The position numbers were made by a program, and so were the translations under genes. This document shows, piece by piece, positions 1 through 64,000 of a DNA stretch of 64,000 bases (the first letter of the stretch is position 1; every line of letters starts with the position of its first letter). The notes under the pieces were generated by a model. That model did no database searches, was not told where the DNA came from, and was given only the letters and a program-made list of their open reading frames with translations. The DNA comes from a virus. Location of the stretch: positions 141,010 through 205,009 of IMG/VR virus record IMGVR_UViG_3300044632_001003, one strand, 5' to 3'.

Positions 1-1744
1 TATTGAAGATTTGTGTTTGACCATGGAAAATCACCAGTATTTTGGTTTTCTGCCAGGAGTTGATCAAGTGAAGTAAATCTATGGTAAGATTGCACACCAA
101 CACCATAAATCATTCCCGTACTTCTCTGTTTAATAAACAATCTTGGATTATTCTGGTCATTACTTAGCCAAAAATCTTCAACATCATTGTATAAGTCTGT
201 AATATTCCATAAGCTCCTAAGACCAGATCCTGACACCTCAAGAGATCTAGCTCTATCCCACCAAACTTTTTGCATTGGAGAAAATCCTGTTCCACCATTT
301 GGCTCATCCCCATCGTATGAACCAGAACTATAAAGGTTGGAACCAATCCAATTAAGAAGTCCAGCCATGTGCAAAACACCATCATTTGTAAGGACAACTG
401 TAGTATAGTAAGTATTATATCCAGCAGTTGCTATTTTTTTAATTCCGCCATGCTTTTCCCAATTATATAAAACTTTTCTTGGAGCACCAGTGTATTGGTC
501 ATTACCAACACCAAGTTGGTCATTACCATTCCATCCCCAACCCCATAGATTGCCATCTTCATCTTGAGCAAACCCATACTGATAGTTACCACCAGCTAAC
601 CAAAAATCTAAAAGTTTTCGGTTATCAAAATATTGCTGAGGAATTCTAGCTGGAACATAGCTATTAAACCAGTTATTATTATACCTAAAGTTTCTACCTA
701 GTCCAGAGTATCCGTTATATCCCCAAGTCCATAGCCGACCATCAATATCCAGAGCACCATTAACACTACTTGAGTTGTTAGCATTAGACGAAGAACTTGT
801 TCCAATCTTAATTGCCTGAATATCCCTTAAAAATCCCTGACCTCTACTCCCTTGAGAAGCCTGATACTGTTGAATTTGTTGGTTATAATCGAAACCACCA
901 CCAGTATTGTTTGTTCGACCAACTCTTCTCGAATAATATCTGTTAGTTGTTCCACCATCACCATGCTCCCCTGAACCCATCCAACCAGCCCAGAAAACTT
1001 CTCCATTATCAAATAAGAATCCATACATGTGTTGGTCATCACCAACGATTTGAATACATCTTGGTCTTGACCAAGTTGTACCCTGAGTTACACTAGAGTT
1101 TCTATAATTATCATAGTGGTCCCACCACTGGAATGTTGATTCAGCTGGATTATGTTGAGACGCACCAACTCCATATTCAGACCCACCATATCCATAGCTA
1201 CTATGGCGACCTATATGAACTGCTTCAAACTCACCATTAATAAACGAATATCCCTGGTTAGATAAAGCACCATTATCTATTCTTCCAGGAATATGCCCCA
1301 TATTTCTATCATTCCAACCCATAGGGTTGCGATTATTAAATTGTAGGATTCTATTTTCTTTATTCTGATTTGAACTAGCACTAATTCTTTGCCAATATGT
1401 TGTTGCTGATGTTCTTTCGTAGATAGGATGAATCATCCTACCATGCTTCATACAAACATAACGATCGCCATTATAATTTACTACATCTCCTGGATAGTAA
1501 GTTCCATTCTCCATCCACTGACCAGTCCACATATAACCAGAGGAATATCTATCCCATCCCTGCGTATCATTTTCTGGTTTATATTTTTCACCATATAAAT
1601 TATTTTCAGCATACTTATCGGTTTTACAAATATAAGCGGCACCATTAACTCTTATAACATCATTTTTAGTATAAGAAACTCCTTCTCTCCACTCTCCACG
1701 GTAATTTAGAGTTAAATTATTAGCAAGACTAGTTAGCTTTTCCA
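1..1744 (-). CDS. RCC1-repeat tail adhesin, partial (C-terminus outside window)
   Basis: The frame opens at the ATG at 1744 and stays open to the left edge, so the C-terminus is missing. The N-terminal ~110 residues hold two modules of the form Y-x-x-G-D-x-V-x-x-x-G-x-x-Y-x-C (for example YYPGDVVNYNGDRYVC), resembling small carbohydrate-binding modules of phage fibres. Further on there are RCC1-type blade motifs such as GRLWTWGYNGYSGLG near residue 335 and GNLWGWGWNGNDQLG near residue 400. It is the third of three similar genes in a row (with 2496-5000 and 5014-7512). Probably a virion adhesin built on a beta-propeller. Role inferred from architecture and from the neighbouring fibre genes. 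Confidence 0.75.
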
Positions 1745-1754
1745 TAGATTATTG

Positions 1755-2483
1755 TTATTCTGGAGATGAAGTTGGAGACCATCTAGTAAAGTTAATCATA
1801 TCATTAGGATCAGATGGTGGTGGTATATCTTCTACTTTTGTTATTTGTAAAATAGTTTGCTCTTCACTGGAAGGAGTTGTTGATATACCCAAGTAGTTTA
1901 GATATTCTGGGTCTTCAAAGTATTTATCCCTAATATTAGGATTACGCTGTAGTATTCTACGACAATAATCATCACCTAAAGATTCAGATAGTGACTCTGA
2001 AGTTTCAAATCTTATATCAAATAATTCTTCTTCAGTTGTATTAGAAAGTATTTCCAAATCACCACTATATCTTTCTTGTTCTGGATTATCTGGATCCATA
2101 ATCGCATCCACATCTGGAATATAAAATGCGGTTTTCAAAATATCCATTGTATAGTTTGGATGAATCGAATAATAACTCCTTTGTTCTGTATTTGGAGATG
2201 TTTGTGCAACGATTGTTGTATTAGCAACTCCAATCATGTTGCCAGATCTAAGTAATAAAATAACCTCAGGCTCAATCTGAAAATCTGGGTCTCTGACTTC
2301 AATTTCAGTTTTTTGCATTTCTTCTCCAATCTTTTCACCACCCTCATCAAAAATATAACAACATACATAATCGGTTCTGATACCAATAATAGGAGGTTCC
2401 TTTGGAAGACCAATATCGGGCCAGTTCATTGCATCATATGCTGAATTAATGGATATAATTTTTCTTTCAGTATTGATAGCCAT
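1755..2483 (-). CDS. hypothetical protein in tail-fibre block
   Basis: A 242-residue acidic protein between two RCC1-repeat adhesin genes. It has no signal peptide, membrane segment or motif that I recognise. It is rich in Asp/Glu/Pro/Ser, with a low-complexity C-terminus (PPPSDPNDMINF). Spacing is 10 nt to the gene after it and 12 nt to the gene before it, with a good ribosome site (AAGGAGG) ahead of the ATG, so it is co-expressed with the adhesins. It could be a fibre assembly factor or a small virion protein; nothing in the sequence decides. Confidence 0.7.
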   Translation of the reverse strand: MAINTERKIISINSAYDAMNWPDIGLPKEPPIIGIRTDYVCCYIFDEGGEKIGEEMQKTEIEVRDPDFQIEPEVILLLRSGNMIGVANTTIVAQTSPNTEQRSYYSIHPNYTMDILKTAFYIPDVDAIMDPDNPEQERYSGDLEILSNTTEEELFDIRFETSESLSESLGDDYCRRILQRNPNIRDKYFEDPEYLNYLGISTTPSSEEQTILQITKVEDIPPPSDPNDMINFTRWSPTSSPE

Positions 2484-2495
2484 TTTGTTTCCTCC

Positions 2496-5000
2496 TTAAC
2501 CTGCCCAATTCAATGATGGAACTGTCCCATAAACGGTTCCACGATAAGAAGCGAATCCCCAGTCATAGTTACGTCCTGTTTGCATTACTTCTCCATTATC
2601 AAATAAGGTTTGACTTCTAACATTATGATTCACTCCAAGAGTTCCCTCATAATCTCCTGTGCTACTTATATCTATACAAGCGGACCCACCCCAAGGATGA
2701 GAATCATATGCTGTCATTGGATTTGCCATATAATATGGAGCATGGATTTTTCTTGCAACAGCGTATTGTGATTGTCCATTTTGTTGGTGCCTTGCATTAT
2801 TGTTTGCGATTGTAGAATCTCTACCAATTCCACCAACACCATATCCATTCCAACCTGTTGCATAGACATAACCCTTTTGATCAAGGAAGTGTTGTGTCGT
2901 GCCACCCGATCTACCAGCAGAAGACATACAAACAATATTTGTAAGTGCTTGTGTTGAAGTATTTCCTGGACCAAGAATAATGTTTGGAGATGTTCTAGAA
3001 GATGGTGCAGAACCTGTAGTTAAATTGTAATGACCATCATAACCAACACCATAAGTATTTCCATTCTGAGTTCTATACCAAATATGCCCATATCCACCAT
3101 CATCAATATCTACCCATACATTTACAATTTGTGCAGCACCAGTCCATGATGTTCTTCTTGTAATTGTTGAAGAGTTACTGTTATTCGTTGTAGTGCCATC
3201 ACCCAATTGACCATATCCATTGTATCCACATGTCCAAACGTATCCTTGACCATCAAGAAGTGCGATGGTATAAAGATTTTCTGAAGAAGCAACAACAAGT
3301 TTTTGAATACCACCATAAGTGTTCCAATTGACGGGAACTTTGAGAGGAGTATATGAGCGGTCAGAATCCCTGAATCCACTGTTTGTTGGATACATCAATT
3401 GACCTTGATGATTGTATCCCCAAGACCAAAGGTTTCCTGCTTCATCAAGTGCGTATGAAGTTCTATGTCCAGCCCAAATATCTACGATTCTATTTCCACC
3501 GAAGAAGAAATCTTTATTCATTGTATGAATCAACCAGGCACGGTTGTTCACACCCATACCATTATCTTCAAAATAATAAATGTCTGGAGAATTACCACTA
3601 CCAGAAGTGGTTCCAGAGTCAGAAGAAATACCACACTGACCTGTATCGTTTCTACCCCAGCAGTGAATCTCACCATATTCATCAAGAGCAATACAATGGG
3701 CATCACCGTCTCTAGATTGATGTCCACCAGTTACAAGTTTTACGATTGAACGATTCTTGAATGCTTTTCTAGGAATTGTAAATGCAGCTTGAGTTGCCTG
3801 ACCATCATCGTTGGAGTAACCGTCACGACCATGGTTTGACTGACCTGAAACATGAACTCCGCCATCAGAAGTTAGGTGCCACCTATTATCATTCCAAGCT
3901 TGCATAGATTGGATAATTCTAGGTGTTCTTCTCGTCATATGGAATGGGTTATTTCCAAAGTTTGCCCATTCACCACTGTTAAAATCAATGTGATATGGTA
4001 CATCATTTTCTTGAGCCTCGATGTGAGCACCACCATCACTATGCATATAAGCATTACTAGTTCCACTCTCAGCCATAATGACGCCCTCGCCATTAATAAA
4101 CTGCTCAGAGTTTCTATATGACATATGACCTTTATTCCATCCTGGATTCCATCTCCAGGCATGGACTGAAGTTGATCCGATTCCTAAAGATGTATTCCAA
4201 GGAATATTTCCATTCCATCTATTAACCGTTCCCCATTGTGGTCCAAGAATATATGGATGACCTTTCCATCCAAAAGGTTGGTTATTGACAAATCCAAGGC
4301 AACGGTCTGATGGCATTAAGTCATCACCTCTTGAAAATACTTCCCATGCGCCAAGATGATCAAATAAGGGATCAACGTTTGAATGTCCTACACCACAAAT
4401 GTAAGATGAATTCCTTCTCTTAACAATATCTCCAGGATAATATGTGGTTCTTTGTGACCATGTTCCAACATGAGCTGTTCCATCAGAATATAAGTCCCAA
4501 TCAACTTCATTGGTTGCAATCTCATATTGACCCATCATTCTTCTTGGTCCAAGAACAATTGGGTCATTAGTTACAACTGCAGTATTGAGCCCAACACTCG
4601 TTAGATATAGGACAGCAGTTGTTGAGGTAACTGTACCAATTGAGGTAATCCCAGCATAAGTATCAAAGTGTTTTGAGTAAAGTCTTAAACCTGTTCTAGG
4701 AGACTGATTCCATGGACCTTTTGGTGCCTCGGGATAATATGATGTTACAATTCCTGCTGTTTGAGTTTGAGGATTAAATCCTGTAAAAGTAACAGTAACA
4801 ATGCTTGTTTGAATCCCCAAACTAGCAATTGATCCATTTAAAGTTGGAAGTACAATTGGAGCATGTGCTTTGGGGACATCATTTTTGTAGATATAAAGTC
4901 TATCTTCAAAGGTTACAATGTCACCTTTGCTATAAGTTGTAGCAGGAACGTATGCTCCTCTATGAACAAATTTAACTTTTCCTAGTGTTACGACGGCCAT
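2496..5000 (-). CDS. RCC1-repeat tail adhesin
   Basis: 834 residues. The N-terminus carries Y-x-x-G-D-I-V modules (YSKGDIVTFEDRLYIYKN near residue 20, YYPGDIVKRRNSSYIC near 190), as in its two neighbours. The middle and C-terminal parts hold RCC1-like repeats: GEIHCWGRNDTGQCG near 445, GNLWSWGYNHQGQL near 530 and GYVWTCGYNGYGQLG near 595. Known: RCC1 repeats form seven-bladed propellers used for binding. Inferred: a receptor-binding or decorating protein of the tail or baseplate. The ATG at 5000 follows a strong AAGGAGG site. No enzymatic motif seen. Confidence 0.8.
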   Translation of the reverse strand: MAVVTLGKVKFVHRGAYVPATTYSKGDIVTFEDRLYIYKNDVPKAHAPIVLPTLNGSIASLGIQTSIVTVTFTGFNPQTQTAGIVTSYYPEAPKGPWNQSPRTGLRLYSKHFDTYAGITSIGTVTSTTAVLYLTSVGLNTAVVTNDPIVLGPRRMMGQYEIATNEVDWDLYSDGTAHVGTWSQRTTYYPGDIVKRRNSSYICGVGHSNVDPLFDHLGAWEVFSRGDDLMPSDRCLGFVNNQPFGWKGHPYILGPQWGTVNRWNGNIPWNTSLGIGSTSVHAWRWNPGWNKGHMSYRNSEQFINGEGVIMAESGTSNAYMHSDGGAHIEAQENDVPYHIDFNSGEWANFGNNPFHMTRRTPRIIQSMQAWNDNRWHLTSDGGVHVSGQSNHGRDGYSNDDGQATQAAFTIPRKAFKNRSIVKLVTGGHQSRDGDAHCIALDEYGEIHCWGRNDTGQCGISSDSGTTSGSGNSPDIYYFEDNGMGVNNRAWLIHTMNKDFFFGGNRIVDIWAGHRTSYALDEAGNLWSWGYNHQGQLMYPTNSGFRDSDRSYTPLKVPVNWNTYGGIQKLVVASSENLYTIALLDGQGYVWTCGYNGYGQLGDGTTTNNSNSSTITRRTSWTGAAQIVNVWVDIDDGGYGHIWYRTQNGNTYGVGYDGHYNLTTGSAPSSRTSPNIILGPGNTSTQALTNIVCMSSAGRSGGTTQHFLDQKGYVYATGWNGYGVGGIGRDSTIANNNARHQQNGQSQYAVARKIHAPYYMANPMTAYDSHPWGGSACIDISSTGDYEGTLGVNHNVRSQTLFDNGEVMQTGRNYDWGFASYRGTVYGTVPSLNWAG

Positions 5001-5013
5001 GATTTATACCTCC

Positions 5014-7512
5014 TTACATGTGTGTATATCTAATGTGATTTATATTGCCTCTACCACCTTGTGATACAAGTCCTCCACAATATCCATTATTACCTGTATT
5101 ACCATTTTGTGTCCCAAATACTTGACCAGTTCTAAGGTCTGCATAGAATCCATTCTTTGAAGCAGATGTTCCAGATACATCATAGAACCAGTTGCCCCAT
5201 GCAGCATAAGGCTCATACATATTATTTTTTAGTCGAAAGTTGGCATCAATTCTGTTTGGATCTTGGTCACCTCTTGCATTATAAGAATCATTTTGACAGT
5301 TGCCAGATACACCATTATCAAATCCACCATGGAACCATTGACCAAGATTGTTCTTGGCTCTAGCAGCAAATGTTGAGTCATAACGATAAATTGCAACTTG
5401 AATGTGTGAACTGCTATGACCTTGATTAGAAGTCACAGACATTACATTTGTTGCGTTACTTCCATTATTAATTTGAACGTTTTGAAGTGTTGATTGATTG
5501 GTTGTACTGTTTTGAGAAATACTTAAATTATAATATCCATTATAACCACAAGAGTATAAAGTATTGTTGATAATCGAACTTCCCCTTGTGAGGTACATGA
5601 ACATGTGACTGTTTCCACCTAGTTGCCAAACATCAATACAGTCAGTAAATGCAGTTCCTTGTCCTGTACCTTTGTTTCCTGATGTGCTAACAGGGTTTGA
5701 TGCACCAGAGTACCCACTTGTTCTTACCTGAACAGGAACATATGTATTGAAGGTATGGTTGTGCCCTAGACCCCCATAACCATTATATCCCCAAGTAAAG
5801 ACTGTGCCATTACCTTTGAGTAGAGCACAAGTTCCATGAGAACCACCACCGTTTATACTGAACTTTCTAACCCTACCGTTGGTTCCAGTTAATGTTCCAA
5901 TATCATTGGCATCAACACGAACGAGAACTGATTGGTTTGTTGTGTTTCCATTTCCAATTTGTCCATATCCATTGTATCCACATGCATACAAGTGGCCCAG
6001 ATCAGTTAGAACATACAGTTGTCCATAGTTTCCACCAGTTGCCCAGATTGAAACAACTCTACCATAAACACCAGCACTAAAAGTAATCTGAGTTGGAACC
6101 TGTCTGTTAGTGGTATCATTAAGACCTAATTGACCATAACCATTGTATCCCCATGACCAGATTTCTCTACTTCCGTCAGTGGGATTTTCAATCAGTGCAT
6201 ACATTGCATGGGATTCGTTGTTATCTCCACCAGATGCAGCAGCAATACGAATTGCTCTCTTACCCCTCAAAGCAGTGGTTCCAGAAATATTAATATTGAA
6301 ATATCCACATCTTACTGGTTGTTGCGTGAAATTATTAGTATAGTTACCTCCACTATTTCCATTACCATTATATCCCATATAATGAACTTCGCCATTATTA
6401 AAAAGAACTAATGTATTATATCCACCACTTTCAACTTGAATAACTTTTGGATATTCACCATCTGGAGTTGGTAAGACACCATCAAGATAATCAAGATTCA
6501 CAAACTGAGCCATTGCCAACATATTATCGGTTGGACTCTGACCATCTGTGGAAGTGCCTCCAGATGTATAAACACTTTCTCCAATATTTACGAATTGATG
6601 TCTGCGATTTACATATCGCATATTGTATCTACACTGGTGCGTTCCATACGCCTTAGCAGGTCCAATACTATCACCCATTCCAACTAAAACTGTTCTTCCT
6701 GTTGCACCATCAGTTGAGTTAGTCGTGACGTTACAACCAAATGTTGGTAATGCACCACCACCATAAACACCAGTGTATCCTGTAACAGTTGTATCTACAC
6801 TGATGGTTGGAGTTGAAGTATAACCACTTCCAGGATCAATAATATCACATTGAAAAACAGCTAGAGTTGCAGCATTAACATGGGCAACACCAACAAACCC
6901 ACTTCCACCACCACCAGAAGCAGTCAATCTTAACATAGCAGTGCTTGGACTTCCTGTTCTACCATTAACAGTATTTGTTTCTCTAATTAAAGACCCTGCA
7001 GTGTTGTAGAAAACGGTATTGATTGTTCCAATAACTGACTGACTTCTTGCATTCCACAGTGGCTTGTAGGGTGGAGTATATCCCTCATTCATCCCCGCGA
7101 GGAATGCATTCTTTCGATACATTCCACCTTCAGATAATAATGCCCATTGAGTACCATCGTTTGTCAGTGGGTTATAGTTTGTATTTGCTTGCTTACAAAT
7201 ATAAGTATAGGTATCATAGTATTTCCATATAGAGTTGTATGCATATTCTGGATATACAGTTACAATATCATTTAATTGATATGCCGTTCCAGAATTCCAT
7301 TCGCCCCTTTCTCTTGTCAAACCAGAAAGTTTTTCCCAAATTGCTGAAGAAGCAACTCCTGGAACTTGAGAACCACTAGAGTTTGCTGTCTTACAAAGAT
7401 ATTGGGAACCAACATAAGTTACGATATCATCTACGGTATATGATGATGAGGTATTATATTCACCTCTAACATTATACCTAACTTTTCCAATAATACTTGT
7501 TGTAATTGCCAT
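5014..7512 (-). CDS. RCC1-repeat tail adhesin
   Basis: 832 residues, close in size and design to the gene downstream of it. Two Y-x-x-x-D-I-V-T-Y modules lie in the first ~110 residues (YTVDDIVTYVGSQYLC, YQLNDIVTVYPEYAYN). At least five RCC1-like blades carry a G-Y-N-G-Y/N-G core (near residues 379, 457, 514, 577 and 657), for example WSWGYNGYGQLG. The C-terminal ~100 residues are Gly/Asn rich. Probably a duplicated and diverged copy of 2496-5000. Expected to be part of the virion surface and to contact the host envelope. Function inferred, architecture seen. Confidence 0.8.
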   Translation of the reverse strand: MAITTSIIGKVRYNVRGEYNTSSSYTVDDIVTYVGSQYLCKTANSSGSQVPGVASSAIWEKLSGLTRERGEWNSGTAYQLNDIVTVYPEYAYNSIWKYYDTYTYICKQANTNYNPLTNDGTQWALLSEGGMYRKNAFLAGMNEGYTPPYKPLWNARSQSVIGTINTVFYNTAGSLIRETNTVNGRTGSPSTAMLRLTASGGGGSGFVGVAHVNAATLAVFQCDIIDPGSGYTSTPTISVDTTVTGYTGVYGGGALPTFGCNVTTNSTDGATGRTVLVGMGDSIGPAKAYGTHQCRYNMRYVNRRHQFVNIGESVYTSGGTSTDGQSPTDNMLAMAQFVNLDYLDGVLPTPDGEYPKVIQVESGGYNTLVLFNNGEVHYMGYNGNGNSGGNYTNNFTQQPVRCGYFNINISGTTALRGKRAIRIAAASGGDNNESHAMYALIENPTDGSREIWSWGYNGYGQLGLNDTTNRQVPTQITFSAGVYGRVVSIWATGGNYGQLYVLTDLGHLYACGYNGYGQIGNGNTTNQSVLVRVDANDIGTLTGTNGRVRKFSINGGGSHGTCALLKGNGTVFTWGYNGYGGLGHNHTFNTYVPVQVRTSGYSGASNPVSTSGNKGTGQGTAFTDCIDVWQLGGNSHMFMYLTRGSSIINNTLYSCGYNGYYNLSISQNSTTNQSTLQNVQINNGSNATNVMSVTSNQGHSSSHIQVAIYRYDSTFAARAKNNLGQWFHGGFDNGVSGNCQNDSYNARGDQDPNRIDANFRLKNNMYEPYAAWGNWFYDVSGTSASKNGFYADLRTGQVFGTQNGNTGNNGYCGGLVSQGGRGNINHIRYTHM

Positions 7513-7516
7513 ATTA

Positions 7517-10500
7517 TTATACCGCTGTCGTTACTTGTAAGTATCCAGTCGAACTGATGGACATTGATATGGATGCTGTAAGAGCAAAGAAATCGGCAAG
7601 GATTGGTGCTCTTGTATCACGAACAAGTGGGTTAGTGTCATTTGCTTCATAAGTATCAGAACCTGTAATTGCAGTCAATCTGAGGTTTCCATAATCAGAA
7701 ACATCATTCTTATCAGTATTTATAGCCAAATAATGATAGGCGTTTGTGCCCGTATTATTTACCCAAACGGTTCCCGTTCCCGTTGAGGATAGAAGTTGTC
7801 CTGAAGTTCCTGCACTGTTTGTTCCATCACGAAGTCTATTCTTGAGTTGGATATTTTGTTCAATAATAGTATCACCAGCATTATCCATGGTAACTGCAAG
7901 AGTTCCCCCTGGAGTTGTATTGCTTGTAATATCACTTGTGTTGTTTGTATAGAATCTAAATCTACCTCCAACTGCTGTTCTACCAGCAACAAGGTAGTTG
8001 TCACCATTATTTCCAAAAGCAATACCATTCCACCAGAAGGTTCCAGAGTAACTATTATCCGCTGAAGTATATGCGACTCTATGGAAAGATCCACCTACAG
8101 GTTGCCCAAAATTACCAGAAGAAGTTAATAAACCAAGTGTTGTGTAAGAAAGTGATCTACCAGCAGATCCTGCAGCAGCATTATAGAATGTAAATCCTTG
8201 GTTGAATAGTAAATATGAGGAGGTATCGGTTCCTGGAGCAATATAAGATCCACTAGTTGTAGTATGCCTTACGTTATAACCAATACCACCATAAGAACCA
8301 CCAGAATAACCAGCGACAAGACCACGACCTTCAGTGCCACCAGAACCTAAGTTAATATTGTAAGTTCCAGTGAAGTCATAGTGGTTTGATGCAGCAATGT
8401 TAGCAACACTCAAAACATTAGTGCTTGCATTAAACGCAAATGCAGTCGCAGTTGATCTACTCTTAGGTGTTGCATTAGACCCAAGAGTTGAGACCATGAC
8501 AGGATATAGAGTCGTGGTCGAAGTATCATCTATCGATAGAATTGCATTCGAAGGTCCAATTAGACCTTGAGTGCCCTGAGTTCCTTGAGTTCCATTATTA
8601 CCTTGAATACCCTGAGGTCCTGTGGTCCCCTGAAAACCTTGAATTCCCTGCCGACCCTGAATACCTTGAGTCCCTTGAGGACCTGTAATTCCTTGGATAC
8701 CTTGAGCACCAGTAATACCCTGAGTACCCTGAACACCTTGAATACCTTGCGAACCCATAGGTCCAAAGGCAAGATTATTGAATGCAAGGTTTGAAGTATA
8801 AATTGAGCTATCAAGGAATAAAGCACTTCCTGGAGAGCGATTAACTTGTCTCAGTAGAGTTCCATTCAGATAATAGCGAACGGTTGTTCCATCATAAAGA
8901 ACGTATGCAGTATCCGTAGCAGTGTATGTTCCTGACGAATAAACAGAAGTTCCACCCTCATAAATTGAGACTGTTCCATTATCAAAGTAGAAAGCATAAT
9001 CAATCGATGAGAAACTAGTATCAGTTGTTGGGTCTGAGTTAAGACCAAACATTGCAAAACCAGTTGTTGAAGATATTCTTGCGGTTGCATAGACACCAAG
9101 AACATATCCCTGAACAGAATAGACTGAGGAATCCCAAGAAGCGTTTGTGCCACCAGTCTTTGTGAATGTTGAAGAGTCTGTAGTAGATTGAGTTACATTA
9201 ACAAGAACAGGAGTCCAATCGGAACCACCACGAGTTCCAGTAATACCTTGTACTCCTTGAGAACCAGTGGTTCCTTGCGTTCCTTGAGAACCAGTGGTTC
9301 CTTGTGTTCCAGTTGTGCCTTGAATACCTTGCCTACCCTGAATACCTTGAGCACCCTGAGTTCCCAAAGTTCCAGAAATACCCTGAATACCCTGAGTACC
9401 TTGAGTTCCAGTCTGTCCCTGAATACCCTGAGTACCTTGAGTTCCAGTCTGTCCCTGAATACCCTGAGTTCCTTGAACTCCCTGGATTCCTTGACGACCT
9501 TGAACACCCTGAGCACCAGTTGCACCATCAATACCCTGTCTGCCTTGTAATCCTTGAGAACCTTGGGTGCCATTTGCACCAGCAGTTCCTTGAGCACCTA
9601 AGACGCCTTGAATACCCTGAACACCTTGATTTCCAAGTGTTCCCTGAACACCTTGAACACCCTGCTCACCAGTAGTTCCTTGTGTGCCTTGACGACCTTG
9701 AACACCTTGGAATCCTTGAGAACCATCAGTTCCCTGAGTACCTTGGCGACCTTGAACACCCTGAGCTCCAGTATCTCCAGTGATACCCTGAAGACCCTGG
9801 CGACCCTGAATACCTTGATCACCTTGAACACCTTGAACACCTTGAGTTCCTTGAATACCCTGACCACCAACTGTACCCTGAGTTCCAACTGTTCCTTGAG
9901 AACCTGTTACACCTTGGAATCCTTGAATACCTTGAGCTCCTGTGGTTCCTTGGGCACCTGTAATTCCCTGAACACCTTGCTCACCTTTAATACCTTGAGC
10001 ACCCTGCTGACCAGTCGTTCCTTGGATGCCCTGAATACCCTGACCACCAGTGGTTCCTTGTGTTCCCTGCTGACCTACTGTACCTTGAGTACCTAATAGA
10101 CCCTGAACACCTTGAACACCTTGAATACCTTGACGACCTTGAGTGCCTTGCTCACCTTGGATTCCTTGAGCCCCCTGTCTTCCTTGAACACCCTGGATAC
10201 CTTGCTCACCTTGTGTCCCCTGAGTTCCCTGAACACCTTGTTCTCCAAAATTACCTTGAATACCCTGAATACCTTGACGACCTTGTGTGCCTTGGACACC
10301 TTGAATTCCTTGCTGACCAAGATCACCTGTTCTACTAAATTCTACAGAAAGTAGTTCATTGTTAGAAGGTAAAGTTCCAGAAATAAAGGTAACACCAATA
10401 GTATAGTAACCAGTACTATTAGTTACTGAATCAATTTGCCATACATTAACTATTGTTCCAGTTGGAGAAGCTGATGTAATTACTAAGTATCCCTTGACAG

Positions 10501-13500
10501 TACTTGTTGAATCATCCCAGATTCCATACCAACCAGTTTGTAAGTTTGAATAATAATCTTGGTTATCAATATAAATTGCATTTACTGATCCAATTGTTCC
10601 GCTGTTATACCTGATGAATCCAGTGCCTGGGTCAGAATTTGTTGTAGTTGTACTAAATTGATAATTAACACCACCCTTGTTTCCAGAAATACCTTGGATA
10701 CCTTGATATCCTTGAATACCTTGTGTCCCCTGTACTCCCTGCTCACCCTGAATGCCTTGAGTTCCTTGGTCTCCTACTGTTCCTTGAGTACCTTGGCGAC
10801 CTTGAACACCCTGAACACCTTGACGACCCTGAACACCTTGAGCACCATCAGTTCCTTGAGTACCTACATCACCCTGAATACCTTGGCGACCCTGAATACC
10901 TTGGCGACCCTGAAGACCTTGAGTTCCTTGTTCGCCTTGAAGACCCTGCTCACCTTGAGTTCCTTGAACACCCTGGATTCCCTGACGACCCTGAGTTCCT
11001 TGAATACCTTGAGTACCCTGAATACCCTGAGTACCTTGCTCACCCTGAACGCCTTGGATGCCTTGAGTACCTTGAGTACCTTGAGTACCTTGAACACCTT
11101 GGATACCTTGACGACCTTGAGTGCCTTGAACGCCCTGAACACCTTGAGCGCCAGTAATACCCTGAGTTCCTTGCTCACCCTGAATACCTTGAACACCTTG
11201 AGTACCTTGCTCACCCTGAATACCTTGAACACCCTGAGTACCTTGGGTTCCTTGAGTGCCTTGGACACCCTGACGACCTTGAAGACCCTGCTGACCTTGA
11301 ACGCCTTGAACACCCTGAACACCTTGAGTGCCTTGGACACCTTGAACACCCTGGCGACCTTGGAGAGCAACTTCTTCAATCAGCGACCAGGTTACTCCAA
11401 CTCCTGTAGAGGTAAGAACTGAAGTCGTTGTTCCAACTTGATTAACAGTATCATAAAGTGGTCCCTTAAATGCAACTCCACTAAAGGCAGTAATTAATCC
11501 AGCAGAACTAAACTGTGAAGCATGTAATACTGTAGTTGTTGTAATTCCAAGAGTGCTGATTCCACTGACATTTACTCCAGTGAGTTTTGGAGTTTGAGCA
11601 ACAGATACAATTCCCGAAGAAACCGTTAAATTAGTTGCATCAAATGCAGCAATACCTTTTGTAGTATCAGTTGCAAATGTATGAGTATTGCTTGTAATAA
11701 CGCCAGTTACTCTTCCATAAGAATCAACATTAATTTGAGTAACAAAAGAAGTATCACCGCTTGTTAGTGAAGACTTAGAAGTTGCAACAGTTGCTAAATC
11801 AATATCGTCAGCATTAACAACAATTCTTGATGTACTTGCTGTACCGACAGCCAGTTCAGTGACAAGACTATTATAAAGACCAGCACCAGCAAGAGTTTGA
11901 GTTGGAGCTGTGAATTGTGTCCATTCTAATGCCGATGTACCAACACCGACATTACCCCTTGTGATATGAACCCAACCAGTGCCGCCATTAATTACACCAT
12001 CACCAATGAATGTAAAGTCACCAGGAGCAATTTCAGCATCTTCATCATAATTTGCATCTCTGACTAATTCCCAAGAAGTAGATCCACTACCAGCTCTTGT
12101 GATGTTGTAAATACCATTTTCAAATAAATTCGTTTGATCTTTAACAAGAATTCTTTCATCAAATATAGATGTAACACCATCAACTATAAGTGTTCCAATC
12201 CCAACACCCCACAGCTTTGCTCCAACTCCAGCAAAACCATTATCATAATATGAAGAAAGATTTGAAGTCGTTGCAACAGACACAGACTTCTGAATTGTAA
12301 TCGCAGACTGGAAGTTGTCCAGATAGTTCTTCGTTACAAGTTCATTGGTTGCACTTGGAATGGTCTCAGTTGCAAAGAAACGATAACCATAAACATTACT
12401 TGAAATTCCAGCCTCACCATTTACGGTGAGGGTTCTGTTCATCACATTGGTTCCAACACCAACACGATTTGCTGCAGAATCATAAACAAGAGTTGCAGCA
12501 CCAGCAAAAATTCCGTTATCATTATATTGGACTTGCTGGTTACTACCTGCAGCAGTGGTTGCCTGAACAGTGATTGTTGAAATATTTCCAGAAGAGCTGG
12601 CAGTAATTCCACTACCAACGAAATTGACAATCGTTACAGCTCCAAGAGTTCCTACCTGAACACCTTCATCTTGAATTGTAATACCTGTGATTGCATTTGC
12701 AGGAGCACCATCTACCCAATCAATGCCATCTGCAGTTGAGATAAGAACCTGACCACTTGTTCCAGCTTGATTATTCTTATCGTAAAGTGCTCCCTGAAGT
12801 CTGATTGCACCAGCAACATCTAAATGTCTAGATGGTAATGTTGTATTAATACCAACATAACCAGTCAAACCTTCAACGAATACATCATCATTTAAGTTGA
12901 TATCAACATCAGATCCATCTCCAAGTTTTACATAATCTTGTGCTCCTTCAAAAATATCAACTAATTGAACTCCACCAGCATTGATTCTGATTCTATCTTC
13001 CGTTAATCTAATAAAAGTATCATCAGAAATATCTTGATAGCGATAAATGTATTGACCGACATAGATGTCTGTTCCGAATGTGGCAATACCAGTTACATTA
13101 AGAGATCCTCCAAGGGCATCAGAAATACTTACTCCAGCAAAAGTTGCATTAGAAAGAACAGTAAGATCTTGAGTTCTTACTTCTCCATAAACATCAAGTT
13201 CTGTAGTTGCAAGGCTTGTGCCAATACCAACTTTTCCATCCTGAAGAATTGAAATTGCTTCTACTTGAGCCCCAGTTTGGTTATCAGATAAAATTGAAAG
13301 TGACTTATTGTTACCACTTCTTGTTCCAAAATACTTAATATTAAATCCATAGTCTGCACTATTTCCACTTATACCATTAGCAAGACCATTGACTCTGAAA
13401 ATATCAACATCCTTTGATACTACAGAAGTTCTAATGATTGACCCAGTAGGAGTTGCTACCCCATAGTCAAATCTTAGTTCGTTATCACCAATATCAAGAT

Positions 13501-14638
13501 TATCAGCAAATGTTGAAACACCAGTAATTGAAAGTTGATTGGCAAACTGAGTTCCATAAACAGTCGAACCAGTTGCAACAGTTTCTAACTTTTTGGAATT
13601 ATCGTAATAGAGTTCTACTGATCCATTCCTTATGAATGAACCCATAGTTTCACCCTCAGTGGTTGCAATAACAACTGCAGCACCATTAGTTTCCAATCTT
13701 AAATTACCAGCACCAATATCCCTAATGTAGGATTGACCAGATGAATGATAAATATCCAAAGATGGAGTGTTTCCAAAATACAATCTATCATTATCACCAA
13801 AGTATGCAGAGGCACCAAATGATACGTTGCCAGAGAATGTGCTTAGACCAGATACAAAAATATTCTGTGCATCTAGTGCCTTACTTACAGTAAGACCACC
13901 ACCTAGAGTGGATACTCCACTTACTGACAGTCTTGTCAGATCTGCAATTCCACCAATAACAGAAGTTGAAATTCCAGATAGGGGAGCATAAGTTGCAATA
14001 CCAGCAACCTCAGCGTATGTTGCAATGCCAGCAACTTCAGAATACGTTGAGAATCCTGCTTGGCCCGAATATGTAGATACACCAGCTACAAAAGCATAGG
14101 TTGCCACACCTGCATTTGTGGCATAACCAGAAAACGTAGAGATTCCAGAAATTTGTGCGTAGGTTGAAAACCCAGCTTGACCAGAATATGTAGAGAATCC
14201 AGCCTTTGGTGCATAAGTTGCTACGCCAGCAGAAGCGGCATAAGTTGCTACACCAGCAGAAGTCGCATAATCAGAAAATGTAGCGATTCCAGAAACTTCA
14301 GAATAAGTGGAGAAACCTGCTTGACCAGAATACGTTGAGAATCCTGCGGTAGGAGTATAAGTTGCAATTCCAGCAGAAGAAGCATATGTAGAGACACCTG
14401 CTGTCTTTGCATATCCAGCAGTTGTTGCTTCACCCTCAAAAGATCCAACAAAAGAACTAGCGGTAACAATACCAGTGATTTCTGCACCACCTTTAACATA
14501 CAAGTCACTAGTTGCATTGGTTGTGCCAATACCGACTCTACCAGTTATTTGTAATACTGATCTACTTTCGGTATAATCAGGAATACCAATGCGTACAAGT
14601 TCGTTTCTACCGCTGAGATATCTTATTGGACCTGCCAT
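7517..14638 (-). CDS. giant collagen-like tail fibre protein
   Basis: 2373 residues, the largest gene in the window. The N-terminus (GRVGIGTTNATSDLYVKGG) matches a fibre pattern that recurs in 24749-25906. Residues ~90-200 are a tandem repeat of the type [A/S]-G-[V/I]-[S/A]-T-Y-[A/S]. Three tracts of Gly-X-Gln collagen-like triplets lie at roughly 1093-1319, 1436-1803 and 1959-2029 (GIQGVQGTQG and variants), separated by globular insertions of ~110-150 residues. The C-terminal ~340 residues are Ser/Thr/Gly rich. Known: phage collagen-like tracts trimerise into rods. Inferred: a long trimeric side or tail fibre. It starts four nucleotides upstream of the RCC1 adhesin block, so it is co-expressed with it. 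Confidence 0.85.
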   Translation of the reverse strand: MAGPIRYLSGRNELVRIGIPDYTESRSVLQITGRVGIGTTNATSDLYVKGGAEITGIVTASSFVGSFEGEATTAGYAKTAGVSTYASSAGIATYTPTAGFSTYSGQAGFSTYSEVSGIATFSDYATSAGVATYAASAGVATYAPKAGFSTYSGQAGFSTYAQISGISTFSGYATNAGVATYAFVAGVSTYSGQAGFSTYSEVAGIATYAEVAGIATYAPLSGISTSVIGGIADLTRLSVSGVSTLGGGLTVSKALDAQNIFVSGLSTFSGNVSFGASAYFGDNDRLYFGNTPSLDIYHSSGQSYIRDIGAGNLRLETNGAAVVIATTEGETMGSFIRNGSVELYYDNSKKLETVATGSTVYGTQFANQLSITGVSTFADNLDIGDNELRFDYGVATPTGSIIRTSVVSKDVDIFRVNGLANGISGNSADYGFNIKYFGTRSGNNKSLSILSDNQTGAQVEAISILQDGKVGIGTSLATTELDVYGEVRTQDLTVLSNATFAGVSISDALGGSLNVTGIATFGTDIYVGQYIYRYQDISDDTFIRLTEDRIRINAGGVQLVDIFEGAQDYVKLGDGSDVDINLNDDVFVEGLTGYVGINTTLPSRHLDVAGAIRLQGALYDKNNQAGTSGQVLISTADGIDWVDGAPANAITGITIQDEGVQVGTLGAVTIVNFVGSGITASSSGNISTITVQATTAAGSNQQVQYNDNGIFAGAATLVYDSAANRVGVGTNVMNRTLTVNGEAGISSNVYGYRFFATETIPSATNELVTKNYLDNFQSAITIQKSVSVATTSNLSSYYDNGFAGVGAKLWGVGIGTLIVDGVTSIFDERILVKDQTNLFENGIYNITRAGSGSTSWELVRDANYDEDAEIAPGDFTFIGDGVINGGTGWVHITRGNVGVGTSALEWTQFTAPTQTLAGAGLYNSLVTELAVGTASTSRIVVNADDIDLATVATSKSSLTSGDTSFVTQINVDSYGRVTGVITSNTHTFATDTTKGIAAFDATNLTVSSGIVSVAQTPKLTGVNVSGISTLGITTTTVLHASQFSSAGLITAFSGVAFKGPLYDTVNQVGTTTSVLTSTGVGVTWSLIEEVALQGRQGVQGVQGTQGVQGVQGVQGQQGLQGRQGVQGTQGTQGTQGVQGIQGEQGTQGVQGIQGEQGTQGITGAQGVQGVQGTQGRQGIQGVQGTQGTQGTQGIQGVQGEQGTQGIQGTQGIQGTQGRQGIQGVQGTQGEQGLQGEQGTQGLQGRQGIQGRQGIQGDVGTQGTDGAQGVQGRQGVQGVQGRQGTQGTVGDQGTQGIQGEQGVQGTQGIQGYQGIQGISGNKGGVNYQFSTTTTNSDPGTGFIRYNSGTIGSVNAIYIDNQDYYSNLQTGWYGIWDDSTSTVKGYLVITSASPTGTIVNVWQIDSVTNSTGYYTIGVTFISGTLPSNNELLSVEFSRTGDLGQQGIQGVQGTQGRQGIQGIQGNFGEQGVQGTQGTQGEQGIQGVQGRQGAQGIQGEQGTQGRQGIQGVQGVQGLLGTQGTVGQQGTQGTTGGQGIQGIQGTTGQQGAQGIKGEQGVQGITGAQGTTGAQGIQGFQGVTGSQGTVGTQGTVGGQGIQGTQGVQGVQGDQGIQGRQGLQGITGDTGAQGVQGRQGTQGTDGSQGFQGVQGRQGTQGTTGEQGVQGVQGTLGNQGVQGIQGVLGAQGTAGANGTQGSQGLQGRQGIDGATGAQGVQGRQGIQGVQGTQGIQGQTGTQGTQGIQGQTGTQGTQGIQGISGTLGTQGAQGIQGRQGIQGTTGTQGTTGSQGTQGTTGSQGVQGITGTRGGSDWTPVLVNVTQSTTDSSTFTKTGGTNASWDSSVYSVQGYVLGVYATARISSTTGFAMFGLNSDPTTDTSFSSIDYAFYFDNGTVSIYEGGTSVYSSGTYTATDTAYVLYDGTTVRYYLNGTLLRQVNRSPGSALFLDSSIYTSNLAFNNLAFGPMGSQGIQGVQGTQGITGAQGIQGITGPQGTQGIQGRQGIQGFQGTTGPQGIQGNNGTQGTQGTQGLIGPSNAILSIDDTSTTTLYPVMVSTLGSNATPKSRSTATAFAFNASTNVLSVANIAASNHYDFTGTYNINLGSGGTEGRGLVAGYSGGSYGGIGYNVRHTTTSGSYIAPGTDTSSYLLFNQGFTFYNAAAGSAGRSLSYTTLGLLTSSGNFGQPVGGSFHRVAYTSADNSYSGTFWWNGIAFGNNGDNYLVAGRTAVGGRFRFYTNNTSDITSNTTPGGTLAVTMDNAGDTIIEQNIQLKNRLRDGTNSAGTSGQLLSSTGTGTVWVNNTGTNAYHYLAINTDKNDVSDYGNLRLTAITGSDTYEANDTNPLVRDTRAPILADFFALTASISMSISSTGYLQVTTAV

Positions 14639-14651
14639 TTTATTCTACGAA

Positions 14652-14993
14652 TTAGAGGTTAGAAGTTTCTAGAATACTAGTTAAAAATTTCAAATTCGTT
14701 GCATTACTACCAGAGGTAACCAGAGAGTCTCCAGTTTCTAATACTAATTTTCCTGCAAGTAGATTAACAGTGTCATTAGGTGCAATAGGAATATCCTTAA
14801 TTAAAGGAGTGTCAGATCCATCTCTGCGGAAATTTAATGTCATTGTATAAGTCGTAGCTCCCATATTTGTGCATTGAGCCAAAAGAACTACTCCTGTGTA
14901 TCCAACAGGAGCAGTATAAACTACTGCGTTTGAAGTTCCTACGGTTTGTGTTACCGTCTGAAAAGTATTTACTGCTGCCGATGCTGCTGCCAT
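14652..14993 (-). CDS. small beta-rich virion-associated protein
   Basis: 113 residues: Ala-rich start (MAAASAAVNTFQ), then alternating hydrophobic/Thr strands (VVYTAPVGYTGVVLLAQC) typical of a small beta-sandwich. No catalytic motif. It sits between the giant fibre and the beta-helix protein with 4-13 nt gaps, so it belongs to the same structural operon. It could be a fibre tip, a connector or a decoration protein; not recognised further. Confidence 0.7.
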   Translation of the reverse strand: MAAASAAVNTFQTVTQTVGTSNAVVYTAPVGYTGVVLLAQCTNMGATTYTMTLNFRRDGSDTPLIKDIPIAPNDTVNLLAGKLVLETGDSLVTSGSNATNLKFLTSILETSNL

Positions 14994-14997
14994 TTAA

Positions 14998-17529
14998 TTA
15001 ATCTCCTCCTAGAGCTAGAATGAATGGGGTAACCTGACTGAACAAACTCTTAACATAAATTGCTCCAGAAATTGTTCCTGTAGTTTGGTCGATTATAACA
15101 CCATCACCAATTCTGAAGTTACCATCTTGGTCAGTGCTCGTATAAATGACCTCACCACCATCAATCTTTACAACTTCATTTTCTTGAACTGTCACTCCAC
15201 CCTTAGAAGGTCTTGCAGTTTCAATTGCATTTCCAGCACCAATATACTCAAAAGAATGTGAAGAAGCGATTTGCAAACTTTGTCTAGCAAAATATGCAGT
15301 TAATCCTGCTCCAACATCATTATTTAGATTCTGTACCAGAGAGACTGTTGTGATTCCAGATGATGGAAGAGTTGCAGAATCAATCAAATAATAAATTGGA
15401 GATAGCACTGGTTCTGCAGTTGCTGTTACTCCACCACCAACAGGGGCAGCAATTGTAATTACTGGAGGACTATCTAACTCATACTGGAATCCAGTTGTAA
15501 GTATGTTAATACTATCAACTCCACCAAGAGAATTAAGATTTGCAGTAAGCTGAGCAGGAATTGCGTTACCAGGACCAGTTGGTGCAGTAACAGTAACCAA
15601 AGGTGGTGTTGAATATCCTGCTCCAGGATTTGTAACTGTTGCGGACTGAACTGAGTAATACTTCTTATCAAAATAAACTGATTGTCCAGAATAAGGTCTG
15701 AATGTACCAACCCCAGAGAGAACGACAACATTATCACCCCTTGTTGTCAGGGTTGTAAGTCCTGCGGTATATCTATCAGTTGATTTTGTAGTTTCATCAC
15801 CCACACCTTCAGATACAAGACCTTCTCTACCAAATGAAGAGTTAGAGTTTGTAAGGTCTAACTGTCCGCCTTGTCCAGTATAAATTGCACGGTCAGTACA
15901 AATAGTAAAGATAGAAACCAACTGAGCATAAGCACCGTTTGTGATGGAAACACCAATTCCACCTTGATTATATTGTGTATAGGAATCAACGTGGAATGCA
16001 CCCTGAATACCAATGTCTCCTTGGTCTCCTACTTCAGAGTTGAATCCATCAATTTTAGCTCCAATACTATTAGGAATAAAGTTGGTGCAGTTTCTAACAT
16101 AAGGTCCTTTTGTAACTGGACCAGTTCCTTGCAGAGGACTTAATGAAGATGTTAGAATTCCTGAGTTAATTGCACCATTATTACCAGGATAGTTTGTATT
16201 GATTCCACTTGCAGAAAGTCCGACATCAATAATAGTAGTAACAATCCCAACGCAAGAATAAATTGCAGATACAACGTTAGCACAACTATTCACACTATTA
16301 TTAAATCCAGTTAGAGGATCAGCTTGCATTGATAGATCCTTTACCTGAGTAAATTCATTCTGATAATTTGTATATTTCTCAACTGTTCCACCAGACGTAT
16401 AGAAGTGGTCCAATGTGGATACACCAACCACAACTTCAAACGTATTAACTCCAACAACACTCTTGACTGGGAAAATATATCCGAAAGAACCATCTGGATA
16501 AATGACTGTTCCAGGTCCAGAATTACAAGTAAATCCTAGACCGATAATTTTTACAGGATCATCCTTTAAAAGTCCGTGATTTGCTACGGTAATTGTTGTA
16601 ACACCAGTTGTTCTATCATAAGTTGCATTAGTAACTGATAGACTTCCAATACCAGCAGACTTACTACCCCAAGTAGCGTTATTGATAATCGATCTAACAA
16701 TGCCTGCAGAGTATTGAATTGCATCAATCGTTTCTGTCTTTACACCAACAATATGTTGAATTGCACCACCATTGTAATATGACTTACCTGCACCTACACA
16801 CTTGGAGTTGCCACCTCTGGTAATGTCGTGGCAAACACAATTCCAAATTGAACGAATATCTTCGATACAATTATTGACTGTTCCAATTCCGATATTGAAT
16901 GCAGGATTTCTATAATCTGTGCTTGTAATATACCCTACTGTTTCTCTAGCAATAAATTCAATATTATTACGAATCATTCGAGCAGCATCAAAATATCTGT
17001 CTGCTGCAGTTCCTAATAGTGGTCTTAGTGAAACAACCGCCGCACCATTTGTCGATGGTTGCCCCATAAAACTGATGTTTGTTATATGGCAACCATTGCC
17101 CATATAAAACAAATCTTTTGATGGGTCAGATGGAGTAACTATACAGTTTCTAAGTTCTGCACCTTCGATTCCAAGGTTATCACACATGTTGATAGGATTA
17201 CTCTCAACATATGTTCCAGGGAAAATCCTTATCGTATCATATGGACCAGAAGCAGAAACTGCGGCACCAATTGTCCTTTTTGAATCAATTTGGTTCAGAC
17301 CAGTATTATCATCCGAACCATTCATTGTAACGAATAGTGTCTTACCAGCGGTTGTTGCTGCACCAGCTTCTACAATTCTGGTGCCAATCCCAACCCCGTT
17401 TCTATCCTGCTTTAAAAGAATTCTACCGTCATATGTGTTAATGGCTAGCTCACCTAGAGGAAGTTGCTCTAAAGTTGGCTTCTTACCAGGGACTGCTGAT
17501 CTTTTAAACCTAATAATTGGATCGGCCAT
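14998..17529 (-). CDS. virion protein with parallel beta-helix-like region
   Basis: 843 residues. The N-terminus (PIIRFKRSAVPGKKPTLEQLP) is typical of cyanophage fibre or baseplate-attachment ends. Residues ~75-180 have a pectate-lyase/hyaluronidase-like beginning: a G-S-D-D-N-T-G segment, then TIRIFPGTYVE and short repeating turns (NMCDNLGIEGAELRNCIV) that suggest a right-handed beta-helix. Many later segments are Gly/Val/Thr strands. A TATAAATA late-promoter match lies ~50 nt upstream. Likely a tail spike or fibre subunit. No glycosidase active site can be assigned by eye, so enzymatic activity is not claimed. Confidence 0.75.
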   Translation of the reverse strand: MADPIIRFKRSAVPGKKPTLEQLPLGELAINTYDGRILLKQDRNGVGIGTRIVEAGAATTAGKTLFVTMNGSDDNTGLNQIDSKRTIGAAVSASGPYDTIRIFPGTYVESNPINMCDNLGIEGAELRNCIVTPSDPSKDLFYMGNGCHITNISFMGQPSTNGAAVVSLRPLLGTAADRYFDAARMIRNNIEFIARETVGYITSTDYRNPAFNIGIGTVNNCIEDIRSIWNCVCHDITRGGNSKCVGAGKSYYNGGAIQHIVGVKTETIDAIQYSAGIVRSIINNATWGSKSAGIGSLSVTNATYDRTTGVTTITVANHGLLKDDPVKIIGLGFTCNSGPGTVIYPDGSFGYIFPVKSVVGVNTFEVVVGVSTLDHFYTSGGTVEKYTNYQNEFTQVKDLSMQADPLTGFNNSVNSCANVVSAIYSCVGIVTTIIDVGLSASGINTNYPGNNGAINSGILTSSLSPLQGTGPVTKGPYVRNCTNFIPNSIGAKIDGFNSEVGDQGDIGIQGAFHVDSYTQYNQGGIGVSITNGAYAQLVSIFTICTDRAIYTGQGGQLDLTNSNSSFGREGLVSEGVGDETTKSTDRYTAGLTTLTTRGDNVVVLSGVGTFRPYSGQSVYFDKKYYSVQSATVTNPGAGYSTPPLVTVTAPTGPGNAIPAQLTANLNSLGGVDSINILTTGFQYELDSPPVITIAAPVGGGVTATAEPVLSPIYYLIDSATLPSSGITTVSLVQNLNNDVGAGLTAYFARQSLQIASSHSFEYIGAGNAIETARPSKGGVTVQENEVVKIDGGEVIYTSTDQDGNFRIGDGVIIDQTTGTISGAIYVKSLFSQVTPFILALGGD

Positions 17530-17578
17530 TTAACACATTCGGTATCTACCAGAAGGAACAGTATTTACTATTCTGGTT

Positions 17579-17586
17579 TATTTATA
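17579..17586 (-). promoter_or_regulatory. T4-type late promoter element (TATAAATA)
   Basis: An exact TATAAATA on the minus strand, ~50 nt upstream of the ATG at 17529. This is the T4 late consensus read by the phage sigma factor gp55. Confidence 0.6.
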
Positions 17587-17591
17587 AAAAT

Positions 17592-17963
17592 CTACGAAGC
17601 ATTATTTCTTCTTGGTCTGTATTTAAACAGATTAAGAGGAGGGTCTGGTTTCATCCATTCTTCTATTTTATTAAATCTTTCTTCACTATAAAAGTCTTGC
17701 TGAACAAACCATAATTTCCAGTGCTCATGTCCCTTCGACTGGTTACAATCATGACAGCAACAGACTACGTTTTTTGTAAAGTCTGCTCCACCTTTTGATT
17801 GAGGGATAATGTGATCAATTGTGAGTCTCTCCTCCGACCCACAATAAGCACATTGATGATTCCACTGTTCTTTTATATGTTGCCTCCACATTCGTTTCGC
17901 CTCCCCAGAACTTGTTGCGTGTAACTGAAACAAGTATTCTTTTGGAGAGTGTAGAGGTCCCAT
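17592..17963 (-). CDS. HNH endonuclease
   Basis: 123 residues with a zinc-type HNH core: CAYCG near residue 39, LTIDHIIPQSKGG (the D-H of the HNH motif) near 48-60, and CCCHDCNQSKG near 70-80. The rest is basic. Probably a free-standing homing endonuclease or a DNA-nicking enzyme, which are common in cyanomyoviruses. It sits alone between the fibre operon and the methyltransferase. A GATAAATA late-type element lies ~20 nt upstream (17983-17990). Confidence 0.85.
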   Translation of the reverse strand: MGPLHSPKEYLFQLHATSSGEAKRMWRQHIKEQWNHQCAYCGSEERLTIDHIIPQSKGGADFTKNVVCCCHDCNQSKGHEHWKLWFVQQDFYSEERFNKIEEWMKPDPPLNLFKYRPRRNNAS

Positions 17964-17982
17964 AAGCGATTGCGATTTGAAT

Positions 17983-17990
17983 TATTTATC
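17983..17990 (-). promoter_or_regulatory. late promoter-like element (GATAAATA)
   Basis: One mismatch to TATAAATA, ~20 nt upstream of the HNH start at 17963. It overlaps the last codons and stop of the methyltransferase gene. Confidence 0.4.
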
Positions 17991-18573
17991 CAACATACTC
18001 AATAATGTAAAGACCCCTTAGAGATTCGATTACGTGGGTCTTCTTAATAATGTGGCGGTTATCATAAACAAATCTTTGGGCAGCATCTCTACCACTCCTT
18101 TCACTAAAGAAGTCACTAACCAATACAACTCTTGCCTTACCTTTAGTTAATTCAAGGTCATGATATCTTCCTTCAAAAGTTGTATCGCCATCAATATGAA
18201 TCAGATAATAACTATCGTCTAAAGATTCTAGTTCTTGACTATTAATTGTTTCGACTCTTATATCAATATTTTCTGCAAGAGATTCTGTCAAATTCTCTTC
18301 AGTCCGAGTAGCAGATTCACTATCCAGTTCATATCCAACAATTTTATTTAAAGTGGTCGAACCCAAAGATAAAGAATAAAGACTGTATCCATTTCTTGTT
18401 CCGATTTCTAAAATACTATCTGGGTCATAATATTTTGAAATAGCATAGAAGAGTTCATAATGACTCCCAGAATTGATATAATCACTATGACCTTCTTCTT
18501 CTCTTTCAAAGAAGAATTCCTCATCACCAACTTCAAATATTGATGCTGGTTTTAAACTATAAATCTCTTCCAT
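17986..18573 (-). CDS. SAM-dependent methyltransferase-like protein
   Basis: 195 residues with a class I methyltransferase fold pattern. Motif I is SILEIGTRNGYSLYSLSLG near residues 53-71, followed by an acidic residue after strand 2 (KIVGYELDSESA) and the D-G-D region YLIHIDGDTTFEGRYHD near 120-137. This resembles the Methyltransf_24/CmcI-like group used on small molecules or sugars. The substrate is unknown. It is a single gene with an AATAAATA element ~23 nt upstream (18596-18603). Confidence 0.7.
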   Translation of the reverse strand: MEEIYSLKPASIFEVGDEEFFFEREEEGHSDYINSGSHYELFYAISKYYDPDSILEIGTRNGYSLYSLSLGSTTLNKIVGYELDSESATRTEENLTESLAENIDIRVETINSQELESLDDSYYLIHIDGDTTFEGRYHDLELTKGKARVVLVSDFFSERSGRDAAQRFVYDNRHIIKKTHVIESLRGLYIIEYVG

Positions 18574-18594
18574 CTGAATACAGACTCTTTAAAA

Positions 18595-18717
18595 TTATTT
18601 ATTCTTTGATCCAATAACAAAAACAAGTTCCTTCAGTGTTATAAAAATATAATGGATCTCATCGTAATAAGTAATGTCTTGATCTCTTTCAAGAAAGTGT
18701 TGTATCTTTTTTAGCAT
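18595..18717 (-). CDS. small hypothetical protein (40 aa)
   Basis: Starts MLKKIQHFLERDQDITYYDE, with a hydrophobic middle (IHYIFITLKELVFVIG). It begins one base after the stop of the 98-residue gene, so it is probably translationally coupled. Its stop overlaps the AATAAATA element of the methyltransferase gene. No homologue recognised. Confidence 0.5.
   Translation of the reverse strand: MLKKIQHFLERDQDITYYDEIHYIFITLKELVFVIGSKNK
18596..18603 (-). promoter_or_regulatory. late promoter-like element (AATAAATA)
   Basis: One mismatch to TATAAATA, ~23 nt upstream of the methyltransferase start at 18573. Confidence 0.45.
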
Positions 18718-18718
18718 T

Positions 18719-19015
18719 TTACACAACCACTGGTTCTGCTTGACTTTCTGGAAGTTTGATTTGTGGCAGTTCTTTCACTTCCCAAGAACCGCCAACTCCA
18801 CCATCCATATTCACAACAATCTCATTAGTTGGTAATGCCTTTGGAATCTCAACATCCACAACAGGTCCCATCAGAAACTTATTACGAGTATAAGTTCTGT
18901 TATGTGGATCAAAGGAAACCATTTCAAGAGCATCAGACTCTTCGCCACAGTCCAGAATCTTTCTTCCAGTTCTTTTATCAATCACTGAAAAATACTCATC
19001 ACGATACTTGTTCAT
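18719..19015 (-). CDS. hypothetical protein (98 aa)
   Basis: Starts MNKYRDEYFSVIDKRTGRKI. It has an N-terminal mixed alpha/beta part and a Pro/Glu/Val-rich tail (LPQIKLPESQAEPVVV). The start overlaps the end of the preceding 41-residue gene by 17 nt, placing it third in an aldolase-headed mini-operon. No motif recognised. Confidence 0.65.
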   Translation of the reverse strand: MNKYRDEYFSVIDKRTGRKILDCGEESDALEMVSFDPHNRTYTRNKFLMGPVVDVEIPKALPTNEIVVNMDGGVGGSWEVKELPQIKLPESQAEPVVV

Positions 19016-19124
19016 CTTTTATTTCCTTTTCTTCATTATAAGATGGTTCTGGTTTTCTGTAAAGACCTGGCCAAGTATCACGAATAATCTCTGCGAGTTT
19101 ATAGGGTGTTTCTGATGTTATCAT
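18999..19124 (-). CDS. small hypothetical protein (41 aa)
   Basis: Starts MITSETPYKLAEIIRDTWPG and ends in a charged tail (EEKEIKDEQVS). The ATG overlaps the aldolase stop as ATGA, which is the main evidence that it is a real gene. No function recognised. Confidence 0.5.
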   Translation of the reverse strand: MITSETPYKLAEIIRDTWPGLYRKPEPSYNEEKEIKDEQVS

Positions 19125-19786
19125 TCTTCAAAGTACATATTACGACGATAGTTTTCTCCAGGACAGTTTTCAATATGTTCAACTTCTTCTTGTGGTAAGA
19201 AATGAACACCACCAAGAAGTTTGGCACCAACAAAAATCTCAGCAGACTTCTCACACATCAAACTTGCAGATGCACAATCTTTCTGATAAGGAGATGCTGT
19301 AATGATGCCGTGATTTTTGAGAAGAATTAGTTTAGGAAAATATCCTTCCTCATTCACAAACTTGGTTACATATTCCTCAACCAATGCAAGAATTCTTTCT
19401 CCAGGAGGAGCATAAGGAACTAAACAAGACTTAGGACCATTTCTTACAATTTGATCTGGAAACCAACGATGATTCGCAAAATCATCTGCTGCATCAGAAC
19501 AAAGAATCTGTGTGGTATATGGTGGATGACTATGAGCGATATAGTTAATCTCTGGAAAAGTTTTCATAATCCAAGCGTGAAACAGTGTCTCAATACTTGG
19601 TTTCTTATGACTTAATTCTATCTGTGCTCCATTTGTATTACATAAGGTCAAATCTTCTTCGGAGAGTGTATGAAGACTTGTACCACTTGCCTTAATTAAA
19701 AAAGTATCTTTATCAACTCTTTCAGATACATTACCTTCCCCACAAATCGTATAATCTGCAATCGTATGTGCCAGATCTAATATCAT
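19121..19786 (-). CDS. class II aldolase/adducin family protein
   Basis: 221 residues. Family features: the G-N-V-S segment near residue 18 (CGEGNVSERV), IKASGTSLHTLSEEDL near 31-46, a metal-binding YIAHSHPPYT near 82-91 (two His of the zinc site), and a later LLKNHGIIT with the third His. Members cleave or epimerise sugar phosphates (FucA, AraD, MtnB) or have lost activity. It heads an operon with three small genes and has an AATAAATA element 27 nt upstream. A second, clearly AraD-type member lies at 42743-43435, so the two copies probably use different substrates. Confidence 0.85.
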   Translation of the reverse strand: MILDLAHTIADYTICGEGNVSERVDKDTFLIKASGTSLHTLSEEDLTLCNTNGAQIELSHKKPSIETLFHAWIMKTFPEINYIAHSHPPYTTQILCSDAADDFANHRWFPDQIVRNGPKSCLVPYAPPGERILALVEEYVTKFVNEEGYFPKLILLKNHGIITASPYQKDCASASLMCEKSAEIFVGAKLLGGVHFLPQEEVEHIENCPGENYRRNMYFEE

Positions 19787-19813
19787 AGTTTATAGAACAA
19801 AACCTTGAAATTT

Positions 19814-19821
19814 TATTTATT
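19814..19821 (-). promoter_or_regulatory. late promoter-like element (AATAAATA)
   Basis: One mismatch to TATAAATA, 27 nt upstream of the aldolase start at 19786. Confidence 0.45.
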
Positions 19822-19874
19822 AAAACATAACTTAATGGTTGTCTGGAAATCAATACAAAATACTTAAAAGGACA

Positions 19875-19902
19875 TAAAAAAGGAGGAGTCAAGCCCCTCC
19901 TT
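19875..19902 (-). terminator. Rho-independent terminator after psbD operon
   Basis: On the minus strand AAGGAGG and CCTCCTT form a stem around a short loop, followed by a run of T. The stem covers the stop of the 44-residue gene downstream of psbD. Confidence 0.7.
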
Positions 19903-20023
19903 GTGAATATGCAGGTTGCAGGATTCCTCCATCTTGGTCATCATCGTCATCGTGGTCTTCAGTAAAAATAACGATAAGTGCGAATGCGAAGATGACCAAG
20001 TATAGAAGATACTGTGCGGTCAC
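19889..20023 (-). CDS. small membrane protein coupled to psbD (44 aa)
   Basis: A GTG start overlaps the psbD stop as GTGA. The peptide has a hydrophobic helix at residues ~4-20 ([17 protein letters not shown]), then a run of Asp ([10 protein letters not shown]) and a short tail. One predicted transmembrane segment with an acidic C-terminus. Tight coupling to psbD suggests an accessory role at the thylakoid membrane during infection; this is inference only. The transcript terminates at its stop codon. Confidence 0.6.
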
Positions 20024-21081
20024 AGTGCGTTGCCTCTTGGTAGAACTTCCTCTGGGAACACAAAGTTCTCATGAGGTTGATCTACTGGTGCCATCCACGC
20101 TCTAAGTCCCTCATTAAGGAGGATATTCTTCGTATAGAACGTCTCAAACTCTGGATCCTCTGCCGCTCTAATCTCCTGAGATACAAAGTCGTAAGCACGG
20201 AGGTTAAGAGCAAGACCGATGATGCCGATAGAAGAAGTCCAGAGACCCATAACTGGAACGAAAAGCATAAAGAAGTGCAACCAACGCTTATTACTAAAAG
20301 CAATACCGAAGATCTGAGACCAGAATCGGTTCGCAGTAACCATAGAATACGTCTCTTCCTCTTGAGTTGGTTCAAATGCTTTGAAAGTGTTTGCTTGATC
20401 ACTATCTTCAAATAACGTGTTTTCTACTGTTGCTCCATGAATCGCACAGAGTAGTGCTCCACCCAGAATACCAGCAACTCCCATCATATGGAAGGGGTTG
20501 AGAGTCCAGTTGTGGAAACCCTGAAGAAACAGAAGGAACCTGAAGATAGCAGCAACTCCAAAAGAAGGTGCGAAGAACCAACTGGATTGACCAAGAGGAT
20601 ACATCAAGAATACAGAAACGAATACTGCGATGGGACCAGAGAATGCGATTGCGTTATAAGGACGGATACCTACAAGACGGGCAATCTCAAACTGACGAAG
20701 CATAAACCCTATAAGAGCGAAGGCTCCGTGGAGTGCCACAAAAGGCCAGAGTCCCCCAAGTTGGCACCACCTGACGAAATCCCCTTGAGCCTCAGGACCC
20801 CAGAGCAGAAGAAGAGAATGACCCATAGCGTCTGCTGGAGTACTAACTGCCGCAGTAAGAAAGTTTGCACCCTCAAGATAGGAACTTGCCAACCCGTGAG
20901 TATACCAACTCGTAACGAAAGTTGTCCCAGTAAGCCAACCACCAAGAGCAAGGTAAGCAGTGGGAAAAAGAAGAAGTCCAGACCAGCCAACAAAAACGAA
21001 ACGGTCTCTCTTAAGCCAGTCGTCGAGTACATCGAACCATCCCCTTTGTTGAATTGGTTTTGAAAGTGTAGAAGAAGTCAT
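20020..21081 (-). CDS. psbD: photosystem II D2 protein
   Basis: 353 residues, full length (host D2 is ~352). It opens with [20 protein letters not shown] and contains the characteristic [21 protein letters not shown] and [23 protein letters not shown] segments with the pigment and iron His residues, then the C-terminal [16 protein letters not shown]. In cyanophages it replaces photodamaged host D2 in the PSII core and so sustains electron flow during infection. It lies downstream of psbA with an HNH gene between them. A GATAAATA element is ~22 nt upstream. Intact, with no intron. Confidence 0.98.
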
Positions 21082-21103
21082 AGCCTCCTTTTGTTATTTC
21101 TCA

Positions 21104-21111
21104 TATTTATC
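21104..21111 (-). promoter_or_regulatory. late promoter-like element (GATAAATA) for psbD
   Basis: One mismatch to TATAAATA, ~22 nt upstream of the psbD ATG at 21081. Confidence 0.45.
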
Positions 21112-21143
21112 TTAACATTTTTTAACAAAGAGGTCAATGAGTA

Positions 21144-21581
21144 TTAGTGCTCATCCCTATGCCGTTTAACATACTCAATCATATTTCTAATTAATTCAAC
21201 ATCTTCATTTACATAACCAATAGTTCTGTTGCAGACATTGCAGAGAAGTCCACGAACCTCACCAGTTTTATGATTGTGGTCAACATAAAAAACATCTACT
21301 CCACCACCTCTACCAGATTTTCTACCTTTCGGGTCAGTGGAATTGCAAATAGCACACTTATGCCCTTGCTTTTCTAACAGAGTATTATATTCCTCAATAC
21401 CAATACCATAAACTCTTTTCAAATTTTCATCCCTCTTTTTTACTGGGTCATAATTTTCTTGTTGCTTTTTTACATAACATTTTTTACATTTTCCGTGATG
21501 CCCATATGGACTACCATTTCTTACAGTTTGATAAAAGTCTGTAAGTGGTTTTAACTGATTGCAGATTTTACAAGTTTTCAT
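21144..21581 (-). CDS. endonuclease VII-type HNH endonuclease between psbA and psbD
   Basis: 145 residues. It has an N-terminal zinc-binding part (CKICNQ ... CKKCYVKK) and a C-terminal endonuclease VII-like HNH core, HKCAICNST near residue 74 and YVDHNHKTGEVRGLLCNVCN near 98-117. This family includes T4 gp49 and intergenic homing enzymes. In other cyanophages a comparable HNH gene (F-CphI) sits beside psbA and drives transfer of an intron. Here psbA is uninterrupted. The gene has its own late element (CTAAATA, 21623-21629) just after the psbA terminator. Confidence 0.88.
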   Translation of the reverse strand: MKTCKICNQLKPLTDFYQTVRNGSPYGHHGKCKKCYVKKQQENYDPVKKRDENLKRVYGIGIEEYNTLLEKQGHKCAICNSTDPKGRKSGRGGGVDVFYVDHNHKTGEVRGLLCNVCNRTIGYVNEDVELIRNMIEYVKRHRDEH

Positions 21582-21622
21582 AGTCGGTTTATTTGTTAAA
21601 GTTATTATACCATAACTTTAAG

Positions 21623-21629
21623 TATTTAG
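21623..21629 (-). promoter_or_regulatory. late promoter-like element (CTAAATA)
   Basis: Lies directly after the T-run of the psbA terminator and 42 nt upstream of the HNH start at 21581. Variant of the T4 late consensus. Confidence 0.5.
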
Positions 21630-21634
21630 CAATA

Positions 21635-21659
21635 AAAAAGACCCCTTTCGGGGTCTCCG
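21635..21659 (-). terminator. Rho-independent terminator after psbA
   Basis: The stem GAGACCCC/GGGGTCT closes a GAAA-type loop and is followed by TTTTTT on the minus strand. It separates psbA from the HNH gene. Confidence 0.85.
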
Positions 21660-21677
21660 TTAGAAAATTCTAACTTA

Positions 21678-22760
21678 TCAACCAATCGCAGGAGCAGTCA
21701 AGGCAACAGGAGTTGCTTCGGCAGCAGCGAGGTCCAGAGGAAAGTTATGGGCGTTTCTCTCATGCATCACTTCCATTCCGAGTCCAGCACGGTTCAGGAC
21801 ATCTGCCCAAGTGTTGAGCACACGACCCTGACTATCCAGGATACTCTGATTGAAATTCAGTCCGTTGAGATTAAAAGCCATCGTGGAAACACCAAGAGCG
21901 GTGAACCAGATGCCTACAACAGGCCAGGCAGCAAGGAAGAAGTGCAGCGAACGTGAGTTATTGAACGAAGCATATTGGAAAATAAGGCGTCCAAAGTAAC
22001 CGTGAGCAGCAACGATGTTATAGGTCTCTTCTTCTTGACCAAACTTGTAACCATAGTTCTGGGACTCGTTCTCAGTGGTTTCACGAACCAGCGAGGAAGT
22101 AACCAGAGAACCGTGCATTGCACTGAACAGAGAACCACCGAAGACACCAGCAACTCCAAGCATATGGAAGGGGTGCATCAGGATGTTGTGCTCTGCCTGG
22201 AACACAAGCATGTAGTTGAAAGTACCAGAGATACCCAGAGGCATCGCATCAGAGAACGAACCTTGACCGAAAGGATAGACCAGGAACACTGCACTCGCAG
22301 CAGCAACAGGTGCGCTATAAGCAACACAGATCCATGGACGCATACCAAGACGGTAGGAAAGTTCCCACTCACGACCCATATAAGCATAGATACCGATCAG
22401 GAAGTGGAACACAACCAGTTGGAAAGGACCACCGTTGTAAAGCCACTCATCTAGGGAAGCAGCTTCCCAGATGGGGTAAAAGTGCAGTCCAATAGCATTG
22501 GACGAAGGAATCACAGCACCAGAGATGATGTTGTTTCCGTACATGAGTGAACCAGCAACGGGTTCACGGATACCATCGATATCCACAGGGGGAGCACCGA
22601 TGAATGCGATGATGAAGCAAGTCGTAGCAGCAAGCAGACAGGGAATCATCAGAACGCCAAACCAACCCACATAGAGGCGGTTATCGGTTGAAGTAACCCA
22701 GTTGCAGAACTGTTCCCAAATATTCGATTGTGATTTTTGACGTGAAAGAGTAGCAGTCAT
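21678..22760 (-). CDS. psbA: photosystem II D1 protein
   Basis: 360 residues, full length. It begins [20 protein letters not shown] and contains canonical D1 segments, including [21 protein letters not shown] with a metal/quinone His, and the C-terminal [20 protein letters not shown] with the processing site after DLA. The protein turns over rapidly in light; the phage copy keeps PSII working through lysis. No group I intron interrupts it. An exact TATAAATA promoter lies ~160 nt upstream with a structured leader between, and a strong terminator follows. Confidence 0.99.
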
Positions 22761-22921
22761 TTGTAATAAACAGGTAGTAAGACCATCAGGGAAATGGTGG
22801 AGATACTATGCTCCCCGCACCCTTAGCGGGGATATGAGAGACGTAATTTATACACCCATAGGTCTCGGTTAGCGGGTGTTGCAAACATTAAGGATTTGTT
22901 ACATTCTTTAACGTGTTGATG
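22761..22921 (-). ncRNA. structured psbA 5' leader (PhotoRC-like candidate)
   Basis: ~160 nt between the late promoter and the psbA ATG, with no ORF. On the minus strand there is a CCCCGC/GCGGGG hairpin with a 7-nt loop (near 22812-22830) and a second hairpin ACCAT/ATGGT (near 22780-22797). Conserved psbA leaders (PhotoRC-I/II motifs) are known from marine cyanobacteria and phages; whether this matches either needs a covariance-model search. Confidence 0.4.
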
Positions 22922-22929
22922 TATTTATA
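22922..22929 (-). promoter_or_regulatory. T4-type late promoter (TATAAATA) for psbA
   Basis: Exact TATAAATA on the minus strand, placed just after the terminator at 22942-22967 and upstream of the psbA leader. Confidence 0.65.
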
Positions 22930-22941
22930 TTAACACAAAAA

Positions 22942-22967
22942 AACACCCCCGTCAAGGGGGTGTGCCA
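22942..22967 (-). terminator. Rho-independent terminator upstream of psbA
   Basis: CACCCCC/GGGGGTG stem with a 5-nt loop, followed by a T-run on the minus strand. It ends the operon whose last gene is 22982-23194. Confidence 0.85.
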
Positions 22968-22981
22968 GTTTTGGAATTGTC

Positions 22982-23194
22982 CTACTTGCTATAGACTCCT
23001 CTTGGGAACACTTGTCCTGTTTGAGGTCTTCTTCCTGTTAAGAATCCAGGTCTTGTTTCATTAAAACTAATATCTCTATTTTCCTGAACTGGAATACTAT
23101 TATTTACGGTAAAAGTTGTCTGAACTCCAACTGGAGAAGTTGAAGCAAATCCAACAACAGCAGTTCCTAGATTAGGAATTGAAAAATCTGCCAT
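22982..23194 (-). CDS. small virion-associated hypothetical protein (70 aa)
   Basis: Begins MADFSIPNLGTAVVGFASTS and ends RRPQTGQVFPRGVYSK. The Ala/Thr/Pro-rich N-terminus resembles virion structural proteins. The start overlaps the stop of the 515-residue structural gene by one nucleotide. Last gene of the second virion operon, followed by a strong terminator. Confidence 0.65.
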   Translation of the reverse strand: MADFSIPNLGTAVVGFASTSPVGVQTTFTVNNSIPVQENRDISFNETRPGFLTGRRPQTGQVFPRGVYSK

Positions 23195-24741
23195 CAGACC
23201 TTCCTCGCACAGAAGAGAATTCCAGCGGTCTCATTGGACTTGTTATAAGAACCAGTAATCACAGTATAAACTTCAGAACCACTGATTGTGATTGTATCTC
23301 CCTGTTTGATATCTTGTCCCGATGCAGTTAGTTTGAAATCAATCAATACAAAATCATCAGGCATATAATAAGGACAAGGAATTAGATTTCCATTAATAGG
23401 AATACCTTTAATTACAGATGCATATGTTGTAATTGGATATCTATTTCCATAAGTTCTTGTGGAACTCTCAATGGTTAAAGTTCCTGTATTTTTAAAACTA
23501 CTATTCCTTGAAAAGATTGTTGCTTCATTAGAACTAGGATCTTCATAGTCATTACCAGCAGTTCCACCTCCAGTCGAATTTGTATATGACGTTTGAGATG
23601 ATGCTATTGAATAATTTTGAGCAGCCAGTCCATAGCGACTATTTTCACTATAAATCTGAGACCATCCTGCTTCTGCTGATCTTAAGCTTATATTCTGTTC
23701 AGTAAGATACTTCATTCCAGTTAGATAAGTTCTAAATCCAAGATGAGCAGAATCTCCACCATTTGTATTAATAGAAGGTCTAGGCATAACAACAGTAAGT
23801 CCAGCAGAAAATACTTCATCAAAATTATATAAACTTGAAGTGAAATTATGGACAATAAATGTTGAAAACGTACTATCGTTCAGTGTTCCAGAGACTGTTG
23901 GTTGTGAATAGGAAAGAACGGCAAAATTAGGATCAATACCAGAACGATAAATGTTTAGATTAAGGTCATGAGTTGTTGGTGAGTTTAATGTTGCAAATCT
24001 AAAAACATCTTCATATTGTGCAGAAATTTGTGCATAAGCATCATTGGATCGATCCAATGATGTCTGAGTACCTAGCGATTCTCTAGAGATATCTAAAAAT
24101 TCTGTTCCCCTAAAAGAATCTCTATAGTATCCACCTCTATTGTTAACGTTATCTACATTGTATGGGAAAAATGATGATCCAGCAACTAATGTCATTTGAT
24201 AGTTACTATAAACCTTAAATCCCCTATAGGTTACTCCAAATCTTTTGTTTGTATCAAAGTCCTGTTTTAATACTCCCCAAGGACGAGTGCTATCATTAGA
24301 AGGTGTGAAGTTTTTATCAAAAAATTGATTGGTTGATCCATATCCAACTGGAGATGCACCACCATCAACATTTACAGTAATTCCTATCGCAACCGCAGAT
24401 CCGCCACCAATATCAGCAGCAGATAGAGTTACATATTCTCCTTGAACATAATTTTCTCCTGGACGATTGACATAAACAGCAGATATTGAACCACTAGTTC
24501 TACTAATATCAAATGTTGCTCCTGTCCCAATACCAGTTGTAGTTGCGACAGGAACATCATAATAATATGTACCAGAAGATCCAACCGTTCCACCACCACT
24601 ATAAGAACTAATACTGGTCACAAGTCCTGATATCTGAGTTCCGTGCAATTCTAACCAAGTGAATGCTTGCTCCAACTGATCAATCACATCAGTTCTTGCC
24701 CATCCTACTGATTTTGTAAATGTTGTAGTCGTAATAGCCAT
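23194..24741 (-). CDS. virion structural protein (tail-associated)
   Basis: 515 residues. The N-terminal ~30 residues form an amphipathic helix (VIDQLEQAFTWLELHG). Then come long Gly/Ser/Thr-rich beta segments (SSYSGGGTVGSSGTYYYDVP) and repeated motifs of the kind seen in the beta-helix protein (SAVYVNRPGENYVQGEYV). No enzyme motif. It lies between a fibre-like gene and a 70-residue structural gene in the same operon. Likely a tail or fibre component; exact role unknown. Confidence 0.7.
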   Translation of the reverse strand: MAITTTTFTKSVGWARTDVIDQLEQAFTWLELHGTQISGLVTSISSYSGGGTVGSSGTYYYDVPVATTTGIGTGATFDISRTSGSISAVYVNRPGENYVQGEYVTLSAADIGGGSAVAIGITVNVDGGASPVGYGSTNQFFDKNFTPSNDSTRPWGVLKQDFDTNKRFGVTYRGFKVYSNYQMTLVAGSSFFPYNVDNVNNRGGYYRDSFRGTEFLDISRESLGTQTSLDRSNDAYAQISAQYEDVFRFATLNSPTTHDLNLNIYRSGIDPNFAVLSYSQPTVSGTLNDSTFSTFIVHNFTSSLYNFDEVFSAGLTVVMPRPSINTNGGDSAHLGFRTYLTGMKYLTEQNISLRSAEAGWSQIYSENSRYGLAAQNYSIASSQTSYTNSTGGGTAGNDYEDPSSNEATIFSRNSSFKNTGTLTIESSTRTYGNRYPITTYASVIKGIPINGNLIPCPYYMPDDFVLIDFKLTASGQDIKQGDTITISGSEVYTVITGSYNKSNETAGILFCARKV

Positions 24742-24748
24742 TTGTTAC

Positions 24749-25906
24749 TTATGCCTCCAGTTGAAGAAGTGTTAGATTTACAGAAATACTTGAAGTGACT
24801 CCAGAAAGATTCGTGATTGCTGCATAAACTGTAGTATCAGCAGGGTTATTCAAATTACCACCCATTACAAAAGGAGATATGATTTGCGTTGTTGAAATGC
24901 CTGTGGTGATAACCTCAGCAATCACTCCACTTCCAGGTGATGGATCAATACCAATCGAACGAGAGGCATCAGCAGAGCGAGATGCACTATCAGTATATAG
25001 TCTCAACCAACCTGCAGTAGAAAGACCAACCTTCATTAATGAGTAAGACTTAAATCCAGTAATATTAGTATTGCCAATTCCATTATTTGGAATTGATGTT
25101 GTAACTCCAGATACTATTGTCCTTGATTTAAGAGTATTAGATCCAGAGAATGATGTTGCTGTGACTACACCAGTAAAGGATGCTTGAGTTCCAAATAAAG
25201 ACGCAGAATGAGTGGCAATTCCAACAAATGTAGAAACACCAGAAACACTTAATTGGTTGGTAAAGGTAGTTCCATTGATTGTTACACCAGCACCGAGAGT
25301 TTCAAACTTTTTAACATCATCATAATAAAGTTCGTTGGCACCATTCGCAACAAATCTTGCAATACCACCACCAGTTGAAGCATTACTAATATAAAATTCT
25401 GCATTATCAAGTAATTGATATATAACTCGACTTCCTCCAGTTCCACCAGTCTGTTGAAAATTGAAAGTTACATCATCATTAGCAGCACTATATGAGAGTG
25501 AAAAAACATTTTCATCAGTAGGTGTTTTTAATGATAAAATTCCATTGTAAATATCGACATTAGTTCTAAATGTAGAAACACCAACAACATCCAGTTGCTT
25601 AGAAAATAAAGTAGATCCAGTAACTGTAGTGATTCCAGCAAATGTAGAAACACCAGAAACATTTAGATTACTTAAATTTGTCTGTCCTCTAACATCCAAG
25701 TCCCCTGTTGGAACTGTCGTGCCTATACCAATTGATTTTCCAGTTCCAACAATAATATTGGAGGTTACCTGACCACCAATGGTTACATCTGTGCTGATTG
25801 CGACAGTGACAGCATTAAGATTTAAATTATTAGGACTAGTTAAGTTTGGAGTGCCAGAAGCACCAATCAGATCTATCTGTTTTACTCCAAATTTCTTATC
25901 TGCCAT
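24749..25906 (-). CDS. tail fibre-like protein
   Basis: 385 residues. It contains SIGIGTTVPTGDLDVRG near residue 60 and repeats of NVSGVSTFAGITT type, very similar to parts of the giant fibre at 7517-14638 (GRVGIGTTNATSDLYVKG). So this is a shorter member of the same fibre family, without collagen triplets. A CTAAATA element sits 14 nt upstream, overlapping the end of the protease gene. Likely a short fibre or a fibre segment. Confidence 0.75.
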   Translation of the reverse strand: MADKKFGVKQIDLIGASGTPNLTSPNNLNLNAVTVAISTDVTIGGQVTSNIIVGTGKSIGIGTTVPTGDLDVRGQTNLSNLNVSGVSTFAGITTVTGSTLFSKQLDVVGVSTFRTNVDIYNGILSLKTPTDENVFSLSYSAANDDVTFNFQQTGGTGGSRVIYQLLDNAEFYISNASTGGGIARFVANGANELYYDDVKKFETLGAGVTINGTTFTNQLSVSGVSTFVGIATHSASLFGTQASFTGVVTATSFSGSNTLKSRTIVSGVTTSIPNNGIGNTNITGFKSYSLMKVGLSTAGWLRLYTDSASRSADASRSIGIDPSPGSGVIAEVITTGISTTQIISPFVMGGNLNNPADTTVYAAITNLSGVTSSISVNLTLLQLEA

Positions 25907-25920
25907 TTCTCTTTTTTAAG

Positions 25921-25927
25921 TATTTAG
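25921..25927 (-). promoter_or_regulatory. late promoter-like element (CTAAATA)
   Basis: 14 nt upstream of the fibre-like gene start at 25906 and overlapping the last codon of the protease gene. Confidence 0.4.
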
Positions 25928-27981
25928 GATTGGGTGAATAAAATGCCAGACATCTGGACACCAGAAATTGAACTCTGCTGATTAGTTGCAAAAGGGTTTC
26001 GAAGGACTTTCTTAGGAGCACCTCTCAAACTACCATTACCACGAACATTATAAGAATCATTAGTACTAGATGCAGAATCAAAAGTAGCATTATAAGTCTG
26101 TGACCAATATCCCGTAGAATTTGGGTCTGGATATGGATCTGACAAATTGATTTCTACACTTCCATGTCTATCTAACCACTCATGTACATCTGCTTGCGTT
26201 GCTTTTCGATTTGATTCAAGATACAAAGCAATTGCTGAACAAGTATTTGGTCCTGCAGAGCTGGTGCCATTAAACCAAGTATCATAAAAAGTTATATTAT
26301 CCTGTCTCGCAAAATCTTCATATGTGGATGTATATCCTGCAGCCATGGTCATTTCTGCAGGTGCCCAAACATTAATCATTGGACCAGAGTTAGAATAACA
26401 AACTCTCCTGATTGCATATGGAGTAGATCCTTGCTTTGAATCTGCTGGCTCTACAGAACAATCTAAAGCACCCACTCGTATAGTTCCTTTTTTCCTCTCA
26501 TGAATGCCAGTGAATCCTCTACTAACCCCCCCACAACGATTAACATAATTCGTTGTGGAACTATACCAATTATTAAAATCTACATCAGTTTCATCAGAAA
26601 ACTTTTGATTTTGATTTCCTGCAGATGTTACAACGATACATCCAGCAGCAATGGCATTTTCTGCTGAAGCACTTGTTGTTGCAGAATGTGGAGTATATTC
26701 ACCGCTGCCAGAATAAGCAGATAAAGCGGTTCCCCCACCAGTATTATAAGTAAAAGATTTTGTATTTCTGCAAGCACCAGCATTTGCCTGAACAGTGAAA
26801 CTACTTCCATTGCCAGTATAACTTAATGTTGCACCTCGATATCCATGACTATATGGAGTACCATTTGTATTACCAGTTGTTGAAGTCTGACCCCAACTAT
26901 TATTAATAATCGTAGGATCTGGATTTCCATTCTGAGCAATTCTTTTTGCCTGGTGCCAAATAGTACAAATATCCAGTGCTGATGACCCAGCAATATATCC
27001 ACCTACTCCACTAAGAGAAATTCTAATATTCCATAAGTTGCACTCAAATGCTAATCCAAAAGATTTACCACCGATTTGAGAAGCACAAGCAGTCCCATGA
27101 CCATCAACCAATTGATTACTACTCGCATTAGAAGTTTTAGTTGCTACATGAGGAACAGTATATAAAGCAGTTACCGAAACTGTTCCTAAACTTTGAAACG
27201 CAGCAGAGCGACTAGCTGCAGTGCTCCACCATGCAGCAGCTGCAGTTGTCACAATACCAACTCCAAGATTCACGCCATCCACAATCTTAGTATAAGTTAA
27301 ACCCCTACTTGTAAAGTAATCAGGATCAACTTTATATGGACCATCAAGAATTACATCTTTAACTCTATAAGTTCCATCTGGACTTTGAAATTCTGGATGC
27401 AAATGAGCAACTCCAGAATCAATAATGACTGCATCAACTCCTCTACCCGTCAAAGAATATTCAACATCACTCTCAGCATACGTTGTGCTAGTAACACCAA
27501 CTCCTTTAAATGGCAAACTCGTGGGATTAGTAACAAATAAGTGAGACCAATTAGAACGAGTCTCATTTAGAAAATAAGTTGTCTCAGTATCAAAAGCAGC
27601 GACTAATTCAGGTTTATTAAATGCAATTGGTTTTTTATATCTTAGAGTATCGGTCGATTGTGGTTGCGGATACTTTTCTGGATTCAATTCCACACTTTCA
27701 ATTTTAGGATGAGACTTGAGAACTTCTGCCTCTTCCTGACTCATCAAATAAATCGAAGTTCTAAGAGAATGTTCTTGAGTGTTTATGCAGGGTATTGCCC
27801 TATTTGGAATTCCATCAATCTCATTTTCATTGATGATGTAACCATGAATCTCTTCCCAATCTCCAGCATCCTCAACAACAACAATATATTCATCAATAGG
27901 GTCTGGAGAATACTCTATGACAGGAGTTTCTGGAGATAGAACAATCTCAACATCTTCTGATATGGGAAGTAATCGTGTCAT
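25924..27981 (-). CDS. subtilisin-like serine protease (S8 family), virion-associated
   Basis: 685 residues. The catalytic triad is visible: Asp in AVIIDSGVAHLHPEF near residue 187, His in VDGHGTACASQIGG near 293, and Ser in FNGTSSAGPNTCSAIALYLE near 573. The oxyanion Asn region is NAIAAGCIVVTSAGNQNQ. The N-terminal ~150 residues form an Asp/Glu/Pro-rich extension, possibly a prodomain or virion anchor; there is no signal peptide. It starts 2 nt downstream of the collagen-like fibre gene. Possible roles are fibre maturation or digestion of host surface protein; the location favours a virion enzyme. Confidence 0.88.
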   Translation of the reverse strand: MTRLLPISEDVEIVLSPETPVIEYSPDPIDEYIVVVEDAGDWEEIHGYIINENEIDGIPNRAIPCINTQEHSLRTSIYLMSQEEAEVLKSHPKIESVELNPEKYPQPQSTDTLRYKKPIAFNKPELVAAFDTETTYFLNETRSNWSHLFVTNPTSLPFKGVGVTSTTYAESDVEYSLTGRGVDAVIIDSGVAHLHPEFQSPDGTYRVKDVILDGPYKVDPDYFTSRGLTYTKIVDGVNLGVGIVTTAAAAWWSTAASRSAAFQSLGTVSVTALYTVPHVATKTSNASSNQLVDGHGTACASQIGGKSFGLAFECNLWNIRISLSGVGGYIAGSSALDICTIWHQAKRIAQNGNPDPTIINNSWGQTSTTGNTNGTPYSHGYRGATLSYTGNGSSFTVQANAGACRNTKSFTYNTGGGTALSAYSGSGEYTPHSATTSASAENAIAAGCIVVTSAGNQNQKFSDETDVDFNNWYSSTTNYVNRCGGVSRGFTGIHERKKGTIRVGALDCSVEPADSKQGSTPYAIRRVCYSNSGPMINVWAPAEMTMAAGYTSTYEDFARQDNITFYDTWFNGTSSAGPNTCSAIALYLESNRKATQADVHEWLDRHGSVEINLSDPYPDPNSTGYWSQTYNATFDSASSTNDSYNVRGNGSLRGAPKKVLRNPFATNQQSSISGVQMSGILFTQS

Positions 27982-27982
27982 A

Positions 27983-30820
27983 TTAGAGTAGTGTAGTTCT
28001 TACAAATCTATAGGTTGTTAATCCTGTAACACCTGCCTCTGGAGTTGCTTGTAATTTACACACTCCAGCAGAGACTGTAGCTCCAACAGAAACAACAATC
28101 GATGGGTCATACATGATTGCATATTCTTGTGAATATGCGGTGGTTCCGTTTTGCATGACAAGAACTTTCTGAGATTGAATATAAGTTCCATATCCAACAT
28201 GGAGTGTATATTCTGCTGTCTTAAAGTCAGTTGTTGCGATTGTAAAGCTATCAATATCAGTTGCAACTCCAACAGTAGAATTGAAGGTTCCAAATCCTGT
28301 TGATACTCCGTATCTCTCAACTTGTAGTTTTGATACTGGATTTGTTGTAGCAATGCCAACATTGGAAAGTGTATGAATGCCAACGCCAGTTGCTACCCAG
28401 TAAGATTCTCCACCCCCACCACCAGCTCCTGCAGGTCCTTGAACACCCTGAATTCCTTGGGCGGCGGCAGAACCTGCTATACCCTGTGTTCCCTGGGATC
28501 CAGTAATACCTTGAATTCCTTGTGTTGCTGTTCCAGTAGTTCCCTGAACACCTTGAGTTCCTTGAGTTCCTGCTCCAGTAATACCTTGGATACCTTGAGT
28601 TCCCTGAGTTCCTTGAATACCTTGAATACCTTGAATACCTTGAGAACCTTGTGTCCCTGCACCAGCGATGCCCTGAATACCCTGAGTTCCTTGAGTTCCT
28701 GTTCCAGAAATACCCTGGATTCCCTGAGTTCCTTGAACACCCTGAATACCTTGAGTTCCTGCTCCAGTAATACCTTGGATTCCTTGAATACCTTGGATAC
28801 CTTGAGTTCCCTGTGAAGCTTGTGTTCCTTGGACACCCTGAACACCTTGGGTTCCCTGAATACCTTGAGAAGCAAAGGCACCATCATTTCCCTGAATACC
28901 CTGAGCACCAGGTCCTCCAGTTGCCCCACCAGTTCCCTGAGAACCTTGAATCCCTTGACTTCCAGTTCCAGTTGTACCCTGAGTTCCATTAGAACCCTGA
29001 GTACCTTGAATACCTTGAACCGTCGCATCAGAACCCTGAACACCTTGAGTCCCTTGAACACCTTGCCCACCAACAACACCTTGAATACCTTGATATCCTT
29101 GGGCAGCTGCTTCACCTGATATTCCCTGATTTCCCTGAGTTCCATTAGACCCAGCGACACCTTGAATACCTTGATATCCCTGGAAAGTTGCAGATCCATC
29201 ATTTCCCTGGACACCTTGACCACCTTGAAGACCCTGGTTACCCTGAACACCTTGAGAACCAGTTGCACCATTGGCACCTTGGATTCCCCCAGAACCTTGA
29301 GTTCCACCCTCACCCTGAACACCCTGAGTTCCTTGAGTTCCTGCCCCTATAGTGCCCTGAATACCCTGAACACCTTGACGACCTTGTGTTCCTTGAGTTC
29401 CACCGTATCCCTGAACACCCTGAATACCCTGGCGTCCTTGTGACCCCTGAGTACCTTGAGTTCCTCCAGAACCTTGAGTTCCTGCTGTACCTTGAGCTCC
29501 AGACCCAGTAACACCTTGAATACCTTGAGTTCCTTGAGTACCGCTATCCCCCTTATCACCAGTTCTAGCAAAAGTAATAATTACATCTTCATCGTTAGAA
29601 AATGAAGAAGCACTTGCGGTGCTTATACCACAAGGAATTTTAAAATATCCTGTTCCTTCTACACTTGACCCAGTAATAACAAATAAAGCAAAATCAGAAG
29701 CGTTTGATTTATTTGTTATTCTAAAATGACCCTTTATTGATGAAGTAGAATCATCAATCGTTCTTAGATAATCCTGAATATCAGTAGCATTATCATCCTG
29801 GTCATCAATATAAAGTTCGGTTGCTATACCGACAGAAGCATTGTTTAACTTTAATCTACCAGATCCAGGGTCTGTATCTGAAGTATTAGAGTCAAAAGTA
29901 AAGTCAAATGTTACGCCACCAAAATTACCAGTAGTTCCCTGAATACCCTGAACACCTTGAGTTCCTTGAATTCCTTGAACTGTTGATGCACTACCTTGGA
30001 TACCCTGAACACCTTGAGATCCATTTGTTCCACCTACACCTTGGATACCCTGAACACCTTGAGTTCCATTTGTTCCATTTGCGCCATCTACACCTTGGAT
30101 ACCTTGAATACCTTGAGTCCCTGGACCACCGCCACCTACTACTGTCTCAAATACAAATTTTCCTAAAGTATGATCATACTTTAAATACTTACCATCATAA
30201 GCAGAAGCATTTGTTGCAATACCAACAACGTCATCAAGATACTTTAGTTTAGTTTCACCACCGCCACCAACTGTAGCAATTTGCTCCTGAATACGATTGA
30301 TGAATAAATTATAGTGCTTATTCAGGTCTTCAATCGTTACAAAATTTTGATCTAATGGTGTCAGTGGATCTGTAGTAACTGTTTCTGGTGGTTGATTTAA
30401 CAAACCCTCTTGAAGGTCATTATAAATTCTTAAGACCTTATCTACTTTCTTTTCAATACTTGGAATATTAAAAAGAAAATTTTCAGATATCTCATCAAAA
30501 ATTTGCTTTCTCAATAAAGAAAGTTCTTCTTCTACAGAATTAATATGCCCCTTTACCTTCTTAATTGAATTATTATTTACCTTTGATTCTCTTACAACAG
30601 AAATTTCTTCCGTTAGAATATCATTTTTTGCAGGAACAGCATCCTCTCTCCAACTATATTTTACAACTTCATTCTCCTTATTTTTTTGCTCATACAAAAA
30701 ATTCTTGTCACTGTCATTAACGGCAACATCGGTCTTTTTTAATTCAGATTCCAACATCTTAAGTTTTTCATCCAAGTTGGAACCCTTGGAATGTCTTATA
30801 CTCTTCTTAAAAATACCCAT
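27983..30820 (-). CDS. collagen-like tail fibre with coiled-coil N-terminus
   Basis: 945 residues. Residues ~1-190 are highly charged with heptad character (LDEKLKMLESELKKTDVAV, HINSVEEELSLLRKQIFDE), so a coiled-coil stalk. Gly-X-Gln collagen-like tracts lie at roughly 233-293 and 420-797, split by a ~110-residue globular insert that resembles the insert of the giant fibre. The C-terminal ~145 residues include GVGIHTLSNVGIATTNPVSK and a beta-rich tip. Likely a second trimeric fibre. An AATAAATA element lies ~29 nt upstream. Confidence 0.85.
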   Translation of the reverse strand: MGIFKKSIRHSKGSNLDEKLKMLESELKKTDVAVNDSDKNFLYEQKNKENEVVKYSWREDAVPAKNDILTEEISVVRESKVNNNSIKKVKGHINSVEEELSLLRKQIFDEISENFLFNIPSIEKKVDKVLRIYNDLQEGLLNQPPETVTTDPLTPLDQNFVTIEDLNKHYNLFINRIQEQIATVGGGGETKLKYLDDVVGIATNASAYDGKYLKYDHTLGKFVFETVVGGGGPGTQGIQGIQGVDGANGTNGTQGVQGIQGVGGTNGSQGVQGIQGSASTVQGIQGTQGVQGIQGTTGNFGGVTFDFTFDSNTSDTDPGSGRLKLNNASVGIATELYIDDQDDNATDIQDYLRTIDDSTSSIKGHFRITNKSNASDFALFVITGSSVEGTGYFKIPCGISTASASSFSNDEDVIITFARTGDKGDSGTQGTQGIQGVTGSGAQGTAGTQGSGGTQGTQGSQGRQGIQGVQGYGGTQGTQGRQGVQGIQGTIGAGTQGTQGVQGEGGTQGSGGIQGANGATGSQGVQGNQGLQGGQGVQGNDGSATFQGYQGIQGVAGSNGTQGNQGISGEAAAQGYQGIQGVVGGQGVQGTQGVQGSDATVQGIQGTQGSNGTQGTTGTGSQGIQGSQGTGGATGGPGAQGIQGNDGAFASQGIQGTQGVQGVQGTQASQGTQGIQGIQGIQGITGAGTQGIQGVQGTQGIQGISGTGTQGTQGIQGIAGAGTQGSQGIQGIQGIQGTQGTQGIQGITGAGTQGTQGVQGTTGTATQGIQGITGSQGTQGIAGSAAAQGIQGVQGPAGAGGGGGESYWVATGVGIHTLSNVGIATTNPVSKLQVERYGVSTGFGTFNSTVGVATDIDSFTIATTDFKTAEYTLHVGYGTYIQSQKVLVMQNGTTAYSQEYAIMYDPSIVVSVGATVSAGVCKLQATPEAGVTGLTTYRFVRTTLL

Positions 30821-30849
30821 TAATATAAAGGTTTTCTTTTTAATAATAG

Positions 30850-30857
30850 TATTTATT
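30850..30857 (-). promoter_or_regulatory. late promoter-like element (AATAAATA)
   Basis: One mismatch to TATAAATA, ~29 nt upstream of the fibre start at 30820. It overlaps the stop of the 54-residue gene. Confidence 0.4.
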
Positions 30858-31020
30858 ATACCCTGTATTCCTCTATTTTATCAAGAACTTTGTTGAGATA
30901 ATGATGGGCTAACCACTTAGGATCATATCCAGACTTATTCATCCACTCTTTATCCAAGTCTGCCTTTAATTTAATAACCTCACACTTGATAATATCTTTG
31001 GTCAGGTGTCCGCGTGGCAT
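30856..31020 (-). CDS. small conserved-type hypothetical protein (54 aa)
   Basis: Starts MPRGHLTKDIIKCEVIKLKA. Mostly helical and charged, with W residues at ~26 and 36. It sits alone between a terminator/promoter hairpin and the collagen-like fibre gene. Composition and placement look like a real phage gene; function unknown. Confidence 0.6.
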   Translation of the reverse strand: MPRGHLTKDIIKCEVIKLKADLDKEWMNKSGYDPKWLAHHYLNKVLDKIEEYRV

Positions 31021-31030
31021 AATACTAAAA

Positions 31031-31059
31031 AACTCTGCTGCTTATTTAGCAACAGAGTT
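31031..31059 (-). terminator. terminator hairpin with late promoter in its loop
   Basis: A 12-position stem with one mismatch (AACTCTG... / ...CAGAGTT) closes a TATTT loop; on the minus strand it is followed by TTTTTT. It ends the ferredoxin-Hli-peroxiredoxin operon. The loop plus two stem bases spell CTAAATA on the minus strand. Confidence 0.75.
31043..31049 (-). promoter_or_regulatory. late promoter-like element (CTAAATA) inside hairpin loop
   Basis: Minus-strand CTAAATA, 23 nt upstream of the ATG at 31020, contained in the terminator hairpin. Another hairpin at 58792-58820 has the same nine-base centre. Confidence 0.5.
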
Positions 31060-31079
31060 AAATATTATGAAGTCTTATA

Positions 31080-31607
31080 TCAAACAGTAGTGCCAACCTT
31101 CACATTTGCTGACACATACTCTAGAACATTTTCTGGAGTAGTCTGCTCATAAGGGTCGGTGTCGGCGTTGTCCCGTTGCCCCACTTCCACGAATAGTTTC
31201 TCGATGACTCCGTTATCCACGACCGCAGCATAACGCCAAGAGCGATCACCGAAACCAAGGTTAGACTTGCTGACAAGCATTCCCATAGAACGTGTGAAGT
31301 AAGCATTGCCGTCTGGGATGAGTTTGACATTAGCAATATTCTGGTCCTTAGCCCAGGCATTCATTACAAACCCATCATTAACAGAGATGCAATAAATGTC
31401 ATCAATGCCAAGTCCAATAAAATCTTCGTACTTCTCTTCAAATCCAGGCAGCTGATAAGCAGAGCAAGTAGGAGTGAATGCACCAGGCAGACTGAAAATA
31501 ACCACACGCTTACCATCAAAAAGTTCCGAAGTTGTACGATTTACAAACTCACCAGACTCACGAAAGGTGAATTGAACTTGAGGAACTTGATATCCTTCGC
31601 TACGCAT
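31080..31607 (-). CDS. peroxiredoxin (Prx5-type thioredoxin-fold peroxidase)
   Basis: 175 residues from the ATG at 31607, chosen because GGAGG stands 6 nt upstream. The peroxidatic motif is FSLPGAFTPTCSAYQLPGFE (P-x-x-x-T-x-x-C) near residues 42-61; a later LGFGDRSWRYAAVVDNG completes the family pattern. Known role: reduction of H2O2 and organic peroxides using thiol donors. It is the last gene of the ferredoxin-unknown-Hli-peroxiredoxin operon, suggesting protection from photo-oxidative stress. Confidence 0.88.
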   Translation of the reverse strand: MRSEGYQVPQVQFTFRESGEFVNRTTSELFDGKRVVIFSLPGAFTPTCSAYQLPGFEEKYEDFIGLGIDDIYCISVNDGFVMNAWAKDQNIANVKLIPDGNAYFTRSMGMLVSKSNLGFGDRSWRYAAVVDNGVIEKLFVEVGQRDNADTDPYEQTTPENVLEYVSANVKVGTTV

Positions 31608-31618
31608 TTTAACCTCCA

Positions 31619-31738
31619 TCACCAAACACCAGGAATTACTTGACCAGTGAAAGCATAAGAGGCAACAGCTGCAACGAAACCAAGCATTGCCAGACGAGAA
31701 TTGAGGATTTCTGCCTCAGGGGTAAAACCGAATTTCAT
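31619..31738 (-). CDS. hli: high light-inducible protein (39 aa)
   Basis: A single chlorophyll-binding helix with the Hli core E-I-L-N-S-R-L-A-M-L-G-F-V-A-A (compare ExxNxRxAMxGF) at residues ~10-24, preceded by MKFGFTPEA. Hli proteins bind chlorophyll and dissipate excess light energy at photosystems. The start overlaps the stop of the upstream gene by 4 nt and is followed after 11 nt by peroxiredoxin. Confidence 0.92.
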   Translation of the reverse strand: MKFGFTPEAEILNSRLAMLGFVAAVASYAFTGQVIPGVW

Positions 31739-32010
31739 TTTTTTTCTCCTTGATAGGGGTGTTGTTGTTTAAGTTCTGGATTGGGTTGGGAGAAGACCAT
31801 AGGACTTCTGGTTTTATTCTTGATAACAATAAAAGCGTCGTTCTGATAGGTTACGGTTCCAAATGGCTTCGCCCACTTTGCATTTGCGTCTGGGTGAGTC
31901 GCAGTTCCAGTTACTGCTACTCCACCAATCTCAACAGAGAGTTCATCATTCATATCCCACCCAAGTTCTTGAAGGGCAAGTGCAAACTGCCCAAGCATTC
32001 CAGCGGTCAC
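31735..32010 (-). CDS. hypothetical protein in ferredoxin-Hli operon (91 aa)
   Basis: Starts [21 protein letters not shown]-terminal helix, then a beta-rich body ([20 protein letters not shown]) and a polar tail. Overlaps ferredoxin upstream (4 nt) and hli downstream (4 nt), so it is translated with both. A small redox or photosystem accessory protein is possible; no family recognised. Confidence 0.75.
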
Positions 32011-32297
32011 AGGTTTTCCTCTTGCTCAGTGAGAATCACACAATCGCTAGTAGGATAGGCAACACATGTGAGTACCCAACCGTCAGCAATTTGGTCATCA
32101 TCCAGGAAAGACTGTTCTTCATTATCGACGGTGCCACTAATCAGTTTTCCAGCACAGGCAGAGCAAGCACCTGCCTTACAGGAGGAAGGAAGATCGACAC
32201 CTGCGTCTTCTGCTGCTTCAAGAATGTACTGATCACCTTCACACTGGATGGTGGTCTCAGTGCCATCGGGAGAGCGGAGAGTAACATTATAAGCCAT
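32007..32297 (-). CDS. petF: plant-type [2Fe-2S] ferredoxin
   Basis: 96 residues. The four cluster ligands are in place: Cys40, Cys45, Cys48 ([15 protein letters not shown]) and Cys78 (WVLTCVAYP), the C-x4-C-x2-C-x29-C pattern. This is a photosynthetic ferredoxin that takes electrons from PSI and passes them to FNR, thioredoxin reductase, bilin reductases and others. First large gene of the operon that leads to Hli and peroxiredoxin, and preceded by a 28-residue membrane peptide. Confidence 0.95.
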
Positions 32298-32300
32298 AGT

Positions 32301-32387
32301 TTAATAAGTTTCTGATAGTTGATTTACGGAGTGTGCCAGTAATACGAGAAAGGCAACACTAGTAATTGTAAAGATAATTGAAGTCAT
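32301..32387 (-). CDS. single-pass membrane micropeptide (28 aa)
   Basis: Begins MTSIIFTITSVAFLVLLAHS and ends VNQLSETY. One hydrophobic helix with a short polar C-terminus, the size and form of photosystem/cytochrome b6f small subunits (PetN, PsaM, PsbN class), but I cannot match it to one. It lies between hli and petF on the same strand, 3 nt before the ferredoxin start. Confidence 0.5.
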   Translation of the reverse strand: MTSIIFTITSVAFLVLLAHSVNQLSETY

Positions 32388-32400
32388 TGTCAATCAATTG

Positions 32401-32595
32401 TCAGAAGATTCCGAAGAAGAACTTGTCAGTGAGAGCATAAGAAATAAACCCAGCAATAATGCCGACCATTGCCCAACGCCCATTAGTTTTCTCCTTTACT
32501 TGATTGGGCGTATCCATCCCATAATTTTCATAGTACATTACGGGCTCTTTAGCAAACATATTTTGCTGCCCATACTCATTCGTTGTTACAGTCAT
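32401..32595 (-). CDS. hli: high light-inducible protein (64 aa)
   Basis: The C-terminal half has the Hli helix with NGRWAMVGIIAGFISYALTD (E/N-x-R-W-A-M-x-G motif) near residues 38-57. The N-terminal ~37 residues are polar and phage-typical (YENYGMDTPNQVKEK). Photoprotective chlorophyll-binding protein of the thylakoid. It heads the minus-strand redox operon after the terminator at 32636-32666. Confidence 0.95.
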   Translation of the reverse strand: MTVTTNEYGQQNMFAKEPVMYYENYGMDTPNQVKEKTNGRWAMVGIIAGFISYALTDKFFFGIF

Positions 32596-32635
32596 CGTTA
32601 CATTCGTTAAGAATTGTTACACAATTATATAGCAA

Positions 32636-32666
32636 AAATAAAGGGGCGTCAAGCCCCCTTTGTTAC
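32636..32666 (-). terminator. Rho-independent terminator at end of glycan island
   Basis: AAAGGGG/CCCCTTT stem followed by a T-rich stretch on the minus strand, 30 nt after the last gene of the glycan island. Confidence 0.8.
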
Positions 32667-32697
32667 GGTTTCCCGATTTATTAAGTATAAATGCTTA

Positions 32698-33489
32698 CTA
32701 TTTGCCTTCCCAACCAGGTGGAAGAGTTCCATAGTAAGGATTCAATTCGAAAAATTGATTCCAATCATCAATCTTATTGGATTCGTTTTTCCAAAAATCC
32801 CACAGACCATCATAACTTGATTTATGAAATACATCTACATGTTCTGTATGGATTGTTGATCCAAGTTCAATCTTATAAAGAAATAAAGGGATTGCATAAG
32901 TATTGCCAGAGTTATAAATCAAGTCATCTGCAACTGCCCTTGGCTTAACTCCATTATCCAGTTTATATTTGTCACCTCTAACATGCAGTTCAATTAACTT
33001 TTGTGCGTGACGACGAGTAATCAAATAACATGCCGTAGAAAAATCATTTACAAAACGACGATGAATTGGAATATTAATTTGTGCTGGATTAATAATCGCA
33101 AGTTGAACCACATCATAAGCATACGGAATTTTGGAAAAGAAATCTTTCCAAGTAAATGGCCAATATGAAACTGTGGAAATATCACAATCATCCTCCATGA
33201 TTAAAGCACATGGAGCATCAGAGGTCTCAACAAAATGCTTAAGAACTTTCAGGTGAGAAGTTACACATCCAACCTCTCCCGAATTCATCATGTCAGGATA
33301 TCGACCTTTTAGAATTGAACCTAGATCATCTTCTCTACCATCATAAGCAGAGATTCTCTCAAAGTTTTCAATTTCCCAGTACTTAAACTGACCTTCCATA
33401 TATTGTGCCCTTTCTGGTTGCCCATCAAGATTGATATAATAGATGGGAGGAAGACCTTTAAGTTTATACGCTGCTTTATTCTTGTCCAT
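32698..33489 (-). CDS. GT25-family-like glycosyltransferase
   Basis: 263 residues. Family signs: YYINLDGQPERAQYMEGQF near residues 17-35 (the I-N-L-D-x-x-x-x-R signature), then GEVGCVTSHLKVLKHFVE and CALIMEDDCDIS (the E-D-D metal-binding motif near 99-101). GT25 enzymes transfer galactose and related sugars in LPS or glycoprotein assembly. Last gene of the ~14 kb glycan island; its start overlaps the gene upstream by 14 nt. Confidence 0.85.
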   Translation of the reverse strand: MDKNKAAYKLKGLPPIYYINLDGQPERAQYMEGQFKYWEIENFERISAYDGREDDLGSILKGRYPDMMNSGEVGCVTSHLKVLKHFVETSDAPCALIMEDDCDISTVSYWPFTWKDFFSKIPYAYDVVQLAIINPAQINIPIHRRFVNDFSTACYLITRRHAQKLIELHVRGDKYKLDNGVKPRAVADDLIYNSGNTYAIPLFLYKIELGSTIHTEHVDVFHKSSYDGLWDFWKNESNKIDDWNQFFELNPYYGTLPPGWEGK

Positions 33490-34195
33490 GGTTCAATATG
33501 TTGTTTAAAATTTCGACCTTTTGATTGAATACATTTACCTTACCATCCCATAAAGTTCCACCTCTAAAGTGAAGAAACTTCCCATTCATAAAAGTTTCCA
33601 TATTAATAAGAGTTTGACCACGATAATCACCCTCAAATACACAGTCTATAGATTCTGGGGTAATATTATTTTCGTTTAAAAAGTTATAAGATTCTCCACC
33701 AGTATCACACAGTTGCCCACCAAACGATCCTGGAAAAAATCTTGGTCTCCCAGACATCTCTTTTAATTTAGGCATATTTAAAAGAGTAAATCCTGGCCAA
33801 AGATAATTAACATCTTCTCGACTTTGCATATATGAAGATATAACTTTATCTTCCATATAATTGACCATATCAAACTTTTCCATCAAAAAGCAATCACTAT
33901 CCACAAGGAAAACAACATCATCCATACAAGACCTATAGATGATATTATCAAGTGCATATTGAATTGCATTTGCGTGAGATGCCGAAGGTCCAGCAACATC
34001 TGAATTCATATTCTTGATGTATGTTGCATCATACATCTCACAAATTCTCATGAACTCATTGCTAATATCTGGATCCTTTGAATCATCTATTGCAAAAAGA
34101 CGATAATCACACGTCAGATTTTCTTGGAACTGAATGCATTGCAATTCCAAGAACTGAGGAAAATTAACAACTGGAGAAAAAATACTTAGTTTCAT
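33476..34195 (-). CDS. putative GT-A-type glycosyltransferase
   Basis: 239 residues. It begins MKLSIFSPVVNFPQFLELQC and contains VVFLVDSDCFLMEK near residues 95-108, a D-S-D (DxD-type) metal/sugar-nucleotide motif preceded by a hydrophobic strand. Later segments (FRGGTLWDG) resemble acceptor loops. It overlaps the upstream methyltransferase by 4 nt. Sugar specificity cannot be told. Confidence 0.6.
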   Translation of the reverse strand: MKLSIFSPVVNFPQFLELQCIQFQENLTCDYRLFAIDDSKDPDISNEFMRICEMYDATYIKNMNSDVAGPSASHANAIQYALDNIIYRSCMDDVVFLVDSDCFLMEKFDMVNYMEDKVISSYMQSREDVNYLWPGFTLLNMPKLKEMSGRPRFFPGSFGGQLCDTGGESYNFLNENNITPESIDCVFEGDYRGQTLINMETFMNGKFLHFRGGTLWDGKVNVFNQKVEILNNILNHGQE

Positions 34196-34911
34196 TTCTT
34201 CTGGAGAACTACCTGATATTCGTCCATTACCAATTCAAATCCATTATCAATCAGATAAGGAATTGAATATTTTGCCTTACCATAATCAGATTCATCTTCA
34301 GCAATAATCTTAGGAGTTGTATTCCTAACATCATCAATCAGAATAATTCCTTTGTCGCTGATTAAATCCCTTTCAACGATAATCTTAGATTCTCTCAAAT
34401 GAAGTTCTGCAGTTGGTTCAATGGGAGTCATATCCCCAGTGTCCATGTACAGAAAATCAATCTTACCTTCACCGAGTTCTAGAAACTCCTCAGAGGACAT
34501 AACAACATGCTCAATGTTATCAAGACCTTCAGTTACAACTTTACTTCTACGAATATGACGTGGTTCCAAATCAACAGTGATGAAATCAATATCTGTTCCC
34601 TGAATTAATTCACCAACAACACGGGTGAAGCAACCCGCTGCCCAGTCCCACACATCAGGATTTTCTGGTTGCCAAAACTTAATATCATCACTATTGCATC
34701 CAGGAAACTTACCATCAACAAAACTGCGAGTTGTTCCAAGTTCAACAATTGTAGTAAAACCATTCTCTACAACTTGGTCCCAGCAATACTTCATTGTATC
34801 GTAACGGAACTTAGGAACTCTTCCGTAATACTTTTTAAATTCTTCATCAGTAGTATATTTTGCGTGAGCATTATCCATATACTCTTTATACTTTTCTAAT
34901 GCATTAGACAT
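34192..34911 (-). CDS. class I SAM methyltransferase-like protein
   Basis: 239 residues. The N-terminal helix is followed by TTIVELGTTRSFVDG near residues 46-60 (motif I), IDFITVDLEPRHIRRSKVV (acidic end of strand 2) and IDFLYMDTGDMTPIE near 138-152 (motif IV/metal region). Related in pattern to CmcI/rhamnosyl O-methyltransferases that modify sugars. Overlaps both neighbours by 4-8 nt within the glycan island. Confidence 0.7.
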   Translation of the reverse strand: MSNALEKYKEYMDNAHAKYTTDEEFKKYYGRVPKFRYDTMKYCWDQVVENGFTTIVELGTTRSFVDGKFPGCNSDDIKFWQPENPDVWDWAAGCFTRVVGELIQGTDIDFITVDLEPRHIRRSKVVTEGLDNIEHVVMSSEEFLELGEGKIDFLYMDTGDMTPIEPTAELHLRESKIIVERDLISDKGIILIDDVRNTTPKIIAEDESDYGKAKYSIPYLIDNGFELVMDEYQVVLQKK

Positions 34912-35926
34912 TATAGATTTTCCTCCATTGTTGTAGGGTTTTTTCCTTATGGGTTTTACTGCATTCTAACATTATAGCACAAATCTCTTCTCTGTGTGAA
35001 ACAACAGTTCGAAATGCTTCTGGTATTTCAGAGAAGTCATCAATATAAACTGCAAACTTATCAAAGTATTCATTATACCATTCACATGTCTGAACAGTAT
35101 TCTGATAGAGACCGCTACCAAACCAATAATTTGGTTGTCTCGAAAGTTTAAATATCAAATCCTCAGATGGAAGAATGACAGGCAATCCAATGCCCATCAT
35201 TTCAAATGCTGCAAGTTTAGAATACTGCTCTGGTAAAATAAAATATGCTTGATATTTCTTTGCAAGTTCAACAAGTCCAGAGTACCCCCTGTACTTACAA
35301 ACATCTGCAACTAAATTATAGGAATCAAATAATTTTATACTATCTTGAAAAATTGTGTCATTATGATAGCGAGATATAAGCACATCTCCACCTTTCAATT
35401 CATCTCCGTAATCCCCACCAAATCCGATTAATTTCAAATCATCTTCATCAGAAAGCGAAGTATCAATTGAATAACCAATAGGTCTCACAACTTCTTCAGT
35501 GATATTCACTCCAAAGTGCTTTGCCCACACTCTTTCAAATTCAGTATATGGAATCACTTTTACATTATCCATTGTTGTTGCTTGAGCGAACAAGGTATGA
35601 TAATCACTATCACCTTGCATATCATAATTAAATCGATTACAGACCCAGATAATCAATTGGCCAGTAAATTCTTGAATATTCTCAAGAAAAATTCGTGAAA
35701 GTGGAGCAGTGTCTGAGGTAATTACAAAATCAAAAGAATTAAAGTATTCTTTGTTCTTTTGCCAAACAGAGTTTGCATAATCTTTACTAATCACATAATG
35801 ATCTCTCTCAAGGATTTGGTTCCAAATTGAAAGTTTATTGGTTAAATCCAAACCCAATTCATTACAAACATATTGATGGTCCTTCAGGCAACCATAATGG
35901 TGTGATAGATGTAGAACTTTTTTCAT
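34904..35926 (-). CDS. putative GT-B glycosyltransferase
   Basis: 340 residues. No DxD motif. Instead there is a two-domain GT-B pattern: an N-terminal Rossmann start (MKKVLHLSHHYGCLKDHQY) and a C-terminal nucleotide-sugar-like segment AYFILPEQYSKLAAFEMMGI (the E-x7-E-like region) near residues 230-249. Helical C-terminus. Overlaps the preceding epimerase by 4 nt. Inferred to add a sugar in the island's glycan; donor unknown. Confidence 0.6.
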   Translation of the reverse strand: MKKVLHLSHHYGCLKDHQYVCNELGLDLTNKLSIWNQILERDHYVISKDYANSVWQKNKEYFNSFDFVITSDTAPLSRIFLENIQEFTGQLIIWVCNRFNYDMQGDSDYHTLFAQATTMDNVKVIPYTEFERVWAKHFGVNITEEVVRPIGYSIDTSLSDEDDLKLIGFGGDYGDELKGGDVLISRYHNDTIFQDSIKLFDSYNLVADVCKYRGYSGLVELAKKYQAYFILPEQYSKLAAFEMMGIGLPVILPSEDLIFKLSRQPNYWFGSGLYQNTVQTCEWYNEYFDKFAVYIDDFSEIPEAFRTVVSHREEICAIMLECSKTHKEKTLQQWRKIYNV

Positions 35927-36822
35927 TGCTCAGAAATCCAATCCTCAAGTTTTATACTCGATTGCCACCCATAAACTCTCTTTATCTTAGATACATTTGC
36001 CAAACTCTGCCTTGCTTCCGCAGGTCTTGGTGGAATGTGTGTAATATCACTGGAAATCATCTCAGCAATTTTTTTAATCGTTGTAGCCTTACCAGTTCCA
36101 ACATTATAGACTTGTCCATAAGTCTCAACATCCTTTTCAGCAACAGTAAGGTTTGCTGAGGCAATATCAGATACATGAATAAAGTCTCTAGTTTGTCTGC
36201 CATCACCAACAACAGTCAAGGTTTTTCCATCCTTTCTCTGATCTAGAAAAATTCCCATCACAGGAGCGTATTGACCCGTCTTTGGTTGGCGTGGTCCATA
36301 GACATTAAAGTATCTAAGAGTTACTGTCTTCACATTATATAAGTCAGCATACATCTTCATCAAATATTCACCAGACAACTTAGAAACTGAATAAGGATTC
36401 AAAGGGTCTGGGGTATCAGTCTCTAAGCAAATTTTATCAGTCAGACCGTAGATTGCTGCTGTAGATGAAAATACAACTTTATCAACCTTAGCAACTCTTG
36501 CTGCTTCCAAAACGTGACAAAGACTTGATACATTATTGAGATATGCTTTGTCTGGATTCTCAATACAATAAGGAATGGAAACATCAGATGCTAGATGAAA
36601 AATGTAATCACATCCCCTACACATTTCTGTTAGAGTTCCAAGATTATCAGGAGAACTTAAATCAAACTGATAGTTTCTAGCACCAGGATTCCAATAATAC
36701 TCATCATGACTATTGGCAGATTCATTGTCTATGACCATTACGTCGTAGTCATTTGCCAATAGTAAATCTACCAGATTAGATCCAATAAATCCTGCACCAC
36801 CTGTAACTAATGCTTTTTTCAT
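35923..36822 (-). CDS. NAD-dependent sugar-nucleotide epimerase/dehydratase (GalE/WbpP-like)
   Basis: 299 residues, extended short-chain dehydrogenase. NAD-binding GGAGFIGSNLVDLL (GxxGxxG) at residues ~8-21, IFHLASDVS near 74-82, the SSTAAIYG segment, Y-x3-K in NPYSVSKLSGE near 142-152, and RYFNVYGPRQ near 168-177. These are the marks of UDP-glucose/UDP-GlcNAc 4-epimerases and related enzymes. Supplies an activated sugar for the island. Exact substrate cannot be read. Confidence 0.85.
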   Translation of the reverse strand: MKKALVTGGAGFIGSNLVDLLLANDYDVMVIDNESANSHDEYYWNPGARNYQFDLSSPDNLGTLTEMCRGCDYIFHLASDVSIPYCIENPDKAYLNNVSSLCHVLEAARVAKVDKVVFSSTAAIYGLTDKICLETDTPDPLNPYSVSKLSGEYLMKMYADLYNVKTVTLRYFNVYGPRQPKTGQYAPVMGIFLDQRKDGKTLTVVGDGRQTRDFIHVSDIASANLTVAEKDVETYGQVYNVGTGKATTIKKIAEMISSDITHIPPRPAEARQSLANVSKIKRVYGWQSSIKLEDWISEQ

Positions 36823-36990
36823 AAGATTGCAAACATGTCCTTTAATCTACTTACATAGGTATGCCCATCTCTAATGAAGGACATCGCACTTCTCATTTTC
36901 TCTTCAGTGCAGTTTCTAGAATCTTCAACCAGTTTCTGATATAGATTTTCTAGATTGGAATCGGTTAAAGTGTTCTCCAAAAACATCGGC
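36819..36990 (-). pseudogene. out-of-frame C-terminal part of the 36925-37755 glycosyltransferase-like gene
   Basis: In the -1-shifted frame the sequence after ~36980 continues as a natural helical C-terminus (LENLYQKLVEDSRNCTEEKM, then SFIRDGHTYVSRLKDMFAIL) up to a stop that overlaps the next start by 4 nt, as every other junction in this operon does. This suggests that the original gene ended here and that a frameshift at the A5/T5 run (36979-36983) split it. It may be a real mutation, a sequencing error or a programmed shift. Confidence 0.55.
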
Positions 36991-37755
36991 AATTTCTGGA
37001 TGATTTGAACCCGTCCATCTACCATAACTAATGTTCTTAAATAATCTACAAGGATAATATCTACCCTGCACCAAATGGGGAGCATCTCGTATATCAACTG
37101 AAATATAAGAGTCTCTTACCATCTGAATGTTTTGATTGATGTCTGGAGCACTGTTAGAGTAAATACCAGACCATCCACCAGGATTCCTAAAATACTTTCC
37201 GTGCCTTTCACAGATATTTTTAAACTCTAGGATATTCTGCCCGTTTGGAGTTCCGATAAAATAAATGCTATCTCTCGACTCATCAAACAATTCAGGTTCA
37301 ACTTGATCGATTTCATCGGGCAGTAAATCAGTTGCCCACATCGTTGTAATTGTCTTCGTCTTTGGATGAAAATAATGGTGCAAACTTATCTTCTGCAACT
37401 CATCATCACTTGACCAAGTAATATTATCTGCAGGATTCCAACGATCTGCAAAATAAACAAAGTTAAAATACCTTGGATGCGTTAAGCGATATGGAGTATC
37501 TCTATCAGAAAGCCCAAAAGGCAAATCTGCATTGTGATTAAAATACACACAGTCATCTAAAACTGGCATATTCTTACAAACATTATGCTCAGTAATAAAA
37601 ATAGATTCAGAAAAATCTACATTACTCACATCGTCATCATCATCAAACCATTCAACTTCATATCCAAGATAATCTGCTGCCCGCCAATATCCGAAATGTA
37701 CATAAGAGTGAGTATGAGTTCCAATCTTATGTCCCCATATTACTACCTTTTTCAT
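36925..37755 (-). CDS. putative glycosyltransferase, probably frameshifted
   Basis: 276 residues as read. The start is Rossmann-like (MKKVVIWGHKIGTHTHSYVH), and the middle has SIYFIGTPNGQNILEFKNIC and SYISVDIRDAPHLVQGRYYP, resembling GT-B/CgeB-type transferases. The last ~18 residues (FNRFQSRKSISETG) look like out-of-frame sequence; the expected continuation is found in another frame (36819-36990), which would give ~312 residues. It overlaps the upstream GT25-like gene by 4 nt. Function probable only by context. Confidence 0.6.
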   Translation of the reverse strand: MKKVVIWGHKIGTHTHSYVHFGYWRAADYLGYEVEWFDDDDDVSNVDFSESIFITEHNVCKNMPVLDDCVYFNHNADLPFGLSDRDTPYRLTHPRYFNFVYFADRWNPADNITWSSDDELQKISLHHYFHPKTKTITTMWATDLLPDEIDQVEPELFDESRDSIYFIGTPNGQNILEFKNICERHGKYFRNPGGWSGIYSNSAPDINQNIQMVRDSYISVDIRDAPHLVQGRYYPCRLFKNISYGRWTGSNHPEIADVFGEHFNRFQSRKSISETG

Positions 37756-38396
37756 TCTTTAACCCTCAATGGTAACCAAAAACGTTGGTCGGGAGACATA
37801 AACTCTACTGAAGGATAATCTGTCAATTTACCATCCGTTCCGTTAGAACTGGTTTGATAGAACATAGGTTCATCAAAAGCATATACATCATAATACTTTT
37901 GAACATCAGCAAATCCAATATCATGATGATCGGAAATCAAATACCCATGATAGGCAATTCGCTTGCACAAATCAACGTAGTCAGGATTGATATAGAGAAT
38001 TGCATGGGCACTAACCATATTATAAATGCGAACTAAATCATCATACCCCTCTACTTTGTCCCACTGAACACAAGGTCCAGAGTGAGAGTTCATTCTTCCC
38101 CATGAAGAAATTCCTAGATAAACAGCATCTGCCTCATCAGGAATCTCAATCTCATCTACAAAGTTAAGAGGAATGCAATCATCCTCTAAAACAATAAAGG
38201 GAGAATCTACTTCCTCCAATGCCAAAGCATGGGAATAAGCACATCCCCTTTTACCTATTGGGTCTTTGAATGCAGAAACCCTAATAACATTTTTGAATCC
38301 TAGTTTTTCTAGATTCTCTTCCATCAACTCCCGCCTACGGGATTGTTCATCTAAGTTAATATAAACAACTGGTAGTTCTGTCAGTTTTAACTTCAT
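37752..38396 (-). CDS. GT25-family-like glycosyltransferase
   Basis: 214 residues. VVYINLDEQSRRRELMEENL near residues 10-29 carries the I-N-L-D-x2-x-R-R signature; KRGCAYSHALALEEVDSPF and IVLEDDCIPL (E-D-D near 72-74) complete the GT25 pattern. A second GT25-like copy lies at 32698-33489. Four-nucleotide overlaps with both neighbours. Probably adds a hexose to the island's glycan. Confidence 0.85.
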   Translation of the reverse strand: MKLKLTELPVVYINLDEQSRRRELMEENLEKLGFKNVIRVSAFKDPIGKRGCAYSHALALEEVDSPFIVLEDDCIPLNFVDEIEIPDEADAVYLGISSWGRMNSHSGPCVQWDKVEGYDDLVRIYNMVSAHAILYINPDYVDLCKRIAYHGYLISDHHDIGFADVQKYYDVYAFDEPMFYQTSSNGTDGKLTDYPSVEFMSPDQRFWLPLRVKE

Positions 38397-39253
38397 ACTT
38401 CACCTCTAAGGGCTCTCAATATACCTTCTTCTAAAGAAATTTTAGGAGTGTAAAAACTTAGCATTTTTGATGGATCACAAACCCGATATTGAACTCCAAC
38501 AGGAGCAGTTGGAATATGATTCGGAGTTGGACTATATCCTTTCAATGAAGTGACTAAAGAAAACAGTTCATTGAAAGAAGTAGCAATGCCCCAACCAAGA
38601 TTTACAGGACCTTGAATATCCTCTTTGATTGCAGTATCTACTGCTTCAATTATATCATGCATATGAATAAAATCCCTAACCTGATTTCCATCTCCCCATA
38701 TATCAAATGGGTCTGCAAGATTTCTAGCTCTATTAATATAAGATGGGAAAGGATAATCTAAATCTTGGTCGGTTCCATATCCACTAAAAGGTCTAAAGAC
38801 ATTAATCTTTATACCTTCTGCTTCTAAAAACTGCATCAAAAATTCACCCGTCAATTTAGACCAACCATAAGTCATATCAGGGTTATTGATATCTGATAAA
38901 TCAATATCAGTTTCCTTTAATTGATACTTCTGTGTCTGCAGTTTGGTTGGATAGGCAGCAGAAGATGAAAAGTAAATAATGCGTGTTGGTTTAGTTCGAA
39001 GTGCCCACTGACACATTTCGGAATCAATAGAAAGGTCAGTTGCTACTGATAAAGGATTATGTTCGATTGTCTGACGACCACCAACGATTGCTGCTAGATG
39101 GACTACTAAATCAAACTTATCCTCTGAAGTCTTGAAGTAATCTCTACAATCATTGCCATCTTTAATATCGATACCAACAATATCATGATCAACATACTTC
39201 CTCATGAAGTATTTTCCGACAAATCCTTTATGTCCTGTGATTAATATTTTCAT
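38393..39253 (-). CDS. NAD(P)-dependent sugar-nucleotide epimerase/dehydratase
   Basis: 286 residues. MKILITGHKGFVGKYFMRKY gives the GxxGxxG NAD-binding loop; LVVHLAAIVGG near residues 49-59, SSSAAYPT near 96-103 and YGWSKLTGE near 129-137 (Y-x3-K) give the SDR catalytic pattern. The best by-eye fit is the GDP-fucose synthetase/GalE-like extended SDR group, but the substrate is not certain. If it makes GDP-fucose it would feed the GT11 enzyme at 45046; no gmd partner is visible in the window. Confidence 0.8.
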   Translation of the reverse strand: MKILITGHKGFVGKYFMRKYVDHDIVGIDIKDGNDCRDYFKTSEDKFDLVVHLAAIVGGRQTIEHNPLSVATDLSIDSEMCQWALRTKPTRIIYFSSSAAYPTKLQTQKYQLKETDIDLSDINNPDMTYGWSKLTGEFLMQFLEAEGIKINVFRPFSGYGTDQDLDYPFPSYINRARNLADPFDIWGDGNQVRDFIHMHDIIEAVDTAIKEDIQGPVNLGWGIATSFNELFSLVTSLKGYSPTPNHIPTAPVGVQYRVCDPSKMLSFYTPKISLEEGILRALRGEV

Positions 39254-39945
39254 GCTCTGAGTTCAGAATGATTTTTCTTTAGGGCAATAATTTTAGGAGC
39301 AAAGGGATAATCTGGATTTCCCATTTGTTCTTCGGCAAAACAATACGAAGGTGTCAGACTCAAAGTGGGTGGATTATCAATCAGGTAACGATTCATCTGT
39401 GACTCATCATGCCACAAAGCAATCACACCATTCTCAAGGTCTTTAGTCACACGGTCTGCAAGAACCTCTGCCATCTCAAGAAATCTTTTAGTAGATCCAC
39501 CATTGAATCCACCAGCGTAATAGTCCTCTCCTTCCTCACCCACAGGGACGTATGCCAGCGACTGTGGGTTTCTATCGTAAGACCTCTGCTCCTTAGGATA
39601 GAAGGACTGGTAGGGGTGCTGAGTGGCAACCAGGTCGCTTAGAACCTCATCACCAACCTTATCTACCAGACCCATATCCACATCAAAGTAGAAGCAATAA
39701 TCAAACTGAGAGATAAACTCTTTTTCTTTTACAAAGTAGTTGTATCTCTTCAGAGTTGGCATTGGCCAAGGTTCGTGGTCAATCTGACAAACTCGCACAT
39801 TGTCAGATGCTTCAACTTCATGGTCTGTGAAAAGCAAACACTCAATCTCATGTCCATTGAGAAAGTTCTCTTCAATATTATCAAGAAGTCTTTCAACGAA
39901 CTGAATATACTTGTTTGTTGCAATGGTCAGGATACAGATTTTCAT
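39250..39945 (-). CDS. GT6-family glycosyltransferase (ABO/alpha-1,3-galactosyltransferase type)
   Basis: 231 residues from the ATG at 39945, chosen because GAGGTG stands 5-6 nt upstream. The GT6 pattern is clear: CLLFTDHEV near 36-44, IDHEPWPMPTLKRYNYF near 55-71, YCFYFDVDMGLVDKVG near 83-98 with a D-V-D metal motif (88-90), EDYYAGGFNGGSTKRFLEM near 140-158 and LWHDESQMNRYLIDNPP near 177-193. GT6 enzymes add Gal or GalNAc in alpha-1,3 linkage, classically to fucosylated galactose (ABO antigens). It has the bacterial/phage catalytic-domain form without a membrane anchor. Confidence 0.88.
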   Translation of the reverse strand: MKICILTIATNKYIQFVERLLDNIEENFLNGHEIECLLFTDHEVEASDNVRVCQIDHEPWPMPTLKRYNYFVKEKEFISQFDYCFYFDVDMGLVDKVGDEVLSDLVATQHPYQSFYPKEQRSYDRNPQSLAYVPVGEEGEDYYAGGFNGGSTKRFLEMAEVLADRVTKDLENGVIALWHDESQMNRYLIDNPPTLSLTPSYCFAEEQMGNPDYPFAPKIIALKKNHSELRA

Positions 39946-39946
39946 C

Positions 39947-40675
39947 TTACACCTCAATATAATTTACATTATCAAAAACAAAAAATCCCTTGTCTTTATG
40001 TTCTTGAACGGTTCCATGTAAAAAGCAATTGAGATTTACTTCGGAACCATACTTATATTTAATCGCTGCTGCCATGGAGTTTCCTCCAGAGTAGAGACAG
40101 AAATAATCCTTTGCACTATGAATGATATCAGCATACTGGAAAATACTCTCAATCTCAAGAGGATTATTTTCAAATTCAAATCCACCTGAAAGTGAAAGTG
40201 AATTTACATTTTTAAAAGTTACCAATAATGCATCATCAGGAATAGAAGATTCTACCAATGAAAATAATTTATCAGCATCATAAAATTCACCGACATCATT
40301 CTTCAATAAAGTATGTGCAGACAAATCAACAATCGTCTTATCTCTATATTCCTCTAAAAGATTTGGTTGATAATAGATTTCAGGATATCTACCGTCACCT
40401 GCAAATCCATGCCGAATTTCTGCAGCAGAAACAATGTTGTCTGTTGTTCCATTTTTAAGATCGGGAGCACATGAACCAATGTTTGCATGATTGGTTGCAA
40501 CACCTTTTACATAAGGATTGTCTCTCCAACAAAATTCATAAATCTCAGGGTTTCTATATGTATTGTCAGCACTGATATAAAAATTATATCCCTTTTCTGC
40601 ATACAATTTAGGTAGGGTAGTGAATTGAAGATTGTCACCTAATCCACCCCAAGGTTGTCCAAAAAATACGTTCAT
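39947..40675 (-). CDS. putative glycosyltransferase (GT-B/heptosyltransferase-like)
   Basis: 242 residues. It starts MNVFFGQPWGGLGDNLQFTT, a Gly-rich G-x-G-D loop followed by a helix as in GT9 heptosyltransferases and fucosyltransferase-like folds. Near residue 190 DYFCLYSGGNSMAAAIKYKY resembles the nucleotide-binding S-G-x-x-H/S-x2-A part of such enzymes. Assignment is weak. It lies between FkbM-like and GT6 genes, one base before the GT6 start. Confidence 0.5.
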   Translation of the reverse strand: MNVFFGQPWGGLGDNLQFTTLPKLYAEKGYNFYISADNTYRNPEIYEFCWRDNPYVKGVATNHANIGSCAPDLKNGTTDNIVSAAEIRHGFAGDGRYPEIYYQPNLLEEYRDKTIVDLSAHTLLKNDVGEFYDADKLFSLVESSIPDDALLVTFKNVNSLSLSGGFEFENNPLEIESIFQYADIIHSAKDYFCLYSGGNSMAAAIKYKYGSEVNLNCFLHGTVQEHKDKGFFVFDNVNYIEV

Positions 40676-41364
40676 TTTCCTTTATTTACAAAGATAAAAT
40701 CTGTTCCGAAATGAACTCCAGTATTTCCATAAGCCCTATAGAAATTGTGAGTTTTCAAAAAATTATTTACATCATCAAAAAGACACTGCCCATCATACAT
40801 TGGATTAATCTCCAACTCTGTATGAATCACCTGAACAGTTGAAAGAAGTTTTTCGCCCATTGATTCTAATGCAATTAACTCAGCACCCTGAAGGTCCATC
40901 CACATCAAATCAATATTCTCAATTCCATTTTCTTCACAAAAAGAATCTAGTCTCACACAATCAACTTCCAATTCTTTTTGGACGTATTTTTCAATATGGT
41001 CATATGTGCCATTTGCTTTATAAAGACTAGATGCACCTCTATTTCCATCAAACCAAGGAGTAACAGTTTTCTCAGGGTCAATAGGATAAAAAGTGCATAT
41101 TCCATTGTAACTATTCACAGCTTTATTAATGACTGTAATGTTATCAATGTCTTTGGTATTCTCTAAACAAACTTGATAAGAATCTGGGTTTGCTTCAAAT
41201 GCAAATATCCTTGCATTCTTATATCGTTTGGAGAATTCAATAGACTCCAAACAATGCAAAGAACCAACATCAAAAATTACAGAAACCTCATTTGGATCTC
41301 TGAATTTTTGGTTGGCAAAAGTATAAAATGTATCTAAAGATGAGACTTGGTACTGGGTTGTCAT
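40672..41364 (-). CDS. FkbM-family methyltransferase
   Basis: 230 residues. VIFDVGSLHCLESIEFSKRY near residues 29-48 is motif I; ARIFAFEANPDSYQVCLEN near 51-69 is the F-E-P/A-N-P FkbM signature; ENIDLMWMDLQGAELIALE near 148-166 is the D-x-x-G-x-E motif. FkbM proteins O-methylate sugars or polyketides. Overlaps its neighbours by 4 nt. Likely caps or modifies a sugar of the island's glycan. Confidence 0.88.
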   Translation of the reverse strand: MTTQYQVSSLDTFYTFANQKFRDPNEVSVIFDVGSLHCLESIEFSKRYKNARIFAFEANPDSYQVCLENTKDIDNITVINKAVNSYNGICTFYPIDPEKTVTPWFDGNRGASSLYKANGTYDHIEKYVQKELEVDCVRLDSFCEENGIENIDLMWMDLQGAELIALESMGEKLLSTVQVIHTELEINPMYDGQCLFDDVNNFLKTHNFYRAYGNTGVHFGTDFIFVNKGK

Positions 41365-41690
41365 TTAAAAAAGTCTTTGTCCGAAATTGCTTTATCATCA
41401 ATATAATAATCACCGAAGGGTTTCCCTAACATAAGATTAGTAAATTTACAACCCCAGGAAACTAACTGATCATATGTTTCATTATAACATGCATCATATG
41501 CTATTCTAACAGAGTTTTTACCTCTGCCCATACCTCTTGCAGTGAAGTATATAATAGTATGCCCATCATCATACAATGAATTAACTTTAGCAATCCTATC
41601 ATAGAAAGGTTCTGCTAAAGAATAATCACCATATGTTTGAGTGCATATGGTGTTATCAATATCTACAATATATGTTTTCAGTTCAGCCAT
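41361..41690 (-). CDS. HAD-superfamily phosphatase (short)
   Basis: 109 residues. Motif I is YIVDIDNTICT (D-x-D-N-T) near residues 7-17 and motif II is TIIYFTARGMG near 45-55. Lys and Asp of motifs III/IV appear in LMLGKPFGDYYIDDKAI. Short capless HAD proteins of this kind are common in polysaccharide loci. It could remove the phosphate of the sugar bisphosphate made by the PfkB-type kinase at 43428, as GmhB does in heptose synthesis; that role is inferred. Confidence 0.75.
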   Translation of the reverse strand: MAELKTYIVDIDNTICTQTYGDYSLAEPFYDRIAKVNSLYDDGHTIIYFTARGMGRGKNSVRIAYDACYNETYDQLVSWGCKFTNLMLGKPFGDYYIDDKAISDKDFFK

Positions 41691-42349
41691 GCAGAGAAGT
41701 CCTTATCAAAGCGTTCGATTGCTTCAGTGCTCTTAGGATGCTCAACCATCTCAAGAATAACGGGAAGACCAGTCGTTACGATATCGGCACCTTCTTTCCA
41801 AGCATCAGAAACATCAGTTTGAGTACGGATACTGCCAGCGATAATCTCACAATCTAGGGCGTTCTCATAAATGTAATTCTTGGTTCGGTCAAGAACCTTT
41901 GCAACATCTCCACCATGCTGCTTCAGGCGGCAGTAAAAGAGAGAAACGTAATGAGCACCAGCAGAAGCACACAGTTGCAGTTGCTGCTCACTGTAGCAAG
42001 CAGTGGCATTGATTTGCACACCTGCCTTGGAAACAGTTTTGATTGCACGAAGACCATCAAATCCAACTGGAATTTTCACATGAAACTTATTGCAAAGAGG
42101 ATAAAACCTTTCATACATTTCACTTGCTTGACGAACCATGCCCTCATAATCTAGGGCAAACACTTCAGCACTCAGAGAAAGATCTTCACTACCACAATAC
42201 TCAGCAAGTTTTTGAATTAGTGCATCAAAACTTCCCTTTGGTTCTTTAGCAATAATGGAAGGGTTGGTTGTTACACCTTGAATGGCACCCATTTCATTTG
42301 CTTTAATAATTTCATCAAGATTAGCTGTATCAGCAAAAAGATAGTTCAT
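41678..42349 (-). CDS. talC: transaldolase, TalC/fructose-6-phosphate aldolase type
   Basis: 223 residues, the short form. Schiff-base Lys92 lies in NKFHVKIPV; other family motifs are FADTANLDEI, GVTTNPSIIAKE and YVSLFYCRL. Transfers dihydroxyacetone units between sugar phosphates in the pentose phosphate pathway. Known cyanophage auxiliary gene thought to push carbon toward NADPH and ribose. Here it sits inside the sugar-activation part of the glycan island, overlapping HAD and cupin genes, so it may also set the supply of pentose/heptose phosphates. Confidence 0.96.
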   Translation of the reverse strand: MNYLFADTANLDEIIKANEMGAIQGVTTNPSIIAKEPKGSFDALIQKLAEYCGSEDLSLSAEVFALDYEGMVRQASEMYERFYPLCNKFHVKIPVGFDGLRAIKTVSKAGVQINATACYSEQQLQLCASAGAHYVSLFYCRLKQHGGDVAKVLDRTKNYIYENALDCEIIAGSIRTQTDVSDAWKEGADIVTTGLPVILEMVEHPKSTEAIERFDKDFSAWLN

Positions 42350-42771
42350 TCGTCCTCTTTAAATACGTAGGTTTTTCCATCTTCAACGATGTTTGAATCT
42401 TCATCATCGTCTTTATTTGACCATTCTACCACAATAGTATCCTCCAATGCAATACGCATATGCATCAAACCAGGAGGAATATGAAATACATCTCCTGCTT
42501 CTAAAATGATAGATTTATTTTTGGCACGACCAATTCTCATACCAACTTTAAGTTTTCCAGATTGAATATAATAATATTCATCTTTAGTGACGTGATACTC
42601 CATACTACTTTGAGTACCCGCTTTCATAAAGACTTCTTTTAAGGTAAAGTCATCAGTAGCAAATACGGTAGTGATGTATCCCCAATACTTCTCTCTTTTT
42701 TCTTCACACTTAAGTACAAGAGGAAGTTCTTGCCTCCCGTAACTATTGTCCGTAGTATTTGTTGATTCCAT
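42346..42771 (-). CDS. cupin protein, sugar-phosphate isomerase-like
   Basis: 141 residues from the ATG at 42771 (an alternative start at 42783 adds four residues). A single cupin barrel with YHVTKDEYYYIQSGKLKVGM near residues 60-79 and a second metal-ligand segment GDVFHIPPGLMHMRIALED near 93-111. This matches C-terminal mannose-6-phosphate isomerase/cupin_2 domains. Overlaps the aldolase gene upstream. Could be a sugar-phosphate isomerase or epimerase in the activation pathway. Confidence 0.75.
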   Translation of the reverse strand: MESTNTTDNSYGRQELPLVLKCEEKREKYWGYITTVFATDDFTLKEVFMKAGTQSSMEYHVTKDEYYYIQSGKLKVGMRIGRAKNKSIILEAGDVFHIPPGLMHMRIALEDTIVVEWSNKDDDEDSNIVEDGKTYVFKEDE

Positions 42772-43435
42772 TCTTTCGTTCAAAATGTTTTTTATACAAG
42801 TCTCTACTCAATCTACATGGTTGAATATGTGGATTGATTGAGGTGGTGTAGTAAGCCATTTCAGCAATTTCCTCTAACACTATAGCACATTCTAGTGTTC
42901 TTTTAGATGAATCTGAGAATACCATAACACCATGCCCAGGCAAAAGGATGGCAGGTATGTTAAGTGGATTTATTTTCTTAGATTGATAAAAATCAACTAC
43001 GCACTGTCCCAGATTCTTTTCATATTCATCAAGTTCAAACTTTTCTAGTTGTCTAGCAACTGGAATATCAGATAGAAAGTAATCGGCGTGAGTTGTCCCT
43101 AAAATAGGAATTGGTTTAAGTGCCTGTGCCCATGAAGTTGCAAACTTTGAATGACTATGAATAACTGATTTAATCTCTGGAAATGCCTTATAAATTTCCA
43201 AATGAATTGCTGTATCGACAGAGGGTTTCATACCAGAAATTAATTTTCCAGTATAAAGTTCGACAATACAAAGTTGGCTAAACGTAAGTTTATCAAACTC
43301 AATCCCAGAAGGTTTAATAACAATATGCTTACCATCTTCAGTAAGCACACTGGCATTTCCCCAAGTTAGTTTGACTAAACTGTTTTCCTTTAAACTTTTG
43401 TTCAGAGATAAACAATCTTCAATTGCCTTATTCAT
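42743..43435 (-). CDS. class II aldolase, L-ribulose-5-phosphate 4-epimerase-like
   Basis: 230 residues from the ATG at 43435, which overlaps the kinase stop (ATGAATAA); the open frame extends further up but into the kinase. WGNASVLTEDG and IKPSGIEFDKL near the start, zinc ligands in SVIHSHSKFATSWAQ near 97-111, and LLPGHGVMVF. The C-terminus HFERKNGINKYYGQ is very close to the AraD end (K-H-G-x-x-A-Y-Y-G-Q). So it probably interconverts L-ribulose-5-P and D-xylulose-5-P or acts on a related sugar. Confidence 0.85.
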   Translation of the reverse strand: MNKAIEDCLSLNKSLKENSLVKLTWGNASVLTEDGKHIVIKPSGIEFDKLTFSQLCIVELYTGKLISGMKPSVDTAIHLEIYKAFPEIKSVIHSHSKFATSWAQALKPIPILGTTHADYFLSDIPVARQLEKFELDEYEKNLGQCVVDFYQSKKINPLNIPAILLPGHGVMVFSDSSKRTLECAIVLEEIAEMAYYTTSINPHIQPCRLSRDLYKKHFERKNGINKYYGQ

Positions 43436-44204
43436 GTAATGGTTTAGATACAAATTCAGCGGCGACTTGGTTAGCAAAAACTGGGTCACCAGTTGCTAGA
43501 AGAGCTGCATAAAAACAATCTCCTGCACCAATAGTATTTACCACATTTTCCACAGGCGTTGCTGGATAATTAACACCGTTCATCATGCAACCATCTGCAC
43601 CTTTTGTTACACAGATATTTGTTACCCGATCTACGTGTTTTGCTTCCTCTTGATTACAGACTAAGTAATCAACCGCCCAATACCTATCATAGTTTGATGT
43701 CTTACTCGATACCTGAGAAGAGGCATATGTAATTTTTCCAGAATCAGTTGCATGTTTGATGAATGATTCTGTAATAAATCCACAACGGTAATCAGCAAAA
43801 GCAATGATATCAAACTCATCAATATCAAAATTTTCTAAGAACGATTTTGAAAACTCATTATTGACATCATTAACTTGTAGATGATTGTATCGACTATCTC
43901 CATGATTAACCCAGTATCTTGTTTTAGTATTATTACGACCCTGGAAAAAACTTTTTACTGGGAGATCATAATGCAACTCAAAAGTATCACAGTCTTTATC
44001 AGACATTGATGTTGCAAATGTTACGTCTCTACCAAATCCACGAAGAAACTTGGCAACATTAGCAGCGCCACCAAAATCATAACTGTGCTCTTCAATTACC
44101 GTTTTGATTGTTGGAGACTCTAGTGATAGTCCGATTGCCCTAAGTTCTAGAGTTTCATCAATGATGGTATCACCAACAATTAGATACTTTAAATTTTCTC
44201 GCAT
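43428..44204 (-). CDS. PfkB-family sugar kinase, RfaE/HldE domain I-like
   Basis: 258 residues. LIVGDTIIDETLELRAIGLS, then SLESPTIKTVIEEHSYDFGG-AANVAKFL (the P-G-G-A-A-N-V-A region) and the ATP/anion-hole NTIGAGDCFYAALLATG near residue 225. The order S-x-E-x-P ... G-G-A-A-N-V-A is typical of D-beta-D-heptose-7-phosphate 1-kinase (HldE N-domain). It overlaps the adenylyltransferase fusion gene upstream by 16 nt; together they reproduce both halves of HldE in separate polypeptides. Confidence 0.85.
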   Translation of the reverse strand: MRENLKYLIVGDTIIDETLELRAIGLSLESPTIKTVIEEHSYDFGGAANVAKFLRGFGRDVTFATSMSDKDCDTFELHYDLPVKSFFQGRNNTKTRYWVNHGDSRYNHLQVNDVNNEFSKSFLENFDIDEFDIIAFADYRCGFITESFIKHATDSGKITYASSQVSSKTSNYDRYWAVDYLVCNQEEAKHVDRVTNICVTKGADGCMMNGVNYPATPVENVVNTIGAGDCFYAALLATGDPVFANQVAAEFVSKPLHE

Positions 44205-45049
44205 GTTTCAAGTTCTCTAATTTTTTGCATGGTATTGGTTGTGGAATAGTCTCCAACCAAAGGATAAACTTTAACTTGTATAGACTCTGGAATACAGTCT
44301 CTGCTTCTTACTTCATCAGCAGTCCATTCAGAACCCTTAACAATTACATCTGGAGAGAGTGTTTGATAGAATTCTTGAAGTTCTTCAGTTGAATCAAAAA
44401 TGATGACTTCATCAACATAACGATTTGTCTCAAGAACCCTTCTACGATCTTCTTCATTATTAACAGGTCGATTGTCACCTTTGAGTTGTTTTACTCTGCG
44501 GTCAGAATCAATAGCAACAATCAGTTTTGTTCCCTGCAATCTAGCAAACTTCAAAAGTTCAATATGGCCCTTATGAAGGATATCAAAAACTCCATTTGTT
44601 AAAACAATGCCAGTATGTGAATCAATCTTTTCAACACGCTTGACATGACGACCTTCTCCCCATGCTTCATCTAACCACATTTTGCTCATCTCTCTCATTT
44701 CAATCTGAGAAGACAACCACGTACCCAAACAAAGAACATTGGAATCATTATGCTCTCTAGACTTAACCGCAGTGAGTTCATTATGAGCTAGAACAGCACG
44801 GACACCAGCAAAACGATTTGCAACGATACTCATACCAACACCAGTTCCACAGATAAGGATACCTCGGTCCGCCTCACGATTACTCACAATTGTAGATAAC
44901 TGAGCTGCATAATCAACATAATCGACACTCACATCAGAAGTATAAGGTCCAATATCAATAACCCGATATCCTTCTCCCTTAAGATACATCTTTAGTTGTT
45001 CTTTGTTCTCGACCCCATTATGGTCAGAAGAAATAATGATCGTTTTCAT
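44189..45049 (-). CDS. fusion of RpiB-type isomerase and RfaE/HldE-type nucleotidyltransferase
   Basis: 286 residues in two domains. Residues ~1-145 are RpiB/LacAB-like: SDHNGVENKEQLKMYL, GILICGTGVGMSIVANRFAG (active Cys and G-T-G) and SREHNDSNVLCLG. Residues ~150-286 are cytidylyl/adenylyltransferase: GVFDILHKGHIELLKFA (G-x-F-D-x-x-H-x-G-H) and DVIVKGSEWT. The second half matches HldE2, which makes ADP-heptose. Overlaps the fucosyltransferase upstream (4 nt) and the kinase downstream (16 nt). The isomerase may act on ribose-5-P or, by analogy to GmhA, on a heptulose phosphate. Confidence 0.88.
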   Translation of the reverse strand: MKTIIISSDHNGVENKEQLKMYLKGEGYRVIDIGPYTSDVSVDYVDYAAQLSTIVSNREADRGILICGTGVGMSIVANRFAGVRAVLAHNELTAVKSREHNDSNVLCLGTWLSSQIEMREMSKMWLDEAWGEGRHVKRVEKIDSHTGIVLTNGVFDILHKGHIELLKFARLQGTKLIVAIDSDRRVKQLKGDNRPVNNEEDRRRVLETNRYVDEVIIFDSTEELQEFYQTLSPDVIVKGSEWTADEVRSRDCIPESIQVKVYPLVGDYSTTNTMQKIRELETCEKI

Positions 45050-45846
45050 AGAAATTCAAAGTTACCAAATGGATAATCAACTGTTGATTTATTATAGCAT
45101 TCTCCACCAAACCAATTTTTGGGGGCAATTACTTTTTTACTTTTTGCTAACCATGCACCCCACCAAGAGAATGATGAATTTGCAATGATGTGATAATCGC
45201 ATAATGACATTAAGCAAAGATCAGCATCGGTTGTGTTTTCTTCTGATATCAAAAACCTATCATCTTTAAATAAATCCTGCTCTTTACACCAAGATTCATC
45301 ATCAGAAAAAACAATAACAGGAAGTTCTGGTAGTTTAGAAAGTGCTTCCTGATAATAACTAATTGGTTGCACAGGATGATTTGGATTAGAGGTATAATCT
45401 CCTCTACGAATATGTAAAGAGATTACTTCACTATCAAAATTTTCTTTAAGAAATTCTTTACAATTAGAATACAACTCTTCATTAAATCTAAAGTCTTCTC
45501 GTATCTCATCTTCAATATGCTTGAAGTATTTTTCGGTTTGAAAGTATCCCATTAAATCTACATTATCTGGGCAATTGATGAATAATTCCTCATCAAATTC
45601 ATGCTTTCTTTCCCAAAAAGTATTGGCATCCTGTAGAGCACAATCATTATTTTTTTCTATATTTTCAAAAACATCGTATAAAATAACATCAGAATTTTTG
45701 ACATTATCATCATGCTGCCCAAAAACATATCTAGGTGGAATGATAAATCCATATCCCCTATTTCTAGCAATTCCTTTTAAAGAAGCATATTGAAACATTT
45801 GATTGGCAAGTCTTCCAAGATTGCCAATATGATTGAGTGATATCAT
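45046..45846 (-). CDS. GT11-family alpha-1,2-fucosyltransferase-like protein
   Basis: 266 residues. GNLGRLANQMFQYASLKGIA at residues ~8-27 is the N-terminal GT11 motif; VISLHIRRGDYTSNP near 141-155 is the donor-binding H-x-R-R-x-D-Y motif (His145-Asp150); LSLCDYHIIANSSFSWWGAW near 215-234 completes the family. Known reaction: transfer of fucose from GDP-fucose to the 2-position of galactose. Near the head of the glycan island, overlapping both neighbours by 4 nt. Confidence 0.92.
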   Translation of the reverse strand: MISLNHIGNLGRLANQMFQYASLKGIARNRGYGFIIPPRYVFGQHDDNVKNSDVILYDVFENIEKNNDCALQDANTFWERKHEFDEELFINCPDNVDLMGYFQTEKYFKHIEDEIREDFRFNEELYSNCKEFLKENFDSEVISLHIRRGDYTSNPNHPVQPISYYQEALSKLPELPVIVFSDDESWCKEQDLFKDDRFLISEENTTDADLCLMSLCDYHIIANSSFSWWGAWLAKSKKVIAPKNWFGGECYNKSTVDYPFGNFEFL

Positions 45847-46430
45847 ACTTTATAATTAAATGAAATAGTAACTCTTGGATCAGTATTAAGACCAGGAGGA
45901 ACCATATGAACAGTGGATGATTGAAAAATTAACAAAGAACGTTCAACTGGTTCTATAGAATATGAATCTGAATTATACTCATTTCTGATAGAATGTGGGG
46001 TACAGTAATAAAAATTAGGATGGTGAAATACTATAGGTGCAGATCCCTCTGGTCTTTTACAGAAATATACTCCACTAATAGAAGATGGTAAATGATGATG
46101 AAACTCTTGACTGTTTTTATTAGTATAAACATTCCACCACCACTCACTTAAAAAGAATTTATGATGGTCACAATTTAAAAATTTTGCGTATTCATTAACT
46201 TTAGTATTGATTCTTTCAAATAGTAAGTCAAAAATTTTATTCTCATACCCAATATTAAATGAATTTTGTGGGCTATTTGCTCCCGAATACCAGGAGTCTA
46301 TCCCTCTACCTTTAACAACATCCTTTTCTTTTAGAATGTGTTGATATATTCTCATATTTTCTTCTTCAGAAATGAGATCGTATGACCGATAAACTGAAGT
46401 TGGAAACAATAAATGAATATTATCCTGCAC
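45843..46430 (-). CDS. 2OG-Fe(II) oxygenase-like protein
   Basis: 195 residues from a GTG at 46430. The frame stays open to 46514, but the upstream part encodes the terminator hairpin, so it is probably not translated; the start is uncertain. Pattern of cyanophage 2OG-Fe(II) oxygenases: IHLLFPTSVYRSYD start, QEFHHHLPSSISGVYF (metal His) near 107-122, and a late VHMVPPGLNTDPRVTISFNY with the second His and the 2-oxoglutarate Arg. Substrate unknown. First gene of the glycan island. Confidence 0.7.
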   Translation of the reverse strand: MQDNIHLLFPTSVYRSYDLISEEENMRIYQHILKEKDVVKGRGIDSWYSGANSPQNSFNIGYENKIFDLLFERINTKVNEYAKFLNCDHHKFFLSEWWWNVYTNKNSQEFHHHLPSSISGVYFCKRPEGSAPIVFHHPNFYYCTPHSIRNEYNSDSYSIEPVERSLLIFQSSTVHMVPPGLNTDPRVTISFNYKV

Positions 46431-46466
46431 AAATATATCACAATATATCAAATTATTATAATAAAA

Positions 46467-46491
46467 AAGGGAGTTGTTGTCAACTCCCTTG
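46467..46491 (-). terminator. strong terminator at head of glycan island
   Basis: Perfect 10-bp stem AAGGGAGTTG/CAACTCCCTT around a 4-nt loop, followed by TTTTTT on the minus strand. It isolates the glycan island from the small genes upstream. Confidence 0.85.
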
Positions 46492-46500
46492 ATTCTTTTC

Positions 46501-46660
46501 AGGCTCGCCACCAATTCTTTGACTGGAAATTGGAAACCAGGCGGGAGAGAGTCCCATCCGCACCACTTGCTTTTTTATGGGAAAGCAAGAAACCAGAAGG
46601 GGTCAAATTTGACTCCACCACTTGGTTTTAAGAAACCAAGAAAAGTTGGGTTAACTTTGA
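46501..46660. repeat. three tandem hairpin units
   Basis: Three ~52-nt degenerate units, each beginning CACCA and holding two inverted repeats: 46511-46533 (CCAATT/AATTGG), 46566-46589 (CTTGCTTT/AAAGCAAG), 46599-46616 (palindrome about GTCAAATTTGAC), 46621-46640 (CTTGGTTT/AAACCAAG) and 46642-46658 (AAAGTT/AACTTT); a weak GGGA/TCCC pair lies in the first unit. The last unit lies inside the end of the 75-residue gene. Confidence 0.5.
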
Positions 46661-46855
46661 TATTTCGGTGATACCAAAGAATGCTATCAGAAATAGCACA
46701 TCCCAGAGTTTGAGTTTGATAGCAAAAGGAATACCGAGTAGTCCCCCAATAAACTTTATTATCAAACCATTTTTGAAATCTCCCCACAACATGATTTGAT
46801 AACCAAGTAGGAGAAGAAAGTTCCCGATATACCTCAGGATACTTGTTTTAGACAT
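46628..46855 (-). CDS. small membrane protein (75 aa)
   Basis: Almost wholly hydrophobic with two or three predicted membrane helices (ILRYIGNFLLLLGYQIMLWG, FIGGLLGIPFAIKLKLWDVL, FLIAFFGITEISKLTQLFLV). No motif. The size and composition resemble small inner-membrane or thylakoid proteins often seen in cyanophages. The C-terminal codons lie in the tandem hairpin array. Function unknown. Confidence 0.65.
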   Translation of the reverse strand: MSKTSILRYIGNFLLLLGYQIMLWGDFKNGLIIKFIGGLLGIPFAIKLKLWDVLFLIAFFGITEISKLTQLFLVS

Positions 46856-46881
46856 AAGGGGTTTGCTCCCGACCAGTGCTG

Positions 46882-47136
46882 TTATAGACCATCCGTGTCT
46901 TCTTCATCGTCTCTTACATAACAAGGAACTCTATCTGGATCTAACCATTTCGCATACTCAATATCCTCCATTGCAGTAGAACATTGTAGAACATTATCAA
47001 AAAGATAAATGTCATTCCAGCGTTTGGTATAGTAATTTTGCTTTTGCAAACGATAATCTGGTTTGCCGTTTATCTCAAGAATACCTGCTTCAATAAAGCG
47101 ATATCCTTCACGTTCCAGAAGAACTTTGGTTTTCAT
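46882..47136 (-). CDS. hypothetical protein (84 aa)
   Basis: Starts MKTKVLLEREGYRFIEAGIL. Mixed alpha/beta, acidic end (DDEEDTDGL), two Cys (CSTAMED, CYVRDD). The ATG overlaps the stop of the 71-residue gene upstream by 4 nt, so the two are coupled. Not recognised. Confidence 0.65.
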   Translation of the reverse strand: MKTKVLLEREGYRFIEAGILEINGKPDYRLQKQNYYTKRWNDIYLFDNVLQCSTAMEDIEYAKWLDPDRVPCYVRDDEEDTDGL

Positions 47137-47348
47137 GCAACCTCAACAGATTCAAGATCGCTGGCGACATACTCCATGAGCATTTCGTAGTCGTCAAGAG
47201 GGTCACCAGAAAATACGACACCTTCATTTTCATAAAAGCGACGAACTTTTTTATAAAGTTTCGGATTCTTTACATCAAGGTAGATTTCCCCGTTAGCAGC
47301 AAGGCGAAGAGTGCTAACATCTTTCTTGAATTTTGCGGTCAGAGACAT
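47133..47348 (-). CDS. hypothetical protein (71 aa)
   Basis: Starts MSLTAKFKKDVSTLRLAANG. Basic N-terminal half, acidic C-terminal half (DPLDDYEMLMEYVASDLESV). Coupled by ATGA overlap to the 84-residue gene. Not recognised; could be a small regulatory or inhibitor protein. Confidence 0.65.
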   Translation of the reverse strand: MSLTAKFKKDVSTLRLAANGEIYLDVKNPKLYKKVRRFYENEGVVFSGDPLDDYEMLMEYVASDLESVEVA

Positions 47349-47421
47349 TGTTTTGTGTTGTTTGCTCTAGTATTATAAGGTGTTGAGACTTTTCTGTCAA
47401 GTGTGCCAGTCTATGAACTGG

Positions 47422-48072
47422 TTATGTTATATAGTCACTAAAATCTTTTGCACAAAGATACATATTTCCAGATATAGAAATCCTGTTACTATCAGATGTA
47501 TAAAATGGATAAACACAATGATTAACTCTAGATGGAAACACGATAATTTCCTTCTCGAAAGTAGAATCCAATTCTATTAAATGCTCTTCCATATCACCGA
47601 TTGCATTTGGATAATAAAATGCAAAAGATCCAGGACACTTATTATTTGAATTCTTACATAAGTCTTGATCAAATTCATTCCTAAAGTCATAGGGTATTTT
47701 TACCCATATAACAAAACTATAAAGACCAGTATGATGATGGACAGGATTGAACTCGTATTTCTTTTGATAATTTACCCACAATCTTTTAAGTTCAAGATTG
47801 TATCCATCAGCAATAACTGATTTTTCATATCTCATCAAATTATACTGCCTTTCATATTTGGCACATAATTTTACAAGGTATTCTTCAACAAAGATAAAAT
47901 CTTCTTGTGACAAATTAATATCATAAGATTCTTCTATATTTCCAGCTAGGGTATTAACAGCTCTATTATTATTTTCTTTTGCATCCAATGCACTATTGAC
48001 AAGACGATCAAAGATAGCGTCGGGAACTCTATCTTTAATAAATCCAATGCTATAAAATGGTATAGATTCCAT
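47422..48072 (-). CDS. 2OG-Fe(II) oxygenase-like protein
   Basis: 216 residues. YEFNPVHHHTGLYSFVIWVK near residues 105-124 has the metal-binding His and the hydrophobic strand of the double-stranded beta-helix; VNHCVYPFYTSDSNRISISG near 182-201 has the distal His and the R-x-S 2-oxoglutarate pattern. This type is widespread in cyanomyoviruses, substrate unknown. Single gene just downstream of tRNA-Pro. Confidence 0.8.
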   Translation of the reverse strand: MESIPFYSIGFIKDRVPDAIFDRLVNSALDAKENNNRAVNTLAGNIEESYDINLSQEDFIFVEEYLVKLCAKYERQYNLMRYEKSVIADGYNLELKRLWVNYQKKYEFNPVHHHTGLYSFVIWVKIPYDFRNEFDQDLCKNSNNKCPGSFAFYYPNAIGDMEEHLIELDSTFEKEIIVFPSRVNHCVYPFYTSDSNRISISGNMYLCAKDFSDYIT

Positions 48073-48089
48073 AATTAAATATAGACTAA

Positions 48090-48165
48090 TCGGAGTATTC
48101 GGATTTGAACCGAAATTATTCCGCTTCCCAAAAGCGGTGCCATGACCAAGTTAGGCGATACTCCG
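48090..48165 (-). tRNA. tRNA-Pro(TGG)
   Basis: Cloverleaf with acceptor CGGAGTA/TACTCCG, anticodon stem CCGCT/AGCGG and loop TTTGGGA (anticodon TGG), and T-arm GGTTCAAATCC. Its 5' 15 nt are also the last codons and stop of the HNH gene at 48151-48507. Confidence 0.9.
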
Positions 48166-48507
48166 TAGTTCCAACTCACCAGAATGAACTGCTGCGTGGC
48201 AACAAGCACATAATAGCACACATTCCTTTATTTCGTCAATAATACGTTCGTGACTCCATCCACGAATCCCATGAAATTTAGCGTCTTTTTGAGATGGATC
48301 TAAATGATGAACTTGAAGTGCTGATGAATATTTATCATAACCACAAGAAACACACTTACCTCCCATTTCTTCAAGAATAAAATTTCTTTTTTTCTGTCCC
48401 AACTCTAATGTATATTTGTTATGACAAGCACCACAAACACTTTTTTTATGCCCATAAAACTTAGATGGATCAGTTTCTCCACAATGCCCACACTTATGCG
48501 TTCTCAT
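48151..48507 (-). CDS. HNH endonuclease overlapping tRNA-Pro
   Basis: 118 residues. Zinc-binding pairs CGHCGETD and CGACHNKY in the N-terminal part, then KCVSCGYDKYSSALQVHHLD near residues 51-70 (HNH His pair) and LLCACCHAAVHSGE near 98-111. A typical free-standing HNH homing-type endonuclease. The stop TAA lies within the tRNA-Pro gene, so the two overlap by 15 nt. A CATAAATA element is ~28 nt upstream of the start. Confidence 0.85.
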   Translation of the reverse strand: MRTHKCGHCGETDPSKFYGHKKSVCGACHNKYTLELGQKKRNFILEEMGGKCVSCGYDKYSSALQVHHLDPSQKDAKFHGIRGWSHERIIDEIKECVLLCACCHAAVHSGELELRSIA

Positions 48508-48533
48508 TTTCGGTAGAATAAGTTTATCTACCG

Positions 48534-48683
48534 TTATTTATGTTTTTTATCAAATGGAGCCCAGTGCTGCCATTCGTATTTGTGTATTGCCCAGATACCC
48601 ATAATAGGAAGCACAATCAAAATGTATCCAAGAAATCCAAGAGTATAGGGGTTTTCTAGAACCCATCGAGCAAAATGTCCCAT
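48534..48683 (-). CDS. small membrane protein (49 aa)
   Basis: Begins MGHFARWVLENPYTLGFLGY with one membrane helix (TLGFLGYILIVLPIMGIWAI) and a basic tail. The start overlaps the upstream stop by one base (TGATG), the usual coupling here. Last of the gnd-PTOX string of small genes. Not recognised. Confidence 0.6.
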   Translation of the reverse strand: MGHFARWVLENPYTLGFLGYILIVLPIMGIWAIHKYEWQHWAPFDKKHK

Positions 48684-48904
48684 CAGTATCCTCTCCAGGT
48701 CTTAAACTCATAATAAAAGTATTGATCCACTACCCTATCATCTAATGGGGCATTTTCAGTTCTATGTGCCCATACCTCACAAAATTCTACGATGCGACGA
48801 TCGTGTAATGAACTATGTCCCCACATTCTTACAAATGCTGATGCGGCAAAGTGATACCGCTGTCTAATGTGCGGTTCCGTTTCCTTTATACTTTTCGGTG
48901 TCAT
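48683..48904 (-). CDS. hypothetical protein (73 aa)
   Basis: Starts MTPKSIKETEPHIRQRYHFA; helical, rich in His/Arg/Trp. The ATG follows a GGGGGA site at 5-nt spacing although it lies 41 nt inside the upstream 40-residue gene, so the overlap appears real. No family recognised. Confidence 0.65.
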   Translation of the reverse strand: MTPKSIKETEPHIRQRYHFAASAFVRMWGHSSLHDRRIVEFCEVWAHRTENAPLDDRVVDQYFYYEFKTWRGY

Positions 48905-48986
48905 AATATCCCCCTTTTGTTCCGAAGTAAAGAGTTGTTAATACGAAAGGAATTGAAACAAATAAAAGTGCTTTTGCTAATAACAT
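48864..48986 (-). CDS. small membrane protein coupled to PTOX (40 aa)
   Basis: Begins MLLAKALLFVSIPFVLTTLY, one membrane helix, then a polar tail (FGTKGGYYDTEKYKGNG). The ATG shares a base with the PTOX stop. Possibly a partner of the oxidase at the thylakoid; inferred from coupling only. Confidence 0.6.
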   Translation of the reverse strand: MLLAKALLFVSIPFVLTTLYFGTKGGYYDTEKYKGNGTAH

Positions 48987-49486
48987 CAGATCATCTCCAT
49001 TGCTCGTTCTAGTTCAATATAATGGTTCATTTCATCCACTGCGATCTCTGCAATCTTTGCATCATCCTGATGATCCCAGAAGTAATCTAGGTATGTTTCT
49101 GTTGCATGAAACTCAATACCTGAGTTCAGATGATAAGCGAAAACAGGAGCAAGAAAATAATAACCCACCATAATCCAATAATAGATGAGAACCAAATGAT
49201 AAGCGAAAAAGCGATCAACCCAGCGATCTGCTCCGCCACGCGACTCCATTTCTCTGAGGTGTTCGGTTTCATTAATTGTCTGTGCGAAGTGTTCTTTCAT
49301 TAAGTAGTAATGTTCTTCTGTTCGGAGACCTAGTGATTCTCTGAGATGAAGAACACTGAGAAAAGCGAAGTAAGGTGCTCTGGCGATTGTTTCCAGCACC
49401 CAGAATCTTTGGATTGGTAGATCACGGTAGAGGAAGTCAATGATGGCTACCGTAATTGATAGAACTGCATCATTGAACTTTCTCAT
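48986..49486 (-). CDS. plastoquinol terminal oxidase (PTOX, alternative-oxidase family)
   Basis: 166 residues from the ATG at 49486, which has AGGAG upstream; the open frame begins earlier but inside another gene. Di-iron ligands are visible: VLETIARAPYFAF (Glu), NETEHLREME (E-x-x-H), a Glu in HATETYLDYF and DEMNHYIELE (E-x-x-H). PTOX oxidises plastoquinol and reduces O2 to water, relieving over-reduction and providing ATP without PSI. Coupled on both sides to small genes, downstream of gnd. Confidence 0.93.
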   Translation of the reverse strand: MRKFNDAVLSITVAIIDFLYRDLPIQRFWVLETIARAPYFAFLSVLHLRESLGLRTEEHYYLMKEHFAQTINETEHLREMESRGGADRWVDRFFAYHLVLIYYWIMVGYYFLAPVFAYHLNSGIEFHATETYLDYFWDHQDDAKIAEIAVDEMNHYIELERAMEMI

Positions 49487-49650
49487 AGGAATACTCCTGG
49501 TTGATAATTTACTAACTTTTGAATCTCGGTAAGAAGTGCTCCATACTCCCTGAACTTTCTGTCTCCAGCAATATGGTGTCTTTGTCTGACCCACACTGCG
49601 TCTGCAATCAGACGAAGTTCATATTCTGAAAAATCTTTAAATCGTTCCAT
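49483..49650 (-). CDS. small hypothetical protein between gnd and PTOX (55 aa)
   Basis: Starts MERFKDFSEYELRLIADAVW; soluble, charged, helical. AAGGAG ribosome site 6-7 nt before the ATG, 11 nt after the gnd stop; its stop overlaps the PTOX start as ATGA. Not recognised. Confidence 0.65.
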   Translation of the reverse strand: MERFKDFSEYELRLIADAVWVRQRHHIAGDRKFREYGALLTEIQKLVNYQPGVFL

Positions 49651-49661
49651 TGATAATCTCC

Positions 49662-50696
49662 TTATCTAACGTGATGACCACCAAACATAAATCTCATGCC
49701 ATTCAGGATTTTTGCTCCGAAAGATCCGAGATTGCGTGAATTAAATCGCTCAAATAGGGCAGTAGTAATAACAGGAGCGGATATCCCCAAATCCACAGCG
49801 GCAGAAACAGTCCAACGACCCTCACCGCTGTCGGATACCCCACCAGAGAACTGTTTAAGCTCACTGTTGCCGCGTAACACATCAGCAGTAAGATCAAGTA
49901 ACCAACTACCAACCACGCTACCACGACGCCATAACTCAGCCACCTCAGCAACATCAATATCATAGCAATAGGATTCGGGGTCTGCCATTGGGGCGACTTC
50001 TGCATCTCCTTCTCTAACATACTGAGCACCTGCGTTTGCGTTTTTGATGATGTTGAATCCTTCAGCGTATGCTTGCATGATGCCATATTCAATACCATTA
50101 TGCACCATCTTTACAAAGTGACCAGCACCAGGACCACCACAATGCAACCAACCGTGCTCTGCAGAAGTTACGTCTGAGTCAAATTGAGTCCTGGGGGCAG
50201 CACTGATTCCTGGGGCAAGGGCATCAAAAATGCGCGAACAAGAGGCGACCGCAATATTTCCCCCACCAACCATAAGACAGTATCCACGATCCAAACCATA
50301 AACACCGCCGCTAGTGCCACAATCAATATATTGGATACCCATCTTTGCCAAACGTTCTGCTCTTTTCCGACTGTCTTTAAAATTGCTATTGCCATGATCA
50401 ATAATAATATCTCCCTCACTACAAAATCGTAATAACTCATTGATTGTCTCCTCTACTGTTTCTGCTGGCACAACCATTTGGAAGATTCCTGGTTGTATTC
50501 CCCCGTTTTTTGTTTGTTTAACTACTTGAACAAGATTTTGAATAGTAGTTGTAACTCCATTAACAAATCCCTTTTCATAAGCTTCCTGAGCCTTTTCATA
50601 ATTTCTCCTGTAACCCCAGACTTCAATTCCTGCCTTCATCATGCGGCGAGACATTCCTTCTCCCATTCGCCCCAGTCCAATTAATCCTACTCTCAT
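49662..50696 (-). CDS. gnd: 6-phosphogluconate dehydrogenase, decarboxylating
   Basis: 344 residues, the short (GndA/YqeC-like) form. NADP-binding GLIGLGRMGEGMSRRM at residues ~4-19, the substrate loop YIDCGTSGGVYGLDRGYCLM near 123-142, and the catalytic Lys in GAGHFVKMVHNGIEYGIMQA near 185-204. Produces NADPH and ribulose-5-phosphate; with talC and the RpiB domain it would direct host carbon through the pentose phosphate pathway. GGGGAGAG upstream of the ATG. Member of an operon with PTOX. Confidence 0.95.
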   Translation of the reverse strand: MRVGLIGLGRMGEGMSRRMMKAGIEVWGYRRNYEKAQEAYEKGFVNGVTTTIQNLVQVVKQTKNGGIQPGIFQMVVPAETVEETINELLRFCSEGDIIIDHGNSNFKDSRKRAERLAKMGIQYIDCGTSGGVYGLDRGYCLMVGGGNIAVASCSRIFDALAPGISAAPRTQFDSDVTSAEHGWLHCGGPGAGHFVKMVHNGIEYGIMQAYAEGFNIIKNANAGAQYVREGDAEVAPMADPESYCYDIDVAEVAELWRRGSVVGSWLLDLTADVLRGNSELKQFSGGVSDSGEGRWTVSAAVDLGISAPVITTALFERFNSRNLGSFGAKILNGMRFMFGGHHVR

Positions 50697-50705
50697 AACT
50701 CTCCC

Positions 50706-50798
50706 CTAATATTGTGGATATGCGTGTGTAAGTCCCCAATAAACAAATAACCCAATGGAACTAAAAAGTAACAATGAAGAAATAAAAAGGTTATTCAT
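50706..50798 (-). CDS. single-pass membrane micropeptide (30 aa)
   Basis: Starts MNNLFISSLLLFSSIGLFVY; one hydrophobic helix and a short C-terminus ending AYPQY. Its ATG overlaps the upstream stop as ATGAATAA. Sits 9 nt before gnd. Size similar to photosystem small subunits; identity unknown. Confidence 0.5.
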   Translation of the reverse strand: MNNLFISSLLLFSSIGLFVYWGLTHAYPQY

Positions 50799-50904
50799 CG
50801 TCTTCGTCCTCATAAGTAGATGGTTCTTCAAATAGTTCTTCTATTTTTTGTTGTGTAACTCTTCTTTGGAGTTCTTTTAAATCTTCTTCTGTAAGAGAGA
50901 TCAT
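50791..50904 (-). CDS. small acidic protein (37 aa)
   Basis: Starts MISLTEEDLKELQRRVTQQK and ends YEDEDDE. Helical, acidic, no membrane part. ATGA overlap with the gene upstream. Not recognised. Confidence 0.5.
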   Translation of the reverse strand: MISLTEEDLKELQRRVTQQKIEELFEEPSTYEDEDDE

Positions 50905-51080
50905 TTGTCCTTGAGTAAGTCTTCTATTCTTTTACGCATATTTGAACTTTCCTGTTTCATATAGTCTCGGAGAGAATATCCTCTTTGACCTCTCATAATA
51001 CAAGTGCCTTGATAGAACATCGTGGCGGCAAATACTAACAGGAAAACAATACCGATTAGTTCAGGGTAATGTTGAGCCAT
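50901..51080 (-). CDS. small membrane protein (59 aa)
   Basis: Starts MAQHYPELIGIVFLLVFAAT with one N-terminal membrane helix and a long basic cytoplasmic helix (MKQESSNMRKRIEDLLKDK). Overlaps the end of the 67-residue gene by 25 nt. Not recognised. Confidence 0.6.
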   Translation of the reverse strand: MAQHYPELIGIVFLLVFAATMFYQGTCIMRGQRGYSLRDYMKQESSNMRKRIEDLLKDK

Positions 51081-51256
51081 GGTAATACAGGCGGAATAAC
51101 ACCTACAAGTCGGAGGAGTCCTTCAGCAAATAAAGCAAGAACCACCCAACCGACGCACATGCTAATGATAGAAGCATTACGGTTGTGTCGTCGTATAGCA
51201 GCATCAATCATCTCCTGAACTTCAGAACGGCTTACAAACTCGTCTTGAGGTTCCAT
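51056..51256 (-). CDS. small membrane protein (66 aa)
   Basis: From the ATG at 51256: starts MEPQDEFVSRSEVQEMIDAA, a polar helix, then a membrane helix (ISMCVGWVVLALFAEGLLRL) and VGVIPPVLPW. Its ATG shares a base with the stop of the 49-residue gene. Not recognised. Confidence 0.65.
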   Translation of the reverse strand: MEPQDEFVSRSEVQEMIDAAIRRHNRNASIISMCVGWVVLALFAEGLLRLVGVIPPVLPWLNITLN

Positions 51257-51405
51257 CACTTCTCATCTCCAAGAAACTTCGCAAGTGGGTCTTTTCTGGT
51301 CTTTACGATTTCAACTGATCTTTTGTAGAACATATTGTCCGTATTACCAGACGTTTCAAACGTCTCCTTGATCTTCACCCAATTGTCGTAGGTGCGTTGA
51401 TCCAT
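51256..51405 (-). CDS. small hypothetical protein (49 aa)
   Basis: Starts MDQRTYDNWVKIKETFETSG; soluble, charged. First gene of the gnd-PTOX operon, downstream of a sigma70-like promoter (51433-51460). Not recognised. Confidence 0.6.
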   Translation of the reverse strand: MDQRTYDNWVKIKETFETSGNTDNMFYKRSVEIVKTRKDPLAKFLGDEK

Positions 51406-51432
51406 AGGGTTTTAGATTGAATATTATTAGTT

Positions 51433-51460
51433 ATACTAGTGAGTACTTTTACTATGTCAA
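51433..51460 (-). promoter_or_regulatory. sigma70-type promoter for gnd-PTOX operon
   Basis: Minus strand TTGACA (51455-51460), 16-nt spacer and TAGTAT (51433-51438), just upstream of the first gene of the operon. Suggests early expression by host RNA polymerase. Confidence 0.5.
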
Positions 51461-51520
51461 CTATGTGTTGATACAAAAATATAGATTAAGAAAATCTAAA
51501 ACTTTGTAATATTTGTAACA

Positions 51521-51606
51521 AGGAAGATCAGGGATTCGAACCCTGGAACGCTATTAACGTTATTAGTTTTCAAGACTAACGCCATCAACCACTCGGCCAA
51601 TCTTCC
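51521..51606 (-). tRNA. tRNA-Ser(TGA)
   Basis: Long-variable-arm tRNA: acceptor GGAAGAT/ATCTTCC, anticodon stem TTAGT/ACTAA with loop CTTGAAA (anticodon TGA), T-arm GGTTCGAATCC. The discriminator reads T rather than the usual G. Confidence 0.85.
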
Positions 51607-51646
51607 GATTATGTTATAATATACACTATCTATTCAATTTCGTCAA

Positions 51647-52255
51647 GTGCTTATCACCCCATCAACAAAAAGAATTGAGTTTGAAAGACTACTCAAAAAA
51701 CTTGGATATCGTGATAGGTCTCCAGTTTATCCAAAAGAAAATAAAAGATATCAACAAGTCAATTTTAAATGTGAGGATGGCGCTCTAGCAATTTATACAT
51801 TTATAATACTTTATCAAACTAAAAAAAGTTACTTATACTTAGAGTTTGAAGACCATTATAACTCACCACAGTTAGAAGAAAAAATAAAAACTTTAGCAGA
51901 AAGAATTTATTTTCATGAAAAAACCAGAGTTGCAGAGGTTGGTTATGAAGTCAAATATACTAAGCAACCAAACGAATTTTCATTAGAAGAAAGGAAAAAA
52001 ATCTTCTATAACTTTATGAAATATACTTATAAAAATTTAGAAGAGGGTATGGTCAAACTTTCTCCAAGACCTGGAGATGTTTTAGTTGCAAAACCACATG
52101 GACCAAAACTAAACGATGGTTTTACAGAGTCTTCACTGGTTATTGGAAAACACCAACGTTCTTTGGTTGCTCGCAGATTTGGTTTTGGAAAACTAAATGA
52201 TGATGGATTTCAGTATGCACGTTATGATGAAAATACTATACTAAGACCTATCTAA
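51647..52255 (+). CDS. hypothetical protein, lone plus-strand gene
   Basis: 202 residues from a GTG. Starts MLITPSTKRIEFERLLKKLG; mixed alpha/beta with Lys/Tyr richness (ENKRYQQVNFKC, FYNFMKYTYKNLEEGM) and a C-terminal LVARRFGFGKLNDDGFQYAR. A plus-strand TATAAT lies at 51615-51620. It runs against all neighbours and meets the zinc-ribbon gene tail to tail with an 8-nt overlap. No family recognised. Confidence 0.65.
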   Translation: MLITPSTKRIEFERLLKKLGYRDRSPVYPKENKRYQQVNFKCEDGALAIYTFIILYQTKKSYLYLEFEDHYNSPQLEEKIKTLAERIYFHEKTRVAEVGYEVKYTKQPNEFSLEERKKIFYNFMKYTYKNLEEGMVKLSPRPGDVLVAKPHGPKLNDGFTESSLVIGKHQRSLVARRFGFGKLNDDGFQYARYDENTILRPI

Positions 52256-52499
52256 CTTCAAAATCTAAACGTCTTACTTTTCTATTTCTACGAGCATTTT
52301 GATATTCTAGGTCTTCATTGGAAAAGACACTTGATTTTTGATTTGAAGCATTAGAAGATACCATTACAATTTTAGACAAATCTAAAGCAGTAATAGTTTC
52401 CCCTCTAACTGTGGTCATATTAGAACACCCACAGCACCTTGTTTTTGTAGGGTGGCTAGTCAATTCGACTCCACACTCTTTACATCTAATTACAATCAT
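52248..52499 (-). CDS. zinc-ribbon protein (83 aa)
   Basis: Two Cys pairs, IRCKECGVEL (C-x-x-C, near residues 6-9) and TRCCGCSNM (near 21-24), form a rubredoxin-like zinc ribbon. The remaining ~55 residues are polar and end basic (NARRNRKVRRLDFEVR). Possible nucleic-acid binding or protein-interaction role; inferred. Converges with the plus-strand gene. Confidence 0.7.
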   Translation of the reverse strand: MIVIRCKECGVELTSHPTKTRCCGCSNMTTVRGETITALDLSKIVMVSSNASNQKSSVFSNEDLEYQNARRNRKVRRLDFEVR

Positions 52500-52521
52500 G
52501 GTTTAAAAATAATTAACTTTA

Positions 52522-53082
52522 TTATTCTGGAATTACTTCTTCAATTGGTTCTTCGACTGACTCAGTTTGTACAGGTGCTTGTTGAGGAACTTCTACTTCT
52601 ACTTGGATATCTTCTAGTGCCGCAGATGCCGATCTGGCAGTCTCTGAGATAGACCTCAACATCCACACATATTTGCCATGAGACTCCATTAAGTCCTGAA
52701 GAATATTTGCTGTAGCAAGACTCTCAATTCTTTCAGCAGAATTGGAAGCATCAATTAGCATATCAATAAGTGTTTGATTATCACCAAGAAGTTGCTTCAC
52801 CATCATCTTAGCGTTGATTCCCTGAGCACTATTTGATGCTTGTTCAATATGAGTGACTTCAGTGATTCTAGTTAGTGTGCTCACTGGTTTCATACCAAGA
52901 AATCTCATATGTTCAGTCAGACGATCGATCTCTTCAAACATTGCAGTATATTGCTCACCGAAGAGAGTATGTAGTTGGTGAAAATCAGGTCCTACAACAT
53001 TCCAATGATAAATCCATGTCTTATGAAACAAGACAAACAAAGATGCCTGAATATCACTCAATTGTTTGAAAAGTTTTTCCAT
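52522..53082 (-). CDS. Dps/ferritin-like protein with acidic C-terminal tail
   Basis: 186 residues. The N-terminal ~145 are a four-helix bundle of the Dps kind: YHWNVVGPDFHQLHTLFGEQ near residues 25-44 and MFEEIDRLTEHMRFLG near 48-63 give the intersubunit ferroxidase pattern (H ... H ... D-x-x-x-E). A ~40-residue Pro/Glu/Val tail (VEVPQQAPVQTESVEEPIEE) is unusual for Dps. Dps oxidises iron with H2O2 and protects DNA. An exact TATAAATA element is 18 nt upstream. Confidence 0.82.
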   Translation of the reverse strand: MEKLFKQLSDIQASLFVLFHKTWIYHWNVVGPDFHQLHTLFGEQYTAMFEEIDRLTEHMRFLGMKPVSTLTRITEVTHIEQASNSAQGINAKMMVKQLLGDNQTLIDMLIDASNSAERIESLATANILQDLMESHGKYVWMLRSISETARSASAALEDIQVEVEVPQQAPVQTESVEEPIEEVIPE

Positions 53083-53100
53083 TATACTTCTTTTTTGAAG

Positions 53101-53108
53101 TATTTATA
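53101..53108 (-). promoter_or_regulatory. T4-type late promoter element (TATAAATA)
   Basis: Exact TATAAATA on the minus strand, 18 nt before the Dps-like gene start at 53082, next to tRNA-Val. Confidence 0.6.
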
Positions 53109-53111
53109 AAG

Positions 53112-53183
53112 TGGGCGATGACGGATTCGAACCGCCGACCAATTGCGTGTAAAGCAACTGCGCTACCGCTGCGCTAATCGCCC
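53112..53183 (-). tRNA. tRNA-Val(TAC)
   Basis: Acceptor GGGCGAT/ATCGCCC, D-arm AGCGCAGCGGTAGCGC, anticodon loop TTTACAC (anticodon TAC), T-arm CGGTTCGAATCCG. All arms pair well. Confidence 0.95.
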
Positions 53184-53190
53184 AATCAAT

Positions 53191-53355
53191 TCAATGTTTA
53201 TCCATAATGTATTCTACAGTATTTGCTACATCATTCATAGCATCACGTAGATGTTTTTGTTGTCCAGATTCTTGTCTGACAATTGGACGATGATCATCAG
53301 TCAAAGTCCAACGCCAGAGGTTCATATCTTTACAATACCAGAGATTAATTTTCAT
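53191..53355 (-). CDS. small hypothetical protein (54 aa)
   Basis: Starts MKINLWYCKDMNLWRWTLTD, a short beta hairpin with three Trp, then a helix (HLRDAMNDVANTVEYIMDK). The start lies 11 nt inside the upstream 70-residue gene. Compact and plausible as a real small domain; not recognised. Confidence 0.6.
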   Translation of the reverse strand: MKINLWYCKDMNLWRWTLTDDHRPIVRQESGQQKHLRDAMNDVANTVEYIMDKH

Positions 53356-53557
53356 TCTTGAAGTATTCCAAACGAACCCAGTTAAGAAGAGTATTTAACT
53401 CATACAGTTCTTGTTTATATGTAGTATATTCTGGATAGTTTGAATCTCCAACTAAGTCAGAATCTTCAATAAAAGAAATTTCACTTTTAAGAAAATCCGC
53501 ATAATGCTCAAAGGCAGTAATAGCAAGTTGTCTATCGAGTTGTGAAAGAAGAGACAT
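53345..53557 (-). CDS. hypothetical protein (70 aa)
   Basis: Starts MSLLSQLDRQLAITAFEHYA; helical and acidic (FLKSEISFIEDSDL, TTYKQELYELNTLLNWVRLE). Overlaps the following 54-residue gene by 11 nt. Follows the pstS terminator. Not recognised. Confidence 0.65.
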   Translation of the reverse strand: MSLLSQLDRQLAITAFEHYADFLKSEISFIEDSDLVGDSNYPEYTTYKQELYELNTLLNWVRLEYFKNEN

Positions 53558-53589
53558 AAACCACCTGACTCGTTACTTATAATACATTA

Positions 53590-53615
53590 AAAAGGGGGTT
53601 TTGTCAACCCCCCTA
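53590..53615 (-). terminator. Rho-independent terminator after pstS
   Basis: GGGGGTT/AACCCCC stem with a 5-nt loop followed by TTTTT on the minus strand, right after the pstS stop at 53620. Confidence 0.85.
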
Positions 53616-53619
53616 TGTA

Positions 53620-54597
53620 TCACTTCTCGCCCAGACCGACTTGTTGAACTTTCAGACGGGCACGGTTCAGGACCGAACCAGCAAGAGGAACATAACCCAG
53701 GTCATCAGCAATCGACTGTGCCTTAGAACTCAGAGCATAGTTCAGAGCATCACGAACAGCAGATGCCTTACCAGGAGCATAACCACTCTTATAGGCAAGA
53801 ATCCAAGTCAGAGTGGAGATAGGATAGGCACGGGCACCTGCAGGATTGGGATCTTCTCCAGCAAGGGTCACGGGGTCCAGTTTGATGCCATTCAGAGCGG
53901 CAGCACCAGTCACAGCAGAAGGTCCAACAAACTTACCTGCCTTGTTCTGAAGCACAGCAGCCTGGAGTTTGTTAGCACGAACGAATCCAGTGTTCAGATA
54001 ACCGATACCGCCAGGAGTGTTAGAAAGGGTTCCAGCAACGCCTTCGTTACCTTTAGCACCAACACCAGTAGGCCAGTTGATTGACTTACCAACACCCGCA
54101 GTCCAACCACCAAAAGCATCCAGAGAATTAGTGAATGCATAGGTAGTTCCAGAACCGTCTGAACGATGGACAACTCTGATAGAACCAGCAGCACAACCAA
54201 CTTCCTTCCAGTCCTTGATGTGTCCCATAAAGATATGGACAACTTGTTTCTGAGTCAGTTTCAGTTTGCATCCAGGCTTGTTATAGGCAACAGCAATAGT
54301 TCCACCGACCATAGGAATCTGAACGACACCACGCTTTACTTTTGCTGCTTCCTTTGCTTTGATAGGTTCATCAGTAGCACCAAAATCAACAGTTCCAGCA
54401 ACGAACTGGCGAACGCCAGCACCAGAACCAACGGACTGATAATTGACTTTTTCACCAGTGGTGGAAGAATAATCAACGAACCAACGCTGGTAGATAGGTG
54501 CAGGGAAGGTAGCACCAGCACCATTAATAGCAGGTCCAGCAAATGCGGTAGCGGGAGCAAGAGCGAGACCGATTGTAGCAATATGTTTGAGTTTCAT
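53620..54597 (-). CDS. pstS: periplasmic phosphate-binding protein PstS
   Basis: 325 residues. Signal peptide MKLKHIATIGLALAPATAFA, cleavage after A-F-A. Phosphate-binding segments: GAGATFPAPIYQRW near residues 27-40, SVGSGAGVRQF near 56-66 and HRSDGSGTTYAF near 143-154. Captures phosphate in the host periplasm for the PstCAB transporter. Upstream there are two 8-nt Pho-box-like repeats, so expression probably responds to host PhoB. Paired with the porin gene upstream. Confidence 0.97.
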   Translation of the reverse strand: MKLKHIATIGLALAPATAFAGPAINGAGATFPAPIYQRWFVDYSSTTGEKVNYQSVGSGAGVRQFVAGTVDFGATDEPIKAKEAAKVKRGVVQIPMVGGTIAVAYNKPGCKLKLTQKQVVHIFMGHIKDWKEVGCAAGSIRVVHRSDGSGTTYAFTNSLDAFGGWTAGVGKSINWPTGVGAKGNEGVAGTLSNTPGGIGYLNTGFVRANKLQAAVLQNKAGKFVGPSAVTGAAALNGIKLDPVTLAGEDPNPAGARAYPISTLTWILAYKSGYAPGKASAVRDALNYALSSKAQSIADDLGYVPLAGSVLNRARLKVQQVGLGEK

Positions 54598-54619
54598 GAG
54601 AATTAAAAACTTCTTTGTA

Positions 54620-54652
54620 ATTGTACTCGATTAAGTTTAAGAGAAAGTTAAA
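54620..54652 (-). promoter_or_regulatory. Pho-box-like promoter of pstS
   Basis: Minus strand: TTTAACTT (54645-54652), three bases, CTTAAACT (54634-54641), then a -10-like TACAAT (54620-54625). The 8-nt repeats at 11-nt period fit the cyanobacterial Pho box. The ATG is at 54597. Confidence 0.6.
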
Positions 54653-54666
54653 TGTCGCCAAACACC

Positions 54667-54693
54667 AAAAAACCTCCCCGAAAGGAGGTTTAG
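54667..54693 (-). terminator. Rho-independent terminator after porin
   Basis: AAACCTCC/GGAGGTTT stem with a short loop and following T-run on the minus strand; lies between porin and pstS. Confidence 0.8.
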
Positions 54694-54709
54694 AGGTATA
54701 AAGATACTA

Positions 54710-56212
54710 TCAGAAGCGGAAGGTCGTCTGAATCACACCACCATAATTGTCCGAAGCTTGCTTCAGACCTTGGTTGTTGGACACATAGAAGACCGCAGGA
54801 GTCACGCTAATCGCATCGCTAACCTTGTAACGATAGAAGGCTTCCCACATAATTGCCTTTTGGTCATCATTCAGAGTAGCAGCATTACCAGGAGCACCGA
54901 TGGCGAAACCAGCGGCATTACCCTTCACAAACACATCGCTCCACTGAAGACCTGCCATCCAAGTTTGTGAATCGGTAGCAGCATTAGGAGTCGTGCGGTT
55001 GTTAGACAGACTTACGGTGTTCCAACCATAAGCAGCACTCACAGAAGGAATGATGCCCGACTTCTTGGGTTGCCAGTAAGCATTAATCGCATAACCATTG
55101 GAGGTTTGGTTAGCAGCAAGGTTACCAGAACCACCACCCAGAGCGTTGAAGTTACGGACGCGAGTTCCTTCAGTGCCGTAGCGGTAACCGAAAGCAATAC
55201 CATACTGAGGAGCACGATACCCAACTTGAGCAAGAGTGTTCAGAGAACCATCTTCATCAAACTGACCTTTGGTAGAATCGTTACCGCTCTGGGCAACATA
55301 GTTCAGGTTAGCAACGAAACCACCTTTACCCTTCTTGGTGGGTTGTACCCACTCTACACCGAAACCAGAACCAGTTGCCTTGTTATAGACACCAGGAGCA
55401 CCAGCAACGGAGAAGAAGTCAAGGATGTCCGACTTATATGCGGTAGGAACCCATGCCATCTCAGTGTTACGAACCTGAGCACCAGCGGTCAGATAAACGC
55501 CCTTAGCAAGTGCAGGGAAGCGATAGTAGAGACGGTCAAGCGTCATCGTGTTCGCATAGGTTTCTGCCTTGTCCAGTTTGAACAGTGACGAGGAAGAACC
55601 GAAAGGTTGCGATGAGAAGTTACCCGAACGCAGACGGGTCTTGAGCAGATCCTTACCAGTGAAGGAAGTATCAAAACTCAGACGGAGGTCATAGTTGAAA
55701 GCAGTGTTTCCAACGTTGGTACTGTTAGCAAGACGGGCGCCTTCTACACCACCCAGAACGAAGGTTGCTTCACCCTTGAGTTTGGTAGTAGTGGAAAACT
55801 GTTGTGCCTGAAGAGCAGCAGACTGCTTCTCCAGTTTGGCAACGCGACCACGAAGAACTTGAAGTTCATTGGCGAACTCAGTAGCAAGACGCTGGAGTTC
55901 ATCGGTAACTTCAGTTACGCGATCCAGACAAGCATTCAGAAGAGCAGCGGCTTCAAAACGGGTCATGGACTTACCACCAAGGTAAGTTCCGTTTTCATAA
56001 CCAGCAACGCAACCATAACGCTCAACCAGATTGCTGAGTGCCTGATAAGCCCAATCCGTAGGACGGACATCAGACAGTTGTGTGACGCTAGAAACTTGTT
56101 CTGTGGAAGTGTATTGGTTGACTGCTGCAATATTCAGGTCTGCGGCATTCGCAGCAACAGGAGCAACCATTCCAAAAGCAACAGGTGCAAGCATCAGTTG
56201 TTTGAATTTCAT
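54710..56212 (-). CDS. SLH-OprB outer-membrane porin (cyanobacterial Som type)
   Basis: 500 residues. Signal peptide (MLAPVAFGMVAPVAANA), then an S-layer-homology domain LSDVRPTDWAYQALSNLVER through MTRFEAAALLNACLDR at ~46-100, a coiled coil (LQRLATEFANELQVLRGRVA) at ~104-135, and a beta-barrel ending in the terminal aromatic GGVIQTTFRF. This is the plan of Synechococcus/Prochlorococcus major porins, where the SLH part holds the peptidoglycan. Probably acquired from a host. Neighbouring pstS and Pho-like sites suggest it serves phosphate entry. Confidence 0.92.
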   Translation of the reverse strand: MKFKQLMLAPVAFGMVAPVAANAADLNIAAVNQYTSTEQVSSVTQLSDVRPTDWAYQALSNLVERYGCVAGYENGTYLGGKSMTRFEAAALLNACLDRVTEVTDELQRLATEFANELQVLRGRVAKLEKQSAALQAQQFSTTTKLKGEATFVLGGVEGARLANSTNVGNTAFNYDLRLSFDTSFTGKDLLKTRLRSGNFSSQPFGSSSSLFKLDKAETYANTMTLDRLYYRFPALAKGVYLTAGAQVRNTEMAWVPTAYKSDILDFFSVAGAPGVYNKATGSGFGVEWVQPTKKGKGGFVANLNYVAQSGNDSTKGQFDEDGSLNTLAQVGYRAPQYGIAFGYRYGTEGTRVRNFNALGGGSGNLAANQTSNGYAINAYWQPKKSGIIPSVSAAYGWNTVSLSNNRTTPNAATDSQTWMAGLQWSDVFVKGNAAGFAIGAPGNAATLNDDQKAIMWEAFYRYKVSDAISVTPAVFYVSNNQGLKQASDNYGGVIQTTFRF

Positions 56213-56239
56213 AAAAGTTTGTTTTTAGTACTAAACGAC

Positions 56240-56268
56240 ATTGTACCAGAGATACAGATATACCTCAA
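56240..56268 (-). promoter_or_regulatory. sigma70-type promoter of porin gene
   Basis: Minus strand TTGAGG, 17-nt spacer and TACAAT about 30 nt upstream of the porin ATG. Confidence 0.55.
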
Positions 56269-56321
56269 GTATTATGGGTCACATATAGACGCGAGTAGTT
56301 GGGGCGTCTGCTATGCGGGAG

Positions 56322-56328
56322 TATTTAG
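56322..56328 (-). promoter_or_regulatory. late promoter-like element (CTAAATA)
   Basis: Minus-strand CTAAATA ~110 nt upstream of the porin ATG, between the distal and proximal sigma70-like promoters. Confidence 0.35.
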
Positions 56329-56364
56329 AGTGACTTAACCAAATCTTAAAAGATAATTAAGTTG

Positions 56365-56410
56365 GTGGTATCATAGCATAACCGTATCGGTTGTGTCAAT
56401 TAAGATACGG
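56365..56410 (-). promoter_or_regulatory. distal sigma70-like promoter with Pho-box-like repeats
   Basis: Minus strand CTTAACCG, three bases, CTTAATTG, overlapping TTGACA; an 18-nt spacer leads to TATGAT. It resembles the Pho-type arrangement upstream of pstS. The 5'-most part of the porin promoter region. Confidence 0.45.
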
Positions 56411-56422
56411 TTAAGATTATTG

Positions 56423-57037
56423 TTAGGGAACAAAAACATCAAAATTCAAAACAATACGTTCATTGTACTTTGGAATTCCAGCAGCATGATAATGTGCTCC
56501 ATCAAAAACCACAACTCTTCCTTGTTTTGGAGTAACTCTTTCTAAGATTTCAATGTGTGCATCATCAGTAATCAAACCCTTTGGATTATGCCAGTTTGGA
56601 TTACCTGCTGTTGAATCATCATCTTCGTCTTTACCATACTCAAATTTATTTTTCAGAATAACCGTATCTCCATCAGAATCATTCACATAATATAAGAATA
56701 CGGTATGAGGAACTTCAATATCATCAATATGAAAAAAGTCATGGTCCTTTTCATTCATTGATGGCAGTTGAAAAAATGTTCTAGCTCTTATTACATGGTC
56801 ATAATTTACACCAGATTTATTAGAAACTTCATAAATTAGAGGTGAAAAAAAATCATAGTACTTACTGTTCATCTCTGGTCTGGTTTCACACAACCAATGA
56901 GTAAATCCAGAAGCACTCCCATAATTATCAGAAGTTAATAGACGATTATAATGCCAATCAAAAACTTTACCAAAAAGAGTGGCTTTTATTTCTTCTTGAT
57001 ATCTTTTTCCAATAACATTATCAATTACTTTTATCAT
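56423..57037 (-). CDS. 2OG-Fe(II) oxygenase
   Basis: 204 residues. HDFFHIDDIEVPHTVFLYYV near residues 99-118 has H-x-D of the iron site; VVVFDGAHYHAAGIPKYNER near 176-195 has the distal His and the R that binds 2-oxoglutarate. Start IKVIDNVIGKRYQEEI. Member of a run of three oxygenase/cupin-type genes. Substrate unknown; may hydroxylate protein, nucleotide or sugar. Confidence 0.85.
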   Translation of the reverse strand: MIKVIDNVIGKRYQEEIKATLFGKVFDWHYNRLLTSDNYGSASGFTHWLCETRPEMNSKYYDFFSPLIYEVSNKSGVNYDHVIRARTFFQLPSMNEKDHDFFHIDDIEVPHTVFLYYVNDSDGDTVILKNKFEYGKDEDDDSTAGNPNWHNPKGLITDDAHIEILERVTPKQGRVVVFDGAHYHAAGIPKYNERIVLNFDVFVP

Positions 57038-57041
57038 ATGA

Positions 57042-57572
57042 CTACTCCCATGAAAAACTTAATGTAATTCTAGGACCAGTTACAACTGGTTCATGATATG
57101 TACCTTTTGGAATGAAAAGACTATCTCCAACATTCAATTTATAAGTAATACCTTCACAGATATATGACATTGTTCCCTTTGCTTGCAATATCAAAACATC
57201 GACCGTATCTTTATGATCACCAAAAGTTAAGTTATCACGTCCAAATGAAAAATAAACATGCATGACCTTTAATCCTTGCTTTGCAGAAACTTCTTGAAAA
57301 ATTTGATTTAAAGTTCCTGGACGATAATCACTATGCAAAACAAAAGTTGGTGGATTAGTGAATTGTCTATGAATAGTTTTACGGAGTTTTACTTTTTCAT
57401 GTGGATTTACTGAGGAATGTATCTCATAATCATTCCAGATAACAATACCAGTAAAAGGTGGTACTGATAACTCAGAAGATGCCTTATCCATAACATCATC
57501 CCAAGTCACATCCTTAACTGAAGGATAATGATTTCTGGTTAATTTTATACTATCTAAATGCTGGTCCACCAT
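57042..57572 (-). CDS. cupin-fold protein
   Basis: 176 residues from the ATG at 57572 (the open frame starts 9 nt earlier). RDNLTFGDHKDTVDVLILQA near residues 108-127 holds a metal-binding H-x-D; YKLNVGDSLFIPKGTYHEPV near 141-160 holds the second His in a cupin G-D-x-x-x-x-P-x-x-x-x-H motif. Similar to cupin/JmjC-like hydroxylases. Overlaps the upstream prolyl-hydroxylase-like gene. Confidence 0.75.
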   Translation of the reverse strand: MVDQHLDSIKLTRNHYPSVKDVTWDDVMDKASSELSVPPFTGIVIWNDYEIHSSVNPHEKVKLRKTIHRQFTNPPTFVLHSDYRPGTLNQIFQEVSAKQGLKVMHVYFSFGRDNLTFGDHKDTVDVLILQAKGTMSYICEGITYKLNVGDSLFIPKGTYHEPVVTGPRITLSFSWE

Positions 57573-58119
57573 ACCACCCAACTAAAGAAATTCTTTTACC
57601 ACTTTTTAATCGACGTACTCTATGTATTATATCTGAAGGGAATATGATTACGTCACCAACATCCATTGAAATTGTTTTCATATTTCTCGGACCAGACATG
57701 AGTTGAAATTCTCCACCTTCATAGTCATCCTTTGATGATAAGCAAAGAGATATGCTTAGTTTTCTTATTATACCAGGATTGTACTGTTCAGTAGTAAAAT
57801 CACTGTGCCAAGCATAATGAGAACCTTTTCCCTCATAGACTGTAAATTGAATTTGATCGTGCCAAGATGTTAAATCATAATTAAAAAGATTTAAGTTTGC
57901 ACAGTTAATAAAGTGTGCCATCATACCAGCAACCCAATGGTCTGTTGGTATCCAAAAATTTTTACTTTTTCTTATATCAGAGTCAATGGCAGATTGAGAA
58001 TCTTGAAGTCTAATCGTTGAGGATGTTAAAGATTCTTGTCCAAATTCTTTTTGTATTAGACTACAAAATTCTTTTTTAATGCCAGAAGGAATATAGTAAT
58101 AATTATTGTATATGCTCAT
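57550..58119 (-). CDS. 2OG-Fe(II) oxygenase, PKHD-type hydroxylase-like
   Basis: 189 residues. HYAWHSDFTTEQYNPGIIRK near residues 95-114 (H-x-D), LSISLCLSSKDDYEGGEFQL, then DVGDVIIFPSDIIHRVRRLK near 150-169 (distal His) and RISLVGWYGG (2-oxoglutarate Arg). The G-G-E-F-x-L signature marks the prolyl 4-hydroxylase/PiuC group. First of the three oxygenase genes, directly after tRNA-Gly in transcription order. Confidence 0.87.
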   Translation of the reverse strand: MSIYNNYYYIPSGIKKEFCSLIQKEFGQESLTSSTIRLQDSQSAIDSDIRKSKNFWIPTDHWVAGMMAHFINCANLNLFNYDLTSWHDQIQFTVYEGKGSHYAWHSDFTTEQYNPGIIRKLSISLCLSSKDDYEGGEFQLMSGPRNMKTISMDVGDVIIFPSDIIHRVRRLKSGKRISLVGWYGGPAFR

Positions 58120-58136
58120 TTTTACTACTTCGTAAG

Positions 58137-58208
58137 AGCGGAGTATCGGAATCGAACCGACGACATCTAACTTGGAAGGATAGCGTTCTACCGCTGAACT
58201 AACTCCGC
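58137..58208 (-). tRNA. tRNA-Gly(TCC)
   Basis: Acceptor GCGGAGT/ACTCCGC, D-arm AGTTCAGCGGTAGAAC, anticodon loop CTTCCAA (anticodon TCC) with one T-T mismatch in the anticodon stem, T-arm CGGTTCGATTCCG. Confidence 0.9.
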
Positions 58209-58290
58209 AATGGTGGGGATTTACCCAGCCTCAGAGTTTCCTCTTCACAGGCACGGAACCCCAGCGCATCTTCGCTTCACACGGACTAAA
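58209..58290 (-). ncRNA. structured non-tRNA element in tRNA cluster
   Basis: No ORF and no cloverleaf. Minus strand folds as nested stems: TGGGG/CCCCA outside, GCCT/AGGC, then AGAG-GAAA-CTCT in the centre. It ends CCCCACCA two bases before the mature 5' end of tRNA-Gly. T4 also carries stable RNAs of unknown role in its tRNA cluster. Confidence 0.4.
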
Positions 58291-58317
58291 ATATTATAAA
58301 GCATAATGAGTATTATG

Positions 58318-58767
58318 TCAAGCCCTTTTTTTATTTCCCCAAGTATCTGTCTGAGAGTGGCAATTTGGACATAAAAATCTTAAATTTTCTACTCGGTTGT
58401 CGTTATTTACACCATTAATATGGTCTATTTGTAGTGATATTGGATTTCCCATCCATTCAGATATACCACACTTTAAACATTCATACTTTAATATATCATC
58501 TTTCAATATTCTCTTTTTTAAATCTTTTCTATCATAAGTAGAAAATTCGCAAAAAATTTCAGAGTGAGTTTTCTTTTTGGTGCTTTTACCACCCTTCCTA
58601 AAAATAGGAAGTTTAATTCCTCTATTATCAAGGTCTTTTTTTACAATATCATAAGTAGTTCCGCTTTTATTAGTATATCCAAGTTTTTTACAAAACTGCC
58701 AAAAAGAAGAACTTTCTAAAAGAAAAGATTTTATTTCCTCATCAGAATATAAATTTTTAATAGACAT
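58318..58767 (-). CDS. HNH endonuclease in tRNA cluster
   Basis: 149 residues. The N-terminal half is helical and basic (FWQFCKKLGYTNKSGTTYDI, GGKSTKKKTH). The C-terminal HNH core has KYECLKCGISEWMGNPISLQ, IDHINGVNNDNRVENLRFLC and PNCHSQTD (D-H ... N ... C-x-x-C-H). The L-x-x-D-H-I-N-G-x-x-x-D-N-R form is common in homing endonucleases. An exact TATAAATA lies 20 nt upstream. Confidence 0.88.
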   Translation of the reverse strand: MSIKNLYSDEEIKSFLLESSSFWQFCKKLGYTNKSGTTYDIVKKDLDNRGIKLPIFRKGGKSTKKKTHSEIFCEFSTYDRKDLKKRILKDDILKYECLKCGISEWMGNPISLQIDHINGVNNDNRVENLRFLCPNCHSQTDTWGNKKRA

Positions 58768-58787
58768 ATAAAAAGTTTATCTATTAG

Positions 58788-58795
58788 TATTTATA
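58788..58795 (-). promoter_or_regulatory. T4-type late promoter element (TATAAATA)
   Basis: Exact TATAAATA on the minus strand, 20 nt before the HNH start at 58767; it overlaps the foot of the hairpin at 58792-58820. Confidence 0.6.
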
Positions 58796-58820
58796 CACTT
58801 CCTTATTTAGGAAGTGTATA
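58792..58820. other. perfect hairpin with CTAAATA in its loop
   Basis: A 12-bp perfect inverted repeat (TATACACTTCCT/AGGAAGTGTATA) closes a 5-nt loop TATTT. On the minus strand loop and stem top spell CTAAATA (58804-58810). Same nine-base centre CTTATTTAG as the hairpin at 31031-31059. Lies between tRNA-Thr and the HNH gene. Confidence 0.7.
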
Positions 58821-58827
58821 TTGTAAG

Positions 58828-58900
58828 AGCCCCCGACAAGACTTGAACTTGCGACATCGGCTTTACAAAAGCCGCGCTCTACCAGCTGAGCTACAAGGGC
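58828..58900 (-). tRNA. tRNA-Thr(TGT)
   Basis: Acceptor GCCCTTG paired with CGGGGGC through two G-T pairs, D-arm AGCTCAGCTGGTAGAGC, anticodon stem CGGCT/AGCCG with loop TTTGTAA (anticodon TGT), T-arm with GTTCAAGTC. Confidence 0.9.
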
Positions 58901-58904
58901 GAAA

Positions 58905-58992
58905 CAGGGGAGGCCATCCCCCTGACCTAGAAATATTCTAGGTTTTAGTTGGAAGGAGTGCTCTTGAGGTTATCGCAGGATCACTTCCAACT
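58905..58992 (-). ncRNA. three-hairpin element between tRNA-Thr and tRNA-Asn
   Basis: Non-coding. Plus-strand coordinates: CAGGGG/CCCCTG (58905-58924), CCTAGAA/TTCTAGG (58926-58942), AGTTGGAAG/CTTCCAACT (58947-58992). The last stem touches the 3' end of tRNA-Asn. Candidate stable RNA or processing signals in the tRNA transcript. Confidence 0.4.
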
Positions 58993-59062
58993 CCCCCTCC
59001 TGGATTCGAACCAGGGACCCTACGATTAACAGTCGTTTGCGCTACCGCTGCGCCAAGGGGGA
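58991..59062 (-). tRNA. tRNA-Asn(GTT)
   Basis: Acceptor TCCCCCT/AGGGGGA, D-arm GGCGCAGCGGTAGCGC, anticodon loop CTGTTAA (anticodon GTT), T-arm CTGGTTCGAATCCAG. G discriminator. Confidence 0.93.
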
Positions 59063-59093
59063 ATACTAACGGGGGTGTTGCCACCCCACTATT

Positions 59094-59291
59094 TTATTTG
59101 GAACTTACAAAAGTATTGATTTTATCAGCAAGTGCTTCAACCTCTTCATATGTAGGAAACTCTGGATAATCCATTTTTACATTTCTATCCCTATTCCACA
59201 TTTCTGCAAGATTATAGTTTGCGTGAAACTCATCTTGCGCCTGACCGTAAGCTTGCTTAAAAATTTCAAAGCGCAGTTCGTAAGGTGTCAT
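59094..59291 (-). CDS. small hypothetical protein (65 aa)
   Basis: From the ATG at 59291, preceded by AAGGAG. The open frame extends upstream through tRNA-Leu and is not used. Starts MTPYELRFEIFKQAYGQAQD; helical, with YPEFPTYEEVEALADKINTF. It resembles small T4-like cyanophage proteins that co-occur with tRNAs; function unknown. Confidence 0.75.
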   Translation of the reverse strand: MTPYELRFEIFKQAYGQAQDEFHANYNLAEMWNRDRNVKMDYPEFPTYEEVEALADKINTFVSSK

Positions 59292-59340
59292 TGTTTTACT
59301 CCTTGTGTGTTTGTGTGTGTATGGAGAATAAAATCTCCAA

Positions 59341-59420
59341 TGCCCGAGAGAGGACTCGAACCTCCACTCCGAAGAACATGATCCTAAGTCATGCGTGGCT
59401 ACCAATTACACCACTCGGGC
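59341..59420 (-). tRNA. tRNA-Leu(TAG)
   Basis: Acceptor GCCCGAG/CTCGGGC, anticodon stem CATGA/TCATG with loop CTTAGGA (anticodon TAG), short-stem variable arm, T-arm AGGTTCGAGTCCT, A discriminator. Confidence 0.93.
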
Positions 59421-59423
59421 TGG

Positions 59424-59497
<74 letters not shown>

Positions 59498-59500
59498 AAG

Positions 59501-59606
59501 AGACCTCCCATCTTTATCGACCCAGTGGGCAAGGAGGGGCAGGTCTTATACGGAGTTTGAACCCCCGCCGCCTATGAGACAATCATACCAGATACGGTGC
59601 GAATCG
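59501..59606 (-). ncRNA. hairpin and tRNA-like remnant upstream of tRNA-Arg
   Basis: AGACCT-CCC/GGGG-c-AGGTCT stem (59501-59546) with inner CCC-AGT-GGG. Next to it on the minus strand is a T-arm-like GGGGGTTCAAACTCCG and an anticodon-arm-like GTATG/CATAG around ATTGTCT. The acceptor arm does not pair properly, so it may be a decayed tRNA or a separate RNA. Confidence 0.3.
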
Positions 59607-60113
59607 TCAAGATCCAAAAATTTGAATCGAAATTCTTGGTTCTGGTAAATAATTTGAGACTAATGTTACGACATGACCTTCATGAATATCATTCAAAACT
59701 AAAGACCTACATTCTGGAACTAGGGCTTTCATGATAGAACTACCATCCTCTTGCTCTTCTTGCCACACAAATAATCCACCATGATTAATATGCCATTCTT
59801 TGTTTAAGTATATAGTTGCACCAAATTTATGATTAGAATCATCATGAAGTGCGATACCACCGTTAGGTAGCGTTACATGATAATTCATGGATATTTTATT
59901 ACAATAGGGTAAAATATCTTTAATTTCTTCGAGTATTTCTAATCTCAATTCTGGATTTACTTTTCTGAATAGACAGTTTCCAGAAATACCCAGTGTTGCA
60001 TACCTTGGCCAAGCAAAGGTACTAACTTTCCAACTATCGGAGAGATTGGAATTAACATCATCAAGACATTTTTTCCACAAATCTAAACTAATACTATCTT
60101 TAAATACTTTCAT
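59607..60113 (-). CDS. 2OG-Fe(II) oxygenase
   Basis: 168 residues from the ATG at 60113 (a TTG at 60128 would add five residues). PNGGIALHDDSNHKFGATIY near residues 83-102 has H-D-D (H-x-D); RSLVLNDIHEGHVVTLVSNY near 137-156 has the distal His, and PEPRISIQIFG near 158-168 the 2-oxoglutarate Arg. Overlaps the 140-residue gene by 14 nt. Substrate unknown. Confidence 0.82.
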   Translation of the reverse strand: MKVFKDSISLDLWKKCLDDVNSNLSDSWKVSTFAWPRYATLGISGNCLFRKVNPELRLEILEEIKDILPYCNKISMNYHVTLPNGGIALHDDSNHKFGATIYLNKEWHINHGGLFVWQEEQEDGSSIMKALVPECRSLVLNDIHEGHVVTLVSNYLPEPRISIQIFGS

Positions 60114-60522
60114 TTGAACAATTTTCAATCCAAGGAGAGCAAATCCTCATGGGAGGAGCAAGTTTTTTACATTCATCAGTATAGCACACTGAATCGTCAT
60201 TTTTTTCTTCAATATACTGAGGTTGATATCTTTTATTTGATTCAGAAATAATGCGATCATACTCAGGTGTGACTTCATCAATTGCTCGATCTATATCACG
60301 CTTGACTCTGCGTTCTACCGCGTGAGGATCTTGCAAAATAAGTTCATTCAAAATCCCGTTCGGGAAATATTTACGTTGAACTTCATCCAATAAGTCCCAA
60401 AGTGCGTGATCGGGAATTTTTGTACATTGTGAAAGTGCTGCAATAAGACTTGATAATACGACACCAACTATGAGCAGTTGTTTCTTATCAGTTTTCTTCT
60501 TACCGAAGTTAAAGTTAAACAT
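60100..60522 (-). CDS. membrane-anchored hypothetical protein (140 aa)
   Basis: A basic start (MFNFNFGKKKTDKKQ) is followed by a membrane helix with a Cys (LLIVGVVLSSLIAALSQC), suggesting a signal anchor. The rest is helical and charged (AVERRVKRDIDRAIDEV) with four Cys in the last 30 residues (CYTDECKKL, CSPWIENC). Located between a tail-lysozyme-type gene and a 2OG oxygenase gene. Not recognised; may sit in the periplasm. Confidence 0.65.
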   Translation of the reverse strand: MFNFNFGKKKTDKKQLLIVGVVLSSLIAALSQCTKIPDHALWDLLDEVQRKYFPNGILNELILQDPHAVERRVKRDIDRAIDEVTPEYDRIISESNKRYQPQYIEEKNDDSVCYTDECKKLAPPMRICSPWIENCSNESI

Positions 60523-60527
60523 AAGAA

Positions 60528-60554
60528 AGGGGAGTTCTGCAGCACTCCCCTTAT
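60528..60554 (-). terminator. terminator-like hairpin after lysozyme-type gene
   Basis: AAGGGGAGT/ACTCCCCTT, 9-bp stem with an 8-nt loop, followed by a weak T-run on the minus strand. Confidence 0.6.
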
Positions 60555-60557
60555 ATA

Positions 60558-61178
60558 TTAAACTTCTACCGTGATCAGTCGGTTGGCATAATCATGAGCA
60601 TACGAAGTGCGAGCACCATGATGCCCCCAACCAATCCAACTATACGCATAGTCCATGTAGCGGTTAATTGATTTACCAGGAGTCTTCATACGCTCCTCAA
60701 TCTCTTTCCACTGGACTTCATTTGTTAGATAACGAAGTTGCGTGTGAAGATTTGATGGCGAACCACCAAACTTCTTAGCAAAATCACCCAATCCATAATA
60801 ACGGTTGGCAGATGTCCATTGAATCAGTCCGTAACCGCGTCCGCAGTTACCCCAACTGGTTCTGCTACCTCCTTCGCAAATATTAGGCACGAATGTTGAT
60901 TCTTGTCTAATATTGCCCATGATGGTAGCAAGGGCGTTTCTGTCTTTAATACCACGATCCTGGAAATATGCCAGGGTAGCATTCTCATTTTCATTACACC
61001 CTTTACAAATTAGCCTTTTCTCTTTTGGCTTTTCAGGTTGAGCAACCTCTCTGGTCGCTGTCTCTTCAACTACAGGGGGCGGAGGACCGTCCATTTTGTA
61101 GTTTACGAATGGCAGTGTTGCCGTCGATGTTGTAACCGTTGCCAGGAGAGGCAGGGCTACTGTAAAGATATTTTGCAT
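60558..61178 (-). CDS. phage tail lysozyme-type peptidoglycan hydrolase
   Basis: 206 residues. N-terminal hydrophobic segment (FTVALPLLATVTTSTATLPF), a Pro/Glu linker, then a lysozyme domain from ~residue 65: ALATIMGNIRQESTFVPNIC with the likely catalytic Glu, GYGLIQWTSANRYYGLGDFA near 108-127 and YAYSWIGWGHHGARTSYAHD near 177-196. It matches the Phage_lysozyme2 (tail lysozyme) pattern. Digests host peptidoglycan at entry or lysis. Signal-like N-terminus favours export. Confidence 0.8.
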   Translation of the reverse strand: MQNIFTVALPLLATVTTSTATLPFVNYKMDGPPPPVVEETATREVAQPEKPKEKRLICKGCNENENATLAYFQDRGIKDRNALATIMGNIRQESTFVPNICEGGSRTSWGNCGRGYGLIQWTSANRYYGLGDFAKKFGGSPSNLHTQLRYLTNEVQWKEIEERMKTPGKSINRYMDYAYSWIGWGHHGARTSYAHDYANRLITVEV

Positions 61179-61395
61179 TAAATTTGATTGAACTCTACAT
61201 CCGTATAGGGAAAGCGCACTTCCCTCTTCTCAGAGGGCAGACCCCACGGCTCTAATTGTCACGTCAAGGACTAATAATAAGAAACCCGCCATTTTGTAGC
61301 GGGTTTGTACATAATAAGTTAATATTTAGGTTTTGTCAAGGTGCCAATTAAAGAAGTGTCTTACTAAATACAAATAGTTCATCACCACTAGAACA
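61179..61395. other. divergent intergenic region with hairpin
   Basis: Separates the minus-strand lysozyme-type gene from the plus-strand cluster. Holds an AAACCCGC/GCGGGTTT hairpin (61282-61306), a minus-strand CTAAATA (61323-61329) and a plus-strand CTAAATA (61364-61370). No ORF seen. Confidence 0.5.
61364..61370 (+). promoter_or_regulatory. late promoter-like element (CTAAATA), plus strand
   Basis: 25 nt upstream of the ATG at 61396; drives the only plus-strand operon of the window. Confidence 0.55.
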
Positions 61396-61857
61396 ATGAA
61401 AAGATTAGCACTTATCTTTTCGTTATTCCTTACTACTCCTGCTTTTGCTGGCGAAATCACATCAAAAATCACTGACTCAATTCAATTAAGCGTTCAGGGT
61501 GCGGCGGTTCAATCAGAAAGAGTAGGAGCTTCCTACGCTGTCTCTGGCACAAACATTAATGTAACAACTCTTGGAGGAGTTGGCGGCGCAGGTTCCTATG
61601 CGATCAACACAAACGGACAAGCATTTAGTTTCTCTGAAACATCAATTACTGCAGATACTGATGTTACCAGTCAGTCGGCAGCTTCTGGAACAATTGCTTC
61701 TCCCAACCTTTATAGCAACTCTACTACTCAGTTAGGTGGAGATAAAGGTTCTCTGGCAGGTACTCTGAGTGGAACTGGTGTTCCTACAGTCACTGCTGGT
61801 GGTCCTGGAAGCAGCGCAACAGCACAAAGAACCATTGAGTTAAGCGTATTCAAGTGA
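61396..61857 (+). CDS. secreted/virion hypothetical protein (153 aa), paralogue pair member 1
   Basis: Signal peptide MKRLALIFSLFLTTPAFA, cleavage before GEITSK. The mature part is Ser/Thr/Gly/Asn rich and beta-prone: SYAVSGTNINVTTLGGVGGA near residues 47-66 and QAFSFSETSITAD near 75-87. It shares S-Y-x-V-x-G-T-N-I-N and F-S/Q-F-S-E-T motifs with the next gene, so the two are paralogues. Likely exported to the host periplasm or part of the virion; function unknown. Confidence 0.75.
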   Translation: MKRLALIFSLFLTTPAFAGEITSKITDSIQLSVQGAAVQSERVGASYAVSGTNINVTTLGGVGGAGSYAINTNGQAFSFSETSITADTDVTSQSAASGTIASPNLYSNSTTQLGGDKGSLAGTLSGTGVPTVTAGGPGSSATAQRTIELSVFK

Positions 61858-62216
61858 GACACATAACTCCCGTTTTGCTGGCAGCAGCGGGACTTATATC
61901 TCCCTGCTATGCTGCGCCCCTCACTCCTAACTTTACGAGTGGCACAATTACTTCTGAGACTAAAACTCGTACTGAAGTGATTGAAGTTATCAAACAAATA
62001 GAATATACCACTGGGACATCTTATACAGTCACTGGTACTAATATCAACATCCCTGGAACACCTGCTCCAGGAGCGAACTACACCATCATCAATCAAGGTG
62101 CTCCGTTCCAGTTTAGTGAAACACACTTGACTCCTGGAATTGCGAAAGAAACATGGATAGATCGCAAAACTACCGAAGAATCGGTAACAAATTCTATATC
62201 TGTCTTTACACAATAA
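61854..62216 (+). CDS. secreted/virion hypothetical protein (120 aa), paralogue pair member 2
   Basis: A GTG start overlaps the previous stop as GTGA. Signal peptide HITPVLLAAAGLISPCYAAP. SYTVTGTNINIPGTPAPGAN near residues 56-75 and APFQFSETHLTPG near 83-95 parallel the preceding gene. Same operon; unknown role. Confidence 0.72.
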   Translation: MRHITPVLLAAAGLISPCYAAPLTPNFTSGTITSETKTRTEVIEVIKQIEYTTGTSYTVTGTNINIPGTPAPGANYTIINQGAPFQFSETHLTPGIAKETWIDRKTTEESVTNSISVFTQ

Positions 62217-62740
62217 TCGGTTTAGCGGCACCTGCATTTGCAGAAGCACCATCTAATACGAATATTGCAGGACCCTCAGCATCTGCGACTGGTAATGTAA
62301 CCAACCAGGCAGTACAGGTGCTTCAGGGTCCTTTTTCTGTGAATACTTATGGTTCTGGTGTTTCTTGCCAGGGACCTACACTGAACTTACAGACCTTTGG
62401 ATACAATAGTCTATCTGGTAGCACCGACCCAACAACTTATCAACAAAACTCTCTGAACACTGGTTTATCAGCAGGATTTTCCATCCCTCTTGATGGTTCA
62501 TTTCAAGAACTCTGTAAAGCAAGGGTTCGTACAGAGATTACAAGACAACAAGCAGAAGCAGATAAAGCACGTTTGGACTTTGAGTTAGTCAGATTATTAA
62601 AGTGTGGTGAAGCAATGAAGAATGGAATTTCATTTCACCCAGAAAGTCCTTATGCGAAAATTTGTGCTGATGTCGTTGTGAAGTATCCACGAGTACAGGA
62701 TGTAGCAAATGGAAATCAGACCAATCCAAATAAGAAGTAA
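62153..62740 (+). CDS. exported hypothetical protein (195 aa)
   Basis: The ATG lies 64 nt inside the preceding gene. The N-terminus has a basic part and a hydrophobic signal (FYICLYTIIGLAAPAFAEAP). The middle is Asn/Gly/Thr/Gln rich, and a helical C-terminal half (RVRTEITRQQAEADKARLDF) carries three Cys. Third gene of the plus-strand operon. The long overlap leaves the start somewhat uncertain. Confidence 0.7.
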   Translation: MDRSQNYRRIGNKFYICLYTIIGLAAPAFAEAPSNTNIAGPSASATGNVTNQAVQVLQGPFSVNTYGSGVSCQGPTLNLQTFGYNSLSGSTDPTTYQQNSLNTGLSAGFSIPLDGSFQELCKARVRTEITRQQAEADKARLDFELVRLLKCGEAMKNGISFHPESPYAKICADVVVKYPRVQDVANGNQTNPNKK

Positions 62741-63383
62741 TCCTCCACCGATTATTCCAACTATAGAACCTCCTGTGACTCGCAGAACGGGTAGAACTAT
62801 TATACCCGAAATTAATATGCCCATCATTAATATGCCTGATACAACTATCAAATATCCAATAATTGATGTGCCGACTCAAGAAGAGTTTGATGCTGCAGTA
62901 AGGGCAGAGCAAAAGAAACAGCAGGAAGAGAAAGAAGAAAAGACCAGAGGACTTCCTGATGCTACCCCTACCCCTCAACTGCCTCCATCTGTTCAAACCC
63001 CCCAGGATAATCGGATTATTTCCGATGATGCACCCAAAACTAGTAACTTAGGAGTGCCCGTCATTGAAGTACCAATCGTCGGAGAAGTCCCTATCCCACC
63101 TAAAGAGCAGGTTATTCTTGCTGGCACCACTGCTACTGCTTCTGTTGCTGCGGCTCTTGTTGGGAAATCTTTGGTGGAATGGATGGTAGGTAAGATGAAA
63201 CCTATTGTTCAACAGATATTTGTAAGGGGTAAGAAACTCTTAAGCAGAGACCTTACCCCCTATGAACTTCAAGTTTATTTTGCGTTTGAAAAAAGTCAGT
63301 CTCTTAAAAAAGTAAATAAGTTACTGAAGAAAGAACAGAAGAATCAAAAGAAAGAACAATACAAAAAGTTTCACTCAAAGTGA
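62709..63383 (+). CDS. Pro-rich structural/membrane protein (224 aa)
   Basis: The N-terminal ~60 residues are Pro/Ile rich (RSNPPPIIPTIEPPVTRRTG). Then comes a charged helix (FDAAVRAEQKKQQEEKEEKT), a Pro linker, one membrane-like segment (VILAGTTATASVAAALVGKS) near residues 136-155, and a Lys-rich C-terminus (LLKKEQKNQKKEQYKKFHSK). Overlaps the previous gene by 32 nt. It looks like a membrane-spanning or virion-internal protein; not recognised. Confidence 0.7.
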   Translation: MEIRPIQIRSNPPPIIPTIEPPVTRRTGRTIIPEINMPIINMPDTTIKYPIIDVPTQEEFDAAVRAEQKKQQEEKEEKTRGLPDATPTPQLPPSVQTPQDNRIISDDAPKTSNLGVPVIEVPIVGEVPIPPKEQVILAGTTATASVAAALVGKSLVEWMVGKMKPIVQQIFVRGKKLLSRDLTPYELQVYFAFEKSQSLKKVNKLLKKEQKNQKKEQYKKFHSK

Positions 63384-63797
63384 TTACTTCTTACGCTTCT
63401 CTAACAATACACTAAAGTTTTTATCTTTTGTTCCCCCATCATAAGCAAGAGCATAACCTTCGTCAATCATTTGATTATTCAATGAGGTCTCTTGTCCATT
63501 AATAAACAAATGCCCGATGATTCTTCCATACTTCTCTGTACTGTCTGGAAGTTCGGTCTTGATAATAATATCTTTAGCACCTTCAAGTTTTTTTTTCAAC
63601 CATTCTTTTGATTCAAGACCCATTGCCTTCTCTTTGAGATCCGTTGTTCTACTTTCGGGAGTATCAACCCCAGCAAGACGAATACGTTTAGTGAGAGATA
63701 TATCAAACCCTAAATCAATATCCGCATCAATCGTATCCCCATCGACTACTTTATGAATCTCACGAATTCTGTAAATATATGGATCTTTATTTTCCAT
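63384..63797 (-). CDS. thermonuclease (SNase family)
   Basis: 137 residues. VVDGDTIDADIDLGFD near residues 17-32 (Asp/Thr of the calcium site), IRLAGVDTPESR near 39-50 (catalytic Arg and Asp/Glu), and KYGRIIGHLFING near 89-101 (second catalytic Arg). Small nuclease without an obvious signal peptide. Could degrade host DNA or RNA. Its ATG shares a base with the stop of the partial gene to its right (TGATG). Confidence 0.9.
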   Translation of the reverse strand: MENKDPYIYRIREIHKVVDGDTIDADIDLGFDISLTKRIRLAGVDTPESRTTDLKEKAMGLESKEWLKKKLEGAKDIIIKTELPDSTEKYGRIIGHLFINGQETSLNNQMIDEGYALAYDGGTKDKNFSVLLEKRKK

Positions 63798-64000
63798 CAG
63801 AAAGGTAACTTGAACTTCTCAGTATTTAGTTTGGGGATAGGAAGTTTCTCAAATGCTTTGCTGACTTGCTTCTCTACAACAGCACCGACGAACTCTTCTG
63901 GGTTGTCCAGAATCTTCTGTGCTTTCTGATAAGTCACATAAGCACCATAGCATAGTGCTCCACTCACCGCCAGACTTGCCGCTGATAAAATAAGTGCTAG
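63797..64000 (-). CDS. hypothetical membrane protein, partial (start outside window)
   Basis: Open frame from the right edge to a TGA at 63797-63799. The visible part has a membrane helix (LALILSAASLAVSGALCYGA) followed by a charged helix (KAQKILDNPEEFVGAVVEKQ) and PIPKLNTEKFKLPF. N-terminus missing. Coupled to the thermonuclease. A minus-strand CTAAATA lies in its codons (63824-63830). Not recognised. Confidence 0.65.
   Translation of the reverse strand, partial: LALILSAASLAVSGALCYGAYVTYQKAQKILDNPEEFVGAVVEKQVSKAFEKLPIPKLNTEKFKLPF

What the first reader, a model, noticed from the sequence alone, without database searches (positions are those of the whole stretch)
41361..45049. Sugar-activation module with RpiB-HldE2 fusion, RfaE-type kinase, AraD, transaldolase and HAD phosphatase
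Seen: six overlapping genes; one polypeptide joins an RpiB isomerase domain to a nucleotidyltransferase, the next is the matching kinase half of HldE, then AraD-like, cupin, TalC and HAD. Known: ADP-heptose synthesis uses isomerase (GmhA), 1-kinase (HldE1), phosphatase (GmhB), adenylyltransferase (HldE2). Inference: this is an analogous route in which an RpiB-type isomerase replaces GmhA and TalC/AraD tune the sugar-phosphate pool, giving an NDP-activated pentose or heptose for the island's transferases.
Basis: partly seen in the sequence, partly recalled or inferred. Interest (0 to 1): 0.85.

Follow-up and report, generated by a model that had tools for sequence, protein, structure and literature searches.

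The report
Phage cassette activating a heptose-like sugar
A marine cyanobacterial virus carries a six-gene cassette, shared intact by many unrelated viruses and a few bacteria, that appears to build and activate an unusual long-chain sugar, probably a seven- or eight-carbon one, for a neighbouring sugar-attaching enzyme; its hosts are not known to make such sugars.

Summary
Window 41361-45049 (minus strand) holds six overlapping genes: an RpiB-nucleotidyltransferase fusion, PfkB/RfaE-like kinase, AraD epimerase, cupin, transaldolase and small HAD phosphatase. It is not a local oddity: the same cassette, mostly in the same order, recurs in about 40 IMG/VR contigs and, sometimes reordered, in Prochlorococcus and several bacterial MAGs, under purifying selection. 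Named cyanophages carry a simpler core (nucleotidyltransferase-kinase-HAD-cupin). In contig L213 that core replaces the cassette at the same island position. Both modules sit with X39947, an unannotated gene whose predicted fold matches the ADP-heptosyltransferase TibC and GT9 enzymes. X39947 is in 6 of 6 module-bearing islands and 0 of 34 others. The RpiB half and the transaldolase carry fixed, family-specific changes, so they look like specialised pathway enzymes. Best reading: a mobile HldE-like pathway in which the transaldolase builds the ketose phosphate, AraD inverts C4, RpiB and/or the cupin isomerise it, and kinase, phosphatase and nucleotidyltransferase yield an ADP-activated C7 (perhaps C8) sugar. 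Substrates and product are inferred; only gene content, conservation and linkage are shown.

The parts
44189..45049 (-). RpiB-type sugar-phosphate isomerase fused to an HldE2/RfaE-II-type nucleotidyltransferase (286 aa)
   Evidence: Pfam LacAB_rpiB + CTP_transf_like; passes TIGR01120 rpiB cut-off, NTase best match rfaE_dom_II; catalytic D8,H9,C66,T68,H99,R133,H134,R137 invariant; N10 and W110 (for phosphate Arg113) in 41/41 fusions
43428..44204 (-). PfkB/RfaE-I-like sugar C1 kinase (258 aa)
   Evidence: PfkB E 1e-12; rfaE_dom_I best NCBIfam match, far below cut-off; GAGD motif; bacterial orthologues closer to RfaE-I (142-185 bits)
42743..43435 (-). L-ribulose-5-phosphate 4-epimerase-type class II aldolase/epimerase (start ATG 43435)
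   Evidence: closest solved structure E. coli L-ribulose-5-P 4-epimerase 1jdi, E 9e-49, full length; Zn and acid/base residues H95, H97, H171, D120, Y229 kept
42346..42768 (-). small metal cupin, PMI/lyxose-isomerase-like, candidate sugar-phosphate isomerase (start ATG 42768)
   Evidence: Cupin_1; weak GMP_PMI; weak PDB matches to mannose-6-P isomerase and D-lyxose isomerase; model is a generic cupin
41678..42349 (-). transaldolase-type (TAL/FSA family) enzyme of a distinct subfamily
   Evidence: TAL_FSA E 2e-41; closest solved structures are transaldolases (3r8r E 8e-60) ahead of F6P aldolases; Schiff-base K92; G172 in 39/39 vs A in 8/8
41361..41690 (-). small HAD phosphatase (GmhB-like role proposed)
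   Evidence: HAD motifs D10xD12, T50, K90, D94/D98; EcbF-BcbF capsule phosphatase weak hit; 53-57% to the cyanophage protein annotated 'phosphoheptose isomerase'; fused to the cupin in L085/L086
39947..40675 (-). X39947: GT9/TibC-like (heptosyltransferase-fold) glycosyltransferase, proposed user of the product
   Evidence: AlphaFold model pLDDT 81, pTM 0.83; Foldseek top hits TibC 4rap/4rb4 (E 1e-6), then 3tov, WaaC, WaaF; present in 6/6 module-bearing and 0/34 module-less islands
45046..45846 (-). GT11 fucosyltransferase-like gene (flank; remains in islands without the cassette)
   Evidence: Glyco_transf_11 E 2e-28
40672..41364 (-). FkbM methyltransferase (flank; not strictly linked to the cassette)
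   Evidence: Methyltransf_21 E 4e-20; present without the module in L206, absent in L213

Best explanation
A mobile nucleotide-sugar cassette. Proposed steps: (1) the transaldolase moves a dihydroxyacetone unit from fructose-6-P or sedoheptulose-7-P onto an aldose phosphate, giving a (3S,4R) C7 or C8 ketose phosphate; (2) the AraD-type enzyme inverts C4 where present; (3) the RpiB domain and/or the cupin isomerises ketose phosphate to aldose phosphate, taking GmhA's place; (4) the PfkB kinase phosphorylates C1; (5) the HAD phosphatase removes the distal phosphate; (6) the nucleotidyltransferase domain makes an NDP- (probably ADP-) aldose; (7) the adjacent GT9/TibC-like transferase X39947 attaches it to a glycan or protein. 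Shown: gene content, catalytic residues, conservation, co-inheritance, subfamily-specific changes, linkage to GT9-like genes. Inferred: every substrate, the chain length, the nucleotide and the acceptor.
For: The six genes recur as a unit in about 40 viral contigs with differing flanks and, reordered or with extra fusions (cupin-HAD in L085/L086), in bacteria. Distances correlate between genes, r 0.66-0.95. Kinase, HAD and NTase match the HldE1-GmhB-HldE2 logic. Transaldolase and AraD both act at the C3-C4 bond of ketose phosphates (established chemistry), and AraD keeps all epimerase residues. The transaldolase has fixed G172 where canonical enzymes have Ala; the matching A165G change in F6P aldolase enlarges the acceptor pocket (PMC3962088). 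The RpiB half has W110 in 41/41 for the phosphate-binding Arg113 (PMC4882579). X39947 folds like ADP-heptosyltransferases and tracks the module 6/6 vs 0/34. PF01075 (GT9) is in 12/23 cassette records vs 0/30 GT11-island controls. L213 swaps the core for the cassette beside the same X39947. In L027/L029 a second NTase-kinase-cupin set follows the cassette and shares its one HAD, so the modules appear to run the same chemistry.
Against: No activity, product or glycan is known. Kinase and NTase fall below the heptose equivalog cut-offs. The RpiB half still scores as ribose-5-P isomerase (TIGR01120) and AraD is closest to a pentose-phosphate epimerase, which also fits a pentose. With both RpiB and a cupin present, one isomerase is unassigned. 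AraD is absent from L041, L042 and L082. GT9-fold enzymes do not all use heptose. The GT9 control set is not matched for phage lineage or contig length, and loci are related, so the p-values overstate independence.
Confidence: 0.5

Rival explanations
1. Octose version: the RpiB domain supplies ribose-5-P, the transaldolase condenses it with a C3 unit to octulose-8-P, the cupin isomerises it, and kinase, HAD and NTase give an NDP-octose, a convergent analogue of the lincosamide route LmbR-LmbN-LmbP-LmbK-LmbO.
For: Every step of the lincosamide route has a counterpart here. LmbR makes octulose from F6P or S7P plus R5P (PMC5854111); roles of LmbN/P/K/O in PMC4351081. The RpiB half passes the rpiB cut-off. 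The transaldolase acceptor pocket looks enlarged (PMC3962088).
Against: The RpiB half lacks the phosphate Arg113 and has other fixed changes, so it may not make R5P; R5P is a host metabolite anyway. GT9 neighbours point to heptose rather than octose. LmbR's sequence could not be compared here.
Confidence: 0.2
2. Pentose version: AraD converts D-xylulose-5-P to L-ribulose-5-P, the RpiB domain makes an aldopentose-5-P, and kinase, HAD and NTase give an NDP-pentose, as proposed for arabinosylation precursors in phage RB69.
For: AraD is closest to L-ribulose-5-P 4-epimerase with all catalytic residues; the RpiB family acts on pentose phosphates; RB69 has an NTase-sugar isomerase fusion proposed to make UDP-arabinose (PMC6024577).
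Against: The transaldolase, kept in nearly every cassette long enough to show it, has no role. AraD is missing in L041, L042 and L082. GT9/TibC-like neighbours are not known as pentosyltransferases.
Confidence: 0.13
3. Hexose version: F6P is epimerised by AraD to tagatose-6-P, isomerised by the RpiB/LacAB-type domain to galactose-6-P, then phosphorylated, dephosphorylated and activated to an NDP-hexose.
For: Galactose-6-P isomerase LacAB is in the same family as RpiB; AraD chemistry inverts C4.
Against: LacA/LacB models score far below rpiB; an easier host route to NDP-galactose exists; the transaldolase would be unnecessary.
Confidence: 0.08
4. Central-carbon genes: RpiB, transaldolase and AraD boost pentose-phosphate flux during infection, like the known talC/gnd/zwf genes, and are only by chance near the kinase and NTase.
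For: gnd lies nearby and talC is a common cyanophage metabolic gene; this record has no second transaldolase.
Against: The transaldolase is a different subfamily. The genes are fused to, co-inherited with and move with sugar-activation genes, also in bacteria that mostly have a separate RpiB-like sequence.
Confidence: 0.05

Closest known systems
ADP-heptose pathway (GmhA, HldE1, GmhB, HldE2, HldD)
   Same: Order of chemistry: isomerise, C1 kinase, remove distal phosphate, nucleotidyl transfer; HldE1/HldE2-type folds; GT9-like transferase next door.
   Different: No GmhA or other SIS protein; RpiB domain fused to the NTase; dedicated transaldolase, AraD and cupin; small capsule-type HAD instead of GmhB; kinase and NTase below equivalog cut-offs.
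Cyanophage core T4-GC 304-307 (NTase, kinase, HAD, cupin), e.g. P-SSM2, S-CAM1, S-SM2
   Same: Homologous NTase, kinase, HAD (53-57%) and cupin (36-43%); interchangeable with the cassette beside X39947 in L213.
   Different: The core has no RpiB, AraD or transaldolase; in L027/L029 a core-type set sits beside the cassette, so the products probably differ.
Lincosamide octose pathway (LmbR, LmbN, LmbP, LmbK, LmbO)
   Same: Transaldolase-built long-chain sugar, isomerase, kinase, phosphatase, nucleotidyltransferase.
   Different: The isomerase, kinase and NTase appear to be of other families (my knowledge, not compared here); LmbO is a guanylyltransferase; no AraD or RpiB step there.
RB69 ORF53_52c (NTase + SIS isomerase fusion)
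   Same: Phage protein joining a nucleotidyltransferase to a sugar-phosphate isomerase.
   Different: Different isomerase fold (SIS/GutQ) and domain order; linked to DNA arabinosylation, not a glycan island.
Cyanophage TalC
   Same: Same superfamily (TAL/FSA).
   Different: Named cyanophage copies shown are 34.6% identical; distinct fixed residues; in a sugar-activation cassette rather than with zwf/gnd/CP12.

Membership tests
ADP-heptose (HldE) pathway | GmhA-type SIS isomerase | tested here: not met
   no PF13580 hit in the 205-kb record at E<=1; none among the cassette genes
ADP-heptose (HldE) pathway | HldE1 kinase equivalog | tested here: not met
   rfaE_dom_I 52 bits vs cut-off 345; bacterial orthologues 142-185: same superfamily only
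ADP-heptose (HldE) pathway | HldE2 nucleotidyltransferase equivalog | tested here: not met
   rfaE_dom_II is the best NTase match, 127.8 vs cut-off 181.5
ADP-heptose (HldE) pathway | D,D-heptose-1,7-bisphosphate phosphatase (GmhB) | tested here: inconclusive
   HAD with intact motifs, but of the EcbF-BcbF/capsule type, not GmhB
ADP-heptose (HldE) pathway | product ADP-D-glycero-beta-D-manno-heptose | not testable with these tools
   needs enzymes and mass spectrometry/NMR
RpiB ribose-5-phosphate isomerase | family model score and catalytic Cys/His | tested here: met
   TIGR01120 146.4 > 138.65; C66, H99, H134 invariant
RpiB ribose-5-phosphate isomerase | phosphate-stabilising Arg113/137/141 | tested here: not met
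   Arg113 position is Trp in 41/41 fusions, Arg in 62/69 stand-alone RpiBs; the other two kept (PMC4882579)
Transaldolase (TalC type) | Schiff-base Lys and transaldolase rather than F6P-aldolase residues | tested here: met
   K92 invariant, Glu62/Phe138 pattern, transaldolases rank first
Cyanophage TalC | orthology with phage talC | tested here: not met
   named cyanophage copies shown are 34.6% identical; fixed differences from canonical TAL
L-ribulose-5-P 4-epimerase (AraD) | Zn ligands, Asp120, Tyr229 | tested here: met
   all kept; subfamily score 236.6, just under the 257 cut-off
GT9/TibC heptosyltransferase (X39947) | fold | tested here: met
   Foldseek TibC E 1e-6, TM about 0.6
GT9/TibC heptosyltransferase (X39947) | sequence family PF01075 | tested here: not met
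   no Pfam hit
Lincosamide octose pathway | orthologues of LmbR/N/P/K/O | not tested

The most novel reading that the evidence does not exclude
Viruses (and a few bacteria) carry an undescribed route to an NDP-activated long-chain sugar that is not ADP-L-glycero-D-manno-heptose, either an octose or a C4-epimeric heptose. A dedicated transaldolase and an AraD-type epimerase build it, and an RpiB-nucleotidyltransferase fusion activates it. The virus thereby installs a sugar its cyanobacterial host does not make.
Probability: 0.3. Interest if true: 0.82.

Novelty: new variant of a known kind. Interest (0 to 1): 0.63.

Why it matters
Cyanophage glycan islands are full of transferases whose donor sugars are unknown. 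This cassette predicts a specific class of donor, names the enzyme that probably uses it, and shows it is exchanged as a unit between viruses and hosts. Marine Synechococcus LPS (WH8102, CC9311) lacks heptose (PMC4515613), and none of 81 sampled genomes in the Prochlorococcus order passed the GmhA or HldE2 cut-offs. The virus would therefore bring in a new sugar rather than boost a host pathway, with consequences for surface masking, superinfection exclusion or virion glycosylation. It also shows that three 'central carbon' enzyme families can be recruited for sugar activation.

Tried and rejected
Nucleotide search of the block against named phages found only GT11 among the hits listed; protein searches were needed. 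The 'phosphoheptose isomerase' of named cyanophages was checked as a possible GmhA and rejected: it is the small HAD. The transaldolase as ordinary cyanophage TalC was rejected. The RpiB half as a spare housekeeping R5P isomerase was disfavoured. The cupin model did not discriminate between isomerase and other cupins. The fusion is rare in bacteria: the seed genome alone among 380 of one phylum, and among 399 of the Prochlorococcus order. Literature searches for this fusion or cassette found nothing, but the library lacks most subscription journals. LmbR sequences could not be fetched, so C7 versus C8 stays open. Two tool calls failed on wrong handles and one on disallowed rows.
Full report
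OBSERVATION. The window lies in a 205-kb virus record (G000:C1:141010-205009). By my reading of the ORFs it is a T4-like cyanophage: psbD 20020-21081, psbA 21678-22760, PTOX 48986-49594, gnd 49662-50696. They overlap one another by 4-26 nt and overlap the flanking GT11 and FkbM genes by 4 nt, as expected of one transcription unit. The fusion is a single frame with an RpiB domain (3-141) and a nucleotidyltransferase domain (149-244).

CONSERVATION. A viral contig scan returned full-length fusions at 52-100% identity in L002-L045. A scan of bacterial and archaeal genomes returned seven loci with both domains: Prochlorococcus AG-347-M18 (76%) and MAGs labelled archaeon, Acidobacteria, Longimicrobiales, Doudnabacteria, Parcubacteria and Taylorbacteria (53-56%; MAG labels may be contaminated). 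Of the 51 loci, 34 carry FUS-PFKB-ARAD-CUPIN-TAL-HAD in that order. Many others are cut by contig ends; three lack AraD (L041, L042, L082) and a few are reordered. The 34 include copies identical to the window virus. Flanking genes differ between groups while the cassette stays. Pairwise dN/dS is 0.05-0.5, lowest for the fusion, AraD and cupin. Pairwise distances correlate across the six genes (r 0.66-0.95). The Prochlorococcus copy branches with the window's group inside viral sequences, consistent with exchange between phage and host; direction is not resolved. The Prochlorococcus contig also carries an autokinase, a sugar transferase and ABC-transporter-like genes (my reading). In two CPR genomes the cupin and HAD are fused (L085, L086). 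The bacteria are rare carriers (1 of 380 and 1 of 399). Of seven bacterial genomes examined, four also have a separate RpiB-like sequence.

WHAT EACH PART IS. RpiB half: it scores above the rpiB equivalog cut-off, with all catalytic residues invariant. Against 69 stand-alone RpiBs, the 41 distinct fusions have fixed changes: Asn10 (41/41 vs 1/69), Val/Thr44 for Pro47, and Trp110 for Arg113 (41/41; Arg in 62/69). Arg113 is described as phosphate-stabilising (PMC4882579), so the substrate has probably shifted. NTase half: nearest rfaE_dom_II, below cut-off. Kinase: nearest rfaE_dom_I, far below cut-off in the phage and closer in bacteria. AraD: nearest L-ribulose-5-P 4-epimerase with the active residues kept; Ser75 is changed, mostly to Val. 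Transaldolase: nearest transaldolases, with fixed family-specific residues, among them Gly172 in 39/39 versus Ala in 8/8 and Leu137 (mostly) versus Pro. The Ala-to-Gly change at the matching position of F6P aldolase makes room for substituted acceptors (PMC3962088). HAD: intact catalytic motifs, capsule-phosphatase type. Cupin: a metal cupin with weak resemblance to mannose-6-P and lyxose isomerases.

RELATED MODULES. Named cyanophages carry NTase, kinase, HAD and cupin homologues without RpiB, AraD or transaldolase. Their annotations 'phosphoheptose isomerase' and 'cysteine dioxygenase' turn out to be the HAD and the cupin. A third type has a normal two-domain HldE, an epimerase and a cupin, no GmhA, between phage structural genes (L056, L070). 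The cupin is the partner common to all three. In L027 and L029 the six-gene cassette is followed at once or after one gene by a second NTase, kinase and cupin that share the single HAD; in L031 and L039 only the second cupin follows. Two sets of the same chemistry side by side suggest two different sugars.

THE LIKELY USER. X39947, two genes downstream, has no Pfam, NCBIfam or PHROG match. A model from seven homologues (pLDDT 81, pTM 0.83) matches TibC, an ADP-heptosyltransferase, first, then GT9 3tov, WaaC and WaaF. Among GT11-anchored islands that reach the next conserved gene, all 6 distinct islands with a module have X39947 and all 34 without one lack it. In L213 the four-gene core sits where the window has the cassette, beside the same X39947. 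Independently, GT9 (PF01075) is detected in 12 of 23 other cassette records (6 above cut-off) and 5 of 6 HldE-type records, but in 0 of 30 GT11-island controls; eleven of the twelve lie within about 2.5 kb of the cassette by my reading of coordinates. GT9 genes also lie on the L082 and L085 contigs. Caveats: related sequences are not independent and the controls are not lineage-matched.

MECHANISM. Transaldolase and AraD both work at the C3-C4 bond of ketose phosphates: the first sets 3S,4R, the second inverts C4. An isomerase then makes the aldose phosphate. Kinase, HAD and NTase follow the HldE1-GmhB-HldE2 logic. This accounts for every gene, leaving open which of RpiB and cupin is the isomerase and what the other does. 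The transaldolase's constancy argues against a pentose or hexose; the GT9 link argues for a heptose; the transaldolase pocket and the lincosamide precedent (PMC5854111, PMC4351081) keep an octose open. No SIS isomerase is in the record. Hosts of this order rarely have close HldE2 or GmhA relatives, and marine Synechococcus LPS lacks heptose (PMC4515613), so the sugar would be new to the host. All substrates and the product are inferred.

VERDICT. Real, conserved, mobile and not described in the papers searched; a new variant of the known ADP-heptose-type activation route, with an undescribed isomerase-nucleotidyltransferase fusion and a recruited transaldolase and epimerase. The main weakness is that product identity rests on genomic association.

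Noticed in passing
L162 6719-7400, L163 11357-12023, L164 6083-6743: In named cyanophages the gene annotated 'phosphoheptose isomerase' (T4-GC 306) is the small HAD phosphatase, and 'cysteine dioxygenase'/'nucleotidyltransferase' (T4-GC 307) is the sugar cupin; PHROG 1238 and 7851 carry the same names.
   Followed up: yes
L027 5989-11164; L029 5983-12182: Six-gene cassette closely followed by a second NTase-kinase-cupin set, one HAD shared by both; L031 and L039 have only the extra cupin.
   Followed up: partly
L213 7735-10257: Four-gene core occupies the cassette's island position beside the same GT9-like gene: a natural module swap.
   Followed up: yes
L056 5164-8200; L070 5236-7581: Phages with a normal bifunctional HldE, a nucleotide-sugar epimerase and a cupin, but no GmhA, inserted among structural genes.
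   Followed up: partly
window 19121-19786: A second class II aldolase, 55% to S-SM2_206, next to psbD; not part of the cassette.
   Followed up: no
window 7517-14638 and 27983-30820: Very long proteins rich in GxQG collagen-like repeats, probably fibres.
   Followed up: no
window 17592-17963, 21144-21581, 48151-48507, 58318-58767: Four small HNH-endonuclease-like ORFs scattered through the window, one beside a tRNA-Pro.
   Followed up: no
window 39250-39942: Glycosyltransferase family 6 (ABO-type, E 9e-39), conserved in many related islands.
   Followed up: no

Follow-up and report, generated by a model that had tools for sequence, protein, structure and literature searches.

A predicted late promoter within a hairpin between the tRNA-Thr and HNH endonuclease genes of a T4-like cyanophage

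Features of the locus

The window analyzed here, a stretch of 64,000 nucleotides (positions 141,010 to 205,009 of IMG/VR record IMGVR_UViG_3300044632_001003), belongs to a 205,009-base viral contig of a T4-like cyanophage whose nearest records are Synechococcus myoviruses. The genome is AT-rich (39% GC), and most genes of the contig lie on the minus strand. On that strand, a tRNA-Thr gene is followed after 6 nt by a hairpin and, after a further 24 nt, by the ATG of an ORF encoding an HNH endonuclease (Table 1).

The hairpin, TATACACTTCCT TATTT AGGAAGTGTATA, is real and is exactly what an earlier note on this DNA had claimed, a perfect 12-bp inverted repeat around the 5-nt loop TATTT, which reads AAATA on the minus (coding) strand. 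No perfect stem in the window is longer, and no other reaches 11 bp; Markov simulation predicts 0.03 perfect 12-bp stems per window. When the coding strand is folded as RNA, the hairpin has a free energy of -16.1 kcal/mol (z = -6.2), and the stable stem-loop expected of an intrinsic terminator is thus present. However, no U-tract follows the stem on either strand (the next bases are AATACTAATAG on the minus strand and, on the plus strand, TTGTAAGAG), and we rejected the hairpin as an intrinsic terminator for this reason.

Two further claims of the same note, that CTAAATA occupies the hairpin center and that a second such word overlaps the stem foot, also proved correct, as both words were found on the minus strand. 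T4-type (gp55) late-promoter words were sought as sequences resembling TATAAATA, for which the cyanomyovirus forms are [N]ATAAATA or CTAAATA; the words at 58804–58810 and 58788–58795 have this form and lie on the coding strand upstream of a gene. In eight cyanomyovirus genomes, words within 120 nt upstream of genes strongly favor the coding strand, with 75 sense and 5 antisense occurrences of TATAAATA, 67 versus 3 of AATAAATA, and 44 versus 3 of CTAAATAA. This bias agrees with the published late promoters of cyanomyoviruses, reported as NATAAATA (PMC2984593), and of Aeh1, CTAAATA (PMC1524935). Since T4-type late-promoter words span positions -13 to -6 (PMC1524935), transcription is predicted to start near 58798 from the loop word and near 58782 from the foot word, should both words be active as promoters.

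Table 1. Positions of the features discussed, numbered from the first base of the window
Feature	Position	Strand	Remarks
tRNA-Thr(TGT)	58827–58900	-	ARAGORN; 3′ end 6 nt upstream of hairpin
Hairpin	58792–58820	-	5′ arm 58809–58820, loop AAATA 58804–58808, 3′ arm 58792–58803 (minus-strand sense)
Late-promoter word CTAAATA	58804–58810	-	Fills loop and first closing pairs; predicted +1 at ~58798, inside 3′ arm
Second late-promoter word TATAAATA	58788–58795	-	Overlaps last 4 nt of 3′ arm; predicted +1 at ~58782
Second, weaker stem of 9 bp with one G-U	58758–58786	-	Would cover part of HNH start codon; predicted from folding
HNH endonuclease ORF, 149 aa	58318–58767	-	Pfam HNH above cutoff; phrog_10822, E 1.1e-42; downstream of hairpin
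Companion hairpin, 12 pairs, one G-U	31031–31059	-	CTAAATA at 31043–31049 in loop; U-tract after
U-tract	31027–31031	-	Directly after companion hairpin, counting last stem base
Small ORF, 54 aa, MPRGHLTKDIIKCEV...	30856–31020	-	Downstream of companion element

The hairpin was found in nine viral contigs, each of which holds one copy of the exact core (9/9) and the same HNH gene (9/9). These contigs are identical across the hairpin, and their three differences, which occur in two contigs, all fall within the HNH gene. The nine are related contigs of one lineage only, and the covariation described below comes from other loci. In the remaining contigs that carry the identical tRNA-Thr, a different sequence follows the tRNA and the hairpin is absent. 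The regions upstream of the HNH relatives L019–L021 (35–42% identity) contain no comparable hairpin carrying the promoter word. The HNH domain of the encoded protein is clear, and the protein may be a homing enzyme; the gene is probably selfish or mobile.

Several other hairpins behind cyanophage tRNAs came to light. Just after the identical tRNA-Thr, a set of contigs (L348, L349, L351, L352, L354–L356, and L358–L360) carries a sequence resembling TTGACATAATACTCATTATGTC...TACACT, in which a sigma-70-like -35 box is part of an inverted repeat and a -10-like word comes after it, giving another promoter that overlaps a hairpin behind a tRNA; a similar sequence follows tRNA-Thr in L357. Inverted repeats such as TTCGCTATTTGCAAATAGCGAA lie directly behind tRNA-Ala in S-WAM2 (~17932), Syn9 (~20151), and S-RSM4 (~176305), which suggests that they are a common 3′-end element of cyanophage tRNAs. 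In LC03 (OR003938; ~40771–40860), a 14-pair hairpin with TATAAATA in its loop lies directly behind an apparent partial tRNA sequence after tRNA-Leu.

Promoter words in hairpins across cyanomyoviruses

The earlier note had paired the hairpin with a matching one at 31031–31059. This companion does have a 12-pair stem with CTAAATA in its loop, but the stem is imperfect (one pair, G-U on the minus strand, becomes A·C when read on the plus strand) and is followed by the U-tract that the hairpin at 58792 lacks. Since a U-tract follows its hairpin, 31031–31059 looks like an intrinsic terminator. The word is kept within a strong hairpin in 40 of 45 distinct orthologous upstream regions. Across 18 orthologues, 98.1% of cells are paired, TTTTTT is invariant, and both sides have changed in 23 cells, compared with 6.0 in shuffles (0/500); in LC03, the same arrangement with a quite different stem precedes a homologous small ORF. 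The 54-aa ORF of the window is itself conserved; its relatives, found in LC03 and at least 80 viral contigs, are mostly preceded by the nested element. The two hairpins of the window are different subtypes, that at 31031 being terminator-like and conserved in many phages, whereas that at 58792 has no U-tract and is known from a single lineage.

A further instance lies upstream of gp13, which encodes the neck protein. The word occurs in all 110 distinct gp13 upstream regions from viral contigs and sits in a strong hairpin in 100 of them, typically with a U-tract after it. Among 33 of these regions, both sides have changed in 37 cells versus 14.6 in shuffles (0/500), and 96.3% of cells are paired, compared with 34–59% in slid registers; TAAATA and TTTT are invariant columns. 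The alignments thus show that, at both the gp13 and 31031 loci, the predicted stems covary while the loop word and U-tract stay fixed. Kinship alone can beat shuffles without any structure, but such an artifact is unlikely here, given how pairing was maintained and how it dropped in slid registers.

How general is this arrangement? We speak of a nested element where [AC]TAAATA lies upstream of a gene and at the loop center of a strong stem; 58792–58820 is one such element. In a word-blind test of 11 cyanomyovirus genomes, hairpins were identified without using the word, and word offsets were then recorded. Among 392 hairpins upstream of genes, [AC]TAAATA fell at the loop center 18 times, versus 5 and 1 in the flanking 5-nt bins, a count in which some cases are orthologues in related phages and hence not all independent. 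For the 107 hairpins with a U-tract, the corresponding numbers were 10 versus 0 and 0. The antisense word gave no comparable peak, with 2 at the loop center and 0–2 in every other bin. Promoter words 20–30 nt downstream of hairpins, the ordinary order of terminator then promoter, formed a second preferred mode. We also counted words in the loops of terminators that had been found first (9 for the promoter word versus 0–4 for control words). Since the promoter word is far commoner upstream of genes, this count was discarded as evidence and the offset test was used instead.

Starting from the words, a stem score of at least 20 was reached at 17 of 359 upstream words, compared with 0.28% for shuffled flanks and 1.3% for random upstream positions. 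With a lenient score of at least 18, 21 cases were observed in 11 cyanophage genomes, and ~13 would be expected at random upstream positions. The genome-wide excess is thus modest at the lenient threshold and clear only for strong or loop-centered stems. The element is not universal, as the scan returned no strong case in P-HM1, P-SSM2, or Syn19. A possible case outside the cyanophages is a 9-bp hairpin at KVP40 215034, which has TAAATAT in its loop and lies 41 nt before an ORF.

The comparisons indicate that a late promoter, as predicted from its word, nested in a hairpin that is often a terminator is a recurrent, selected element of cyanomyoviruses. The proposal of a recurrent element therefore held insofar as unrelated stems recur around the promoter word, as seen in the loop-center peak and the covariation; the unit proposed and the equation of the two subtypes were mistaken or overly narrow, and the excess at the lenient threshold is modest. 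That unit, CTTATTTAG/CTAAATAAG, had to be abandoned. CTTATTTAG has two copies in the whole 205-kb genome, one per hairpin (58792 and 31031), but in other cyanophages the 9-mer is mostly closed by stems of 2–5 bp and has no common context. The real loop word is [AC]TAAATA.

Known counterparts and a proposed mechanism

Late promoters associated with hairpins have been described for T4 and its relatives. When applied to T4, our scan returned two sites, gene e and I-TevII, neither with a U-tract. Early transcripts of gene e form an inhibitory hairpin that late transcripts do not contain (PMC3014915), and I-TevII is a late gene whose early transcripts carry an inhibitory hairpin missing from the late ones (PMC2988022). 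The leaders of the homing endonucleases I-TevI, I-TevII, I-TevIII, and segB, and of mobE of Aeh1, resemble the target in having a late promoter within or next to a stable hairpin immediately ahead of the endonuclease ORF, such that late RNA lacks the hairpin (PMC2988022). Their hairpins cover the ribosome-binding site, whereas the main hairpin at the target ends 24 nt before the ATG and leaves the ribosome-binding site outside, and only the weak second stem reaches into the AUG. A closer likeness in this respect is the seg43(25) hairpin of Aeromonas phage 25, which is very stable, stands immediately before a homing-endonuclease gene, and leaves the ribosome-binding site uncovered (PMC2988022); a late promoter in its loop is not part of the description there, and the likeness is one of description rather than sequence. 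In the leader of T4 gene e, which encodes lysozyme, TATAAATA lies within the inhibitory hairpin (PMC3014915), which recalls the target, but the gene does not encode an endonuclease and the 3′ arm covers the translation start.

The other relevant class is the intrinsic (rho-independent) terminators of cyanomyoviruses. These share a G+C-containing stem and a U-tract with the 31031 and gp13 elements, at both of which the promoter word occupies the loop, and they differ from the target, which has no U-tract. Ordinary terminators have no promoter in the loop; in the other common order, the terminator is followed by a promoter 20–30 nt on.

On balance, we lean toward reading 58792–58820 as the promoter-in-hairpin leader of the HNH endonuclease gene of this T4-like cyanophage. 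It best matches the layout of the T4 homing-endonuclease leaders, in which read-through RNA contains a leader hairpin that late-initiated RNA lacks. Read-through RNA from the upstream tRNA cluster would hold both arms and form the 12-bp hairpin right after tRNA-Thr, and the weaker second stem would then mask part of the HNH start codon. This second stem is AU-rich, and its predicted fold is weak (-5.7 kcal/mol, z -3.1). Late in infection, RNA polymerase carrying the phage late sigma factor gp55 would use the loop word CTAAATA, the foot word TATAAATA, or both. Since one predicted start, 58798, falls within the 3′ arm and the other, 58782, beyond it, late RNA would not include the 5′ arm, and the hairpin would be missing. 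In fold computations, the second stem, its 5′ arm shortened, is also gone from RNA starting at 58782, such that transcripts from the foot promoter would lack both structures. The expected outcome is late expression of the HNH protein. Any effects of the 58792–58820 hairpin on termination and translation are deduced, like the promoter activity, from sequence.

For the terminator subtype, a related scheme can be envisioned. Read-through RNA would form the terminator and stop; late initiation in the loop would remove the 5′ arm, such that the same DNA no longer terminates. A nested element of ~35 nt in total would thus end the upstream unit and start the late unit. We give even chances to the broader idea that cyanomyoviruses possess a bipartite switch of this kind, in which the loop of the upstream unit's terminator is the late-promoter word, and which has been selected as a unit at gp13 and other core late genes and, in a form lacking the U-tract, taken up by the HNH gene.

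Alternative explanations and implications

Could the hairpin instead belong to the tRNA cluster? It starts only 6 nt after tRNA-Thr, inverted repeats lie directly behind other cyanophage tRNAs (such as tRNA-Ala in S-WAM2, Syn9, and S-RSM4), and the nested terminator type is common at other loci. The hairpin might then be mainly a 3′-end element, either a terminator or a stem for processing or stability of the tRNA-Thr precursor, into which a late promoter was packed for compactness and which exerts no control over HNH. We regard this as rather unlikely, since the missing U-tract on both strands disqualifies the hairpin as an intrinsic terminator and it was seen solely alongside the HNH gene, with none behind the identical tRNA-Thr of other contigs. 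That same association, seen in 9/9 contigs and missing from other contigs with this tRNA-Thr, would fit an inverted repeat that is the boundary or remnant of a mobile HNH cassette and not a regulatory signal. This explanation is very doubtful, however, as the hairpin core is single-copy in each contig (9/9), leaving no matching copy at the other cassette end, the nine contigs form one lineage in which co-occurrence counts as a single event, and the loop word fits the promoter class.

The palindrome could also act as double-stranded DNA, serving as an operator through which a bound protein dimer, possibly of the HNH endonuclease itself, would repress the late promoter that it overlaps, much as I-TevI acts at its own operator. 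A perfect 12-bp dyad does overlap two promoter words, and T4 intron endonucleases are known to repress themselves at operators that overlap late promoters (PMC2988022). We consider an operator improbable because related elements tolerate G-U pairs in their stems, which points to pairing in RNA there and not to a DNA dyad. Coincidence, through chance or AT-rich composition, might be suspected in a genome of 39% GC with many promoter words, particularly given the small excess at the lenient threshold. Yet none of 60 simulated 205-kb genomes, each with ~107 promoter words, contained a word centered in a perfect stem of at least 10 bp. Together with the offset peak at the loop center and the covariation at two other loci, this makes coincidence extremely unlikely for the target and largely refutes it for the element class.

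The class is a variant of the known arrangement of a late promoter within a hairpin, and its terminator-loop form is provisionally new. The open-access literature searched offered no account of late promoters in terminator loops and no start-site data for cyanomyoviruses. To our knowledge, how early and late units are separated in cyanomyoviruses is not well understood. The T4 middle-transcription factors are reportedly missing from these phages (PMC2984593). If our proposal is true, a promoter word serving as a terminator loop would be a very economical temporal boundary, in which one short sequence blocks early read-through and starts late transcription, and it would be predictable from sequence and testable in phage isolates such as S-PM2, Syn1, and S-WAM2. 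The T4 logic of a late promoter inside an inhibitory hairpin would thereby reach beyond single genes, to an element conserved at a core structural gene. It also suggests how a probably mobile endonuclease gene beside a tRNA cluster may stay silent early in infection.
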